Positions 1-64,000 of a stretch of DNA of 64,000 nt are shown here, in pieces. The position numbers were made by a program, and so were the translations under genes. The notes under the pieces are model-generated. The model saw only the letters and a list, made by a program, of their open reading frames with translations. It was not told the DNA's origin and searched no databases. Numbering within the stretch: the first letter of the stretch is position 1; each line of letters begins with the position of its first letter. The stretch spans positions 1 through 64,000 of the forward strand of contig MU128923.1 of NCBI GenBank assembly GCA_014904985.1. The letters are read 5' to 3'. Origin of the DNA: Hydnum rufescens UP504 (taxonomy: Eukaryota; Basidiomycota; Agaricomycetes; Cantharellales; Hydnaceae).

Positions 1-242
1 TGTTCTCGACGTTCCAGCTGCATCCTGAGTTTGTCCCTTGGTGAGTATATTTAGTATATTTAGTTGTTTCTTGCGATTAATTGTCTTGTCTCTTATGCCT
101 GACGCGTACAGATTACGACGAGCGTTTGTGAGGTCATGCAGCGTGACCTCCGCCGTATACCCACTGGTTCGATTAGAATATTCGTCATAAACTACACATA
201 CCTCCGCGAACACTCGATCTTCTCGCACTTGGGGCCTACAGA

Positions 243-3200
243 ATGAACAACACGACAAAACGTTTACTTCACCAGGGGGCGGCTCGTGTTCCCACTCCTC
301 CTCTCACCACTTCCTCAGCACCTTCCTCATTGTCCCCAAGCAGTTCTCCTCTTAACCCCTCAATTCGAACAAAAAGACGCAATCGCTCCAAATTCCCAAC
401 TGCCGAAGTTGTCAGTGTGGGTCCGAGTGGCGTGATAATGACTGAGTCGAGCCGGATTGGAGGATATCCTTCTGGTCCCATCGTTCGGTCGACCTTCGTT
501 GAATCACGCCCATTGGATATCGACTTCGAGCCCGAGCTTGCGCCTGAGGTTCATATACATCTCGACCAGGATAAACGTTCTCGTCATGCCCTGACGGAAG
601 CATGCCCAAGCCCGGCACTGGGGAGATGAGGTGCTACCGTCTTTGATTCGACCCTATATGAGCTTTCAATGGGGGGCGAGACGCGGGGGGACAAGGTGGA
701 CCCAGCACCATCGCTATGCACCTGCAATGAAAAGCATCGTGTACTGAGGGTTGTGTGTGTCCACATGGAGTACCTGGAGCGTGTTCAACTCGTCATCTGC
801 AAACGCAATCCTGCCGCAGCCCAGCTCGTACGTCGAGGATTGTTCCCCTGCGCACCTTTGTCTCCGACATTGGCTGTCAACATGGACGTCCTAGAGTTTG
901 CATCGGAACTCTTTGTTCGCATGGGTCCCAATGAGCGGGCATGGGCGGCCACCATGACGAAGTATCTCAAGGCTCGTGGCCATGAATTCGCCACTGCGGA
1001 CTCACTTCGTCGGCGATTTGCTAATGCTTGTCGCACTATCAAGTCCTTGTCCGTCTTGTCAATGCGGAGATGGCGAAAATCATAGATTCCTTTCGTGACC
1101 CCTCGCTGGTGCCCTCAGTGTCATCAACTTCCTTGACATCACTGCCCTCTGGGGCCCAACATCCCTTGGGTCCTCAGGGCCTTCAGTGCCCTCAATTTCT
1201 TCTCTACCTTCTTGCCAGCCCGACATTCACAGGACCCCCGATGTACCCAGGCCACTTGCCTAGATGAATGACCGCCAATACTTTTCGAAACTACACTAAC
1301 GCGGGCCACAATTTTTCTGCGCGGGCATGCTGCAAGATGCGGCCAGCATTATTGCAAATTCCCCGGCTTGTTCCCTTTGCTTTTGGCGGAAGTCACACCA
1401 GCGGACTAGTGTAGGCAACAATTAGATGTATTGAGCCAACTTCCCAAATCAAACGCAATGTGCACAAAATCGGGGAGGCGCTTCGAAGGCGAAACCGGAG
1501 CCAGGCCCTGAGCATCTTTTCGCCAAGAAAAGCGCGTGACCTATTCCCCAAGTAGAAAGCCTCGATATTGCATGGAAAGCCCTGTGTTAATGAGCTCCGA
1601 CAACAACAAACCGGTGTGCAACTCGGGGTGAAAGAAGCGACTGAGTGACGGAGGATGATTCGAGCTGGCTCCCAGGTGAAGATGATGCAGTGGCAACCTG
1701 GGATGAAAATGTTCCGAACCGGTTTTCTCGATACTGTGGACTCTTTCATTGCATGGAGCGTCGCATTAGCTTTACCCAGCCGCGTTGATGTACCGCGTCA
1801 TGCGCCTTACTGGTGTCGCCCATGACATGCCCTTTACGTTTGCCACATTGCGCACAGCTGGCGGAAGAAATTTATTGCATTTTCTGCCTCGCTCGCCGGC
1901 TTCTTTCAAGTAGTTGCCGCATGGTGGAACTTTTGTGGATATTGTATGACATTGCCCCGTGTCAAATCCATCGAAGTCTCCTAAATGGAAACTGATGGCC
2001 TTGAATGGCATAGTCGCATCTTTTTGCGTGGCTTCGTCTTCCATGCGCTCATGGCCACCAATTAGTTGCCGGCTGATGGGTATCAATCTCGGACAGTCGC
2101 GAGATCTGGCGCGCTCTTTCTGATGGCTGAGGCCTTGCGAGTTTTGATAACTCCGAGACTGTATTCCCTCCTAAGGGGTACGGGCTATCACGACGACTTT
2201 TATTCATGACCTTCCAGTGCGAAGCGCCATGTGCAACTGAAGCAGCAGGGGCCTGGGAAATGCAGCTGCATGATCGCCACTTTATCTGCTCACAAGCAGA
2301 AAAAACCACCAACTGGTGGCCAGCTTTCCGTAACCTCCTGATTCTTCATCAAACAGAGCTTTCAAAGCAAACCGAGCACTGCCAGTCGCAAAACCAAAGG
2401 CTCGTGCAAATTGAGACATTTCTTGTCCTGCACACAGACTGCGCAATCCCTGCGGATATCTCAAGGCACACATGCGCTGGTTTGTGTTTCGGGGGACCAA
2501 CTGATGCACGCAATCTGCGTGCTGTGCTGTAGTGGTAGCACTCCGGCTCGTTTTGTCCTGCCCAATGTGCCTTATGGCCACGCGGCAAGATGAGGGCTAT
2601 GCCGGTCAAGTATAAAGCGCCATCGAGAAGTTAACCAATCAGAAAAAAGGATGAGGACTGCATTTTCTCTCTGATCGGCATTGTCCCCATAAAAGAGTTG
2701 GATCGCCTTCAAGAAAACTGGATGCGTTATAATTGTGCCTCCTACCAGCTCAAAATTTTATTACGGTTGTTCGGAGCACTTTTTGATAACTGCCGGACCG
2801 CGCGAAAGTTTGAACTGCGGGATTGGATTGGTGCAGATACTGGCCGCACGGGCTGAACCACCGAAGGAAGGAGCATGTTGAAAAGGCAATGGAAGGCCGG
2901 GTTTGGTCTCTGCGATGTACAAGGCGGCCTTCAAGCGATATGAGAGATTCGAAGCGGGAGATTGATGAGCTTCGGGGGGAAGGGGATGTTTGCAGCTGGA
3001 TGTATATTCCCCCAGAGATAATCCTCGTCTGCACAAGCAGATTGTAATGAAAGATATCTGGCAAGTATCTCTCATGTGACTGCAATCTTCCTGATGGGAA
3101 ACCTGCGTTTGTTCTGTGATATGTGTGGTGTACGGGATGGTGATACGAGCGGCCCCAAGAGATCTAATATGGAGTATTATATATTAATATAAATAATGCT

Positions 3201-3767
3201 ACACTGGAGCGTTGGAAGGCTGAATTCTCGCTTAACTCAGACCTGCCTGCAGCAATACGATGGATTTAGCGCAGCCCAATGTTCTGGCCACATGGCATGC
3301 ATAATACTCATTTCTTTTGTGGTATGTCAATCTAGGATTTGGGCTGTCTCTCTTGCACATGATAGGGGGGATTTGAGGCAAGACCATTAGCCCTCATTCT
3401 GCCTAGATGCAGACGGTCGCGCTCCTCTTCCCGCATTTACTCGCGCGCTCTCGCTCTCTCGCTCGGTAGAGGCCTTGGCACAGGCATTTCTGTTTTTTAT
3501 TGCCTTGTTGAGTGCAATGGCCAGCACTTGGCTGGATGAATCTTCCTGAGCAGCCTCCTCCCCTTTGTTATGGTAGGATTCAGATACTGTGTGGGCCTGT
3601 GTCCTGTGGCAAACTCACTGACAGGTGAGGCTGTGGATGGGGTCTCAGATGCTGGAAGCTCGGATGATGATGAAAATGGGGAATTAGAAGATGCACCTGT
3701 GCCGCAAGACATTGCATTCTTAGCTGCTCTTGATGCTCTTGAGGAGTTAGTTGGGGATGATGCATGA
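243..3767 (+). pseudogene. KDZ transposase, degenerate
   Basis: KDZ transposases are cut-and-paste enzymes widespread in Agaricomycetes. The N-terminal part (ATG at 243) and the cysteine/histidine block with CTCNEKH, CVHMEYLE and NERAWAA (669-1030) are well kept. A one-base deletion near 1031 shifts the frame: after it the +1 frame reads HYQVLVRLVNAEMAK, matching copy 3. Further on only islands survive: GEDDAVATWDENVPN (about 1690-1735), LYDIAPCQIHRSLLNGN (about 1940-1995), KEHVEKAMEG (about 2865-2900), MYIPPEI (about 3000) and the acidic tail SSDDDENGELED (about 3655-3700). Parts of 1270-3570 cannot be aligned by eye. The order of islands equals that of copy 3, so this is one decayed gene. 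It cannot make a working protein. Confidence 0.8.
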
Positions 3768-3920
3768 ATTGTTCTATTTGAATGTAATATCTTGTATTTT
3801 GTAAACTATGGTTGGTTTAACTTGGAAAAAAAATAGAGATCTGAGTTCCGTGTGTCCTACTGTGGATTTGGGACAAGTTCACACATTTGGGCCCCATTGG
3901 TGCAGGCAGTTTGAATGTAT

Positions 3921-4012
3921 CCACTTGGGTCCCATTTGGGCCCCACTTGGGCCCCACTTGGGCCCCACTTGGGCCCCACTTGGGCCCCATTTGGGCCCCA
4001 TTTTGGGCCCCA
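3921..4012 (+). repeat. 11 bp GC-rich tandem repeat near KDZ 3' end
   Basis: Roughly eight copies of an 11 bp unit close to ACTTGGGCCCC stand in tandem, with T-rich variants at the edges. Similar GGGCCCC-rich stretches occur at the same relative place next to the termini at about 48520-48590 and 58655-58740, so this is a subterminal feature of the transposon family. Confidence 0.85.
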
Positions 4013-4069
4013 TTGCATTGATACTGCTCTTTAACTTTGGATTTGGGCCCTAGTGGGGCCCCAGTATTG

Positions 4070-4145
4070 TAGGACCTACTTAGGTACCAATTCATGGCAC
4101 AGATTTGGTACCTAACATAGGTAGTCAATGTGGTTGACCAGCCTG
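4070..4145. other. KDZ 3' terminal region
   Basis: Read on the minus strand this starts CAGGCTGGTCAACCA, followed by imperfect repeats of TAGGTACC/TACCTA. The segment at 58524-58590 has the same order (CAGGCTGGTCAACCA, CCTACCTATGATAGGTA, GATACCTAGTTAGG). Two copies with the same boundary define a terminus. Confidence 0.7.
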
Positions 4146-4163
4146 TTTCCACCTTACATTGCC

Positions 4164-6723
4164 TAGGTTTGCAAACACCCAGATGCATTGAGCTTCTCAT
4201 CTGCAAAAGGCCTTCATGAGAAAGTCCAGGGCATGCCAGGGGGCCCACCATGGATGTCAGCTGAGATTGTTCTCAAGGATGCACCAAATGAACCTCAAAC
4301 ACTCTTTTATCATGACCCTGCCAAGTGCGCCAACCTCCTATTCCAGAATCTGATGTTCAAGGACTGTATGGATTTTGCTCCAAAGTGGGTATATAAAGCT
4401 GATGGAACAACCAGACTATACCATGAGATGGCATCAGCTGATGGCTGGCATGAAGAGCAGGTACATTATAACTTGCAAAGTTGCTTCTATTTTCTCAACT
4501 TCACTCTGGATTGATAGGCAAAGCTTCCTAAAGGAGCCACTCTACAAGCAGTCATAATCACATCAGACAAGACTCACCTTATGAATTATTCTGGTGATAA
4601 ATCAATGCATGCTGTCTACATCTCACTGGGCAACATCCACAGTGACATTCAGCAAAAGCCTACATTCGGCGCATGGATGCTACTTGCCAAATTACCAGTA
4701 TCAAAATTCGCTAACACAGCATTTGACACATCTGGGACAAAATCAGAAGCATTGCATATGCCAGGAATCCTCAAGCAGTAATTGTTCCACGAGTCTCTGA
4801 AAATCATTCTCAAACCATTGTCTGTTCACCATCACAAGCTTTGTAAAACTGTGGGTCCTGATGGATATGTGCAACACACATTCCCCATACTTATGGGGTG
4901 GATTGCCGATCTCAAGGAACAATTGGTTATTGCCAGAGTGACACAGTATGCATGTCCAGTAACTTTGGCAACTTATGAGGACCTGCAGAACCACTTGTGT
5001 TGCAAGCCATGCACTGGCAAATCCACACTTGACACCCTTGCATCAGTGCACAAAAAGTACCCAGCAGCAACTACATGGGAGTTTGTGTGCAAAGTGAAGA
5101 AGGTGGACAAGGGCTTATCTGGCTGCATCAAGCATCCATTTTGGGAAGGTATGGGTGTGGATCCTTGCCACTTCATTTGTCAGGATGTACTGCATGGGTG
5201 TCACAAATTTTTCTGGGACCACCCAGCAAAATGGCTTGCACACACGGTCGGTCCCAAGGAACTTGATAATCACTATGTTGCCCAACCTAAAGCTGGTTTC
5301 TGCCACTTCAGTCATGGGATATCTAAGATTTCACAGGTGTCAGGGTGAGAACATTGAGACTTTCAAAAATCAATCTTGGCAGTGATTGTGGGTGCAGAGG
5401 GTACCACTGATCCATGAGTTGTTTGCACAATCCAAGCGCTGCTTCATTACATATACATGGCCCAATTTCCACTCCAGTCTGAGCTCACATTACACAAAAT
5501 GGCAGCTTTACTTGACACCATTCATCAGAACAAGCAAGTTTTTATCAAAAATGGTTCCTGCAGTGATATGGATCACCTTAGAATCCCCAAGCTCTATTCA
5601 CTTCCATGCTCCATTGAAAATGCACATTTCAATGGTGTCTCAACCAATTTCACAACCAAAACTGCTGAGTATCTCCACATTTCTATGTGCAAGGACTTGT
5701 ACAATGCAACCAATCATCATCAGTATGATATACAGATGCTCCATCTTCTCGACATGCACAAGAAGATACACTTCCACAGTGCCTATGTGTCATGGGCTTG
5801 CCAGAGGCCTGACCATGACGATTCCAGCGAATCTGATGAACACAACAATTCAGATGAAAGTCATGACACTCCTCACCACTCAAAGATCACCACATCAGCA
5901 GTATCATGTACCACAGTTGGAACTCTGGAAATGCGACAGCTTGGTCACATTAAGATTGTGCAATGAGCCCCATGTCTCCAAGTTGCAATACAATCCATTC
6001 CTGGGGAATATGGTGTCCCTGATTTCATATCTGCCATTTGTTGTTTTACAGAGCTCAGAGAAAGTGGCACCTCCACAAGTCACACATGCTGATGGGATTA
6101 CCCAATTGAAGCAGTGCCCTCTTTATTTTCTGTTCTCGACATCTGGACATCATTTCGTATTGCCATACCTGGAATCAATGAGTTCTACCCAATGGAAATC
6201 AAAACTATTCAGTGCAGGCCCCAAGGAAGGACTGCTGCCCTATTTGATCCCATTCTGGTCACAGTCTGTCCCATGGAGGTTGGCCTTTCCAGTATGTACC
6301 TTAACTCATGTAGACTTCAATTTCACTGACAGCCTTGAAATGAATAGGGTATCATGTTGCTGAGTTACGCTTAGTCTTCTGAACTTGCAGAGATCCACAC
6401 AACCCATGCGCTGAATGGCCATTTTACACATATGTACTCTGGTATACCGAAATCCCCCAACACCAGTGCACGATGTCAAATTGTACCAGATTGACAAGGT
6501 CATTTCTCATTCGGGAGTATGTCAGAGTGGGGTCATTCTTTTAGAGCAGATCACTCAGCCTTGCCCTCTCACACCAGCCATTTTGGGACCATGTCCCCCT
6601 GGAATTACAAGTGAGACTTGTTACGATACATTCAATTCCTTCTATATCAATTCATTTGCCTCATGGCAACTATCATCATTTGCAGTAGTTTTTGACCACA
6701 CAATGTATATTGATCAAAGCTAA
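4164..6723 (+). pseudogene. Plavaka-like transposase, N-terminus missing
   Basis: The order of conserved blocks fits Plavaka-type (CACTA-related) transposases of basidiomycetes: SFSSAKGLHEKV (4191), an RLYHEMASADGW block (about 4420-4450), SDKTHLMNYSGDKS then YISLGNI (about 4560-4640), LDTLASVHKKYP (about 5030), VDPCHFICQDVLHGCHKFF with a following DH (about 5155-5220), FHQNKQ/IPKLYSLP/TTKTAEYLHISM (5540-5700), and a C-terminal block YINSFASWQ (about 6648). The frame changes several times and stops interrupt it, so it is dead. About 200 N-terminal residues expected of the family are absent at the junction with the KDZ terminus at 4145. Family assignment is from recalled motif order. Confidence 0.7.
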
Positions 6724-6896
6724 ATTGACCCACCTGAGTAACCTGAGCATTGAAATTACTGCCAAGCCCCCAGGGTCATGCTATGTGGGACTGAGAATTG
6801 GGTTTCTGATGTTTCACAGGTCATGGCACTCATATACCTCTAAAATCCAGCCTCATTCTTATGACCCACAAAACCAGCCAGTGAGTTTGCTGATGT

Positions 6897-7320
6897 GGGG
6901 GCTAGGTGTTGTTTCTCAGGCTGTGTGTGGGTGCATTCTGTGCACCCAAATCACAGCTTTTCAACACACCCACTTTTAGGGGTTTCTGAGAACTTCTGGC
7001 CTCACTATTCCTCATCTTCCCTCATCTCCCACTCAACATCACTTGGGGGAGTCAAATCATGCCTGATTTTGATGTTCTTAGGCTCAATCAATTTGTCCCA
7101 TTCTTCCAAATCTGCCAAGCATATTTACACCATGAACCAACCACTTTCCATTGCACTATCCTCAATCTTCCCTTTTGGGTTCATGTGCCCCCCCTGGGGC
7201 TAGGTGTTGTTGCTCAGGCTGTGTGTGGGTGCATTCTGTGTGCCTAAATCACAGCTTTTCAAGACACCCACTTTCAGGGTTTTCTGATAACTTCTGGCTG
7301 TGCTGTTCCTCATCTTCCAC
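6897..7320. repeat. Two direct repeats, about 298 bp apart
   Basis: A segment of about 125-140 bp beginning GGGGCTAGGTGTTGTT and containing TGTGTGTGGGTGCATTCTGTG is present at 6897-7035 and again at 7195-7320. The copies differ mainly by substitutions. Sequence between them is not obviously repeated. No coding sequence was recognised from 6724 to 7560. Confidence 0.85.
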
Positions 7321-7559
7321 TCCCCTTCCCTCAACACCACCAGGGATGCTCAAATATTTGCTGTTTCAAGCATTATTAGGCTTGTTTGATTCCTCTTACC
7401 ACCCAAACCTGTGCCCTTTTTTTCCTGTGCTTCAAATTCTTCTATCATTCCTTCCCTATGTACTAGTATATTCATGGTGAATCTATCATGCATGCCCCCC
7501 ATTGTACTATACCTAGTCCACCCACCTGTATTTTGATGTGGTACTCAATGCACTATGTG

Positions 7560-7823
7560 ACCTCTTTGATATGATTGAGCCAAGCTACTGAGCTGTCAGC
7601 CTTAGTTGCACATATGGGGTTGTACTGAATATTTGAGAAGTCCTTCATCTTCAGGCTGTTGACAATAGTTAATGTCAAATTTGATGTCAAATGCATCAAT
7701 CCAAGGTCAAAATTCACTTTTTGATCATCATTTGACATCAACCCCAATTTAACCCTCTCAGGCCAAGACAAATCATCAAAATGGTACTCCTTTTGAGCTA
7801 AGGCTATATGGCTGACCAGCCTG
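7560..7823. mobile_element. KDZ-type terminal fragment
   Basis: The right edge reads TGGCTGACCAGCCTG (7809-7823), the same terminus as in the KDZ copies. The reverse complement continues with CTCAAAAGG and CATTTTGATG, shared with the terminal region at 46880-46930, and with several TTTGACATCAA-like motifs. No transposase remains. It marks the point where the Gypsy D sequence to its right is cut off. Confidence 0.55.
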
Positions 7824-9411
7824 GTTATGCACTGGGTCATAGAGCAAGGGCACCCCAAGCAGGCCAAATCTCCAGGCCCTTTCCACTGGATGCACCTGGC
7901 CCACCTGAAGCAGATCAAGAAGTTCTTGAATGAGAGCTACTATGAGGCTATACTAAAATGGCTCCAATTGTCCCCCAATATTGCCCTTCACACTGCTTTC
8001 CACAAACTATGGGAAGCCATGGGCAAGGCCACCATCCCCAATGCAAACCTCCCTGCCTCCAGGCAGTTCCCTTTCATCCCCTCTATCCTCCATGGCAACT
8101 TTTCAGTCCTGGAAATTCTCAGCACAGAAATTTGGCCTCCTCTGGGTTAGGCCAGTGCTGCTCAGTCCCTTGGCTTGTGCAGACTCCCTAGTGCAGCGGA
8201 TCTCCAAACCCACCACATGCATATTTGAAGATCCTGATGAACTTACTGAATTTGACCAGCCTTCCTCCAGCACTCACCCTCAATCAGCCTCACCAGAGGA
8301 AAGGTGAGTCTGCCACAAGTCTATTCACCCTGCCAGTGCAGAAGATGATAGGGAACTCTCCCCATACAATGAGGATCTGACCCTGTACATCAAGACAGAG
8401 TGACCAGAAGCTCCAACTACCCCTCCAAGCCCTGTTGTGGACCCCCTCACCCCCACTGAGGTTCGCAATGCCCTACTGACCAGCAGTATGCCTGCTCAGG
8501 GTGAGGCTTCTCCCACTGACTCCCTGTCTATAACCTGGGGAGTTTCTTCACACCAATTGCTACATTACTACCCTGTTCCATTGGCCCCATTTGTATTCTT
8601 CAATTCTCTCAAAGACTTAGAGCAAGAACTCTATGTTCACTACCAGGGAGTCATCAGGTCCTGGTACCTCAACAACAAAAAACTCATCCTTCTGTTCAAT
8701 GACAAAGCACAAGCATGTCAAGTCACTATCAACCAGATACAAGCTGCAAAGGACTACCCCACAGAGCCTTTGACCAAAGCCATCCCCTTTGTAGATGATG
8801 AATGTTATCACTCTTGGTCCCCCAATGCAGTGTATGCTGCCAAGTTGGCTGTTACCTCTCATTGAGAAGCTCACAAGTCTATCTGGCCAGCTTTACCCCC
8901 TAGTGCAATTCCTGCAAATAGGGGCCACAGTGCTATTATATCTGCTCTAAAGCATTTCATCAACCCAGCCTGGAATGAGAAGTCAGAGAGCACTTCCTCC
9001 CCAAAGAGGCATTACTTGATGTCTTGCTACTATGCCTCCCCCTCCTCCTAGTCAAAGAGAGACTCGATTGGCTCACATGTGCCAGCATATCAGCCACTAA
9101 CCCTCTCAGGGAGGCTTCTGAATTCTTCAGGTCTACTCTAAGCCATCACTTATCATACAATGAGCCCACCTCCCTTTGAGTTCCACTGCCTATAGCTGGT
9201 CCTGCTCGTGACCTGCTCATCTGGGTAGTGGGGAGACTTCCCCAGCTAGACTGCACTTCCCTACTTGCCTGTGGAACCTATGATACAGAGCTTTTTATAT
9301 AGTCCAACACCAGAGAAGAATATGAGATTGTCTTGGATGACCTAAATTTGGAAGATATGGGGGTTGTCTTTTAGCATTTAGAGCCTCACAAATGCTCAGA
9401 CTGGGGGGCAT
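7824..9411 (+). pseudogene. Gypsy D: ORF downstream of integrase, remnant
   Basis: Open stretches at 7827-8150 and 8437-8865 and shorter ones up to 9400 are not a known enzyme, but they correspond to the region between chromodomain and 3' LTR of Gypsy B. APFVFFNSLKDLEQELY (about 8598-8635) matches APFLYFQAEDELECKLF of Gypsy B (about 36895-36945), and the terminal TYDTELF...EEYEIVLDDL (9268-9345) matches TYDTEYF...VYKIILDEI. The region ends at a purine tract (CTGGGGGGCAT, 9401-9411) just before the LTR. Several stops make it a remnant. Its 5' part, including reverse transcriptase and integrase, is missing. Confidence 0.6.
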
Positions 9412-10043
9412 TGTAATTGAATACACATATATATATATTCATCTACATAGTCTGTAGTACTTAGGCTCAGCACACCTAAGCCTTATGTAATTAGTTCTTG
9501 CATTTGTAAGCTGTGGCATTCACCATGGAGAATGCATCTTCTCTTCCATGTTCTACTCACTCTTAGCTAAGATCTCTGTCTCACCATTCACATGAACAAT
9601 ATGACTTAGCTGCATCTTCTTGTGCTCTTACTGCCATCTCTAACTTCTCTTGGGCCATACCATAGATGACCAAGAGGTAAGCCAATGCAGTAGTGTCTAT
9701 TCATTGGCTTGGTACATGACTCATTGCAACTACTAATCCTTAAACATCACCTCCTCCACCTTCCTCCCCTCCCCTTCCTTTTCTGTCTCCAAACATGGGA
9801 AGGCTAGTGCCCAGTGTGCCTACAAGGACAGTACAAGAGGCCAGTGCTGATCGTACTGCTTTTGCTCTTGCTCCCATAGGTCCCGCCATGCTCTTGTACT
9901 CCAGACAACTCTCTCCCTCTTCTCTTGCCCTCTACGTGGTAGGCTAGCATCAATTGTGTAGAGTCAACTGCCCTCCTTTAGGTTTCATCTCATATACCTC
10001 TTGACCTCAACTCTCACACCCTACTTTCAGTGCACCTGTTACA
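9412..10043 (+). repeat. LTR of Gypsy D (632 bp)
   Basis: The LTR starts TGTAATTGAATAC right after the purine tract and ends CTGTTACA, giving a TG...CA element with 5 bp inverted ends (TGTAA/TTACA). Bases 10044 onward are Copia LTR, so this Gypsy element inserted into the Copia LTR. The start is well placed; the end is inferred from where the Copia LTR resumes. Confidence 0.65.
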
Positions 10044-10271
10044 GATGGAACTACAGTGGGTTCTGGTAAGGTACTATACTATTGAAGAGAGAATGGAAAA
10101 GAGCTAACCTCAGTCTCTGATAAAAGAACTGAGGGAGCATGGACTGTACTAATATATAAGTAGTCAGCAATGCTGGGTATCAAAAAGAGTAGGCAGAAAC
10201 AATAAAGGAATGGGTGATCAACACTGACAAAGTTATCAGGTCATTATACTGTATCTGGCTGCCCTCCAACA
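10044..10271 (-). repeat. Copia 3' LTR, truncated
   Basis: This is nearly identical to 38495-38732 (for example AACTACAGTGGGTTCTGG and the shared edge GCCCTCCAACA). On the minus strand it begins TGTTGGAGGGCAGC. The last 30 or so bases of the LTR are missing because the Gypsy D LTR sits there. Confidence 0.85.
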
Positions 10272-10901
10272 CACCCACTCAGCTGGATGCAGGGGCAGAG
10301 ATTCCCATGGCCACATGAAACTTCTCAAGTTTGACTAAGGGAAGTCCCTTTGTGAGGACATCTGCAATCTGATTGTCCATCAGGACATATGCAAGATTGA
10401 TTATGTTATCCACATGTTTCTCTAGGATGAAGTGGTGATGGACTTCAATATGTTTGGATCTGGCATGGAAGGTAGGGTTTCAGGCAATAGCGATTGCTGA
10501 TTGGTTGTCAATCCATAAGACAGTAGGTGTGGATATATTGTAACCTATGCCAGTGAGTAGTTGATGCAGCCACATGGCCTCATGTGTACTTTGTCTAGCT
10601 GCCATGTACTCTCCTTCAGTGCTGGAGAGTGCCACTGTGGGTTGCTTCTTTGAGGCCCAACTGATAGCAGAGCTGTAAAGTAGGAAGACATATCCAGTGA
10701 CAGACTTGTGGTCTATGGGATCAGAGGCCCAGTCTGAGTCTACATACCTGATAAGCTCCTTTTCCTTGGTACTTCCACTGAATACCAGCTGGTTGTCCTT
10801 TGTGGCCAGCAGGTAGTTGTAAACTCATTTAAGAGTCAGGAGGTGTGAAGATCCAGGAGTCAATGAGTGTTGACTTAGGGTGCACAGTGCAAAGGCAATA
10901 T
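10272..10901 (-). pseudogene. Copia RNase H fragment
   Basis: On the minus strand the region reads THPDIAFAL (with the part beyond the LTR E insertion), CTLSQHSLTPGS, VDSDWASDP, VALSSTEGEYMA, LWIDNQSAIAI, SKHIEVHHHFILEKHV and IADVLTKGLP. These are the standard RNase H blocks at the C-terminus of Copia pol: SDWA, STEAEY-like, DNQ and a K-HI--HHFI block. A purine stretch (GAGTGGGTG) then leads into the 3' LTR at 10271. At least one stop interrupts it (LTLK*VYNYL near 10830). Confidence 0.85.
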
Positions 10902-10905
10902 CTGG

Positions 10906-12119
10906 TGTAAGCAGGATGGTTGGTAACCAATCCAACTACTGTCCACATCATTGAGGAGAGGAAAAATGAAGGGAGCCACAGGGGCAATTCAAATATTCAG
11001 GTCCAGGGAAATGAAGGTCTTTTGGGATAATAGAAAATCCCAATGAACAGTGATTGCTCAAGGGAATAGATCAGTGTCACAAAATAAGATGTCAAGGCCA
11101 CACCCTGAAGTTGTCCTCTTGACTATTCAGTCTTAATGCAGCTGTACATAGTCTTGACAAGTGGGAAACCTCCTCCAGACAGTGGCAATACTTCAGTGCC
11201 TCAGGCTGTGATAGGGGGAAAAACCAAATATTTACATGCTCCCTCCCCTTTATATACATTCCAGACCACAATTAAAAATTCTGGAAGAAAAGCAGAAATA
11301 AGGGAAGCATAATGAAAAAGAAATGAAGCTAAAAGCTTCAAAACTGGTGGAGATATTCAAGAATCAAGTGAAAAAGAGGAAAAAACACTTTACAAGGCAT
11401 TACTCCCTTGAAACTGGATAGATTCCCTTAAGGAATGGTGGAATAGGTTTCCCTGAGTTCCCTTTGCATCGGAATTAAGAGGGCTGGAACCAATTTGTCA
11501 TTTGGGTTGGTGGAGCAAGGGGGCAGTCATGGGGAGGGAGTTGTCTTGTGAAAAATGGAGTTCTTATCTAATAGTTTTGGGCTTGGTACCTTTCTATGTG
11601 AATTTTTAACAGCTTTTAGGGCATAGTATTTATGAACTAATCAGATAAGAACTGGCTTTGAAAATTGAGAAATACTCCTTCAGAGTATGAATAATGGAAA
11701 GATAATGGTACAGGGACTGCAATTTTAATTCGTTCGTTGTGTGTTCGATACCATTCGATAGTCATGATTCATATCTTTCTGGGAACAGTCGTTCTGAGTT
11801 GATCTGATTAAAACTGATGGAGAAATTTGAGAAATACTCCTTTAGAGTGACATAATCCCTTTTTGAATCATGTGACAGGTCCGTGGGTCCAGAATGAAGG
11901 CCAGGCACAGTCTGTATCATTACATAATCACAATTCTTTGCCCTTAAGGCAAAGGAACAATGTGGAATGATGGGTTTCAGACATATAGAATTTGGACTGT
12001 TTCTCCAATAAATGAACAGTTTGAAAATTGAGGATGGAATGGACATTCAGTCCATTTGTTTGTTTGGAAAATTAACCTCAGATGAGGATTCTATGGTGTA
12101 GGGATTTATCCCTCCAACA
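10906..12119 (-). repeat. Solo LTR, family E (1214 bp)
   Basis: The interval runs TGTAAGCAGG...CCCTCCAACA on the plus strand (TG...CA) and is flanked by CTGG at 10902-10905 and 12120-12123. Removing it with one CTGG restores the Copia reading VRTHPDIA, so the borders are firm. On the minus strand it contains a TATA-like TATATAAAGG near 11260-11270, which fits an LTR promoter. It has no coding capacity. Degenerate copies of a roughly 150 bp repeat (AACTGATGGAGAAATTTG-like) lie at 11560-11870. Confidence 0.75.
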
Positions 12120-13917
12120 CTGGATGAGTTCTGACCATTGCATACATAGCAGAGCCAAGCATTGACTGGTACTGAGAGATGTCAACAGTTGCCAACAGTT
12201 GTTTCTTGAGTTTGAGCCCAGCTGCCAGTGGAGAACTGACTGGCTTGGCATTCTCCATGTCAAAACAAGCTAGGATCATAGATATATACTGACATTGCAA
12301 GATAGAGAGGGATTGAGTGTTGTGATTGCAAATGATTTCCATTCTGAGGAACCAATGGGCAGTTCCAAGGTCCTACTTGCAGCCAAGCTCTGCCTTTGTC
12401 TTCTCTACATCTTTTTTGTCATTCAAAAATAGGAGTAGGTTGTCAACATACACAGCAACTATGTTGATAATCCAACCTCAATTCTTGACAAAGACCAAGT
12501 GATTGGCATCACTCCACTTGGAGTCAAGTTTCAAGAAGATCTTGAGAATGCACTCATACCACTCATGCAGTGCCTGTCAAAGACCATTCCATATGGGATT
12601 GAGAGGCCAGGTGGTGCTTCCATGTAAATTTCCTCTTTGAGGATCCCATTTAGGAATGCTGACTTAATGTCCATCTGGTCTATTTTGAGGTCAAGGCATG
12701 CAGCATATGCAAGCAATGCCAAGAGTGATGATTTCTTTAGGGCCAGTGCAAAGGTTTCATCACAATCAACCCCAGGAACTTCTGAGCAGCCCTTTGATAC
12801 AAGCTGAGCTTTGTAGAGCACAATTTTTCCATGAGGACCATGCTTCAACTTGAAGGTCCACCATGAACCAACAACCTGGCAATCTGCTGGCCTTGTGGTT
12901 GAATGTTCCAAGACCCTTTAGGGCAGAGATCTCTCTATCACAGGCTTGTTTCCACAGGTCTGCTTCTGGTTGTGACATTGCATCCTCATAGGATGTTGGT
13001 TCATCTGGGTGAGTTATGGTGTTGGCAACATCACCCACTGAATCCAGGTGTCTGCCAGATTTGGATTGCCTATCATATGATGTGAGTTCAAACCAAGGAT
13101 CCTCATCTACATGAGTTGGCACTTGAGTCTGGCAGCTGGAGTGACATATGGGCATAGCATCTGAGGTGGCTTCTGTAGAGGCAATGTTGCTGGGTAGAGC
13201 TGGAGTATTGGGCAAGGTGGGTGTTAGATTCAGATCAGAATTCTTCCTTGCATTCTCCCCCCCTGAATCTGCAGCTTCCTCATCTTTGCCCAGACCATCC
13301 GGGACCTCTATGGTCACATGGTCTCTCTTGCCCAGTTCCTCTTTGAAGTCCACATTGCATGACTCCACAATTTTCCAGGATTCAATGTGATATAGTGTGA
13401 AGACTTTCTTGTTTTCAGTGTATCCCAGGTAGATGCAAGGGTGGGATTTACTGCCAAGCTTGCCCCATAGATGTTCTGGTATCTGAACCCAGGCCTTGCA
13501 GCCAAAAATATGGAGGAGAGCCACTGATGGTACAGGATGGTGTCAGGAGGTAGGGCACATGTAGGCAGGCAGTTCTTTATTAGGGTCATGTGCTTGATAG
13601 TGTATGTCCAAAAGGACTTCCTGAGTTGAGGCTCCATATCCTCCAGCATGGAGGTGGCAGCATTGTTAAGGATTCAATTGAGACATTATGATACACCATT
13701 CTCCTGAGGAGTATTGGTGTTCATGTTCTCCCAGTGGACTCCTTTGTCCCTGAGGAACTTGAGGAACTCCAAGGAGACATACTCACCACCACCATCATTG
13801 TGGAATTGCTTTAGACATTTTCCAGACTTGTTCTCTGCCCTTGTGAGCCACACTTTGAAGTTGGTGAAGGCTTCATTCTTGTGCTTCAAGAAGAAGACCC
13901 ATGAGTAGTGAGAGTGG
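12120..13917 (-). pseudogene. Copia reverse transcriptase and integrase core
   Basis: Read on the minus strand. Integrase core at 13917-13600 (DDHSHYSWVFFLKH, FHNDGGGEY, NTPQENGVS) and integrase C-terminal FGCKAWV...YLGYTENKK (13500-13400). The linker to RT is Ser/Thr/Pro-rich (13350-13000). RT contains TFNHKASRLPG, VSKGCSEVPGVD, QMDIKSAFLNGIL (12680) and EAPPGL, and the catalytic box appears as YVDNLLLF near 12435-12450 instead of the usual YVDDLL. Then VEIICNHNTQSLSILQ and NAKPVSSPLAAG (12340-12230). Frame shifts occur near 12910 and 13600. It is a dead fragment of one polyprotein. Confidence 0.85.
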
Positions 13918-13922
13918 TCATC

Positions 13923-14686
13923 TGTCAGGATCAAATTGACATTTGCTTCCGCTTGTGGACTTACCCATCAGAGTATCATTCCTTGTCGACTCTATCATAT
14001 GGCACCTACTTCTTCAAATGCTCTTGTCTCCTCTCTCCCTCCATTCAGTCAGGGGGTTGTTGTCATCCTTGCCATTATTGGCATTTCTCTTATTGTCATT
14101 GCCCTCATACTACTGGGCCTTGACTGACAGGCTATGGGCTGGGTAATCAACCAGTGGCAGCAGTGGCAGCCTTGTCAGCACCTCTTGTCCCCTCACTCCC
14201 CATGTGAGTCAATGCAGTTGCCAATCCAGACTCCTCCTCTTCCTCCTACTCTGCCCCCATTCCCTGAATCCTCACCACCCCTCCCAATCCCAGCTTCCTC
14301 AGCATCACTACAGTCCTTTGACTCCATTGACACCTTTGGGGTACCCAGGTGTACACTGCCTTGGAAGGATATGCACTAAGGGGATGTATATGAGGTGCAC
14401 ACAGGATTCATAACACAGCTGTGTCAGCTTAGTGAGGCTTAGTGGTGGTGGCTGTGGAGGCTGACTGATGGGCTGTGGTGGCTGTGTGCAGGAAGTAGTA
14501 CTTATAGCCCTTCACAGTTGGGGGATCACCAGTTTTGATCTCTCAGGATTCCCACTGTGATAGGTGTGAGACTTGTGTGTCCCTTGTTGTGTGCTGTATA
14601 CTCAGGATTCCCACTCCAATAGCATGTGGTTAATTAATCTCTTTCCTCTTTCTGTTTGTGGCTTCAATGGCAGTGTTGCCCTGACA
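13923..14686 (+). repeat. Solo LTR, family A (764 bp)
   Basis: The LTR runs from TGTCAGGATCAAATTG to TGTTGCCCTGACA, with inverted ends TGTCAGG/CCTGACA. It is flanked by a 5 bp duplication, TCATC, at 13918-13922 and 14687-14691. It sits inside the Copia integrase and its removal rejoins TMTIMDD-like and DDHSHYSW sequence. The same family is present at 16677-17324 plus 38217-38364, and at 44690-44968. No internal part of family A is in the window. Confidence 0.9.
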
Positions 14687-14691
14687 TCATC

Positions 14692-16676
14692 CATTATAGT
14701 CATATAATACTGATGTCCTTCCCAGCTTTGGGTAGACATCAGACCACACACATCAGAGTAGACCCCTTCCAGCACCTTGGTTGCATGAGTTTGTGTCTTG
14801 GATGGAATTGGTTTTCAGGCCTGTTTCCCATGTAGACACGCTGAGCAAATATCATCAGTCTTTTCTTTCATGTTGGGAACAAGTGACATCCCATTGACCA
14901 TGCTGTTCTTGACCATTCACAGGACATAGTCAGTATTTATGTGACCAAGTCAGCAATGCCATGTATTAAGGCTTGCTCTTGAGGAGTTAGAGGCTTGGGT
15001 AAAAGTAGCAATGGGGAGGTCATTGTCACTAACAGTTGATATTTTTGCCTTTTCTGCATTCAGGATTGAGACCATGAGTACATATAGACCCTTGACCAGT
15101 TTGGCTTGGGTGATAACTTGATGGGTCATTTTATTTTGAATAGTGCAGTTGCTCCCCTCGAATTTTGTGACATGTCCATCATTGGCAAGTTTATGGACTG
15201 ACAGTAGACTTCCATTCAGGTCTGGGACATATAGGACATGCTGAAATAGGCCATTGACCTTTCAGGTTCTGTCAATATCAAGTTGAACTCAAATCTGGCC
15301 TTTGCCAACTGCATCTATGTGATGATTGTCACCTAGCCACACTTTTTGTGCTGGTGATATTGGTTTGTATGTTTCAAACCAATTGAGGTGAGAGGACATA
15401 TGAGCTGAGGCCCCAGAGTCAATGATCCATGTATTGTTATGTTCATTATCTGCAAAGGCCTGTTGGAGTTGGAGTGTTTGATGGGCTGAAGGATGGTTTT
15501 AGAGGGGGAAACCCCTATTTGGTAGTTGCATTGGGTTCAAGTGCATCTGCTGCATTCAGCAGACGTCTCCTAGGTCCATGAGCAGTTTCCTGCACCCATG
15601 AACCACTGGCATAATTTGACCTGTATTCTCTTTAGTACATCTCTGTGTTTCCACTTGTAACTCCTGTATTTTCTCCTATCCTGTAGGCCATAAATTGGCC
15701 AGTAGTTCCAAATACCATAGTCTCTTTTGCTCTGCCTGCCCTCACTCCACTTGAGCATTTAGGCTCCCCTACAGATCTATCCGCCCTTGTCATCAGTTCC
15801 CAGAGTCCTTAGGTGCTACATAGCCACAAAGGCCTTGTATGCATGGGAACTAATGTCAGCAATAAAGATCTCAAGGGTGTCACTCTTGTCTCTTGTGTCC
15901 ATGACTTTCACCTTCTCATCCTTTGCCTTCTTGGTCAACTTTCCCTTGTCCTTCTCAGCACCACCTCCAGGTGCCCAGCACTTCTCCTTGGTGTGGCCCA
16001 GCTTCTTGCAATTAGAACATGTCAGTCAGTTGCCTTTTGGCTTGTTCAACTTGCCAGTTTTTCCAGTGCATGCTTTTAAAGCTTTATCACCAGTCTCATT
16101 TCTCTGCTGTTCTTCAGCAAGGATAGTGCTGATAACTTCCTGGGAGTTGAGTCTATCACCTGAGGTTGCAGAGATGACAGTTTGGAGAGTGGAATATGAG
16201 GACAGGAGGGATAGGATTATTGTGACCACAAACATTTTGTCATCTAGTGGATGGCCAAGTGAGCTGAGTCTGCTTGCATAGGTGCATAGGTTGTTTATTT
16301 GCATCTAGAGGTCTTGAGAGTCACTCATTTGCCTTCAGAATACCTTAGTTGTGAGATAGGCAACACTCTGAAGACCTTTTCTGTCATAGTGTGATGAAAG
16401 GGCATCCCATATGGCTTTCAACTTAGTGAGGTCAATTATGCCAAGTAGGGGAACATCCTCCAGGGTGAGCATGACCTGAAGCCAGGCATCCTGGTCCTTT
16501 ACTGTCCAGTTCTCTAATGCCTTAGCATCAGATCCATTTGGTTTCTGCTCCATTCCAGATATGTAGCCAGTGAGGCCACAAGCTTCCATAACCTGACTGA
16601 TATGGAATTTCCACAAGGTGTAGTTGGAACCATCATTCAGGAGCTTCAGTATATCATAGAGCCAAGTGTCAGGATC
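14692..16676 (-). pseudogene. Copia gag, protease and integrase N-terminus
   Basis: On the minus strand: gag (16676-16030) with LYDILKLLNDGSNYTLWKF and WDALSSHYDRKGLQS, like the UBN2 gag domain. A CCHC knuckle, CSNCKKLGHTKEKC, lies at about 16023-15976. The protease motif DSGASAHMSSHLNWFE is at about 15425-15375. The integrase zinc region has ICSACLHGKQ (about 14850-14822), then VYSDVCGLM and GHQYYMTIMDD (about 14770-14692). Stops and at least two frame changes are present. The first ten gag codons lie on the far side of the Gypsy B/LTR A insertion at 38365-38403. Confidence 0.85.
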
Positions 16677-17324
16677 AAATTGACATTTGCTTCTGCCTGT
16701 GGACTTACCTGTCAGAGTATCATTCTTCATCAACTCTATCATATGGCATCTACTTCTTCAAATACTCTCATCTCCTCTCTCCCTCCATTCAGTAAGGGGG
16801 TTATTGTCATCCTTGCATTATTGCCATTTCTCTTATTATTATTGCCCTTGTACTATTGGGCCTCAGCCAGTGGGCTATGGGCTGGGTAGTCAACCAGTGG
16901 CAGCATTGGCACCCTTGTCAGCACCTGTCATTCCCTCACTCCCCATGTGAGTCCATGCAGTTGCCAATCCAGACTCCTCCTCCTTCTCCTACTCTGTCCC
17001 CAGTCCCTGAATCCACACCACCTGTCCCAATCCCTACTCCCTCAGCATCACTATGGTCCTTCAACACCTTGGATACCTTTGGAGTACCCAGGCATACACT
17101 GCCTTGGAAGTATATACACTAAGGGGGATGCATATGGAAGTTAGGGCATAGCCATGGGGGTGTGCACAGGATTTGTGACATGGCTGTGTCAGCTTAGTGA
17201 GGCTTAGCGATAGTGATGGTGGCTGTGGAGGCTGACTGATGGGCTGTGCCAGCTGTGGTGGCTGTGTGCAGGAAGTAGTACTTATAGCCCTTTGCAGTTG
17301 GGGGATCACCAGTTTCAATCTCTC
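16677..17324 (+). repeat. LTR family A, left part (split by Gypsy B)
   Basis: It starts TGTCAGGATCAAATTG and follows LTR A at 13923 up to ATCTCTC, where Gypsy B begins; the right part is 38217-38364. The 5 bp flanks are CCAAG (16672-16676) and CTGAG (38365-38369). They would be the same duplication, CCGAG, if a CpG decayed to CA on one side and TG on the other. Removing the whole insertion restores the Copia gag reading SSQLYDILK. Confidence 0.85.
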
Positions 17325-17871
17325 TGTAGTATAGTGATTATGTAATAGTATTGTACATATGTTGCATGATGTTAGGGAGCTGCCATGGCGAGCCCACAGC
17401 GTCTCCTGTTGAATTCTACATTGTTTTTACTCCCTGAGTGAGTTGAAGTAACATGCCATTTGTAGGAACACAAGAATATGAGAACCAAGCAGTGAGTACT
17501 CACTATCAGTTAATCTGCTGACTGCTACCATTTCAGGAAACCCTCTGCCTTCTATCTATCACCCAACCACTCCACTTCCACATGAGGCCAGGCCAAATGG
17601 GAAGTGGGACTACTATCTAGCCAGGCTGGGTAGGGTCTTTGAGTCAGTCAATCTGAGGATGTGCCATGAAGCATGTCCCTTGCACTCTTCTGGAACTTGC
17701 ATGACCACACACTCATTTGAGTCGTGTGCATCAAATGTCTCTGCCTCTTTCTTCTCATACCCTACTATCTTGCTCCCCTCTTGTACCTCCCTACACGCTT
17801 CCTTTCACTACATGTTCAACTACTCTCAGCTCACAACGATTTACTCATCCAATTCTTAGCACCTTATTACA
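17325..17871 (+). repeat. Gypsy B 5' LTR (547 bp)
   Basis: It begins TGTAGTATAGTGATTATG and ends CCTTATTACA. It is the same length as the 3' copy at 37670-38216. The two copies differ mostly at sites where one has TG and the other CA. The internal region starts CTGGTTCCCTCTAGC; I could not match this to a tRNA primer site with confidence. Confidence 0.9.
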
Positions 17872-17911
17872 CTGGTTCCCTCTAGCTGACTGAGAGTTTG
17901 AACCAAATACT

Positions 17912-20870
17912 ATGGGTCCTAACCAACCCTCCACACAAAGCGCCTCCAAAATCTGGACTCTGCATGTTGTGGTTGATCCCAATGACCCTGGAATCGAATA
18001 CCACCCCACAACACAAGAATGTCTCACTATCCCCACACAGCTGTGGATGCCAGGTCATCTGCAGGAGATTATCAATCATCTGGATTCCCCATTGGGTGAA
18101 TACTGTCTCCCTGACACAGATGTGCCCATTATGCTCTACCAGTTTCTTACAGCATGGGAAAAGTTCTCCCCATCCACGTATTACAGAGAGTACTTCCAGC
18201 AGGATGAAGACACTGGGGCTTGGGCCATTGACCAGGAGATGAGAGCTCTGGTCCAGACAGGAGTAGAGGTACTACAAGCTGTAATTACAGACTCCATACA
18301 CCTAATGGGAGAAGAGAGGTACCCCTTTTTTGTTGACAAAGAGCATGTCCTCAGTGAGAAGCTATGGACATCAACCACAATTGAGGAATTGTGCACAGCA
18401 GACAAACTGCTGAAGTTATGGGTGGAATTGATGCTTGCATGCCTAAAGAAACTAAAGAATCTACACCAAGGGATGCTACTGGCTACCCCTATGGCACCCC
18501 TCACCTCCCTCCCTCCTACTCCCTCCCTACCTAAGTGCCTGAAGGAATTGTGGGAGGACAAATGCCTCCCCATACACAAGGTTGCTCACCAAGTGGTTAT
18601 GGTAGGGTGGGAGACCTGAAACGCAAGATCCAGCAAGGAGAAGAGGTCCCATACTCACAACACCATCCATTCCTAGGTGCATACACAAAAAAACTCGACA
18701 CATACAACACAGAACTAGATGACCACCTCAACCTCCAGCCCCTTCCATGCATATACATGGAGCCATATGGCCTGGGGCTCTTCATACCTCCCAAGGAGGA
18801 AGCTACTCCCTCAGCCATGAACAAAGGCAAGGGGAGAGCAGTGGTTCCAGGGTGAGGATTTGAATTGGGACCTCAGAGCCCATCAATGCCAACTCCCCCC
18901 ACTGAGCCCTCTCTGTTGCTCTCAGCAGCATGCTATCATGCCGCTTCAGTGGATTGGGATGCCTCTCCATCCCCTCCGTCTAGTTGGAAAGACATCCCCT
19001 TGGACAAAAGCCCTTCACCTTCAGGGTCTAATCCTGAAGGACTCCTCCAACAGACACCCCTGTCCACAATAAGACAATTGGCAGGATGGTCCCAATGGGT
19101 CTCCACTATGGGGGAAGGGCTACTGAGCACTATGTGGACCCCTACTAAAGCCCATTCCACATCACTGCAGACTCAAGGACCAGAACCACTCCAGACCCCC
19201 ACATTACAGTGGATTGCCAGGTCTCCCCCAGGGGGAGGCCATCAGGCCATGGCTTCCAAAGAGGTGGCTCTGAGTATGCCATGTACAGACTTCTTCATCA
19301 TTAAGGCTAACAATGAGTACACAGATGTCAACGATTACCTCTATAGGGAGGCTCCCTTCCTCCCCACCACTCAATGCCTCCCTCGAGCCCATCACCATTT
19401 CACCCACCTAATGGAGGAATCCATCACCCCCATGGCTATACTAAAGGCCCCAGGCCCCATCCTATCTTCAGAGCCCATGATACACATCCTCCCAAGGGAG
19501 TTAATGAGCAAAATGGTGTCCACATTGTCTTCAGGCATGGGACACATGGGGATGAGCCCTAGTCCTCCCCACATCTTGACAGCCCCCGAGGATTGAAGGG
19601 TGATTCTGGAAGACCTGACAGCCCAGGAGGAGGGGAAGAACCTGACAACCTACCAGGTAGGAGCAGGGGACCCCCACCTCTGCCAGAGCCCCCAAGTGGC
19701 AACCCGGGGCCTGGAAGGGAACCGGACCCAGGGCCACAAGGCCCTAGAGGGCCACCTGTACCCCTGAGACCCCCTGGACCCCTGGAGTCACCAGGGTCAC
19801 CAGGGCCACCAGGAGGTGCCAGTGGTTTCTTCCAGCAGCTGCAGGGGCTTATATGGGACAACAAACTCAAGTGGTCAGTTGTTCCAGAATGGGATGGGGA
19901 CCCAGAGATGGCCCTAGAGTGGATCCTAGCCTGTGATGATCTTGCTAACCTTGGCCTGGAAGTCATGAGACTTCTCCCCATGATAGTGACATCTCAATTT
20001 AGAGGTGCCATAGCCTCAGCATGGTGAGTTCACTCTCATCCAATCCACACTCCCATATTACAATCCTGGCATAAGCTAGAAGATTGGGTGCTTAAACACT
20101 ATCTAGGTGATTCCTGGGTTATGGCACAGTGTCTAATGTACAGTCAAGAGACATTCCAAGGTACAGCGCATCCCTATGAATCCCCAGCCCAATACATCCA
20201 GTGACGCATCCTCTGTGCCTGTCTTTTCTATCAATTCCTGGTCAATAGCACTGAAGAGATGGTGTTGATCATGGAGAATGCCCCCCTCCCTTGGAATCAT
20301 GTACTGTGCTGGAGTGAGAGGCCTCCTATTGAAGATGTGCTCACTTTAGCTAAGCAGTATGAAGACATGCTAGTACAAGATTGGGAGGATGAACAACACC
20401 AGCAGAGGAGACGTGAATGGAGGCAGCACAAACAAGCAAATCTTGTGGACATTGGGAGTCCCTCCTCTAGCAGCTCAGATTCCCTCTGTTCAGAATGGGA
20501 GGATGACAAGGAAGGTGCCTACAAATACTCTGATATGAATACAGTGTGGGAGGTTACATCAAGAGCCCATAACATGAACAAATGTCCCTTCAAGCCCAGG
20601 AATCAAGATCAACTGGGAAAGCCATGGTTAGATCATACAGCAGCAAGCACAGAGAAGACATATCCATACCCCCACAATGATTCAGTCATCAGCCACCATA
20701 AACCTGGACAATGCTGTTTTGCCTGTGGGAGTGAGAAGCACTGGCTACATGAGTGCCCCCACTATGGGGAATTCTCCAGCCATCTGGACTGCAAAGCCCT
20801 GCAAAAAGAGCATAGGTGCTACGAAACTCCACAGTACAAAGCTGCATACACTGCATATGTCAATGAATGA
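17912..20870 (+). pseudogene. Gypsy B gag region
   Basis: Open blocks at 17912-18619, 18535-18855, 18865-19596, 19593-20027 and 20259-20870 read in changing frames. The first is a hydrophilic, helical-looking N-terminal domain that I do not recognise. 19600-19830 encodes a Pro/Gly-rich linker. FFQQLQGLIWDNKL and VPEWDGDPEMALEWI (19830-19920) look like the core gag domain. A CCHC zinc knuckle CFACGSEKHWLHEC lies at about 20713-20757, marking the nucleocapsid end. The region between 20028 and 20258 is broken coding sequence. Capsid function is inferred from position. Confidence 0.75.
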
Positions 20871-21379
20871 ATGAACAGGCAGTCTTTTCAGTAGAGGAGC
20901 AGGGGACCACTACTCCACCACCTGTCTCCAGTGTAATTAGGAAGGAGCCCACATTTGTGGAGACACATCCCAAGCTGCTATATAATGTAAATACCACTGC
21001 AAAGACATTTTGGGAGATCCCTCCAGCTGCTCAAGCACCCCTGAAGCCAAAGAAGCCACCAGATAAAGGGGAGGAAGATGATCAAACTGCAAGGACTGGA
21101 TTAAGTGTCAAAGCAAGGGAGTCCCCCAGGGGGCTGCAATTTCCAGCAATTGCAGATGGAATGGCATGCCCACAGGTAATGCATGACCTGCAGAGTGAAC
21201 TAGCTGAAAGGCAAACCAATCCCACCCCCAAGAGCAAATTCGCACACTCACTGAGCTGAAGGAGAACTCATGCTCCCTGAGGCCCAAAGGAGGAGAGAAT
21301 TCCCCAGGGGACAGGCCCAGTTTGGTGTATAAAGGCACGCTCAATGCCTCAGGGCAGATCAGCCCTGGGCATAACAGCC

Positions 21380-22376
21380 CTGAGCATCCTTGACAGTTGC
21401 CTGGGAAGCATAGAAGGGCTGGTAACACAGTTACACCTAGATTCAGGAGCAGATATTATGCTGCTGTCGGAAGAATGCTATTGTGCCCTCCCCTCATGAC
21501 CCAAGCTCCAGAAAGGGATGAAGCTTAATCTATTTGAGCTCACCAGCCAGGCATGAATACTAGGCTTTATCAACCTCACCTTCTTGATGTGGTCAAAGGA
21601 AGGCCAATAGCTGGAGTTTACAGAAGCAGCATACATCATCCCAGGGATGAATGTACCGGTTCTTCTAGGGGAGGACTTCCAAGTCAACTATGAAGTCTTG
21701 GTCCTGCACATGGCTCAACAGTCTACATTGTCTATTCGGCAGCCCCAAGGTATATTTACAGTACAAGCCCACTCAACTCCACCACCTGCCTTGAATGTGG
21801 AGGTGAAACCCAGACATCCAGAAGGAATATGGGACAGGAACACATACCTGACAGCCACATGGCAGGGCAGAACTCTGAGACCATGCCCCACCCCTACCAC
21901 AAAGAGAGACCACCTTGTAAAGGCTGCCAAGGGCATCCATATTCCCCCTGGACATTCAGCAAAGATACAGTTGCAAGGTCAATTCCAGGGGCAAGAGGAA
22001 TGGGTCATTGAGAAGATCATACTTCCTTCAAAGGATGGCTACTTCTTGGCCTCTCCTTCCTGCCTAATATGATCCAATGACCTGTTCCTCCCAGTATCCA
22101 ACCCTTCACCTTGGCCAAAATGGATATGGGCTGGAGATATGCTAGGGATCCTCCATGATCCAAATGAGTATTTTGATGATGAGCAGGATGAGATGCAGGC
22201 AAGGAAATTACAAGCCTATGCTTTACTGGTCCAGAAGATCACCAAGGGTTCCCTAGGCAAACAAGATTTGGCAGAAAGATTGGCCAGACAAACTGAACCT
22301 GATGAAACCATACTCAAGCCTGAGGAGCCCGATGAACTGTGGGGCCCAAAACGTTGGAGCCCCCAGATCCTACGAC
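21380..22376 (+). pseudogene. Gypsy B protease region
   Basis: The retroviral-type aspartic protease motif LDSGADIMLLSEE lies at about 21439-21475, and VPVLLGEDFQVNYE at 21650-21690 fits the C-terminal flap of such proteases. Stops occur between them. 20867-21379 is hydrophilic linker. Sequence from 21700 to 22376 (HPEGIWDRNTYL, HIPPGHSAKIQLQGQF, ADEMQARKL-like) leads toward RT and is cut by the hAT-type element. Confidence 0.75.
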
Positions 22377-23153
22377 TAGGGATGCCTAGGTTCAGTTTTG
22401 GTTCAGTTTTTGCCAATTTGGGCAAAACCTAAACCAGACCTGAACCTGAAATCACCCATGAGGGCAAAACCTGAACCTGACCTGAGGTTTGGTTCCAGAG
22501 TGGTTTGGTTTGGGTTTAAACCAGGTTTATACCTGAAACCTGAGATATAGGAGAAGCAAAACATTTTAGTAAGTACTACAGACTATCTGGACTCTCTGTG
22601 TGAGTCCTTGCATTGACCACTTCCTTTGCATCCCATTTTCCATTCATATCTCATTCACACCCCTCCTTCACATCAATTTTCTGCTTACATATCTCCAGGG
22701 GATGGAACTTAGCTAGCTAAATTGTGTCATGTGACCCTAGACTGAGTTACAGTAACCTGTGCAAATCTCCAGATTTGATCCCAGAGCCATGTGCTTTGTA
22801 ACCTGCACAGATTACCCCATTAGATTCCAGAGTCATGCAACTTTTGACTCTGAAATTACAGTACTGTGTGCAAATTGCTAGGTTTACTTCTGGAATTGAA
22901 TGTTTAGAAGGATTATAATGATAATATGTGGAGAAATAAGGGTGAAAGTACATAGACTGGAAGGTACACCCTAGCTTTCAGGTTCAGGTTTAAACCTGGG
23001 TTTGAACCAGGTTTTGGATTCAGGGCAAGGGCAAAACCTAAACCAGACCAGAGGAAAATTGAATGAAACCTGACCCCAATGGAACCAGACCTGGGTCTGG
23101 TTTAGGTTTAAACCCAGGTTCCCAAGGTTTAAACTAGACCAAAGGCATCCATA
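22377..23153. mobile_element. hAT-type non-autonomous element (MITE, 777 bp)
   Basis: Ends are TAGGGATGCC and GGCATCCATA, a 10 bp inverted repeat with one mismatch. Flanks are CCTACGAC (22369-22376) and CCTACAAC (23154-23161), an 8 bp duplication that differs only by CG versus CA. An 8 bp duplication with TAGGG-type ends is typical of the hAT superfamily. Both end regions are full of GGTTTGG/GGTTTAAACC motifs, while the middle is plain. No protein is encoded. A related end lies at about 43787. Confidence 0.8.
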
Positions 23154-23161
23154 CCTACAAC

Positions 23162-24458
23162 ATATCAGCAGGAGGACTTGGAAAAAATCATTGACATCTC
23201 CCCAGATGCACCCCAGAAATCTGGAAACAGACCTTCACCTTGATCTGCAAGCATATTAAAGCATTTGGTTTCAATGATTGTCTTGGGATGCTGGAGATGA
23301 TAGCCAAGGTCCATTTGAAAGAAGAAGTGGACCCTATTTCCCTGCCCATGTACAGAGCATCCCTGGCAAAGAGGAAGGTAATCAACAAGCAGGTGGAGAA
23401 GTGGATCAAGCAAGAGGTTGTAGAACCTTCTAAGAGCCCATGGGGCATGCCAGTAGTCATAGCATATTGGAATGGGAAACCCAGGTTCTAGACTACTGCA
23501 AGCTGAATGCGCAGACCATCCCTGATGAGTTCCCAATCCCTCACCAGAAAGAGATCCTGCAAGTGCTATCAGGAGTGCAAGTGCTACCAGCAGTAGATGC
23601 ATTGAGTGGATTCCATCAGATGAACATGGAGGATGAAGATAAAGAAAATACAGCCTTCCACCCTCATTGGGGACTGTGGCAGCTCAAAAGAATGCCATTT
23701 GGACTGCACAACAGTCCCCCCATCTTCCAAAGACTCATGCAGTCAATCCTATTGCCATACCTATGGATATTTGCCCTGGTCTACATCAACAATATAGTTA
23801 TCTACTCAAAATCATATGAAGATCATCTGGAGCACCTTGATGCCATACTCCAGGCATGCAAGGAAGCCCACTTAATGCTGGCACCAAAGAAACGCCACTT
23901 CATGTATATGTCAATACTGCTGTTGGGGCAGAAAGTGTCATGGTTAGGCTTGTCTACACACAAGGAGAAAGTTCGTGCAGTGGTCAACCTGGCTCACCCC
24001 TCCACCCATTCAGCCTTACAAACATTTCTCAGGATGGCTGTCTATTTTTTGCACTATATCCCATTCTACTCAGATTGAGCAGCCCCTTTATTTGACCTAC
24101 TCAAGAAAGATAGACCTTGGGCATGGGAAGCTGAGCAAGAGTGAGCCTTCCAGGATATCAAGGAAGTGTTGACTCAAGCTCCAGTCCTTGGCCACCCAAT
24201 GCAAGGGCTCCCCTATCATATATACTCAGATGCTTTGGACATAGCAATAGGAGCAAGTCTACAGCAGGTGCAGCCTTTAGAGCTTAAAGACCTGAAGGGT
24301 ACAAAACTCTACAAACAAATAAGACTTGCTTATCAGAAAGGGGAGCCCATACCCAAGCTAGTATGTCAAGCCTCAAAAGCCATGAATGATGTCCTGGACC
24401 CAGGGTCTTGGGCACACAAATTTGAGAAGATGATTGTTTTCATTGAATGAGTCATAGC
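23162..24458 (+). pseudogene. Gypsy B reverse transcriptase and start of RNase H
   Basis: RT blocks in order: VDPISLPMYRASLAKRKVI (23330-23390), EPSKSPWGMPVVI (23425-23460), LNAQTIPDEFPIP (23500-23540), VDALSGFHQMNM (23594-23630), MPFGLHNSPPIFQRLM (23692-23740), and the catalytic box, which reads YINNIVIYS at 23782-23808 in place of YIDDI. RNase H begins at about 24160 (YSDALDIAIGASLQQ, 24220-24265). The reading is broken by small frame changes near 23450 and 24078. The sequence continues without loss at 29143, after foldback 1 and one 8 bp duplication. Confidence 0.9.
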
Positions 24459-24536
24459 CAGCCTGGTCAGCCAATTATCAGTATCTAACTAGATACTTCA
24501 AGGGTTGCATTTATATGCTCTAACTAGATATCAGAC

Positions 24537-24615
24537 CCAGGGGGCCCCCAGGGGCCCCTGCAATTCAGTCGAGGGGGCCAGTCAAGCAGCCCAGGGGCCC
24601 CTGGGGCCCCTAGCC
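24537..24615. repeat. GGGGCCCC-rich subterminal patch, left
   Basis: Several overlapping GGGGCCCC/GGGGGCCCCC palindromes occur in 80 bp. The counterpart is at 28985-29046 near the other end. CTAACTAGATA motifs lie just outside (24486 and 24518), mirrored at 29066 and 29100. Confidence 0.8.
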
Positions 24616-24682
24616 ATTAGGATTATTTATTTATTATTATTATATACACTAGGCTCGCCCAGTGGGGCTCACCCATGCACCC

Positions 24683-26040
24683 AAGAAGAGCAGCCAGAGG
24701 CTGCTCTTCTTGCGCAATGTAGCTAAGGAAAATAAATACCAGGGGGGACTCACCATATATAGGGCCACTTGTTGGGCGCGTTCGGTTCTCATCTGGTGAA
24801 TTGCCGTTTGTCGCCTCGCCGTTTGGCATGTTGCCATCCATTGCGTCGCCCTTTGGTGTGTTGCCATTTGGGCCCTTGTTCGTTTTGCGGGTTTTCATTG
24901 TGGCCACAATCTAGAGTAATAAAAGATATATTAGTACAAATATCCAAAGCAGCGCAAAAAGAGCAGCTTTCGCTGCTCTTTTTGCGCGGGTGTAGCTACT
25001 GGGGTGCAGGGACTCACCTTAAATTGTACCACACACCCGCTATGGTGGGTGTGTGGTACCTGGGTCCTCATTTGGTGCGTTTGCATGTCTCATGTTGGTG
25101 CATGTTGCATTGGTGCGTGTTGCGTGTTGTGTGTTGCGTGTCGTGTGTCATGTGTCATGTTGGCGCGTGTTGCATTACCGCTCGGTCCCTTGTTGTTTCA
25201 TGGGTTTTCGTCATGTCTTGGACAAGTCAACCTAGAATAATAAATGAATCGTTAGTATGAATATTCAAAGCAACGCAAAAAGAGCAGCTCATGCTGCTCT
25301 TTTTGCGCCACAAGAATCAGAAATAAAAAATAAAAATAAAAACTTACCTTGGAGCACCCTACAACCGCTGTGGTGGGTGTAGGGTACTGGGAGTGCGGAC
25401 TCCGGCTCATACATATGGGTTCTCCCTGTGCCCCGTCATTTGGGTGTCGATAAGGGGGGGTACGGGGGTTCTGCATCAGTATTGGTTCGTGAGAATGGTT
25501 AATACCTATAAAATAATATTGTTAAATTAGTTAAAAATTAAACACCACGCAAAAAGAGCAGCTTTCGCTGCTCTTTTTGCGTGGTTGTAGCTACTGGGGG
25601 TGGGGACTCACCTTATATGGGACCACACACCTGCCGTGGCGGGTGTGTGATTCCTGGGGCCCTCATTTGGTGTGGTCGCGTCCTCGTTTGGCGCGTTGCT
25701 GTGGGTTGCGTCCCCATTTGACGTGGTGCCATATTTCGCATCGTTGCCACGTTGCTGTGGGTCGTGTCCTCTTTCGGCGTGGTGCTGTATCTCGCATCGT
25801 TGCTGCGTCGCATCCTCATTTGGTGTGCTGCTGTATTTCACGCGTTGGCCCCTTGCTGTGGGTTGCGTGTCGGGCTGCCGTTTGGGTTCTTGTTATTTTG
25901 CGGGCTATTGTCGTGTGTTGAACGAAGCCTCAATCTAGAATAATTAAAGTCACATTAGTAAAAAGTTTCAAAGCAGCACAAAAAGAGCAGCTTTCGCTGC
26001 TCTTTTTGCGCCGTCGTACCTACTAGCAGAAAAACTCACC
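24683..26040 (-). repeat. Foldback 1 left array: mini exon-intron units
   Basis: Five units are seen, oriented outward (minus strand). Hairpins: 24683-24711, 24952-24987, 25275-25306, 25546-25583, 25976-26011. In each, on the minus strand, a palindrome of the type ACCACACACC...GGTGTGTGGT is followed by AAG|GTGAGT, then the hairpin, then TTCTAG. An example of a would-be exon is 25934 down to 25612 (323 nt). Would-be exons are rich in Asn, Thr, Pro and Asp in some frames, but frames are not kept across junctions. Whether these are spliced is not known. Confidence 0.85.
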
Positions 26041-26135
26041 TTATGACCACACACCCATGGTGGCGGGTGTGTGGTCGTGCGCTTGCCTTTCCAGGCGGTT
26101 GTTTGTTGTGGTTTCGGAGATGAGAAGAAAGATCT

Positions 26136-26787
26136 GAAATTCAATGCCAGCAATTGCCAATACTCAAGAAGCGCCCAAGTGCTGACGCTACAAGCACAAT
26201 ACAGATTGATAGCAAGCATGTAGATGTGGAATATAGAATATAGAATAAATATTTGTTTAAAAATGTGAAGAAGAGGATAAAAATGAGCCAGAGCTCAATA
26301 AGGGATGATATGCCTCATTGCAAAGTGGATTAGATCACTTCTATGCATCAGAATTGGCCCAAATTTAAATATAGTGATGGTATATATATACCCTACATGG
26401 GAAACCAATTATATCAGACGATTCTGGCATTTTTCTATTTTCCATGCCTTCAATTCCCTATTTAGGGAATTGAAGGCGTGAAAAATAGAAAAATGCCAGA
26501 ATCGTCTGATATAATTGGTTTCCCATGTAGGGTATATATATACCATCACTATATTTAAATTTGGGCCAATTCTGATGCATAGAAGTGATCTAATCCACTT
26601 TGCAATGAGGCATATCATCCCTTATTGAGCTCTGGCTCATTTTTATCCTCTTCTTCACATTTTTAAACAAATATTTATTCTATATTCTATATTCCACATC
26701 TACATGCTTGCTATCAATCTGTATTGTGCTTGTAGCGTCAGCACTTGGGTGCTTCTTGAGTATCGGCAATTGCCGGCATTGAATTTC
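26136..26787. repeat. Central palindrome of foldback 1 (2 x 325 bp)
   Basis: Two 325 bp arms (26136-26460 and 26463-26787) mirror each other around a TT at 26461-26462; the innermost part is CAATTCCCTA TT TAGGGAATTG. I found only scattered mismatches by eye, such as CAT/CGT near 26450 and 26476. TATATATATA motifs lie in each arm (about 26385 and 26535). They could serve as paired outward promoters for the two arrays; that is inference. Confidence 0.95.
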
Positions 26788-26879
26788 GCAACTACGCAGC
26801 CACACCCAGCAACAGAAGGATGACGACGACAATCCCACAACCAGACGACGACGACCCACAACCACATGACCACACACCT

Positions 26880-28700
26880 GCTGCTGCAGGTGTGTGGTCA
26901 TAAGGTGAGTTTTGTCAGTAGATACAATAGCGCAAAAAGAGTAGCACAAGCTACTCTTTTTGCGCCACTTTGAACTCTTATACTAACATAGCTTTTATTA
27001 TTTTAGATTATGGCCTAAGGCCCGAGACGAAAACCCACCACACGATGAGGGCCCGAACGGCAAGAGCCAAACCAAAAGAAACGATGGAGCACCCAATGGG
27101 TGGCCCCAGGAACCACACCCGCTGCGGCAGGTGTGGTACTATTTAAGGTGAGTGTTGCCCCCCCCCCAATAGATACAGTCGCGCAAAAAGACCAGCGAAA
27201 GCTGGTCTTTTTGCGCTGAATTATAACCTTAACTAACATATATTTTGATATTCTAGGTCATGCTTTGAACCACCATCTGCACGAGCGCCAACCGAAACTA
27301 CACCAAGTGAAAACCCGACGGACACCCCACCGAACGATAAACCAACGCAAACCAGACACCTGCCACGGCGGGTGTCTGGTTATACATTCAAGGTATGTGT
27401 CCCCAATGGCACAAAAAGAGCAGCAAAAGCTGCTCTTTTTGCGCTACTTTGAATTTCTTTACTGATTCCTTTTTAATTCATTCTAGGCCATCAAATGAAA
27501 CCCCCCCAAACGACAAGGCCCAATCGGCCAGGGCCCCAGCGGCAACATGCAAACAGAAACCACACAAAACGAAAATGCGAGACGTGGCCATGGACCACCC
27601 GAGTGGCCATGTGAACCACACACCCGCTGCAGTGGGTGTGTGGTTCTATACAAGGTAAGTGTACCCCAACGGCGCAAAAAGAGCAGCAAATGCTGCTCTT
27701 TTTGCGCTGGTTTTAATTTATCTAACTAATACATCCATTATTCTAGGCTACCACAAACGAAGATCAGCGAAACGAAACCCCTCCGAAACGATAACCTGCC
27801 CGCAAAGTTGAATGACAACACACCAAACGAAAACATGAGACGACGCCAACCCCAGATGAACCACACACCCACAGAAGTGGGTGTGTGGTAATTTCAAGGT
27901 AAGTATGATCACGCAAAAGGAGCAGCGCACGCTGCTCCTTTGCGTGGCTTTCTGTTTTTTTTTTTCTCTCTTTCATTAACATTATTTATCTCTAGGCTTT
28001 AATCTCAGCCTACAAACCCTGTCAACCCCCAAATAAAGACCCACCACCCTGCCAAAGACACCTGCGAGAATGGTAACCCACCCGCCAGACGAAACCCATG
28101 AGAACGGAAACCCGCCAACCCCCTAAGTGACGACCAGCCCCTGTACCAAGTACGAACTGCGCGACCGTGGTACCAAATAGTACCACATACCCACTTAGGT
28201 GGGTGTGTGGTACTACAAAGGGGTTTTTTTTTTAATTTCAATATCTTCAATGATGCGAAGGGAGCAGCGCAAGCTGCTCCTTTTGCATCACTTCGAATTT
28301 TTTTTACTAACTAGGATTCAAATGGAAGGACCCAAAATGCAACCCATGCCCCGCGCTCAACGGTGAAGTACCAAGCCACGCCCCGGTACCACACACCTGC
28401 CCAAGTGGGTGTGTGGTGCTACTAGGTATTTTTTTTTGGAATTTCTATATGTACAGCGACGCAAAAGGAGCAGCTTGCGCTGCTCCTTTTGCATGCCTTC
28501 GAATTTTTATTTATTAATGTATGGTATTATTGTAGAATCCAGCCAGAGCACCCAAAACAATGACCCACCCCAACAGCAACCTGCCCAATGGTGAAGGCCA
28601 TGCCCCCGTACCACACACCTGTCCAAGCAGGTGTGTGGTGCTACTAGATAGTTTTTTTTTTAAATTTCTATGGATGGTACCACACAAGCGGGTGTGGTAA
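26880..28700 (+). repeat. Foldback 1 right array: mini exon-intron units
   Basis: Seven hairpins: 26930-26965, 27181-27216, 27409-27444, 27672-27707, 27910-27946, 28252-28289, 28461-28492. Would-be exons with clean borders are 27007-27147, 27257-27392, 27487-27654 and 27747-27898 (141, 136, 168, 152 nt). The introns between them are 109, 94 and 92 nt, begin GTGAGT, GTATGT or GTAAGT, contain CTAAC-like branch sites, and end TTCTAG. A further intron is 27899-27995. Beyond 28200 the splice signals degrade. AATAAA-rich sequence at 28755-28865 could serve for polyadenylation. Exon lengths are not all multiples of three, so protein coding is doubtful. Confidence 0.85.
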
Positions 28701-28984
28701 GTAGTTTTTTTCTTGGATTTCTACAGACAGTACCACACCCCAGTGGGTGTGGTGAATTTTTAAATAAATAAATAAATAATACACAACTCAGTAAGAATGA
28801 AACATGGAAATGCCGAATGAAACCCTGCTGACTGGGGGTAGCAGTGATAATAAATAAATAAATAATCATAAATGGAACATATTATCCCGGACAAGCGTGT
28901 ATGGCCCACTGTGCAAGTCTGAGATTAGGTGACTGAAGAAGGCACCTAACCCAATATATTGAAGTTCTGTGGCCAGTCTAAGTC

Positions 28985-29046
28985 CCACACAGGGGCCCCT
29001 GGGGGCCCCTGCCTTGATCATGGAAATCAGGTTAGCCAGCCCCAGG
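28985..29046. repeat. GGGGCCCC-rich subterminal patch, right
   Basis: AGGGGCCCCTGGGGGCCCCT and CCAGGGGCCCC motifs mirror the patch at 24537-24615. They form part of the outer inverted structure of foldback 1. Confidence 0.8.
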
Positions 29047-29142
29047 GGCCCCAGCATCAAAACCTCTAGTTAGACTATATAAATGCAAGGCTCGTAATAT
29101 CTAACTAGACCTACATTTGTGGCTGACTGAGTTGGTCATAGC

Positions 29143-30669
29143 ATACTGGAGCTGCTCATTAAAGAGTGCTGAGAGAAACTACTCAGCAATGGAACAAGAA
29201 GCCCTGGGAGTCAAAGAAGCCCTTGTTCACTTCCAGCTGTTTGTAGAAGGAGAGAAAAATATAATCATCACAGATCACTCAGCACTACAATGGGCTCAAA
29301 TGTATGAGAACACCAACAGATGACTGGTGGCATGGGGGGTGGTGTTTGGAGCATTCCCAGGACTCAAAATCATACATTGAGCAGGAGTGACTCATTCAAA
29401 TGTTGACCCCCTGTCAAGGCTAAGCAGAATTCCACTGCACCAGTCACCTGTGGGATTCAACACTGCCTCTACCAGCTCCACTACCCGACCAACCCCTGCA
29501 GGCATGGGAAACAAATCTGGAACAAATGCCAGCACAGAGCAGCCTTCTTAATGATGAGGGTGCAGTCCAGGACTGTACCCAAATCAAAGGACGTACGAGA
29601 CGGTAAATGAAGCTCCATGACCATGGAAGAAAGGCTAGAGAAGGAAATGTCTTGAGCCACATGGGAAAGGAGCAGGAAGGCCAACCCTCCAGGAGGGGAA
29701 TGGCTTCCTCATGGCCTATCTATCAACATAAGCCCTGGGAGACTCCTAGCTTTTGTGAATGGCTATAAGGAGGATCTGAGCTTCAGTCAGGCCTGGGGGG
29801 CTGTGGAGCCAGAGGGAGCAGAAGTCTCAGCTGCCCAATGGTTCTATAAGTCACCAGAAGGACTGCTCACCTTCTGTGACACAGATTGGGTAGCAAGGCT
29901 ATGTGTCCCAAGATCAGAAGTCCAGGGCCTGCTGCGCGAGACCCACAATAGCCCATGGGAGAGTGCCCATGCAGGCTTGTCCCACCTCTATCACCACCTA
30001 GCTGCCCAATTTTACTGGCCCAGGATGTGGGCTGACATTGTCCAGTTCATGAGAACCTGTGACATATGCCAGAAAATGAAGCCAGATAAGCAGGGGCCTA
30101 ACAGCAAGCTGCTGCCCCACTTGATCCCATTACTACCTTTCAAAGTTGTCTTGCTAGACCTTACCACTGGTCTTCCCAAATCCTTAGGTCACAATGCAGT
30201 ACTCATGATTGTGGACAAGCTCACAAAATATGTACAATACATTCCTATGGTCTTGACACTGAAGCAGGAGGGATTTGCCAGATTATTCATTGACCATGTG
30301 GTCTACAAGTACAGTATACCCAAATGAATGATTGCTGACAGGGATGCATGGTGGGCCAAAGCCTTCTGGGCTTCAGTAGCTAAACACCTGGACCTAAACC
30401 TCCTGCTCTCAACCTCCCATCACCCTCAAACCAATGGGCAGACAGAGAAAGCCAATGATACCCTGGAGGTGGTGCTCAGAGCATACATCATGGGTAATGG
30501 AGGAAACTGGGCACAGTGGCTGGGGCCTCTGGCATCCACCTATAACTCCACCCCCCACTCCTCTACAGGATACTTGCCAGACTTTCTACTGATGGGCTAT
30601 TCCCCTCACACAGGTGCACAAGCTATCAACCCTGTCCTGTGAGGGATACAGTGACTCTTTACTCACAGT
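29143..30669 (+). pseudogene. Gypsy B RNase H end and integrase core
   Basis: RNase H continues from 24458: NYSAMEQEALGVKEAL and IIITDHSALQW (29180-29300). The tail SNVDPLSRLSR (29397-29430) is the usual end of RNase H. Integrase follows, with a zinc-finger part ETHNSPWESAHAG...CDICQKMK (29937-30080) and the catalytic core: LLDLTTGLPKS and MIVDKLTKY (30150-30235), IADRDAWWAKAFW (30329-30370), then HPQTNGQTEKANDTLE (30421-30470). The D, D and E positions are present. Stops at about 30325 and 30640, and a poor stretch at 29440-29750, break it. It resumes at 34467 after foldback 2. Confidence 0.9.
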
Positions 30670-30999
30670 CAGCCCTAGCTGTAGTATAGATATATCAAAC
30701 ATGGTATCATACCAGTGTTAATTAATATATGAAACCCGCTAACTACCACAATGGTAACTACCATGCCTATATATCAGGATGTATCAGTACCACAGTACCA
30801 GCCAAATAGGCTGCATTGCCATTTCATTGCTTGTCATTGCCCATTTAAATATTATTACTATATTGGTAATTCCCATATTAGGATTTATTTATTATATTAT
30901 CTAATATTCAATATTTACATTTAATATTTATATTTAATCCCAAAAATACTACATTAGCTGCATTCAAAAGAGGCCACATATTGACTCACCCTATTATGA

Positions 31000-32100
31000 A
31001 TGAACCATAATACCTTGCCCAGGTACCGTGTGGTACAGGTTTCAATCATGCAGGTGGGTGTTGATCATGCGGGTACGGGTTTTGATCATGCAGGTACAGG
31101 GTTTCATCACGTGGGTATGGGGTTTCATCGCACAGGTACAGGTTTTGTTCAAGCAGGGTGTCCTGGCCTTCCGCACTGGTAGAGGTAATCTAGAGTAATA
31201 AGTGATGTGTTAGTTAGAAAGAAAGAAGAGCCAGCACCAAAAGAGCAGCCTTTGCTGCTCTTTTGGTGCTGGTGGACCGAGAGTAATTGACAACTCACCT
31301 GAGATTACCACACCCGCTGCCGCAGGTGTGGTAACATCGCATAGGGCTGGACCCTCAGAATTTTCAGGGGCTGCACACATAGGTACTACATGGGGGGCTT
31401 CATCTGTACTCTTGTCAGGTGGATTTTGGTGCAGGGGGGCCTAGAATAACAACTCATACATTAGGTTAGTAAAATCAAAGAGAAGCACCACCAAAAGAGC
31501 AGCTGGTGCTGCTCTTTTGGTGCTGCTGCAAGGAGAAACTCACTAGATGGTACCACACACCTGCTCCAGTGGGTGTGTGGTACCATATTTCACCTGTCGT
31601 TGCATACAGTTGAGGGCAGGCTCTGATTGGGTCTTGAGTGGCTGTGTGCGTCTGTAGTTTGTCCTGGGTCTCACCCACATTCTTGTCAGATGGGGTTTCA
31701 TGCAAGGAGGGACCTACAATAATAAATAACATGTTAGTAAAAAAATAAAAGAAAGGTAGCACCAAAAGAGCAGCTGGTGCTGCTCTTTTGGTGCTGTTGT
31801 ACAGGTTAGGAGGAGAAACTCACCAGATAGTACCACACACCTGCCGCAGCAGGTGTGTGGTACTGTATTCTGCCTGTTGTCGCATGGGTTTGGGGGCTGC
31901 ACATGTATGGTCTTGCATGGATTTCGGCCCTCATTAATTTTCGGGTGGCCCCCAGGTTTTGTATTGTCATCATTTGGGTCAGGGGTGAGGGCCTCAGACC
32001 TAGACTGGGGTGGTATGGTGTGTTAGTGAGAGTCTTAGAGAAGTGCAAAGAGGGCAGCTTTTGCTGCCCTTTTTACATGGGTGTATCTAGTAGGAGGGGG
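31000..32100 (-). repeat. Foldback 2 left array
   Basis: Hairpins at 31231-31272, 31489-31522, 31758-31795 and about 32045-32075 with stems of the type CACCAAAAGAGCAGC...GCTGCTCTTTTGGTG. Each is preceded on the minus strand by a CCACACACCTGC...GCAGGTGTGTGG-type palindrome and a 5' splice-like GTGAGT, and followed by a TTCTAG or CTAG acceptor-like end. At 31030-31175 there are 18-19 bp repeats of the type ATCATGCAGGTACGGGTTT. Confidence 0.8.
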
Positions 32101-32212
32101 GACTCACTTGTGTACTTGTGGTGTGTGTGGTCCTGTTCTAGTTTCGCGGGGATCCTGTTGGTCACACATCCTATATATGAATGATGTGGATTAGGTAAGC
32201 ATCAAAACAAAC

Positions 32213-32558
32213 ACTGAATGCCAGGAGTTTCCGGGCTCAAATGAGTGCCCAATTAGGGGCAGTACAAAGCTCATACGGATAGATAGTAAATACCTAGATA
32301 GAAAATAAAGACTATATTTCATGGGTGACGAAACTAATGGGACAATCAAGCCAATTTTCAATTTCTTGCACCTTCAATTTCCTATTTAGGAAATTGAAGG
32401 TGCATGAAATTGAAAATTGGCTTGATTGTCCCATTAGTTTCATTGCCCATGAAATATAGTCTTTATTTTCTATCTAGGTATTTACTATCTATCCATATGA
32501 GCTTTGTACTGCCCCTAATTGGGCGCTCATTTGAGCCTGGAAACTCCTGGCATTCAGT
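32213..32558. repeat. Central palindrome of foldback 2 (2 x 172 bp)
   Basis: Arms 32213-32384 and 32387-32558 mirror each other around TT at 32385-32386, with inner core CAATTTCCTA TT TAGGAAATTG. This core has the same design as in foldback 1 (CCTATTTAGG), although the rest of the arms is unrelated. A few mismatches are seen, for example CGTCAC versus CATTGC. Confidence 0.95.
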
Positions 32559-32589
32559 AGCATCTTCAGATCTACTTGTCAAAGGCACC

Positions 32590-33740
32590 TGAAACAAGCA
32601 CAACACAGTGCCACACACCCCCTGGGGCAGGTGTGTGGCACTATTAGGTGTATCTCTTTTTTTTTCTTTACTAATCTATTTGCTACTCTAGGTACCTTTT
32701 CCCACTGCAAAACCCCACCCAAGGCAGCAGAGATGATGACCAGGGCGAAACACAGATGTATGCAGGCACCCGAAAGCCCAGCCCCTGAACACCCATGATG
32801 ACTGCCATGATGAATTAAATATGATACCACACACCCACTGCAGCAGGTGTGTAGGTGAGTTTTCCATTAATACAACACCAAAAGAGCAGCACCAGCTGCT
32901 CTTTTGGTGTTGTTTGGATTCTTTTTTTATTAACATGTTTATTATTCTAGGTTCTTTGTTCCATCATGAAACCTGACAAGGCCCAGAGTGAAATATGGGC
33001 ACCTGCGCAGCCACCCAAGACCCTGACCCTCAAGTATCTGCAACTCACACAATGACCAATTGAATACGGTGCCACATGCCCACTTTGGTGGGTGTGTGGT
33101 AGTATCAGGTATGTCTAATCCCACTGGTGCCAAAAGAGCAGCAAAAGCTGCTCTTTTGGCACCCCTCTGTTTTCTTTTTTTTTTTACTGATGTATTATTC
33201 TTCGTTATTCTAGGTGCCTTCCCTATGTGAAAACCTGCCTGATGAGGACACGGATGAGCCCCCACCACAAAACTCGATGTGCAGCTGCCCAAGCCCTGAG
33301 TACCTGGCCCTGAACACAATGATCGACGAAATCTCATACCACACCCACTGCAGTGGGTGACCTTGTAAGTTTCTCATTATAACATGTGCAACCATGCCAG
33401 AAGAGCAGCAGTTGCTGCTCTTCTGGCACTGCTTCTGTTTTTTTATTCACTAACATATTATTGGTCATTGTAGATCACCCCCTGCACAAAGACCAGCCTG
33501 ACAAGAGCATGAAAACCCCCACACAAGATACAGATGCATAGCCACTGAAGGCCACAACCAATGCGACAACAGGCAAAGCACAGTACCACACCTGCTGCAG
33601 CAGGTGTGGTAGTACATGGTAAGTTTTTAATTACAGTGCGTACAACAGCGCCAAAAGAGCAGCAGAAGCTGCTCTTTTGGCACTGCCTCTGGCTTTGTTT
33701 TTCACTGACACACTATTTGTTATTCTAGACTCTCCCCACA
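32590..33740 (+). repeat. Foldback 2 right array
   Basis: Hairpins at 32872-32913, 33126-33162, 33395-33428 and 33650-33681. Outer stem pairs differ between them but remain paired (GGTGCC/GGCACC, TGCCAG/CTGGCA, AACACC/GGTGTT). Units begin after TTCTAG or CTAG ends (about 32690, 32951, 33213, 33729), and each carries a palindrome of the CACACCxGC...GGTGTG type. The first unit (32600-32695) has the palindrome but no hairpin. Confidence 0.8.
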
Positions 33741-34466
33741 TGAAAACCTGTCCAACAAGAACATGGAGAGGCCCTCAAAAATATGAATGCACAGCTGCCG
33801 AAGACCCGTGCAAGGGCCATGAGAATGAAACCCAAAACCTGCATGAGCACAAAGACCTGTACAAGCCCAGGCTTGTGGACCTGTATGAATACCTGCCTGA
33901 GCCCCCCCCCCCCCCCCGGCCATATGTAGTAGCAATAATAAATAATAATAAAATAATGAAGCCTCCATGTACAGTAGTGATGAATAATAAAAGCTTGTGA
34001 TTATCCCAATAAGCCAGCCCATATAGCCCGCTGACCATTTAGGGACATGCTGGGACCTATCTCAATACCCCATCCAAATATATCCATATGTGGATGCATT
34101 TGATCCTGCATCAGTTGGTGACTGATGCAGTAACCCACGTACTGGTATTACTGGCGATATCTGCAGGGATATGGCTGCTGATAGAAATCCTTCAAGTATA
34201 TAGAGGAGTTCAAGACCCAAATAGTGTACAAGATGAGTTAACCTAGTTGGTTTAAGCACCTGGAGTTCCTCATGTATTGGCACATTGTGGGTTCAAACCC
34301 TGTGAAGTGCATAATTATGTGTTTTATTTTGAAACCTCATGCATGGGCTCCTGATATATCAGCTATGGCAAGTTACCATATGGTGACTACTGGGCTTGAT
34401 ATATTAATTAGACATGGTACCATACCATGTTTGATATATCAGCACTACAGCTAGTGGTGTCACAGT

Positions 34467-35072
34467 GCAGCTGCAACACCCTTCATTGAAGAGTTGGAAG
34501 TCCATCGAACTAAGGCAAGGGATGCATTGGTGTGAGCACAAGCTAAGCAAGCACAAGCATATGACACAAAGCAAAGAGAAGAGGAATTCAAGGAAGGGGA
34601 TGAGGTCCTCCTCAACCCTCACTCATTAGAGCTGGTGGATGTTAAAGGCACAGGACAGGAGCTCCTGCAGTGACATGTGGGGCCTTTTACAGTCACTGAA
34701 AAAATAAACCCAGTCATCTATCATTTAAACATTCCACCAGAATATAAGCTGCATCCCATCATTAACATACAGCACTTGATGAAATACTACAGAGTCCCTG
34801 ATGAGAGCAAGCATGTGAAATTGCCCAACTTAAAAGAACTAGCAGCTGAGGAAGAGTATGAGATAGAAAAAATAGTGGGACATCACTATAATGCTAGCCA
34901 GAGGTGTAAGGAATGCCTAGTGCATTGGAAAGGGTATGGCCCTGAACATGACACATTTGAACCTGAAAGTGCCCTCCACAATGCATTTTTGAGACTAAGG
35001 GAGTACAAAGGAAACATGGCCACCAGGAGCCCTGGTGAAGCTGCAGGTGGAGATCCTGGAGTGGAGATATAA
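34467..35072 (+). pseudogene. Gypsy B integrase C-terminus and chromodomain
   Basis: TPFIEELEVHRTKARDAL (34478-34525) continues the integrase. FKEGDEVLLNP and GPFTVTEKINPVIYHLNIP (34585-34740) are the C-terminal GPY/F-type region. The chromodomain spans about 34850-35010, with EEYEIEKIVGHHY, ECLVHWKGYGPEHDTFEPE and LHNAFLRLREY; the aromatic positions Y, W and W/F are mostly kept. Chromodomains direct integration to marked chromatin in this retroelement group. One stop near 34673 separates the two parts. Confidence 0.9.
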
Positions 35073-35099
35073 GCCATGAGTATACAATGAGGTGATGCC

Positions 35100-37669
35100 C
35101 ACCTATCCTAGCTAACCCCACTATGTCATCTGAGCAGGAGTTGCAGTGACACTTGGGAATTTGGGAGGGTCGCCACTATGCAATGCCAGGGAAGAACACC
35201 AACCATGATGATTATGACCACAAGCAATATGCAGATTGGCTGGACAATCCCACTCAAAGACCAGGCAATAGCCCAAGTCTCCCATGTTCTGCTTGGTTCT
35301 TTGACTACAAGATATGCACTCTTAATCTCCCAGGCCCTCTCCCAAGAGTGCAAGGACTTCCACCATACCACAGTGATCTGTATGGCTACAGTTGGGTGGA
35401 CTTAGATGAATGGGGGTGTTTGGGGAAGTTCGACTGGATGATGAGAACCCAGCTTCTCCTGACAAGCAGCCCTTTCCCCATCCACCAAGCCTGTATCCCA
35501 CTCAATCTTCATTCCTTTGACTTCAACCTGCATTTGCACCTCATTGCATCCACTGGCCCCAGGCCTGATCTTTTCATGTTAGCCACAGGCCACATCCAAT
35601 ACCTGCACACATCAGGTTTGATCATACTAACAAACATGATAAAGCTCAAGAGCTTGGTGAGGGAAAATGCCCTTACCTTACCTTCTTCACAGGACCCTGA
35701 TTGGCACTTCAGACAGTCATGGTTCACTCTACTGGGACAGGCCATCCAGCCTGCCCCTCCTTGGAGGATCACACAAATTGCACAGGAGCTGCACTGGTGG
35801 CTCATGGATGGCCTTGGATTCCTAATCTTGGGAATCTGATTCCTCCTGTATTTCAGGCTATACTGGGGTGGTTTCACCCACCAACCTTCCACTCTATGGT
35901 ATGCCAAATGGGGCTAATGGTCAGGGTCAGTGATGTGCACTCAAGACTCATTGGTGAAAATCTAACCAAACTGGGAGTGCCAGTGTGGACAGTCCATGAA
36001 GTTAACTCCCAGCCACCTGTGGAGCTCTTCCCTCAAGGCTCAGCAGAAGAATCACCTCTCTGGGCATGAGCCTGGGCCCATGTTGAGGAGCACTTCCCTT
36101 TGCACCAGTTTGTTGAAGGGTTCATGCAGGAGAAGATGCGGGTGCAATTCCATAGGGAATTGGGCCAAGCTATCACGACACAGGAGGTACTGAGACCAGT
36201 GGATGTTTGGGTGGTATGCCCAGGGCATGCCACTGAAGCACCAGTGCTGGGCCCTTACCATCACTTCCATGGAGCCAATTACAGGTGGCCCAGGGGAGAA
36301 AAGGATGAGGTCTATGTGGCACAGATGATCCATTGGCTGACAAGCACGAAGGAGCCTAATACCATGGCAGTCCTCTGAGAGATGCAGGAGGCATTAGGGA
36401 AGGAGACTGTCTCCCTTAAAGAGCTTACAGATCGGAAACACTATGAACCCCCACTGCCGCTATTCCATGAAAACTATGAGACCTGCAAGAGGTGGGCTGA
36501 GTGGAACCAAGGGAACTGGATTGCTCCCCCAACATTCCCTGCTTTCCTCCACACTGCCCCTCTATGCCAGCAGTTAGTGGATCCATACACCCACCCTTAT
36601 GGGGCCCCACTGGACCTGCTAGAACATATCAAAGCAGATCCCTTATACCCTTCAGCCCCATGGAACATGCCACACCCTCCTCCTCCACCAATCCCAGCTG
36701 CATCTATGGCAGAGAATCCCCCATCTTCTGAGGATGTGAATCTCCCACCCTTTGAAGACTTTTCAGCACCCCAGGAGTCCTGGGAAGAGGCCCCATTGCC
36801 ATCGGGGGTGGGAGTCGGGCTCATCAACCATTGGAACTGAGGCTGATTGGGATGAGGAATGTGTTCACACAGGGACTTTCCCAGTACACCTGGCTCCTTT
36901 CCTCTATTTCAGGCCGAGGATGAACTGGAATGCAAGCTATTCAAGAAGTACAGCCCCTACATACACTTGTGGCTCTGTCTCCTATGAACAACTATTATTG
37001 CTTACAAGGATCAGGACCAGGCCTCCTAGCTGTTCAGAACCAAAGAGTGGAATTCCTCCAGTACCCTGCCAAACCCTCAGCTGCAGGGATACCCCCCAGC
37101 ATGATTCCTGGCACTCTGCAAGAGTTCAGCCCTAGAGCTAAGGCTGAAGTCATACAGAGAATGCCTTGAAAGCTTCCCGATTCCCTTGGACCCCCAAGGG
37201 AATCCCTTGCACCCCATTCCTCACTTTCAGCAGGAAGAGTTGGTTCTTTTATTACATGGAGTGATGAGCCTCCCACCCAGGGTGTGGGGCTCTGGCTCCT
37301 GCCTAATGTCATGGTACACACTCTTGCCGGCCTTCCTTGTCAAACAGATTCATCAATTCTGCACTCTGGGGCCAATGTCCCCAGCCTTGCAGTGAAATCA
37401 AGCTGTGGATTTAGAGGCCCTCCTCTGTAAGCATCTCTCCTACATCTCCCCTTTGGGTTTCTCAGTCCCTTTGGACTCCACCAGCATCATCCATGAATTA
37501 CTGGCCTCCACCATGCACACCTTACCCCCAGTCTCCCCACATTGCTACTAGCCCACAGCACTTATGACACAGAATACTTCAGATGGGTAAGCGCTTGGGA
37601 GGTCTACAAGATCATATTGGACGAAATATTGGCAGACTAGCTGTTGTGCTTAGTATATACAGGGGGCAC
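35100..37669 (+). pseudogene. Gypsy B extra ORF downstream of chromodomain
   Basis: About 2.5 kb of broken coding sequence lies between the chromodomain and the 3' LTR. Open parts are 35153-35839, 35701-36069, 36100-36378, 36382-36840 and 36930-37160. I recognise no enzyme. Features are Trp/Pro-rich stretches (DWHFRQSWFTLL) and a Pro/Ser-rich part at 36660-36800. The last codons before the purine tract (ACAGGGGGCAC, 37659-37669) read STYDTEYF and VYKIILDEI. The same C-terminal signature occurs in Gypsy D (9268-9345) and Gypsy F (minus strand, about 45560-45620), so this ORF belongs to the lineage. It shows no clear envelope-like membrane segments. Confidence 0.65.
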
Positions 37670-38216
37670 AGTAGTATAGTGATTATGTAATAGTATTGTA
37701 CATACATTGTGTGATGTTAGGGAGCTGCCACAGCGAGCCCGCAGCTTCTCCTGTCAAATTCTACATTGTTTTTACTCCCTGAGTGAGTCAAAGTAACATG
37801 CCATTCATAGGAACATGAGAATACAAGAACTGAGCAGTGAGTACTCACTATCGGTTAATCTGCTGACTGCTACCATTTCAGGAAACCCTCTGCCTTCTAT
37901 CTATCACCCAACCACTCCACTTCCACATGAGGCCAGGCCAAACAGGAAGTGGGACTACTATCTAGCCAGGCTGGGTAGGGTCTTTGAGTCAGTTGATCTG
38001 AGGATGTGCCATGAAGCATGTCCCTTGCGCTCTTCTGGAACTCACATGACTGCACACTCATTTGAGTTGTGCACATTGAATGTCTCTACCTCTTTCTTCT
38101 TGTACCCTACTATCTTGCTCCCCTCTCATACCTCCCTACATGCTTCCTTTCACTATGTGTTCAACTACTCTCAGCTCACAATGATTTACTTGTCCAATTC
38201 TTAGCACTTTATTACA
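37670..38216 (+). repeat. Gypsy B 3' LTR (547 bp)
   Basis: It begins AGTAGTATAGTGATTATG (first T of TG lost) after the purine tract and ends TTTATTACA. It is colinear with 17325-17871 without visible indels. Confidence 0.9.
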
Positions 38217-38364
38217 CTCTCAGGATTCCCACTGTGATAGGTGCAAGACTTGTATGTCCCTTGTTGTGTTGGTGCACACTCAGGATTCCCACTGCAATAG
38301 TGTGTGGTTAATTAATCTCTTTCCTCTTTCTGTTTGTGGCTTCAACAGCAGTGTTGCCCTGACA
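38217..38364 (+). repeat. LTR family A, right part
   Basis: CTCTCAGGATTCCCACTG...TTGCCCTGACA completes the LTR A copy that starts at 16677. It follows the last 150 bases of LTR A at 13923-14686. Confidence 0.85.
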
Positions 38365-38403
38365 CTGAGAGGATGGTTTGTCAGAGTTGGACATTGAGGA
38401 CAT
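38365..38403 (-). pseudogene. Copia gag N-terminus
   Basis: On the minus strand the ATG at 38403 starts MSSMSNSDKPSSQ, which joins in frame to LYDILKLL at 16671 after removal of the insertion and one duplication. Upstream at about 38445-38466 (minus) lies AGGTTATGGGTGGGCCCAT. It resembles the internal initiator-Met-tRNA primer site of Copia elements, directly after the 5' LTR. Confidence 0.75.
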
Positions 38404-38466
38404 TGTGAGTTTGAAGGACTGTGTATTGTTCTAGTAATTAGAAGACCAATGGGCCCACCCATAACC

Positions 38467-38732
38467 TGTTGGCAGAGTACTTGTATATATACTAGAATGA
38501 CAGAACTACAGTGGGTTCTGGTAAGGTACTATACTATTGAAGAGAGAATAGAAAAGAGCTAACCTCAGTCTCTGATAAAAGAACTGAGGGAGTGTGGACT
38601 GCTCATGTACTAATATATAAGTAATCAACAATGCCAGGTATCAAAAAGAGTAGGCAGACACAATAAAGGAATGGGTGATCAACACCAACAAAGTCATTGG
38701 GTTGTTATACTGTATCCAGCTGCCCTCCAACA
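38467..38732 (-). repeat. Copia 5' LTR (266 bp)
   Basis: On the minus strand it runs TGTTGGAGGGCAGC...CTCTGCCAACA, with inverted ends TGTTGG/CCAACA. It is followed on the minus strand by GGTTATGGG, a likely primer site. The partner copy is 10044-10271. Confidence 0.9.
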
Positions 38733-39700
38733 TGGGTTGGGCACTTAATTTGATCTCTTGACTTATGCAGGTTTCAACTGGGCAATGCAAAAAATAATAG
38801 GGTAATTCACACTACTGTTTGTTATGGGGTTTGCTGGACAACCCTAGTACTTGGACAAATGCCCATAACTCACTCAATTTTTCTCATTTGTGTGTCAAGT
38901 AAGCTTTTCCAGGTACTGTCAGTGTGCTGCTAGGGTCATGGGCAAAAATAATCATGAAAAACCATCAGATGGTTGCTGAGGACTCAAAATAGTGCTTCTA
39001 TATTCTCAATTTAGTGTCTTTTGAACAATATAAAATGCCCCCATAGCCCATAAAGCCAGCAGGTAGCAAAACTGCTACTTTGAGGCCCTTGGCTACCATA
39101 CTGGCTATCTTTCAAGTGAGTTTCAGTGGCTCATGATGAGACTTGAAGCTGCTAGCTCAGGTACAATAAGGGGGCATTGATCTGATTTAACCAATCAAAG
39201 GCAAAGCTTGCAAAGGAAGCAGAGCCCTTGAAGCAGTTGCCCAAAAGGAAAAGGAAGATCAGCACTGAGCATGCCATTGATGTCACTGAACAAAGAAAAT
39301 TGGCAGGGTGCACCCAATCCTTCAACCCAATCTCCCAAATGTCTCCACACACTCTCACTTCCCATCAATGGAAATCCCCCCAGTTGGTCCCCACAACACC
39401 ATCCTCATCCTCAACCAATAGTAGGAGCAAATGCCCAGAGACTGTGAGATTCTCCAACAGGTGTCTGAGTACTAGGGTTTGGCATGGGCCAATGCCAAAA
39501 TGAGACCATCATGTGGATTCCTCACTGCACCTTACTGCATGCATAGATTTCCTTATAATTTTTATCCAATGTATATATGATTATAGCACATATTGTTACC
39601 AAGTTTGGGACCTAGCCAGCCAGTGTGTCGTGAGTAGTGGTCAATTTTGTTACTTGTGTCCGAGATCCCAGTTACAAACAGTATGTTACCCGCTGCACGC
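38733..39700. other. Non-coding stretch between TE nest and NLR gene
   Basis: AT-rich, CpG-poor sequence without a recognised gene. A short open stretch at 39228-39503 (KQLPKRKRKIST...) has no family I know. CpG density rises abruptly at about 39660, which marks the start of the gene-bearing DNA. Confidence 0.5.
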
Positions 39701-39721
39701 GGCAACACACGTGTAATTTCT

Positions 39722-39733
39722 TATGTATATAAT
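39722..39733 (+). promoter_or_regulatory. TATA-like box upstream of NLR gene
   Basis: ATGTATATAATA lies about 240 bp before the start codon at 39970, in otherwise GC-rich sequence. The spacing leaves room for a 200 bp leader. Promoter function is inference. Confidence 0.35.
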
Positions 39734-39969
39734 ACCATCTCGATCCGCCGCCGAGTTGCCGGGCGAGCCGAGTTTTCGTATTTGCATCCGGACGTTGCCC
39801 AAAATCAAAAGCGCAGAAGCACAGCCTCGCACCACCTCGCACCGCCTCGCACAGCCTCGCACCACCCCACTAGTCACTCATCTGCACAGATTGAAGGATA
39901 AGTCGCACTCATTCCACAGTTTGCTCCTCGCCAATCTACCTCTACCTTCTCACACTTGCCATCGTGCGG

Positions 39970-42900
39970 ATGAAGTGGTCCCTCAAGCCCGGGAGGGCCG
40001 CCAAAGACGTCTCGTTAACAATCTCCCAGCCTCTTCGCCACCTCCTCGACGCAGTCCCGGTACCCGGGTCTAAGGCCGGAATTGGTATTCTCCTCGATGT
40101 CGTCGAAGGAATCGACGTTAGTATCATTCTCCCCTCGTTGTAGAACTATCATCCCTCATCATTCGCCGTGTCCTTCCAGAACACTTCCCGGAACTCCTCG
40201 ACGCTGCTAGAACTAGAAAATCATATCCGATTCCTAACCGATCTCCTGGAGCCCCTGACGAAAATGGGTCGAAACAATGTTTCATCGGGCCTTAAGGCTG
40301 ATGTGTGGAGGTTGAGTAAGTGAGTGTCAACGCTTTGATTCATAATATGAATGTGCCACTAATGCATGCAGCGTTGAAATTAGAGATTTGGAGAGTATTT
40401 CGTCGAATGTCAAGTCAAAATCTTCTGCAGGCGGTTTATACCACTTCTTGGAGCGGGGAGAGGGAAGGCGCGATCTCCACACTTTCGTCCAAAATCTCAA
40501 GGCGGCCCTCGACGCTTTCAGGTGTGTTTGGGCACAGCACAATGTCCCTCGCTCCGTCTCTGACTGGCGTGCACGTGCACGATCTAGCTTAGCCAAACGC
40601 TCCGTCAGGAGCGAGAATCGCTTCTTCAGGGTAAGAATCCCTTCTTCACTTTCAACTGTTCACACGTTGAGATCCCCTTTCACAGAACGGTCCGCCGCTG
40701 TCATGTCTCTCCCTCGTGCCAACTTGGCGGCCTACGATTCCGGCCGCAAAGACGCCCCGTCGTCATGCCTCGAAGGCACTCGTGTTTCAATACTGGCAGA
40801 GATCATGTCGTGGTCCGAGAGCACGGAAAGCGGGACGTGCCCTTTATACTGGCTCCTTGGACTCGCCGGAATCGGCAAGTCGACAATTGTGAAGACGGTG
40901 GCCGAACGAGCGGATAAGAATAGAATGCTAGGGGGTAGTTTCTTCTTTTCCCGAAGTGACGCACTATTGTGCGATCCAAACCTTGTCTTCCCGACGCTTG
41001 CCTTCCAACTCGCACAATCGGATAATGATTTCAAACCCATCATCGGGGAGGCCATACAGCAAGACATGATGGTGGGTCACAAGGAGCTGTCCGCTCAATT
41101 CGAGGGATTGATCTTGAAGCCCCTCGGGAAACTCGATTCAACCCGACGGACAACACTTATCGTGCTTGATGCCCTCGACGAGTGTGAAGAACAGGGTGCT
41201 GTCACAATTTTGCAGTTGCTCCTGTCGCACGCTTCACGATTACCCTTCCTTCGCATCTTAATTACCAGTCGTCCGGAGCCGCACATCTCATCGGTCTTCA
41301 CTGAGGCTAGGAACCTTGCAAAGAGAGTTCTCCACCATATTGAAGCCTCTGTCATTGAGGGAGACCTCCGGCTTTACATTCGGTCTGAATTGAGGACGAT
41401 TTTAAAGAAGCTCGAGCTTTCCAGCGTTCCGGGTTGGACGGAGGGAGAAATCGATTCTCTGGTTGAGAAATCAGGGAAATTGTTCATTTATGCAGCCACC
41501 TCCATCCGATTCATTGGTGACGCTCGTGTTCGAGATCCTCGTCGTCATCTACGTCTTATACTGGATACACAGCTCAGCAAGGAATCGGAGGCAACACCCT
41601 ACTCGCAGCTGGACAGCTTATACGTTGGGGTCCTTCGGAACTTGCTCTCAGATTCTAACCGTAATGCGATCGTGAAACGCTTCCAAATGGTGGTGGGTAG
41701 TATTGTGTTGCTTCGGCAACCCCTCCCGCTCGGCTCGTTGGCACAGTTTGTCCAGTGTACACTGGACGACGTTGATACCGCTCTCCGTCACCTTCGTTCC
41801 GTCATCATCCCTCCCTCCACTCTGGACGAGGCCCCTCATATTCATCACCCTTCATTTCGTGATTTCATTACCAATCCTTCACGATGCTCTATCCCGGAGT
41901 TCGTGATTGTTGCTGGACCAGATCAAGAGCCACGGCATGCCTTGCGATGCTTTCAGCTTATGGAAACATCCTTGAGGCAGGACATAGCCGGGATCTCGGA
42001 TGTGTCTCTTTTGAACAGTGAGGTGGAGGGATTGGAAGCGAAAGTAAGCGATGCACTATCAGTGGAGCTGCAGTATGCATGCAGGTTTTGGGCATCGCAT
42101 CTGTCGCATACAGAATTGAGGGAGAAGCGAATAATGGAGGCACTGGAGGGATTTTCAATGCGGTTCATTTTGATGTGGTTTGAAGCCATGAGCCTGATTG
42201 GGAGTCTCTCTAGTGCCGTAACCTCAATGGAAGAGGCACACCAGTGGGCGGTAAGTGCATTCACTATTGGGCATTGGATCAGCAGTTGATTGAAGTGTGA
42301 TTCCGATGACAGATGAATTCGCAGTGCGAGGCAACTGTAATTACAATGTTGGCCGATGCACGGCAGTTCATTCTTGCTCATGGTGAACTGATACAGGGGA
42401 GTGCACTCCAGGTGTATCATTCTGCACTGGCATTCACACCATATGACACTGCACTGTACAAGACATATTCAAAAGATGTAAAGAGTTGTATCAGGGTGCT
42501 GCAGGGTGTGGAGGCTCAATGGCCACAGAACTTCAGTACCTTGATTGGCCATTCTGATCGGGTTAGCTCTGTTGCATTTTCACCAGATGGTCTATGGCTT
42601 GCATCAGGCTCATATGATTGTACCCTATGCTTGTGGGATGCCATGTCTGGGGCACACGTCACAACACTTCAAGGCCATTCTCATGGCATTACATCCATTG
42701 CATTTTCCCCTGATAGTTTCCGGCTTGCATCAGGCTCATATGACTGTACCCTACGATTATGGGATCTCATATCAGGTGCCTGCATTGCAACTCTTCAAGG
42801 CCATTCTCGTTGGGTTACCTTGGTGGCATTTTCACCTGATGGTTTACACCTTGCCTCAGGCTCAGATGATTGTACCCTATGCTTGTGGGATGCTATGTCA

Positions 42901-43593
42901 GGTGCCCACATTGCAACTCTTCAAGGCCATTCTCATTGGGTTACCTCAGTGGTATTTTCACCTGATGGTTTGCGGCTTGCATCAGGCTCATATGATTCCA
43001 CTGTATGCTTGTGGGATGCCATATCAGGTGCCTGCATTGCAACTCTCCAAGGCCATTCTCATGGGGTTATCATGGTTGCATTTTCACCTGATGGCTTATG
43101 GCTCACATCAGCCTCACATGGTGGTTCCCTACACTTGTGGGATGCCATGTCAGGCATGCACATTGCAAGTCTTCAAGCCCATTCTGCCCAAATTCAAGCT
43201 GTTACATTTTCCTCAGATGGCTCAACCCTCTTCTCCCAAAGTCACACAGAGACTTTGGCATGGGATTTGACATCCCAACCCCCTCAATTAGTCTCTACCT
43301 CAATTTCAGAGGCCTTCCTTCCTGCTATAAGCCTCAGATCACTTGTGGAGGCTACAGTGGGTGGCTGGATCCAGGCACTAGACTCCCATGGCAATCATGT
43401 TGCACGTATCTGCTATATCCCTCTGCATTATTCTCTGAGCACTACAATCCAAGGATCAGGTCTACCCCATCAATTCCGACTTGCAGTTGGATGTTGGGAT
43501 GGTCACATTGTAATTGTGGATCCCCAAGATCATCCATTTGTTCATAGGCTCAAAGATGTACTATTGGTAACTGGGTCTGTTGCTGCCACCTAG
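39970..43593 (+). CDS. NACHT-WD40 protein (NLR/STAND type), six exons
   Basis: A complete model joins 39970-40116, 40180-40310, 40372-40521, 40593-40630, 40686-42250 and 42313-43593. The introns are 55-71 bp, all GT...AG, and the frame holds throughout (1103 residues). The N-terminal 155 residues are helical-looking; I cannot name the domain. The NACHT NTPase has Walker A GLAGIGKST (near residue 213) and Walker B LIVLDALDEC (near 312), with TSRPEPHI as a likely sensor. The C-terminus (from about 753) carries five regular 42-residue WD40 repeats (GHSxxVxxVAFSPDG...LASGSYD...LWDAxSGA), a weaker sixth and a divergent last blade (FRLAVGCWDGHIVIVD). Fungal NACHT-WD40 proteins include HET-E-like incompatibility factors, signal-transducing ATPases in which the repeats sense a ligand. 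Repeats 1-5 are very similar to each other. It is the only clearly intact multi-domain gene here. Confidence 0.92.
42539..43170 (+). repeat. WD40 coding tandem repeats (126 bp unit)
   Basis: Five 126 bp units encode near-identical WD40 motifs. TGCATTGCAACTCTTCAAGG-type sequence recurs at each boundary. The units are CpG-poor and rich in TG/CA compared with the exon before them. Such repeats can change number by unequal crossing over. Confidence 0.85.
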
Positions 43594-43786
43594 TTATTGC
43601 CATTGCCCTCCCAGAGCCATCAATTCTTGTCCAGGTGTAATATAGTGATATTGACCTAGGGAGCCTGCACAGGTCTCCTTAGTTGGTACTGCCAGGTCTG
43701 TATATAGGGACTGTGCCCAGAAGCAACTGGTAGCTTTCTGAACTTTGACCACCACAGTGCATGCTTTGAAGTCTCAGCTCACCTGT

Positions 43787-43870
43787 ATGGTTGCCACAGT
43801 CTGGTTTTGGTTTGGTTTTGACCAATCTGGGCCAAACAATAATGGTTTGGTTCTGGTTTGACCCTATCTT
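43787..43870. mobile_element. Fragment of hAT-type MITE
   Basis: TATGGTTGCC followed by TCTGGTTTTGGTTTGG and a GGGCCAAAC motif resembles the ends of the element at 22377-23153. Only one end is present. 43594-43786 shows nothing I recognise. Confidence 0.5.
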
Positions 43871-44398
43871 GATTTCATTTCCCTTTCATTTCCCATTGCT
43901 TCCAGTTCACTCCCTGGAGTTCCTGTTCCTGTCCCTGCTCCTGTTTGCCTCCCCACTCCTACCCCTGCCTGCTTTCCTGTTACTGTTCCTGTTCCTGTCC
44001 CCCTCATAACCATCTGTAGTTTAGTGATCACTCCCCAGTAGTATAGGGATCATGTATAAGTAGTCCAGGAGCAAAGTCCAGAGACCTCAGCTTTGGTCTC
44101 TCAGGATGTCTGCTGTTACTCCAGACTACAGGTTAGCCTTCTTGTATTCCTTGTCTGTATTACATAATCTCAGGATTTCTGCTGTTACTCCAGACTACAG
44201 CTCTGAGTATTTTCCAGTTGACTCCATGAGCTTAAGGACCACTGTGCTCATTTCCACCTAGACCCTTCCAGGCTGCAGCACTTCTTCTCCACTCTCCTGT
44301 CTCTCACTATCTCACTCTTGCCCAGATTCATTTGGACTTAGCCAGATTTATTTGTGTTTACATTTATTTGGCACCCTTGTTGCAGCATAGCCCTGACA
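43871..44398 (+). repeat. Gypsy C 5' LTR, 5' truncated
   Basis: It is colinear with the reverse complement of 49941-50494 through CAGCTTTGGTCTCTCA, TTTCCAGTTGACTCC, AGCTTAAGGACCACTGTGCT and the end GCCCTGACA. The first part is missing or diverged. The copy is decayed by TG/CA changes relative to 49941-50494, which still holds CpG. Confidence 0.75.
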
Positions 44399-44689
44399 GA
44401 AGACCAAAGCTCTCTCACAAGCCCACCATTGGGATTGCTTAGTATCACTGACTTCCCTCCTAGTCTTCATTCCAAAATGTCCAACAGTGCTCCAGTAGCC
44501 ATCACTGCCAACCACCACCACCACACCCAACTCCAACAACAAAATGCTGCCCTCTGAGGAACTAGACAACATGTGGAACCAAGGGACACATGTCACTGGT
44601 TCTGTATCAGCTGCAGTCCAGCAGACTCTCCAGCAACACCCTCCACCTACCCAATCCACTTGTGAGGCCAAGGGAGCTGACCCTGAGCC
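44399..44689 (+). pseudogene. Gypsy C leader and gag start
   Basis: After the LTR, MSNSAPVAITANHHHH...QLQQQNAAL (about 44477-44555), then a frame change to DNMWNQGTHVTGS. A glutamine-rich LQQQ stretch near the N-terminus is common in gag of this Gypsy group. The ORF is cut at 44689 by LTR A. Confidence 0.55.
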
Positions 44690-44968
44690 TGTCAGGATCA
44701 AATTGACATTTGCTTCCACTTGTGGACTTACCTGTCAGAGTATCATTCTTTGTTGACTCTATCATATAGTGCCTACTTCTTCAAATGCTCTCATCTCCTC
44801 TCTCCTTCCATTCAGTCAGGGAGTTATTGTCATCCTTGCCATTATTGGCATTTCTCTTATTATTATTGCTCTTGAACTATTGGGCTGTGGGCTGGGTAAT
44901 CAACCAGTGGCAGCATTGGCAGCATTGGCAGCACCTCTTGTCCCCTCACTCCCTGTGTGAGTCAATGC
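44690..44968 (+). repeat. LTR family A, third copy, truncated
   Basis: It starts TGTCAGGATCAAATTG inside Gypsy C and matches LTR A for about 279 bp up to GTGAGTCAATGC, where LTR F interrupts. The rest of the LTR is not found in the window. Confidence 0.8.
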
Positions 44969-45511
44969 TGTAATAATGTGGTATTCAACTTTGAATATAT
45001 GTGGGAGTCATTGTTAGACAAGGTGGAGTTGACATTCCTGTAAACAGAAGAGAGAGAGAAATCCTCCTGCTCTAGGCACTGGCTTCACCTCATATGTGGG
45101 AGAAGCAGAGGGAAAGGGGGAGGGAATGTGGGAGGAGTGGTAGTAGCTGGTGAAGGGGCCAGACTACCATCTAAGGAGGCAAGGGGATGGTCAGCTAATA
45201 GAGTAGAGAAGGTTGCTTACTTAGTAGAGTCATGCTCATACACAACTCTCCCTTATCCTTCTCAACACTGTGCTCTATGGTGATGGTTTGGGTAGCTTTG
45301 CCAGGTGAGTCATAACATGACTAAGTCATGTGGCTGCATAGTTTCATGGGTCTTGTGAGAGTGAAGAAGTCTGGGCAAAAAGATGATTTGATTCCACTGC
45401 ATCAGTGACTTAGAATTGTCACAGCCACACTATTACATAATAGTACAGAGGACAGGATGAATGGGGGAAATGACAGTTATGTACATATGGAACCTTGAGC
45501 ACTATATTACA
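44969..45511 (-). repeat. LTR of Gypsy F (543 bp)
   Basis: On the minus strand it runs TGTAATATAGTGCTC...CATTATTACA, with inverted ends TGTAAT/ATTACA, preceded by the purine tract ACTGGGGGGCTC. Its length and first bases (TGTAATATAGTG) resemble LTR B (TGTAGTATAGTG), so it is a related family. Confidence 0.7.
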
Positions 45512-45745
45512 GAGCCCCCCAGTGTGGACACTATGATTCTTGCTCCAGGAGACCAAGGTCTTTAATACCTAGGTCATCCAACATAATTTCATACCTTTTG
45601 AACCACCTGTTCCATCTAAATTGTTCACCAGCATACATGCCATGGGCCCAATAGAGGTGGGGTCAACTTCTGGGATGGCATGAGCTAGCCACACAAGGAT
45701 GTCATGATGGGGACCTAGGAATGGGATTTGCATGTTGAATTTGAT
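45512..45745 (-). pseudogene. Gypsy F tail of the extra ORF
   Basis: On the minus strand WFKRYEIMLDDLGIKDLG (about 45615-45560) corresponds to EEYEIVLDDL of Gypsy D and VYKIILDEI of Gypsy B, followed by a stop and the purine tract. The remainder is cut off by foldback 3. Confidence 0.6.
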
Positions 45746-46879
45746 CAGCCCTAGCTGTAGTATTGATATATCAAACACAGTATCATACCAGTGTTAATTA
45801 ATATATGAAACCCACTAACTACCACAATGGTAACTTACCATGCCTATATATCAGGATGTATCAGTACCACAGTACCAGCCAAATAGGCTGCATTGCCATT
45901 TCATTGCTTGTCACTGCCCATTTAAATATTATTACTATATTGGGAATTCCCATATTAGGATTTATTTATTATATTATCTAATATTCATTTAATCCCAGAA
46001 ATACTACATTAGCTGCATTCAAAAGAGGCCACATATTGACTCACCCTATTATGAATGAACCATAATGCCTCACCCAGGTATCATGCAGTATGGGTTTCAA
46101 TCATGCAGGTGGGCATTGATCATGCAGGTATGGGTTTTGATCATGTGGGTATGGGGTTTTGTCACATGGGTATGGAATTTTGTCATGTGGGTACAGGGTT
46201 TTGTCATGTGGGTATGGGGTTTCATTGCACAGGTATGGGTTTCGTTGGAGTGGGATGTCCTGACCTTCCACACTGGTAGAGGTAATCTAGAGTAATAAGT
46301 GATGTGTGAGTTAGAAAGAAAGAAGAGCTAGCACCAAAAGAGCAGCCTTTGCTGCTCTTTTGGTGCTGGTGGACTGAGACTAATTGATGACTCACCTGAT
46401 ATTACCACACCCACTGCCGTGGGTGTGGTAATGTCACATAGGGCTGGACCCTCGGAATTTTCAGTGGCTGCACACATAGGTACTACAGGGGGGGCTTCAT
46501 CCATACTCTCGTCAGGCAGATTTTGGCACAGGGGGGGACCTAGAATAACAACTCATACGTTATGTTAGTAAAATCAAAGAGAAGCACCACCAAAAGAGCA
46601 GCTGGTGCTGCTCTTTTGGTGCCGCTGCAAGGAGAAACTCACTAGATGGTACCGCACACCTGCTCTGGTGGGTGTGTGGTACCATATTTTGCCTGTCATT
46701 GTGTACAGTTGAGGGCGGGCTCTGATTGGGTCTTGAGTGGCTGCATGCATCCATAGTTCATCTTGGGTCTCACCCACATTCTTGTCAGATCAGGTTTCAC
46801 GCAAGGAGGGACCTACAATAATAAATAACATGTTAGTAAAAAAAATAAAAGAAAGGTAGCACCAAAAGAGCAGCTGGTG
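45746..46879. mobile_element. Foldback element 3, left arm only
   Basis: It begins CAGCCCTAGCTGTAGT and follows foldback 2 (30670-31780) almost base for base, including hairpins at 46330-46367 and about 46588-46622. It stops inside a third hairpin, after CAGCTGGTG in the loop region. The next bases are a KDZ-type terminus, so the rest was lost or displaced. Confidence 0.9.
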
Positions 46880-48395
46880 CAGGCTGGTCAGACACTTCCA
46901 TTGATCTCAAAAGGCATGTCATTTTGATGTTTGTATAGGACCTAATAGGCCTGTGTTCTCTTTGATATCAAATATTGATCAAAAGGGGCCTTTATATCAA
47001 ACAAGTGCAGTTTTGACATAGTTTTGACATCAATTTGAGATCAAAGTAGGGACTTGAACTTTTACTAGGCTTTATTTGAGATCAAAGTGCAGACTTGAGA
47101 ATTCTGTTAGGCTTTATGCAAGTTCGGCCATCTGTCATTCATCCAATCAATCAAAAACAATAAACCAACTAAAGAATTTATACATAGGAAAATGAATCAC
47201 AATACTAGGCTTCTTCTACACTAGCTTGATCCATAGCAACTATCAAACTGGCCTCCTGTGGCTTGAAGGACTCTTCCAACTCTCCACCCTCTGTATCATC
47301 AGAACTTGCATCAGAATCATAGTCTGCAGACAATCTCTCATTCCTTCGAGTAGTCAGGGGAGGCTGGAGATCTGATATGGCAGTAGCATCAAATTCCATT
47401 TCATGTTGAACCTGAGTCCAAACAGCATGGTGTTCTTGCAGTGGCAAAGGCCTGCAAATATTATCCCAAGAAGGAGCACCAGATGAGATAGGAACCTGGA
47501 CCATGTCCTTTTTCCAAGCTGTCATCCACTCGTACAGCTGGTTTGCCTGGTGAAGTGCAAAATATGATACATCTTTGTCTTCAGACCCCATGAATACCTC
47601 CATCACATGAGAATACTCCTCACAGAACCAAGTCTGAAGATTTGCATGCTCAGCCTTGCATCTCTCAAGCTCCTGGCAACAGTTGGCTATCTCTTGTGAG
47701 AGCTGGATACCCTCTTTGACTGAAGGGTCAGCCAGCCATGGGGGCACAATCCCATCAGGAAAATCTGCAATATCACCTCTTGAATCCTCCCAAATATCCT
47801 GATCCACATCAAGTTGGTAGAGTCCCTCCATTGTGAGCATAGGAGGAACATATGCCCCCCTCCAAATACCTCCTTTCCCCTGAAGTGCCACCAGTTCCTT
47901 CAACTTTGCATTGTATTTCTTCACCATGGCTTCAATTCCTCCAGACTGACTTTTGACTGCTTTCTCAACATGGGCCTTGGTCTTCTGGTCCAATGTGTGA
48001 CTTGAATTTGCACAGTCCAAAGTTGCAAGCTCAAACTTCCTGACTCTCAGCTTCCTGAGGAGCTGCTCCCAAAGCACACAAAGGTTGAGCTGGACATTAA
48101 CCCATTTATCCCTCTTGAGCTGGCTTAATTCAGCAGCAGATGTCCAGTCAGATAACCGTAGCTCATCAGTCTTCTTCTTGATGGTACCCTCCAAGTGGCT
48201 GGATAGCCTCCCTCAACAGCTGGACCTTCTCTTGCCACTCTGCCTGTACCAAGTTGCTTGCTGTTGACTCCCCTTCAACCAAATTTATCCCCTCTGCAAT
48301 AGCATCCTTCAGATTCTCTTTCTGAGATTCAAGGGTTGCAGTCAGAGATATGATCCTTTCAATTGCCTGTGCACCTTTGGTCTGAGATTGGTGTG
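46880..48395 (-). mobile_element. KDZ transposon, copy 2 (3' part)
   Basis: The left edge CAGGCTGGTCAGACAC is a KDZ-type terminus. A terminal region of about 320 bp follows, rich in TTTGATATCAA and ATCAAAG motifs, and then the C-terminal transposase coding region on the minus strand. It is cut near 48395, where another terminus-like sequence begins. Confidence 0.65.
47205..48395 (-). pseudogene. KDZ transposase C-terminal region
   Basis: An uninterrupted 329-codon stretch (48194-47205) plus a further part up to about 48395 (SQTKGAQAIERIISL) matches copy 3 in order: KKTDELRLSD, QLNLCVLWEQLLRKLRVRK, KTKAHVEKAVKSQSGGI, GAYVPPM, YQLDVDQDIWED, then the acidic tail ASSDDTEGGELEE. These are the coiled-coil-like and C-terminal parts that follow the catalytic core in KDZ proteins. 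The core itself is absent, so no active enzyme is possible. Confidence 0.8.
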
Positions 48396-48650
48396 AAACT
48401 GGTCAGCTATGGTACTCTCATTGAGCCTTAAACTCACCTTGGGCAGCTGTATGTGACCCCCTTCTTAGGTATCTATTCTGGGGCATGATTTGGTACCTAA
48501 GTAGGTACCAGACACTATTGGGGCCCCAATCCACCATTCTGGTTTCAACTTGGGTCCTGATTAGGGCCCAATTAGGGCCTAATTGGGGTTCAACTGATGG
48601 ACTTGCACAGTTTTGGAACCTCATACATGTGCTCTGCATGTTAATTCTAT
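48395..48650. mobile_element. KDZ-type terminal fragment
   Basis: AACTGGTCAGCTATGG, then CTTAGGTATCTATT, GGTACCTAAGTAGGTACC and GGGGCCCCAAT follow the same order as the terminal region at 58524-58740. The terminus is less exact than elsewhere. 48651-48879 shows no recognisable feature. Confidence 0.45.
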
Positions 48651-48879
48651 TGTAATATTAACTATGGTAAAGACAAAGCAAAGATGAGGGAAACACATAG
48701 TTAGCATGGTTTTTTGAGATGCAGGATGCCCATTGAAGGACTGTAATAAAACAAGAACATGTCCATTGAAGGACAAGAGAAGAAATCAAGGGAAGGAGAT
48801 GGTAGTATTAATGCCCAAGGTGTCGACCCATCAAGGCAGGGACACTTGAACCAGAAGTTGGAAGCAGCGTAAAGGGGTC

Positions 48880-49920
48880 CTAATAGCCAGGTTGCTCTCC
48901 AGAATATGTGGGTTGCCCATTCAAGTTCATACTAGAGCTGTCCCCAAACCCTTGATAACCAATCTGTCCAGCCACCACATCAAGTTCTTCCTCTGTCCAT
49001 TGATCGAGAAACCCAGAACCCAAGTCAATGTTCACATTTTCCAAGTGACCAAGCCCATTGAGTACTGGTGGTGGTGCTGTAGTTACGGATAGAGAAGAGG
49101 TAAAGCAGGGCTTTGGGTGGGGCTGATTTGGGAGCTGCTACTGGTTGTGCAGTGAGGAGTGGCCGCGGGGAATACTTGATGAATTACTGGAATCATGAGA
49201 TGCAGCCCGACTGTCAAAGCTCAGTAAGTTGTCTACTGAGTCAGCATCCTCCGATTCATCCCATATGAGTGCAATGGACCTCACAGCAGCCTTCTTCCTT
49301 TTTCCCACTGTGGTCTTGTTCCCTCTCCTGTCATCAAGACCCGCGTCCATCCCGCTCCATTTCACCCCCTTGCTCCCTCCCCCTCCTCCAGTCTCTCCAG
49401 CACCATGCTGGGCAGTATGATCCTGTGCTGCTGCCAGCGAGAGTATCACCTCTCCATGCCTGTCTGTGATAAGTGCCACATCCTCAGCTTCTCCAACTGG
49501 CCAGTTATCCACTTTGGTGATGACTATCTTCTTCTCAGGGCTAGACTCCTTGAGCGCATAGTACAATGTTTTATACTGATCAGTTGTGTGAAGATCTGAG
49601 AGTGACATGCTGAAGTTCAGAAATTCATCGTTCAGCACAAAATTCAAAATGATAAGTTTGTTTTGAACTAGGACCTTGGCAAGGTTGGTCCAAGGAAACT
49701 TTGTCATCTTCACAAAAGGTGAGAAAAGGCCTATCAATGTATCCTTGATAGCAGTCCTGGTCTTGTATGTAGTACTGAGGTCTTCATCACGCTTCCTCTT
49801 CCCTTGCTCCTCATTGAATTGGTCAAGCTCAGCATACTGGGAATGGTGAGAGAGGATAAATCGATATATATTCGCAAGTTGAGTGGACATCATAAAGTTA
49901 GAGTTGTACCAAGCAGCCAT
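48880..49920 (-). pseudogene. Unknown protein, one in-frame stop
   Basis: From an ATG at 49920 (MAAWYNSNFMMSTQ) a reading frame runs to a TAG at 49138-49140 (about 260 codons). It then continues in the same frame to a stop at 48880 with protein-like sequence (DQWTEEELDVVAGQIG, STYSGEQPGY-like). The first part is mixed helix and loop with KKIVITKVDNWPVGEAEDVALITD; the middle is Gly/Ser-rich with a KRKKAAVR basic patch, a possible nuclear signal. I do not recognise the family. The upstream side is occupied by an LTR (49941-50494), which probably removed the promoter. Confidence 0.5.
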
Positions 49921-49940
49921 TTCCTCAGATCCCAGGCGAC

Positions 49941-50494
49941 TGTCAGGGCCACGCTGCGATGAGAGCACCAAACAAATATAAACACAGATAACTCCGAATA
50001 AGTCCAGTGTAAGTCTGGCTAAGTCCAGGAGAATCTGGGCAAGAATGAGATAATGAGGATAGGAGGGGATGGAGAGGCAGTCCAGCAGCCTGGAAGGGAC
50101 TAGGCGGAAACGAGCACAGTGGTCCTTAAGCTCAAGGAGTCAACTGGAAAGTACTCGGACTGTAGTCTAGAGTAGAAGCGGAAATCTTGAGAGACCAAAG
50201 CTGAGTCTCTGGATGTCGCCCCAGACTACTTATACATAGAGTTCCTATACTATGGGGGATTGATCGCTTAATGAGAGGTGGTTACAGGGGGGCAGGCACA
50301 AGAGGGGGAGCAGGCAGGGGACGGGAAAGTGGAGGGAACAGGGACAGGGCCAGGGGTAAGTGTGTGGGAACCGGAAGTAAAGGAAATGAGGAAATGAAGG
50401 GGAAATGAAACGGAGGCAGGGACAAATTGGAAACAGGCCGGAACCAAACCGGAAACAAAACTGGAATGAACCAGGAAATGGATGAACTCTGACA
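49941..50494 (-). repeat. Gypsy C-family 3' LTR (554 bp)
   Basis: On the minus strand it runs TGTCAGAGTTCATCC...GTGGCCCTGACA with inverted ends TGTCAG/CTGACA. It follows a classic purine tract, AAGAGGGGGGTAA (50507-50495 on the minus strand). The flanks (GCGAC and TTACC) do not match, as expected for one LTR of an element whose other half is gone. A TATA-like TATACATAG lies within. It keeps more CpG than the copy at 43871-44398. Confidence 0.8.
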
Positions 50495-50579
50495 TTACCC
50501 CCCTCTTAAGCCCAATCGTCCCTAGTGGGCTGGAAGGATCGATCCGTGGAAACATCTGGAGGTTTTTGTGCCACGTAAC
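50495..50579 (-). pseudogene. Gypsy C internal 3' remnant
   Basis: On the minus strand FPRIDPSSPLGTIGLKRGVM leads through the purine tract into the LTR. The last codons of pol in this Gypsy group often run through the purine tract like this. Only about 85 bp remain. Confidence 0.55.
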
Positions 50580-51201
50580 ATGTCAGGCAATAATCATTCT
50601 CCATTTGAAGAAGCCCATCTCTGCCATGAAGAGGCTGCACAGGCGTTAAAGGAGGCACAGGAGGAGGCCAGGCTTGCAGAGGAGGAGCAGAAGAAGGAGG
50701 AGGCGAAGTGGAAGGCGGCCGAGGTGGCGCGTTGTAAGGCAGCTGCAGAGGCCAAGGCGGCCGCAGAGGCTAAGGCGGCCACGGAGGCTAAGGCTACTGT
50801 GGAGGCTACTGCCAGGAGGGTCCATGAGGACTCTGTGAACCAGCTGTGAGTTTGTGTCCTGTTGAAGTTCCACTTACTTTGTAACAATATCCTTCAGGTC
50901 CACCATGTGCGTCCGCTGTATTCAGCACCAGATCTCCTGTGTCCCCCAGGACAAGCCAGGAGCATGGGCATGCCGGCCGTTCTTCATGGCGAAGGTTCGA
51001 TGCATGCTGGGCAATGAAGGGGTGTCCGGAGTTGAGCCATTGACAGGTTGGGGCCATGGTTGTGCTCCTGCAGGGGACGTCCAGCTCTGCCTGGCAGTAG
51101 CCATGGAGCAAAGCACGCTTGTGCACAAATGGTTGGCCAAGGCATTGGAGAAGCAGTCTCAGGCCGTGGAGGATATGGCATTGTCAGTGGGGGAGATGTG
51201 A
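50580..51201 (+). CDS. Coiled-coil protein with Cys cluster, two exons
   Basis: Exons 50580-50845 and 50898-51201 join across a 52 bp GTGAGT...TTCAG intron and keep the frame (189 residues). The N-terminal 80 residues are a charged Ala/Glu/Lys coiled coil with AEAKAAAEAKAATEAKA repeats. Then CVRCIQHQISC...WACRPF...VRC resembles a fungal Zn-cluster layout (CxxC, C, CxxC, C), but the position expected to be the fifth Cys is Phe (CRPF). Similar short coil-plus-Cys genes occur in many copies in Agaricomycetes, to my knowledge without assigned function. The purine tract and LTR of Gypsy C lie just upstream, so its own promoter is uncertain. Confidence 0.55.
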
Positions 51202-53100
51202 GATTCCCTTCAGGCCATTGCCTGGCACTTGGTCCCTCACCAGGTGGTTTCTCGTCCTTCAGTCCAAGTCCAGAATGGATGGGGATCAGGTCTGGAATGG
51301 TCAAGCCAGCTTCAGGTGGGGGTCCGTCATCCGGACATGGGGTCAAGCATTATAGAAGAAGGGTTGGGAGCTCCGATGACTGTCAAATCAAACTCTGGTT
51401 CAGCCAGTGTGTAGATGGGAGACTGTATTTCTGTTTTTATTCAATGGGCTGGTTCGCTCTGATGGTTGATCACTCTCTAACAAGCTGTGTATGGTATTCA
51501 GTGATGGTAAGGTGATGGTATGGACTAGCTATAGTCAATGATATATCATGGGATGCTTGTGAAAGGCTTATACATGTTGTATTGAACTGTTTACTGCTAT
51601 TTGTGTGTACCTATTTGTGTCCTCCTGGTCAAAATGCGGATTCTAAAGAGGGTTCTGGACTAGTTTAAGCTTGATTCAATGTGTCAATGTATTTCTTTCT
51701 TCTTCTGACTTGACTTTGTTATTACTCACCTTTCCTTGGATGTCCAGCAACTCTAACCTTAGGTCCTGCAACTATCCTTGGCTTAGTATTTCATGTAGAG
51801 GGCTTCCAGTGACATCAACCTTGTATATTCCAGTAGTGAGATGATGGGGGGATACAGGAAAATCTACCAGCTTTTATACCTTTCTGAAGGTGGCTGTGTT
51901 TAAAGAATATGACTCACTCCTAGGTGAGTCATATGTGAGAACAATAGGGTTGTCAAGGAGGGTGAGTCATTCATAAGGCGGTTGCATGATAGGTGAGTCA
52001 TTCATAAACAGAACAAAAGGGTTGCTAAGAAGGTGTTATCTTTCTTATCTGTGAGGTTCTAGAAGTTATTTGTGGCAATGGGAGATGAAATAAAAGGATA
52101 TTTCCGAGTTCTTGGAGATTAATTTATTTGTAGTCCAGTGGTTAAGATGTTTTTGTTGCTGGTTGATCATGGGGACAAGTGCATGGGATGGGATTCGATG
52201 CAGAAACAACAGTTTGCATCCATAATAGACATTCTTGGTATCATTCGATGCGGATTTTTAACAGCTTTCTGGGCGCGGTGGCTCCAAGCAGATCCGGTGT
52301 AAACTGACAGAGAAATTTGTTTTTTACTGATGGGTGTTGATTCTGATAGTAATATTGTTCTGCAGAGTTCAGTTTTGATCTGTTCTTCGCACGCTCAGTA
52401 CCATTGGATGCAGATTTTTTTATATCTTTCCAGGTGTGGTTGTTCCGAAAGTATTGAATGCGAACTGATGGAGAAATTCATTTTTTTACTGGAAATCCTG
52501 GATTTTGACAGTAATATTGGTCTGGAGAGTGCATTTTTGGTCCGTTCGACTTGTGTTTGGCACCATTAGAAAGGTGTGAATCGTAGCTTTCTAAGCGTTG
52601 TATGGGTGCACCTCTCCGATCAAAACTGACAGAGTTATAGAACAAATTTGATTTCTGTGCATAGCCGTAATTAATTTCATAATAGGTCACATGATCATTC
52701 CAATGGCTGGGATCAATGGATATTCACATTTTCTGATACTGGATGTTTTTATCTTCCACAGCAGATGGATCACTTACTAAGTAAAGAGATTCACTATTAG
52801 AGTGGTGTCAAGTATGGTATCAAAAATCATAGACAGTCTATGACGGTAACATTTTCAAGTGAGGAGAAGTGGAAGTACTCACATTTTTCGATATCAGCGA
52901 TAGCCCTATCCAACACCTTTAATGCCAGTGTGACTTGCAGTTCTTGGATGGTTTTGAGAGCGCATCAATTTCATCTTCATCAACTGGAAAAATCCTGCTT
53001 AGCATGCGACTCAAATATCCTTGTGTCATAGCACATACTCGAGGGTGAGGTGCTGGTGCTGGTGACTGTAGCTGACATGTTCAGGTGTGAAGAAAGAACG
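51202..53100. other. Non-coding stretch
   Basis: No coding sequence was recognised. 51900-52000 has repeated GTGAGTCATTCATAA-like motifs (three or four copies), and 52060-52660 holds degenerate tandem repeats listed separately. Confidence 0.5.
52060..52660. repeat. Degenerate tandem repeat, about 130-150 bp unit
   Basis: Three to four diverged copies share the order CATTCGATGCGGATTTTT, CTTTCTGGGCG-like, CCGGTGTAAACTGACAGAG, GAAATTTGTTTTTTACTG and GTAATATTG. Two more diverged copies lie in LTR E at 11560-11870. The unit starts with TTCGAxTxGTGTTTGGxACCATT-type sequence at 52540. Its function is unknown. Confidence 0.65.
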
Positions 53101-53107
53101 ATGTTGA

Positions 53108-55524
53108 ATGTTGGAGTTGAATTTTGCTTCCGGCTTGACTCAATATGGCATGGCCACCAAAAGGATCACATACATCACGATGGTGTGGCTCTCTGAACAT
53201 GGCCAGGCATATGCTGCATGTTCTAGTCTCTCAGCTCACAAGGCTTTTGAAAAAATGGTCTTTGCCAAGTATCTTAAAGTCTACCACTGGTTGCTCTCAG
53301 ATACAGAGGAGCCTGACCCCAATAAGACATATGAGGAGCCAGCTGATGATGACCCAGATGGCCAACACACAAAGGAAACTGCCATTCGGACAAAGTGAAA
53401 AGTGTGTCATTCCAATACTCTAGTGTCCAAGGCCATATGCACTTACAGTACGTCTTATTGTAGAGTCTTGTCCGATGGTATCGTTGTCATTGGGGTCCAA
53501 ATGGATGCAAGGATTCCCACTCCTCTGTCAACACAGACTCTGCAACCACATTTCCTCCCTTTGATGCTTCCCTTCTTTCTACCCGCCCTCCATACCTCTT
53601 CCTTCCCAACCTCGCACTCAAGGTCCACGACATCGACAAATTGAGCACATCTACTCATCACTCTACTGGGACAGCAAGCTCAAAGACCTCGTTGCTGTTC
53701 AAATCATCATTGATAAGCAAAAGCTGAGGCTGCTGGCGATGGACCTGTGCCAGTTGAGACCAATGAAGCGAATGCTGCTCATACTCATGATGATCAAGAA
53801 CACAAGAATGGCAATCCCATGCACAGCAAACACAGCAAGGGCAAGAAGTGGGTACCCATTGTCACACGGCAGCGCATCACCCACGAGTGCTGGGAAATGG
53901 AGTCCGATGAGGTCAAAGCTATTGTCACAGAAAAGCGAGAAGCCCTGTACCAGGAGGATCTGAGAAATTGGAACAACTGAAACCTGGAATTAGGAAGCCC
54001 TGAGAACCAACAAATGTATCTTTCATGTTCCATTGTTCGTTATATTATTTACTGATTTGGCGCATTCCTTAACAGAGCAATAAATAATATGGTTCCATAT
54101 CTCCAAGATGTCCTCCGTGGAGTAATGGCTCGAACTGGCTTTTGTGCTACATTGATAGTTGGTGGTCCAATGCTCGAAAGGCACGGAAAGATGAGTGTCA
54201 TATGGTGAGCATGACCTATTTGAGTATTTCATGCTCAAGTACTGATGGAATTTTTAAGCCTTCATGAAGGTGCAATTCCAGGCCCCCAGCCTATTGCATT
54301 TGAAACGTATGTGCACAATCTTCTCAACGAAAAAGTCATACCCACGTTTATTCAATTCCTCAAGCAAGTCACTCATAGGTTCATTCCTATATGCCTAGAT
54401 CCTATCCTAATGTGCTTGGTTATTCAGCTCGTAGTGTCCATGAGGAACAATATGGCCTTCCTCCAGAGGACCAGGATCTGGAAGACAGCAGCCCTCAGCA
54501 GTCTGGAGCATCTGAACATACCCATGGCCCAGGTAATGATGGGCCAATTGCCATGACTCAGGGAGCTGATGGAGATCACAATGGATCTTCCAAGCCTCCC
54601 ATTCCCTCTTCCTCTCTGCCGCCCCCTCTGCCTCCTGCTCCCCAAGTAGATAGTACTGTCGAGAATTCTCAGGAAAACATTCATGGAGACAAGCCTGACA
54701 AGTCAAAAAAGCGTAAATGCAATGATGAGAAGGGTAGCACCAAGAAGAAAGTGATGGTTCGGAGGACCCAATCATCCCCGCCCCCACTGCTTCTTCCACA
54801 CACCACTCTTTCAGAACATGTTGGGTGGGCTTCATCTCAACTGGTTCAGCGACTGGTGTCTCTTGCTTCCACAGTACTGCACCATCAATCCCAGCCCAAC
54901 CTCTCTTCTCTCTATGTTCCTCCAACCATCACACTGGACAGCCACACAGTTCCTAACTGGCTGAATAATCAGCTTCAACTCATGTTAGGACTGCAGCCCA
55001 ATGAATGGGTTCAACTAGTTGGCAGGTGGATAGCACTCAAGCGAAAGCTTGGATTCCATGAAAAACCAGTAAGCAGCACCTCAAGATCGATGCTATGTTA
55101 TTATCAATGTTTCTGATTGCCCTGGTTAATTTAGTTGGGGAGTGCACAACTCCCAACAAAAGGCCGTCCAGCTGCCATTGCAGCATGGTTTAAGGTCGCG
55201 CGGGGCATTGGCTTTAAATATGGGCCATTGGTCACACCCATAATGAAATATAGTGAGTCCTGGTGGGCCTGGTGGATTTTATGCCAGCCATCATGGCGCA
55301 CACAGCCTGAGAACACTCATCCAAAGCCTCTTACGATTGCACAAGTTAAGGAGGACTGGAGCCACCTTCTCATTGGTGGTAATAATGGTATTATTTGCAT
55401 ACTTATGTCTCTGTACTGGTGGGGGAAGCATGTCATTGGATATGATGAAGCTGGTCTAGTAGATTGGCTTGATGCAGTGAAGGAGGTAGATAGTGTTTTC
55501 AGCACATGTCTCCTGAGCAATTAG
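53108..55524 (+). pseudogene. Unknown Agaricomycete protein family, probably broken
   Basis: Several coding islands read in one direction: 53108-53398, 53747-53980 (KKWVPIVTRQRITHECWE), 54391-55070 and 55135-55524. The third carries a Pro/Ser-rich region, a KKRKCNDEKGSTKKKVMVRR basic patch and LGLQPNEWVQLVGRWIALKRKLGF. The last has RPAAIAAWFKVARG and WWAWWILCQPSWR. The combination WxxLVxxWxxLE...RPxxIxxWxxxAR...WWxWWxxLQPxWR is one I know from many copies in mushroom genomes, without known function. Introns (for example 55071-55131, GTAAGC...TTAG-like) may join the last two. Gaps and frame changes suggest a pseudogene, but a multi-exon gene is possible. Confidence 0.45.
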
Positions 55525-55844
55525 TGCCTCCCAAATCCATTCTCTTAACTTTGGTATGATTCACTAAGGGCATGAGTACAAGACTCTAATAGTATGCTAT
55601 GTGTAAAATCCAACTTATTTTGAGGGACAGGGGTGAGAAGTCCCTCACAGATTACATAATTTAATTTTAAAATTTCCTGTATTCATTTGAAAGCATGACA
55701 GTGAACAAGCAGAAGGCACACCCATGTGGCCCCACTCTTTTGCTGAATGGGCATCCTAGAGGCCCCTAATCCTGGGTGTGGCAAGCCTGCTGCTGCCCAG
55801 GGGTGCATTCTGCTGGATGGATGAATTTTTTTTGGATGTAGCAG

Positions 55845-55980
55845 ATACAAATAATACTTTTGAATAGGCAGTGATGAGTGGGGCAGGATTGTGCCCATCC
55901 ATCAGCACAGGTTTTCTATACAAACATTTTTGAATAGGCAGTGACAAGCTGGGGTGGGATTGTGCATATTCATCAATGTC
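55845..55980. repeat. Two direct repeats of about 50 bp
   Basis: TTTTGAATAGGCAGTGA followed by a GGATTGTGC segment and CATC occurs at about 55857 and again at about 55928. The copies differ mainly by TG/CA changes. Otherwise 55525-56080 is empty to my eye. Confidence 0.7.
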
Positions 55981-56485
55981 AATAGTACTGGTTAGCTACC
56001 ACAGACTAAGGTCCCATGGGGTGGTTCCATACCAGTAATGTTACTGTTAAAACTACAGCATAGGCTGATCCTACTCCTCACTTGGATGCAAAACAGGAGG
56101 CTGAAGCAAAGGCCCTAGTACTTGCTGCCACAAGTGGAGATGGTGCTGCAAAGTCTCAAATTACTAAAGTTCTTCAAGGTGCCCAGGGGAAGAAGAGGGG
56201 GAAATGGCACAATGGGAAGCCTCCCCAAACTGACTTCAAGACTGCAGTTATGCAATTGTGGAGATCCTCCAATGGCCCCTCAAAGGCAAAAAAAAAAGCA
56301 GGCGAAAAAACTTGCCCAGGAGAGACAGTGTGCCGAGGCAGACACAGCGGCAGCCCCCCGGATCAGAGCGCTGGAGGAGGCTCAAAGGCTTGAAGAAGAA
56401 AGACTGAAATGGGAAGCAGAAGAGCATGTGTGCCTTCAACAGGGTGGACATGCCTCTGTTGCACCTGCTCCCTCTTCTGTTCCTG

Positions 56486-56575
56486 CCCCTCTGGTTCCTG
56501 CCCCTCCAGTTCCTGCCCCTCCAGTTCCTGCCCCTCCAGTTCCTGCCCCTCCAGTTCCTGCCCTTCCTGTTCCTT
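56486..56575 (+). repeat. 15 bp minisatellite (VPAPP)
   Basis: Six near-identical units of CCTGCCCCTCCAGTT. The length is a multiple of three, so the frame is kept. Confidence 0.9.
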
Positions 56576-56744
56576 CTGCCCCTGCTTCTGTGCTGAATCC
56601 TGCTCAGCCACGCTCTCCAACCCCAACCCCTACTTCTCTTGAGCCTGGTTCTCCTCGCACTCCCATGTATTCTCCTGTCACTCCAGTGAGTGACCCATTT
56701 CCACCTTGTGCACCATCTCCCTGTTGTTTGTCCCTGCCTCCTCA

Positions 56745-56957
56745 TCAAGTGCGATCCCCTCATCATTTGTGATCCCCTCATCATTCGCGATCCCCTCATC
56801 GTTCGCGATCCCCTCATCATTCATGATCCCCTCGTCGTTCACGATCCCCTCATCATGCACGATCCCCTCATCATGCACGATCCCCTCATCATGCACAATC
56901 CCCTCATCATGCACGATCCCCTCATCATGCACGATCCCCTCGTCATGTGCCATCTCC
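56745..56957 (+). repeat. 18 bp minisatellite (RSPHHA)
   Basis: About eleven units of GATCCCCTCATCATGCAC and variants. In the frame of the preceding coding region the unit is Arg-Ser-Pro-His-His-Ala. Variants include CGT for CAT, and TGA for CGA. Confidence 0.9.
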
Positions 56958-57353
56958 TCTTCATCGTGTGCCATCTCCCCCTTGTGTGTCATTCCCTCCC
57001 CACCATGCACCGTTTCGCCGCCAGTCCCTGTCTCCCCCCGGCCATGCCTGGCCCCACCATCACTGGGCACCTTCTCCCCGCCCCGCTCTGTCTTCTTTTC
57101 GTCGGTCCCCCTCTCCTCCTCATTGAGCCTGGTCTCCCACTCGTCAAGGTCCATCCTTCCACTCTGGCCACCCCAAAGGAAGGCCAAGATCACCCCTGGA
57201 GCCACCAAGGGGGCCATGAGTGGTGCAACGAGAACCGCCAAGGGGACGACTTGGGGAGTTGGGAAGGCAATGGGAGCCATCAAGCTCCCAAGCATCCCAA
57301 GAGCTTGAGCGCTGGAGCCATGGCCGCTTCAGGGATGATCGTGATGGGCAGAT

Positions 57354-58468
57354 GTGGATGGACCTTGGCAGAGTGCCTTGTCTTCAAAGGCACCAACCCA
57401 TCAGCCCCTGCCACAGCCAGCATGGAGGCCATCCCTCTCTCCATCCCAAGAGTATGCACATCCAGGCCCATCTCAACTGCATCGCCACAGTCGGACACTG
57501 CCACAGTCCTCTGGACCACCGCCCAGTCATCAGGATCCTCCATCGCCACCCCAACCTGAGGCTACACCTCTCCTGAGTCGCTTAGGGCCTGCGCCAATGC
57601 CATTTCCTCAAGGCTCTGTGGCACCTACTGCCAGCATTGCACTGAGTGTTTCAGATGTGAGCACGCCATGGCCTCCACCAGAATGCCTGAGGCTAGCCCA
57701 ATGGTATGCATTGGATATTGCGGGTGTTGATGGCCAAGAGGACCCCTTGACCTGGGTGCACCAGAACTCTCATCTGGGTGTGCTGGCAGCACAGAGGGTG
57801 AAACCCATTCAGAAGAAGGGCGTGATGTACCACATGTACCTCCTCTTCAAGGATGTGGCCAAACGGGATTCGTGTCAGAGCATCTTGGCATCTTCGTTCA
57901 GTGGCAAGACACTTCTCCCTTTCCTGTACACAGATACACTGGTGAATTGTTTTGGAGTTGCTGAAGTAAGGTACATGCAGGAGGTGTACATCAATGCAAT
58001 CTCAACTGCTGAGATCCAGGAGCTCCTGGCTGTTGGACCATGCCCTTACCTGACACCCGGTGATGCTATCCCTGAGATGCTCGACTATATTCGGTATCCT
58101 GCATTACTCAACCCTTGTCCTGCTCCTCCCAAGCATGAGCGAACTCGTGCCATGATTAGTGTCAAGTTTGACACTGAATGGCTCAGCAGACGACTCCATC
58201 GTGCATGAAAGGAAGACCCAGGCTCTGTGACAGTTGGTATGTGACGCATGGAGATGCAGATGATTGCGCACAGGGCTCCGGCAAAGGGTACTGCTTTGGC
58301 TTTCTGTGAGAACATTTGGCCAGTGCCTGGGGGCACGATGATATCTGACATATTCCAGATCTCCAGATGGGCATATGCTGATCTTGGAGGGAGCGAGGTT
58401 CATTCGAGCATGGAGAATTTTGGATGAACAAGGATCTGGCTGGCATGGCATATTGTCTTGGAGTTAGA
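57354..58468 (+). CDS. Unknown protein, C-terminal globular part
   Basis: 57354-58208 is open for 284 codons: a Pro/Ser-rich start, then a compact-looking region, CLRLAQWYALDIAGVDG, LTWVHQNSHLGVLAAQ, MYHMYLLFKDVAKRD, GDAIPEMLDYIRYP and VKFDTEWLSRRL. Beyond the stop a further piece ends ARFIRAWRILDEQGSG and WHGILSWS (58395-58468), which seems to belong to the same protein through an intron near 58235-58260. ATG usage is uncertain; the true start is probably in the upstream repeat-bearing region. I do not recognise a function. Confidence 0.4.
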
Positions 58469-58853
58469 TAGGGACCAGCCTCGATTCCACAAGTGGATTG
58501 ATGAGTAGGTATATCTCTAGCCTCAGGCTGGTCAACCATATTTCCTACCTATGATAGGTATCATATATCAGGCAATATTTGATACCTAGTTAGGTCTAGC
58601 AACAATGGGGTGCCATGGGGGTGCCAATTGGTATTCAATACTGGAAAATGAGAGTAAGTGGGCCCCAGTGGGGCCCCATTGTGGCCCCAAAATGTGCCCT
58701 TGATGCTCTTTCATATTTTCCACATCACTTGGGGCCCCACTACATGACCTTGCAAAATTTTGTTTTCTGAACATAGTATATTGCAGTATACTGGTCGAAA
58801 CCTTCATATTTAGTGTCTAATGTGAATGGTACATTATGTCAAGTATGAAAGGG

Positions 58854-61800
58854 TTAATCCTCATGTCCAAGAACAAGATCAAGAGAGGTTAAGAATGTGA
58901 GATCTTCTAGCTCAGGTTGCTCCTCTAACTCACCATTTTCATCATCATCATCAGAACTTGCTCCCAGATCCCCCTCTTCCCCTTCCCCAGGGGATAAATC
59001 CTTCTCTGCTTGTACTCTCCCTTGCCGGCAGACCCATGCCCTCCTTAAAGGAGGTGGCCGGTCTGGAATGCTCCCCCAATCCAGCTGCCCATCACTACCA
59101 GCAAGCCCAGTAGTGTGATGTTGCCAGGTATCAACAAGGTCATGCAACCGGTGTAGCTCTATCAAGGCAAAAAATTTAACATCTTCATCTGTTAAAATCC
59201 CAGCAGCTGTTAGTTTACAATAATTTAGTCAAGTCAGAAGGACCACACACCATTGCAGAGATCAACAGTGCACTGGGTAGCAACACATTGCATTGAAAAC
59301 CAAGACCTTAGGTTGGAGAGTTCTGCCTTACAGCGTCTAAGCTCCTCATGGCAGTTCACCAGCTCCTGAGCATGCCGGATGCCACCACGGACTTCCTTGT
59401 CTGCAACCCATGCAGGTACCTTCCCACCTGGAAAATTTGCCATATCCTCATGATGGGGCACTTGCCAAATATCTTCATCTACATCAAGCTTGTACACTGA
59501 TGATGAAATTTCTGGAGGGATATATGCATCCCTTGCAACATTCCCTTTCCCTCTAAGCTTCATCATCTGTTTTCAGATATCTTCATAGCGTTTAAGTGTT
59601 GCTTGAATCCCAGAGACATGACCTTTCATTGCCTTTTCCACATGCTCCTTAGTCTTGTGGTCCAGCTGGTGACTTGTGTCTGCACGCTCTAGCCCTGCAA
59701 GCTCAAATTTACATGCTCTAAGCTTCATCAGGAGCTGGCCCCTCACAACCCTGATATTCAGTTGGAGGTTTATCCACTTGTTGGTCTTTAACCGCTCCAA
59801 CTCCTTGTAGGACTTTTGATCAGAAAGATGAAGCTCCTCTGTCTTTTTTGCAATATTACTCTCAAGACGCCGCACACTAGCCCTTATCTCAGTAATCTTC
59901 AACTGCAGCTCATCCTCCAATGCAACCGTTCCAGTATCTGTCACAAGGCCTGCAAGCTCATCAGTAAGCTCCCTTAGATGTACCCTGAGTGAGTCCGCAG
60001 ATTGGGACATAGACAGAATGTGTTCTATCGCATGCAATCCCTTTGTCTTTGACTGCCAAGGGATTGGCCTACTTTGAAAAGTGCGCTGCTCCTTGAACTG
60101 GTCCAAGAGATAGTTGATTGAGTCTTCACCAAGTTTTTCCTCAGCCATGGCCTCACGTCCCATGGTGCGCAACACATGATCATGAAGCCACTTCCCTGCA
60201 GCCTCCTGTTTGAGCTCATCTATATGCTCCACTTGGAGATCAATTATGAACAGTCATCTGTGATACTAAGAATACCAATAATCAGTATATCTTATTAATA
60301 CTGGCTTAGCATGTGAATGTACATACCCCAGTGACCCACAGACCAGGAATAAGTCACCTGAGCTCACTCCAGAATCTCTCACAACCTTCACCATCAGACA
60401 GCCCCCATTTTTCTGACTTCCTGGGGTGGTACCAAAGCTGGCAAGTCCATTGGTGGCCATATGCATGGAAAACTGATACACCAAACTCAATGCGTCCTGT
60501 CCATTCAGGCATGATGTTCCACTTGAGGAGACTACGATGGATTTGACAGGCTATGTCATACAGCAGTCCAACTGTCCAATCACTAGGTAGATCCCTGAGG
60601 AGGGCGGAGATGAGGGCAAAGGCATAGAACTGCTTCTCACCTGCAGTATGCATATTGGCAATGTAGATTGGAATATCATGCTGACAAAGCATAGCCATCA
60701 GCCCAGTGTCATCAAAGTGTTGAGTAGAGGCCTTAATGTGATCACTGTCCACTGCAATGAACAAGTCACCACAGATATCAAGAACAGAATTTGGTACATT
60801 CATTCCCAGTTCAACAGCATCATCATCACCTGGTTCACCTCTGTCATCCTCTACCAGCTCATCGGCCTTCCTCTTCCTGCCTGCTCCAGCTGTGGCCCTT
60901 CTTGTCAGTTGGATCTCATTGATCCTAGCAGCCATTGCATCAAGCTCTGCCTGTGGGAGCTCCACCGTCCTTGGAGAGTATATCTCCGGATCCCTGCTGC
61001 CCATCTGACCCTCAAAACCTTTCCTTCTGTCCTTGTCATGATTGCGTTTGAGTTGAAAATTTGCATCTATGCAGACGATGACACTGGCTTGGAGATCGGT
61101 TGCATGCCTCCCTCCAAAACAAAGAGCACAGCGAGATTGAAAATATGGGCTTGGACACTCTGGGGCACCATCAACTTTGGTAGGTCCAGTGGAATTATGG
61201 GCATTTGCATATACTCGAGCCAGGACCAGGGTTCTTTCGTCAAGCAGAGGCACAAGAGGGGAGGAACATCCTGGGACCATGGGAACAGTGGAGTTCAATG
61301 ATTCACAGAAGAAGTTGGTAATTTTGGTCATTTCTGCCTTCACCAGTCGAACAAGAACTTGGTAATGAGCAAGAGCATTGGCAAATCATCAATGAAGGGA
61401 ATCCCCAGTGGCAAATTCATGCCCGTGAGCCTTGAGATATTTCATAAGGGCTGCTGCCCATGCTCATTCATTAGGTGCCATATTTACAAACAGATCCGAC
61501 ACAAACTCAAGCATATCCAAGCTCACAGCCAAAGTTGGAGCTAACAGAGAGCAAGGGAAGAACCCCTGATGAACAAGCTGGATTCCCGCAGGGTGACAAG
61601 AGCAAATAACCAACTCGATATCCTCCAGATACTCCATATGGACACAAACCAATTTCAGCAAGTGATGATGTTCTGGACACAGACAGTGATTGGTCATCAA
61701 ATCAACCTGGGCCCCAGCATTCCGCTCTCTTTGGAAACTCATAAACAGACGAATGAGAGATGGGAGGACATCGTTACCCCACCGGTGAGCCTGTGCATGC

Positions 61801-62129
61801 TTCCGTCATGTGTGACGGGAGAGCTTGTCTGGCTCGAGATGAATGGGGGCCGGGGCCATGTCCAGCTCGAAGTCAATATTTAGAGGATATGATTCAATAT
61901 ATGTCAACCGAGTAGATGGTTTGGCGGTGGACTGCTTCCTGCTTGAGAGACTGGTGATCACCCCACTGGGTGCTTCACCCATGACTTCAGCATTCAGGAA
62001 TTTGGAACAAGGGCACCTGGGACGAGTAGTCAGTGCCATGGATATGGAGGGATTGACAGAGAGCTGTGAGGATGATGGCAATGAAGTAGAGCTTTGTTTG
62101 TGAATCAATCGCTTCATGGTTGCGTTCAT
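58854..62129 (-). pseudogene. KDZ transposase, nearly complete but with stops
   Basis: Order on the minus strand: N-terminus (62129-61806), Cys/His block (61742-61464, CLCPEHHHLLKLVCVHMEYLE), core (61343-60354) and C-terminal coils and acidic tail (60232-58854). The core has CIDANFQLKR, DTGLMAMLCQHDIPIY, LYDIACQIHRSL, FHAYGHQWTCQLWYHPRK and DGEGCERFWSEL, the strongly conserved blocks of KDZ proteins that carry acidic catalytic residues. Stops at 61464-61466 and at 61386-61391 (two in a row) stand where copy 1 has arginine codons. Gaps at 60233-60350 and 59166-59233 may be introns. It could be revertible in principle by few changes, but as it stands it is dead. Confidence 0.85.
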
Positions 62130-62164
62130 TGTGCTGCAAGGGATTTGGTGATTATAGGAGTACC

Positions 62165-62822
62165 GAGTTTAGTGACAAAGGAACATGTCTGGAAGGCATA
62201 CAACACAGACTCGGCTGCTAGACATGTCCTCCGCCACCATGCATTGAAAAGAGGGCATGATGAACAGGTCTAGAAGGCACACAACACAGACTCGGCCATT
62301 GAGCATGTCCTTCACCACTGTGCATTGAAAAGAGGGTGTGATGAACAGGTCTAGAAGACGCACAACACAGACTCGGCCATTGAGCATGTCCTTCACCACC
62401 ATGCATTGAAAAGAGGGCATGATGAACAGGTCTAGAAGGCACACAACACAGACTCGGCTGTTGAGCATGTCCTTCACCACCTTGCATTGAAAAGAGGGCA
62501 TGATAAACAGGTCCAGAAGGCGCACAACACAGACTCGGCCGTTGAGCACGTCCTTCACCACCTTGTGTTGAAAAGAGGGCATGATAAACAGGCCTAGAAG
62601 GTGCACAACACAGACTCGGCCGTTGAGCATGTCCTTCACCACTGTGCATTGAAAAGAGGACTTGATAAACAGGTCTAGCAGGTGCACAACACAGACTTGG
62701 CCATTGAGCATGTCCTTCACCACCGTGTGTTGAAAAGAGGGCATGATAAACAGGTCTAGAAGGTGCACAACACAGACTCGGCTGCCAAGCACATCCTTCG
62801 TCACCATGGGACGAAAAGAGAT
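62165..62822 (-). repeat. 81 bp minisatellite, eight units
   Basis: GAAAAGAG starts recur at 62246, 62327, 62408, 62489, 62570, 62651, 62732 and 62813, exactly 81 bp apart with no indels. Differences are substitutions, mostly CG/TG/CA. Because 81 is 27 codons, two minus-strand frames are open across the array (for example VVKDMLNGRVCVVHLLDLF). Its place upstream of the KDZ transposase suggests a 5' regulatory or subterminal array; coding is possible but unsupported. Confidence 0.95.
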
Positions 62823-63139
62823 TTTAATGAACAGATCTCAGTAGGCAGTGTTTCTTTAGGGTGAGAGATGAGTAGTTAAAATAACAGTCTGAAATCATCA
62901 CAAACCTAGATGTACGTCTCTGCAGCAGGTGAATTTGTGGATGCTGAGAAAGAAGTCCATTGAGAAGGCACACAAATGCAGGCAAAGCCGTGATGCAAGT
63001 CTCTGCTGACATGGAGTGGCGTTCGGAAATTCCTGCTGTCAAAAATTTGACACTCCCTACAGGAAATACCAGTTCATAGCCCTCCATACCTTTGCCTTCT
63101 AAGTACCTTGTTCACTGATATCCTCTATTTTTAGACGCC

Positions 63140-64000
63140 TTGTTGCATCTTTCATAGTGGGGATGTGGTCGCCAAGTGTTAGCCTTGGCCGATCATGTCC
63201 TCCAATGTGACCAGGTACTTCTCATCAAGTCACCCATCCTCTCATTCTCATTTTTCTCCAGGAAGCAATATGTCTTCATTGACGGAATACCCAGTATTTC
63301 CAAAAACTTTCATGCATGCTCATGGAACCAATCTCTCAGTCTTCTCTGGCTGTATGGGTTAGCTCATCTCGTTGCCTTCTGTTGTCGCCTCGAAATGCAC
63401 ATTTATTGCATCTGGTGGCATCCCCAGGTAGGTTTATTCGTTCTCAGGCTTTATTCATGCTTGATTTGAGATCCCTCAAAAGTCGCAGCTCTACCTACTG
63501 CAGACTCTCTGCAATGCATCCCTGATGATTGGATGTTATAATATCAACAATATCATGATCGACGGTGTTGATCTAGAGAACTGCGCCCACATCATTCAGA
63601 TCCTCCCTTGTAGTTTTGAGACTGACCAGCATGCCAAAACAGAAGGTACGTGGTTCAGTCCACAGGTATGTCCACTAATCACTGACTCTTGCTAAGGATA
63701 GGTTTCCGCAAGTTATTGGTTGTAATCTGCAGAGGCTCGTCTCCCATTACCACCCTGCCAGGCAATTATCGCAAACACTTTCACTTGACTTTGAATAAAA
63801 TGAAGCCCATTGTGTCCCCACCTCTTCATCTTCCTTCCATTCTGCAGTACAAGGAGACACCCCAACGGTGGTATACCATCCCTGCCTCATCTACTGCTTC
63901 CTTGCCTATCATCACACTGTCTACCGTTGCGCTGTCTACCGTTGCACTGTCTACCGTTGCGCTGTCTACCATCGCACTGTCTACTGTCGTGCCATCTGCC
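63140..64000 (+). CDS. Unknown gene, 5' or middle part
   Basis: Coding-like islands alternate with possible 50-70 bp introns: RKQYVFIDGIPSISKNFHA (about 63262-63318, after a TTTCTCCAG acceptor), LYLLQTLCNASLMIGCYNINNIMIDGVDLEN (63490-63585), CSFETDQHAKTEG (63610-63650), and after about 63700 GNYRKHFHLTLNKMKP, then ALSTV repeats to the window edge. The middle could be membrane-associated or globular. I know no family. The start and the exact exons are unsure. Confidence 0.3.
63918..64000 (+). repeat. 15 bp minisatellite at window edge (ALSTV)
   Basis: Five to six units of GCGCTGTCTACCGTT and variants run off the window. Units differ at CG/CA sites. In frame they read Ala-Leu-Ser-Thr-Val. Confidence 0.85.

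Follow-up and report, generated by a model that had tools for sequence, protein, structure and literature searches.

Foldback elements of the FB/Galileo type make 7-bp target-site duplications, and we know of no intron-like, hairpin-framed units in them. In the parts of the sources available, the Drosophila elements consist of two long inverted halves, repetitive inside, that flank a centre, and their copies are mostly non-coding (PMC3573991, PMC4168063). For KDZ transposons, the available part of PMC12730594 gives 8-bp target-site duplications for Zisupton and 7-bp duplications for Kyakuja, whose characterised families have no terminal inverted repeats. The window (the whole stretch of 64,000 nucleotides of Hydnum rufescens UP504 that was analysed) contains element 1, for which an earlier note had drawn a tie to FB/Galileo. 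The likeness is one of form; FB/Galileo elements belong to the P superfamily, whereas the ends of element 1 are KDZ-type and belong with the KDZ transposons of its own genome. Element 1 resembles Zisupton, as far as the available part of PMC12730594 describes it, in its KDZ-shared terminus, its CA..TG ends and its 8-bp duplication. It differs from the KDZ transposons (Zisupton, Kyakuja, Dileera) in that no transposase or TET/JBP gene is found inside, and a palindrome and arrays of intron-like units are found instead. No earlier description of a protein-free mirror-image core with outward hairpin-framed intron-like arrays was found in literature searches.

Anatomy and mobility of element 1

The main features of element 1 are as follows.

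24451..24458, unstranded: left target-site duplication GTCATAGC, exact 8 bp
24459..29134, unstranded: element 1, 4676 bp, borders and empty sites read
24459..24473, plus strand: left terminus CAGCCTGGTCAGCCA, common to KDZ transposons of the genome
26136..26787, unstranded: central palindrome, putative bidirectional promoter
26448..26475, unstranded: conserved palindrome centre, 28 bp, 258 exact places genome-wide
29120..29134, minus strand: right terminus, reading inward CAACTCAGTCAGCCA
29135..29142, unstranded: right target-site duplication GTCATAGC, exact 8 bp

The borders, 8-bp duplication, inverted ends, 652-bp palindrome and 12 hairpins reported in the earlier note were all found again at 24459-29134. 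The outer inverted repeat pairs 24466-24528 with 29065-29127 at 73%, the arms of the palindrome are 325 bp long and 98% complementary around a spacer of 2 nt, and the intron-type hairpins are divided into five on the left and seven on the right. The borders, already described as firm, were confirmed at the DNA level: a 317-nt sequence made by joining the two flanks at the duplication has 13 uninterrupted matches elsewhere at 81-91%, with more distant ones besides; these paralogues are the empty sites whose search had been proposed. The genome search with the palindrome and the units, proposed with it, gave 258 places for the strict palindrome centre and 3319 exact matches for the hairpin core, which is thus among the most repeated structures of the genome. 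Perfect and mutually different 8-bp duplications were present in 9 of the 21 copies examined and were not found in the other 12, which are truncated, nested or diverged, or lie close to the end of a contig; duplication-like GGGGCCCC rows are subterminal repeats and were left out of this count. No KDZ transposase gene lies inside element 1 and, in keeping with the absence of a recognisable protein noted before, the exons of the copies hold stops and mostly 1-nt indels; with no coding exons inside, element 1 is non-autonomous at most. Element 1 is a real mobile DNA element of a repeated family whose members number in the hundreds in this genome, and the proposal of a repeated, non-autonomous foldback-type family is borne out by duplications, copies, empty sites and non-coding exons.

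Intron-like units

The units of element 1 are listed below, numbered outward from the palindrome on each side.

25935..26039, minus strand: L1, intron-like unit, hairpin 25979-26008
25506..25611, minus strand: L2, intron-like unit, hairpin 25544-25585
25232..25347, minus strand: L3, intron-like unit, hairpin 25274-25307
24911..25017, minus strand: L4, intron-like unit, hairpin 24952-24987
24682..24753, minus strand: L5, distal unit, 5' splice site and hairpin 24682-24712, without convincing 3' site
26905..27006, plus strand: R1, intron-like unit, hairpin 26930-26965, exon hairpin 26866-26901
27148..27256, plus strand: R2, intron-like unit, hairpin 27181-27216
27393..27486, plus strand: R3, intron-like unit, hairpin 27412-27441, exon hairpin 27350-27381
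27655..27746, plus strand: R4, intron-like unit, hairpin 27670-27709, exon hairpin 27613-27646
27899..27995, plus strand: R5, intron-like unit, hairpin 27916-27941, exon hairpin 27860-27889
28178..28520, plus strand: R6-R7, distal units, hairpins 28251-28290 and 28461-28492, T-runs in place of the standard 5' splice site

Hairpin units in opposite orientation had been recognised before and are present on both sides; their intron-like nature had been missed. Moving away from the palindrome, each unit runs from an exon with a terminal hairpin through AAG|GTRAGT, a second hairpin and a branch site to TTCTAG. The stem-loop at the exon end has 13-16 bp and stands about 8 nt before the consensus 5' splice site, and the stem-loop of the intron (13-19 bp) lies in the first half of an intron-like unit of about 104 nt. 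By motif order and distance, the units are spliceosomal-intron-like, and RNA copied from them would probably be spliced.

Between positions 20001 and 38000 of the window, 17 structures of the type 'intron with hairpin' were found (10 in element 1, 7 in element 2, described below) against a mean of 0.4 in five dinucleotide shuffles, so they are not due to chance. Genome-wide, the hairpin followed by GTRAGT has 1772 matches, with about 100 expected by arithmetic. A branch site and a 3' site in order and within reach were present in 132 of 136 distinct units selected for the 5' site (TTCTAG in 72), and an exon hairpin in 78 of the 136 versus none of 136 shuffled.

The units might be the remains of a protein-coding array whose exons formerly encoded a repeated protein, and single exons are indeed open in one frame in many copies (exon L1, for example, in frame 2 in 15 of 16). 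This reading, judged very improbable, was rejected on the exon lengths being out of phase, on indels being mostly of 1 nt and on exon L2 being closed by stops in every frame in each of the 10 copies compared. Similarly small is the probability that the arrays are a source of introners, from which individual units would move into host genes and become new introns there. The units do resemble ready-made introns, and one locus (L035) is a one-sided array directly behind an open frame, but the isolated hairpin matches that were fetched (a sample of four) all lay in arrays or cassettes, with none a lone intron.

Structure and sequence divergence

A DNA-level explanation, in which cruciform extrusion, or template switching or conversion in replication or excision, keeps the hairpins and the palindrome while the splice-like motifs are passengers, is unlikely but is the rival to which most weight was given. 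Consistent with it, mismatches in stem pairs 6-16 are without strand bias (66 G-T versus 54 A-C) and give no clear signal of RNA-level over DNA-level selection, the palindrome arms evolve in concert, and a standard 5' splice site is absent on both sides of 61 of 241 hairpin cores, including the distal units of element 1. Further along the stem, pairs 17-18 lean towards G-T and pair 19 towards A-C. Against it stands the polarity of the units: around 29 palindromes, to a distance of 1.33 kb, 140 point outward and 3 point inward. So does composition by strand, with T making up 13.4% of the sense strand in exons and 42.8% in introns without the hairpin. The splice motifs also vary within the tolerance of the spliceosome (GTGAGT, GTAAGT or GTATGT; CTAAC, TTAAC or CTGAT; YAG), although the scan itself required such motifs. 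Outside CG/TG/CA sites, divergence is 0.95% in the stems, 3.65% in the exon body, 3.81% in the rest of the intron and 9.5% in the exon-hairpin loop; both stems are thus about four times less divergent than their surroundings, and the contrast between the exon-hairpin loop and its stem speaks further against maintenance at the DNA level. The splice sites themselves are slowed only modestly (2.0, 1.3 and 2.4% versus 3.8%), which counts against the explanation favoured below. Two-sided compensatory changes were seen in 17 of 31 pairs, in a set of 27 of 67 units that were less than 86% alike and selected for both stems, so these pairing percentages lean towards structure.

Very strong predicted RNA folding (z -10.1), near-identical stems by the thousand and Argonaute-type Piwi domains in the genome (8 hits on about three contigs) would also suit a source or decoy of hairpin RNAs that supply or overload Argonaute/Dicer and thereby protect the KDZ family from silencing. 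At 13-19 bp, the stems are shorter than is usual in known Dicer substrates, and Rfam gave no match at positions 24000-30000 of the window or in three further stretches (L006, L020, L029); this function is quite unlikely.

Palindrome

Palindromes are a known assembly problem, but the probability that this one is an artefact is close to negligible. The centre at 258 places across many contigs and the hairpin core at 3319 show that element 1 is not an assembly artefact, and the artefact was further rejected because the arms differ at few sites, share their end point from copy to copy and belong to several sequence lineages that are each palindromic. Arms are 95-99% alike within a copy and fall to 40-71% between lineages, in a comparison that left out four palindromes of another kind or off-centre (L021 near 7560, L023 near 3746, L034, and L015 near 3086); only 6 of 21 have arms that resemble each other more than they resemble those of every other copy. 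The arms evolve in concert, and a palindrome hundreds of bases long keeps its symmetry as its sequence diverges.

A second family and the KDZ link

Element 2, the truncated third copy and the copy number had been missed in the earlier note.

30663-30669 and 34460-34466: target-site duplication of element 2, TCACAGT, 7 bp
30670..34459, unstranded: element 2, same design with different ends, palindrome 32213-32558, three units left and four right
45746..46879, unstranded: third copy, of element-2 type, truncated at 46880 by an element whose terminus is of KDZ type
60354..61385, minus strand: KDZ transposase frame, possible partner transposon with terminus from 58524

A second family with other ends and 7-bp duplications thus bears the same cassette of palindrome and intron-like units. 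Its duplications are TCACAGT (element 2), CAGTTGG (L029) and GTATAAT (exact in C42); C55 has one mismatch, and the duplication is absent from the C1 copy. Element 2 resembles Kyakuja, as the available part of PMC12730594 describes it, in its CA..TG ends and 7-bp duplication, but it has inverted ends (30670-30748 / 34381-34459, 77%) and its assignment was therefore left open. Near 31 element-2-type places, no KDZ rows were seen by eye among the 150 of 584 candidates scored.

The ends of element 1 match those of KDZ transposons in the genome, where its terminus has 605 exact matches. Among the rows listed for C1-C32, the terminus lies in the correct orientation within 3 kb of the 3' side of 14 of 26 KDZ genes, against a chance expectation of 0.014 per gene, and is not present within 3 kb at the other 12. 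Mobilisation by KDZ is weakened by this presence at only about half of the genes inspected, and no complete KDZ element with both ends was read in the stretches examined; at two KDZ loci (L030 and L031), the left ends were not found there. L032 was rejected as a KDZ element bearing the cassette, which belongs to an element that stops at L032:5232, with the KDZ gene outside.

Discussion

On balance, and with modest confidence, element 1 is probably a non-autonomous, KDZ-mobilised transposon whose palindrome would serve as the bidirectional promoter of two divergent, multi-intron non-coding RNAs. A Zisupton-like KDZ transposase would act in trans on the shared CAGSCTGGTCAGCCA ends and leave 8-bp duplications, with the symmetric, protein-free cassette between the ends. 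The palindrome may fire both ways, so that two non-coding transcripts would cross the arrays outward. The paired stem-loops may hold the 5' splice site single-stranded and shrink the intron of about 104 nt to ordinary fungal length, and the transcripts would then splice well. As a speculation on benefit, well-spliced, active transcription might keep the element open and away from RNA silencing. It counts against this explanation that perfect stems and palindromes could also be maintained by template switching or conversion. If it is right, transposons can bear intron arrays in their own right, with no protein alongside, and a link between splicing and transposon silencing becomes testable in basidiomycetes; the copies also offer thousands of natural variants of a candidate 5' splice site between two stem-loops.

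Among the matches listed, bacterial genomes also contain the shape of the hairpin core (A-tract, GC stem, T-tract), which there resembles intrinsic terminators; these are sporadic, one or two per stretch, whereas here 3319 cores are arrayed together with splice signals. Among those matches, the bacterial scan gave nothing beyond terminator-like background. The same scan of viral contigs gave five stretches. Introners and fungal stwintrons, in the available parts of PMC8469720 and PMC9024468, are likewise mobile or duplicated spliceosomal introns, some internally symmetric; they are found in host coding genes, whereas the intron-like units of element 1 form arrays within a non-coding transposon.

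More tentatively, the palindromic double promoter and the hairpin-framed intron arrays may form a transferable, purely non-coding selfish RNA module. Two or more transposon families, unlike in their ends and in the length of their duplications, would have acquired it because transcripts spliced efficiently in both directions would guard against silencing. TET/JBP genes of fungal transposons are the nearest parallel, as a cargo module common to different transposon lineages in the available part of PMC12730594; that cargo is a protein gene, whereas the cargo of elements 1 and 2 is a non-coding cassette.

Element 1 and its insertion site

The earlier note had placed element 1 at 24459-29134 with an exact 8-bp duplication, and both hold: GTCATAGC was found on either side at the position claimed, and the flanks joined at the duplication gave 13 one-piece genome matches at 81-91%, with further, more distant matches below 81%. 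The empty sites are clean and lie inside a gypsy-like element. The 652-bp palindrome (26136-26787) was recovered with arms of 325 bp that are 98% complementary and separated by 2 nt, and the twelve hairpins as 12 of the A-tract/GAGCAGC type (5 left, 7 right), with hairpins of a second type, ACCACACACC...GGTGTGTGGT, lying between them.

Features of the window
23440-24078, reverse transcriptase of the gypsy-like host element
24620-24650, minus strand, AT-rich AATAAA-containing stretch after the left array (read in the sequence)
28757-28785, AT-rich AATAAA-containing stretch after the right array (read in the sequence)
29755-30327, integrase zinc-binding domain of the gypsy-like host element
60354-61385, KDZ frame (E 3.6e-51), with a terminus of like type at 58524

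Intron-like units

By their motifs, the units of element 1 are intron-like: outward from the palindrome they run AAG|GTRAGT, A-tract hairpin, branch-site motif and usually TTCTAG. Within 20001-38000, 17 intron-with-hairpin structures were counted, where 5 dinucleotide-shuffled versions averaged 0.4; of the 17, there were 10 in element 1 and 7 in a second element (element 2, 30670-34459); the outermost left structure of element 1 is without a convincing 3' site, and T-runs replace the 5' splice site in its distal right units. Around 241 hairpin cores from the window and L006-L032 (related stretches of the same genome), the 5' splice motif lay on one side only in 176, on both in 4 and on neither in 61. 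For the 136 distinct units with the motif, branch and 3' site followed within 106 nt in 132, median intron length was 104 nt, and an exon hairpin (stem of at least 8 bp) was present in 78 (shuffled, 0 of 136), at a median of 8 nt upstream of the splice site. Minus the hairpin, introns measure about 65 nt, close to the usual fungal intron size. The RNA fold of 26850-27300 gave a z of -10.1, and T content on the outward strand was 13.4% in exons and 42.8% in introns minus hairpin.

No recognisable protein had been noted, and this was borne out: stops occur in most exon frames (for exon L2, in every frame in 10 of 10 copies compared) and indels are mainly 1 nt, which rules out coding exons in element 1. 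Certain short exons keep one frame open in many copies, taken as chance because the sequence is T-poor.

Polarity and the central palindrome

Of the units lying up to 1.33 kb from 29 palindrome centres, 140 face outward; the 3 that face inward are in L026 (two) and L029 (one), and L022 has no units. Extending the distance to 2.33 kb gives 195 outward and 8 inward. The strict 28-bp centre occurs at 258 genome places and hairpin-plus-GTRAGT at 1772; among the first 100 of these 1772 listed, those no more than 1.5 kb from a strict centre comprised 40 outward and 0 inward, and those up to 3.5 kb away 51 and 5. The palindrome is a putative double promoter, and the AATAAA stretches beyond both arrays are putative poly(A) signals. 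At L035:1000-2400, a one-sided array lacking a palindrome begins directly after an open reading frame that matches nothing in Pfam; this may be half of a cassette joined to a gene end. Another long palindrome type (L021:7461-7661, L023:3575-3919) has no intron units near its centre.

Across 21 copies, the two arms of one copy were on average 97.2% identical, against 93.4% for arms of different copies. Of the minor variants, 191 occurred in both arms and 126 in one, and the own opposite arm was the closest relative in 6 of the 21. Arms remain 95-99% alike within distant lineages while lineages diverge to 69-71% (L033) and 40-55% (element-2 type), so symmetry is renewed or selected as the sequence drifts.

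Conservation

Divergence of element 1 was measured against 20 copies, leaving out CG/TG/CA sites, which mutate far faster in every class, as expected from cytosine methylation. Stems (both types) showed 0.95% mismatch, with loop values of 0.74% for the intron hairpin and 9.5% (169 sites) for the exon hairpin; mismatch was 3.65% in exon bodies, 3.81% in remaining intron, 2.0% at the 5' site, 1.3% at the branch, 2.4% at the 3' site and 4.2% in the palindrome. Two-sided compensatory changes occurred at 17 of 31 pairs in 27 diverse units, selected for presence of both stems. With 66 G-T and 54 A-C mismatches in stem pairs 6-16, mismatch types do not demonstrate selection on RNA.

Mobility and the second family

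Perfect, mutually different 8-bp duplications with matching ends bound 9 of 21 copies (spans 3.6-5.3 kb). The exact terminus motif occurs at 605 genome places and, correctly oriented, up to 3 kb away on the 3' side of 14 of 26 KDZ genes (all KDZ matches listed on contigs C1-C32; expected, 0.014 per gene). KDZ genes are very numerous (584 first-look candidates, at least 154 matches).

Element 2 has the same layout but a different palindrome and different ends; its centre contains the same 28-bp core as that of element 1, and therefore one cassette is common to two families with different ends. Its family has exact 7-bp duplications in element 2, L029 and contig C42, one mismatch in C55 and none in the C1 copy. 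Kyakuja is only a candidate driver, given the inverted ends and no KDZ gene seen by eye near the copies among the KDZ matches listed (31 places).

A KDZ-type terminus at 46880 interrupts the truncated third copy within a hairpin loop; a genome search allowing up to 2 mismatches returned no match for the other side. A frame of the element starting there is 57% identical over 94 aa to one beside the 60354-61385 KDZ frame. A Plavaka transposase fragment (4782-5348; PF18759, E 6e-25) sits between left-facing KDZ-type termini at 4145 and 7823, and 40346-43593 holds NACHT-WD40 receptor-like frames, in which WD40 repeats come after a P-loop-like stretch (judged by eye; the repeats were computed as well).

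Comparison with known systems

In the open-access literature searched, no fungal foldback element or transposon with such intron arrays was found. In the favoured reading, element 1 would be moved in trans by a KDZ transposase, its palindrome would yield divergent, spliced, non-coding RNAs, and the stem-loops flanking each 5' splice site would assist splicing. Stalled-spliceosome work in Cryptococcus reportedly ties splicing to RNA silencing. PMC12730594 gives 8-bp duplications for Zisupton, 7-bp for Kyakuja and CA..TG ends. PMC5851062 describes expression that requires introns in Cryptococcus and a link of splicing to RNA silencing. Piwi domains are present in this genome, and a benefit of spliced arrays to element 1 is a hypothesis.
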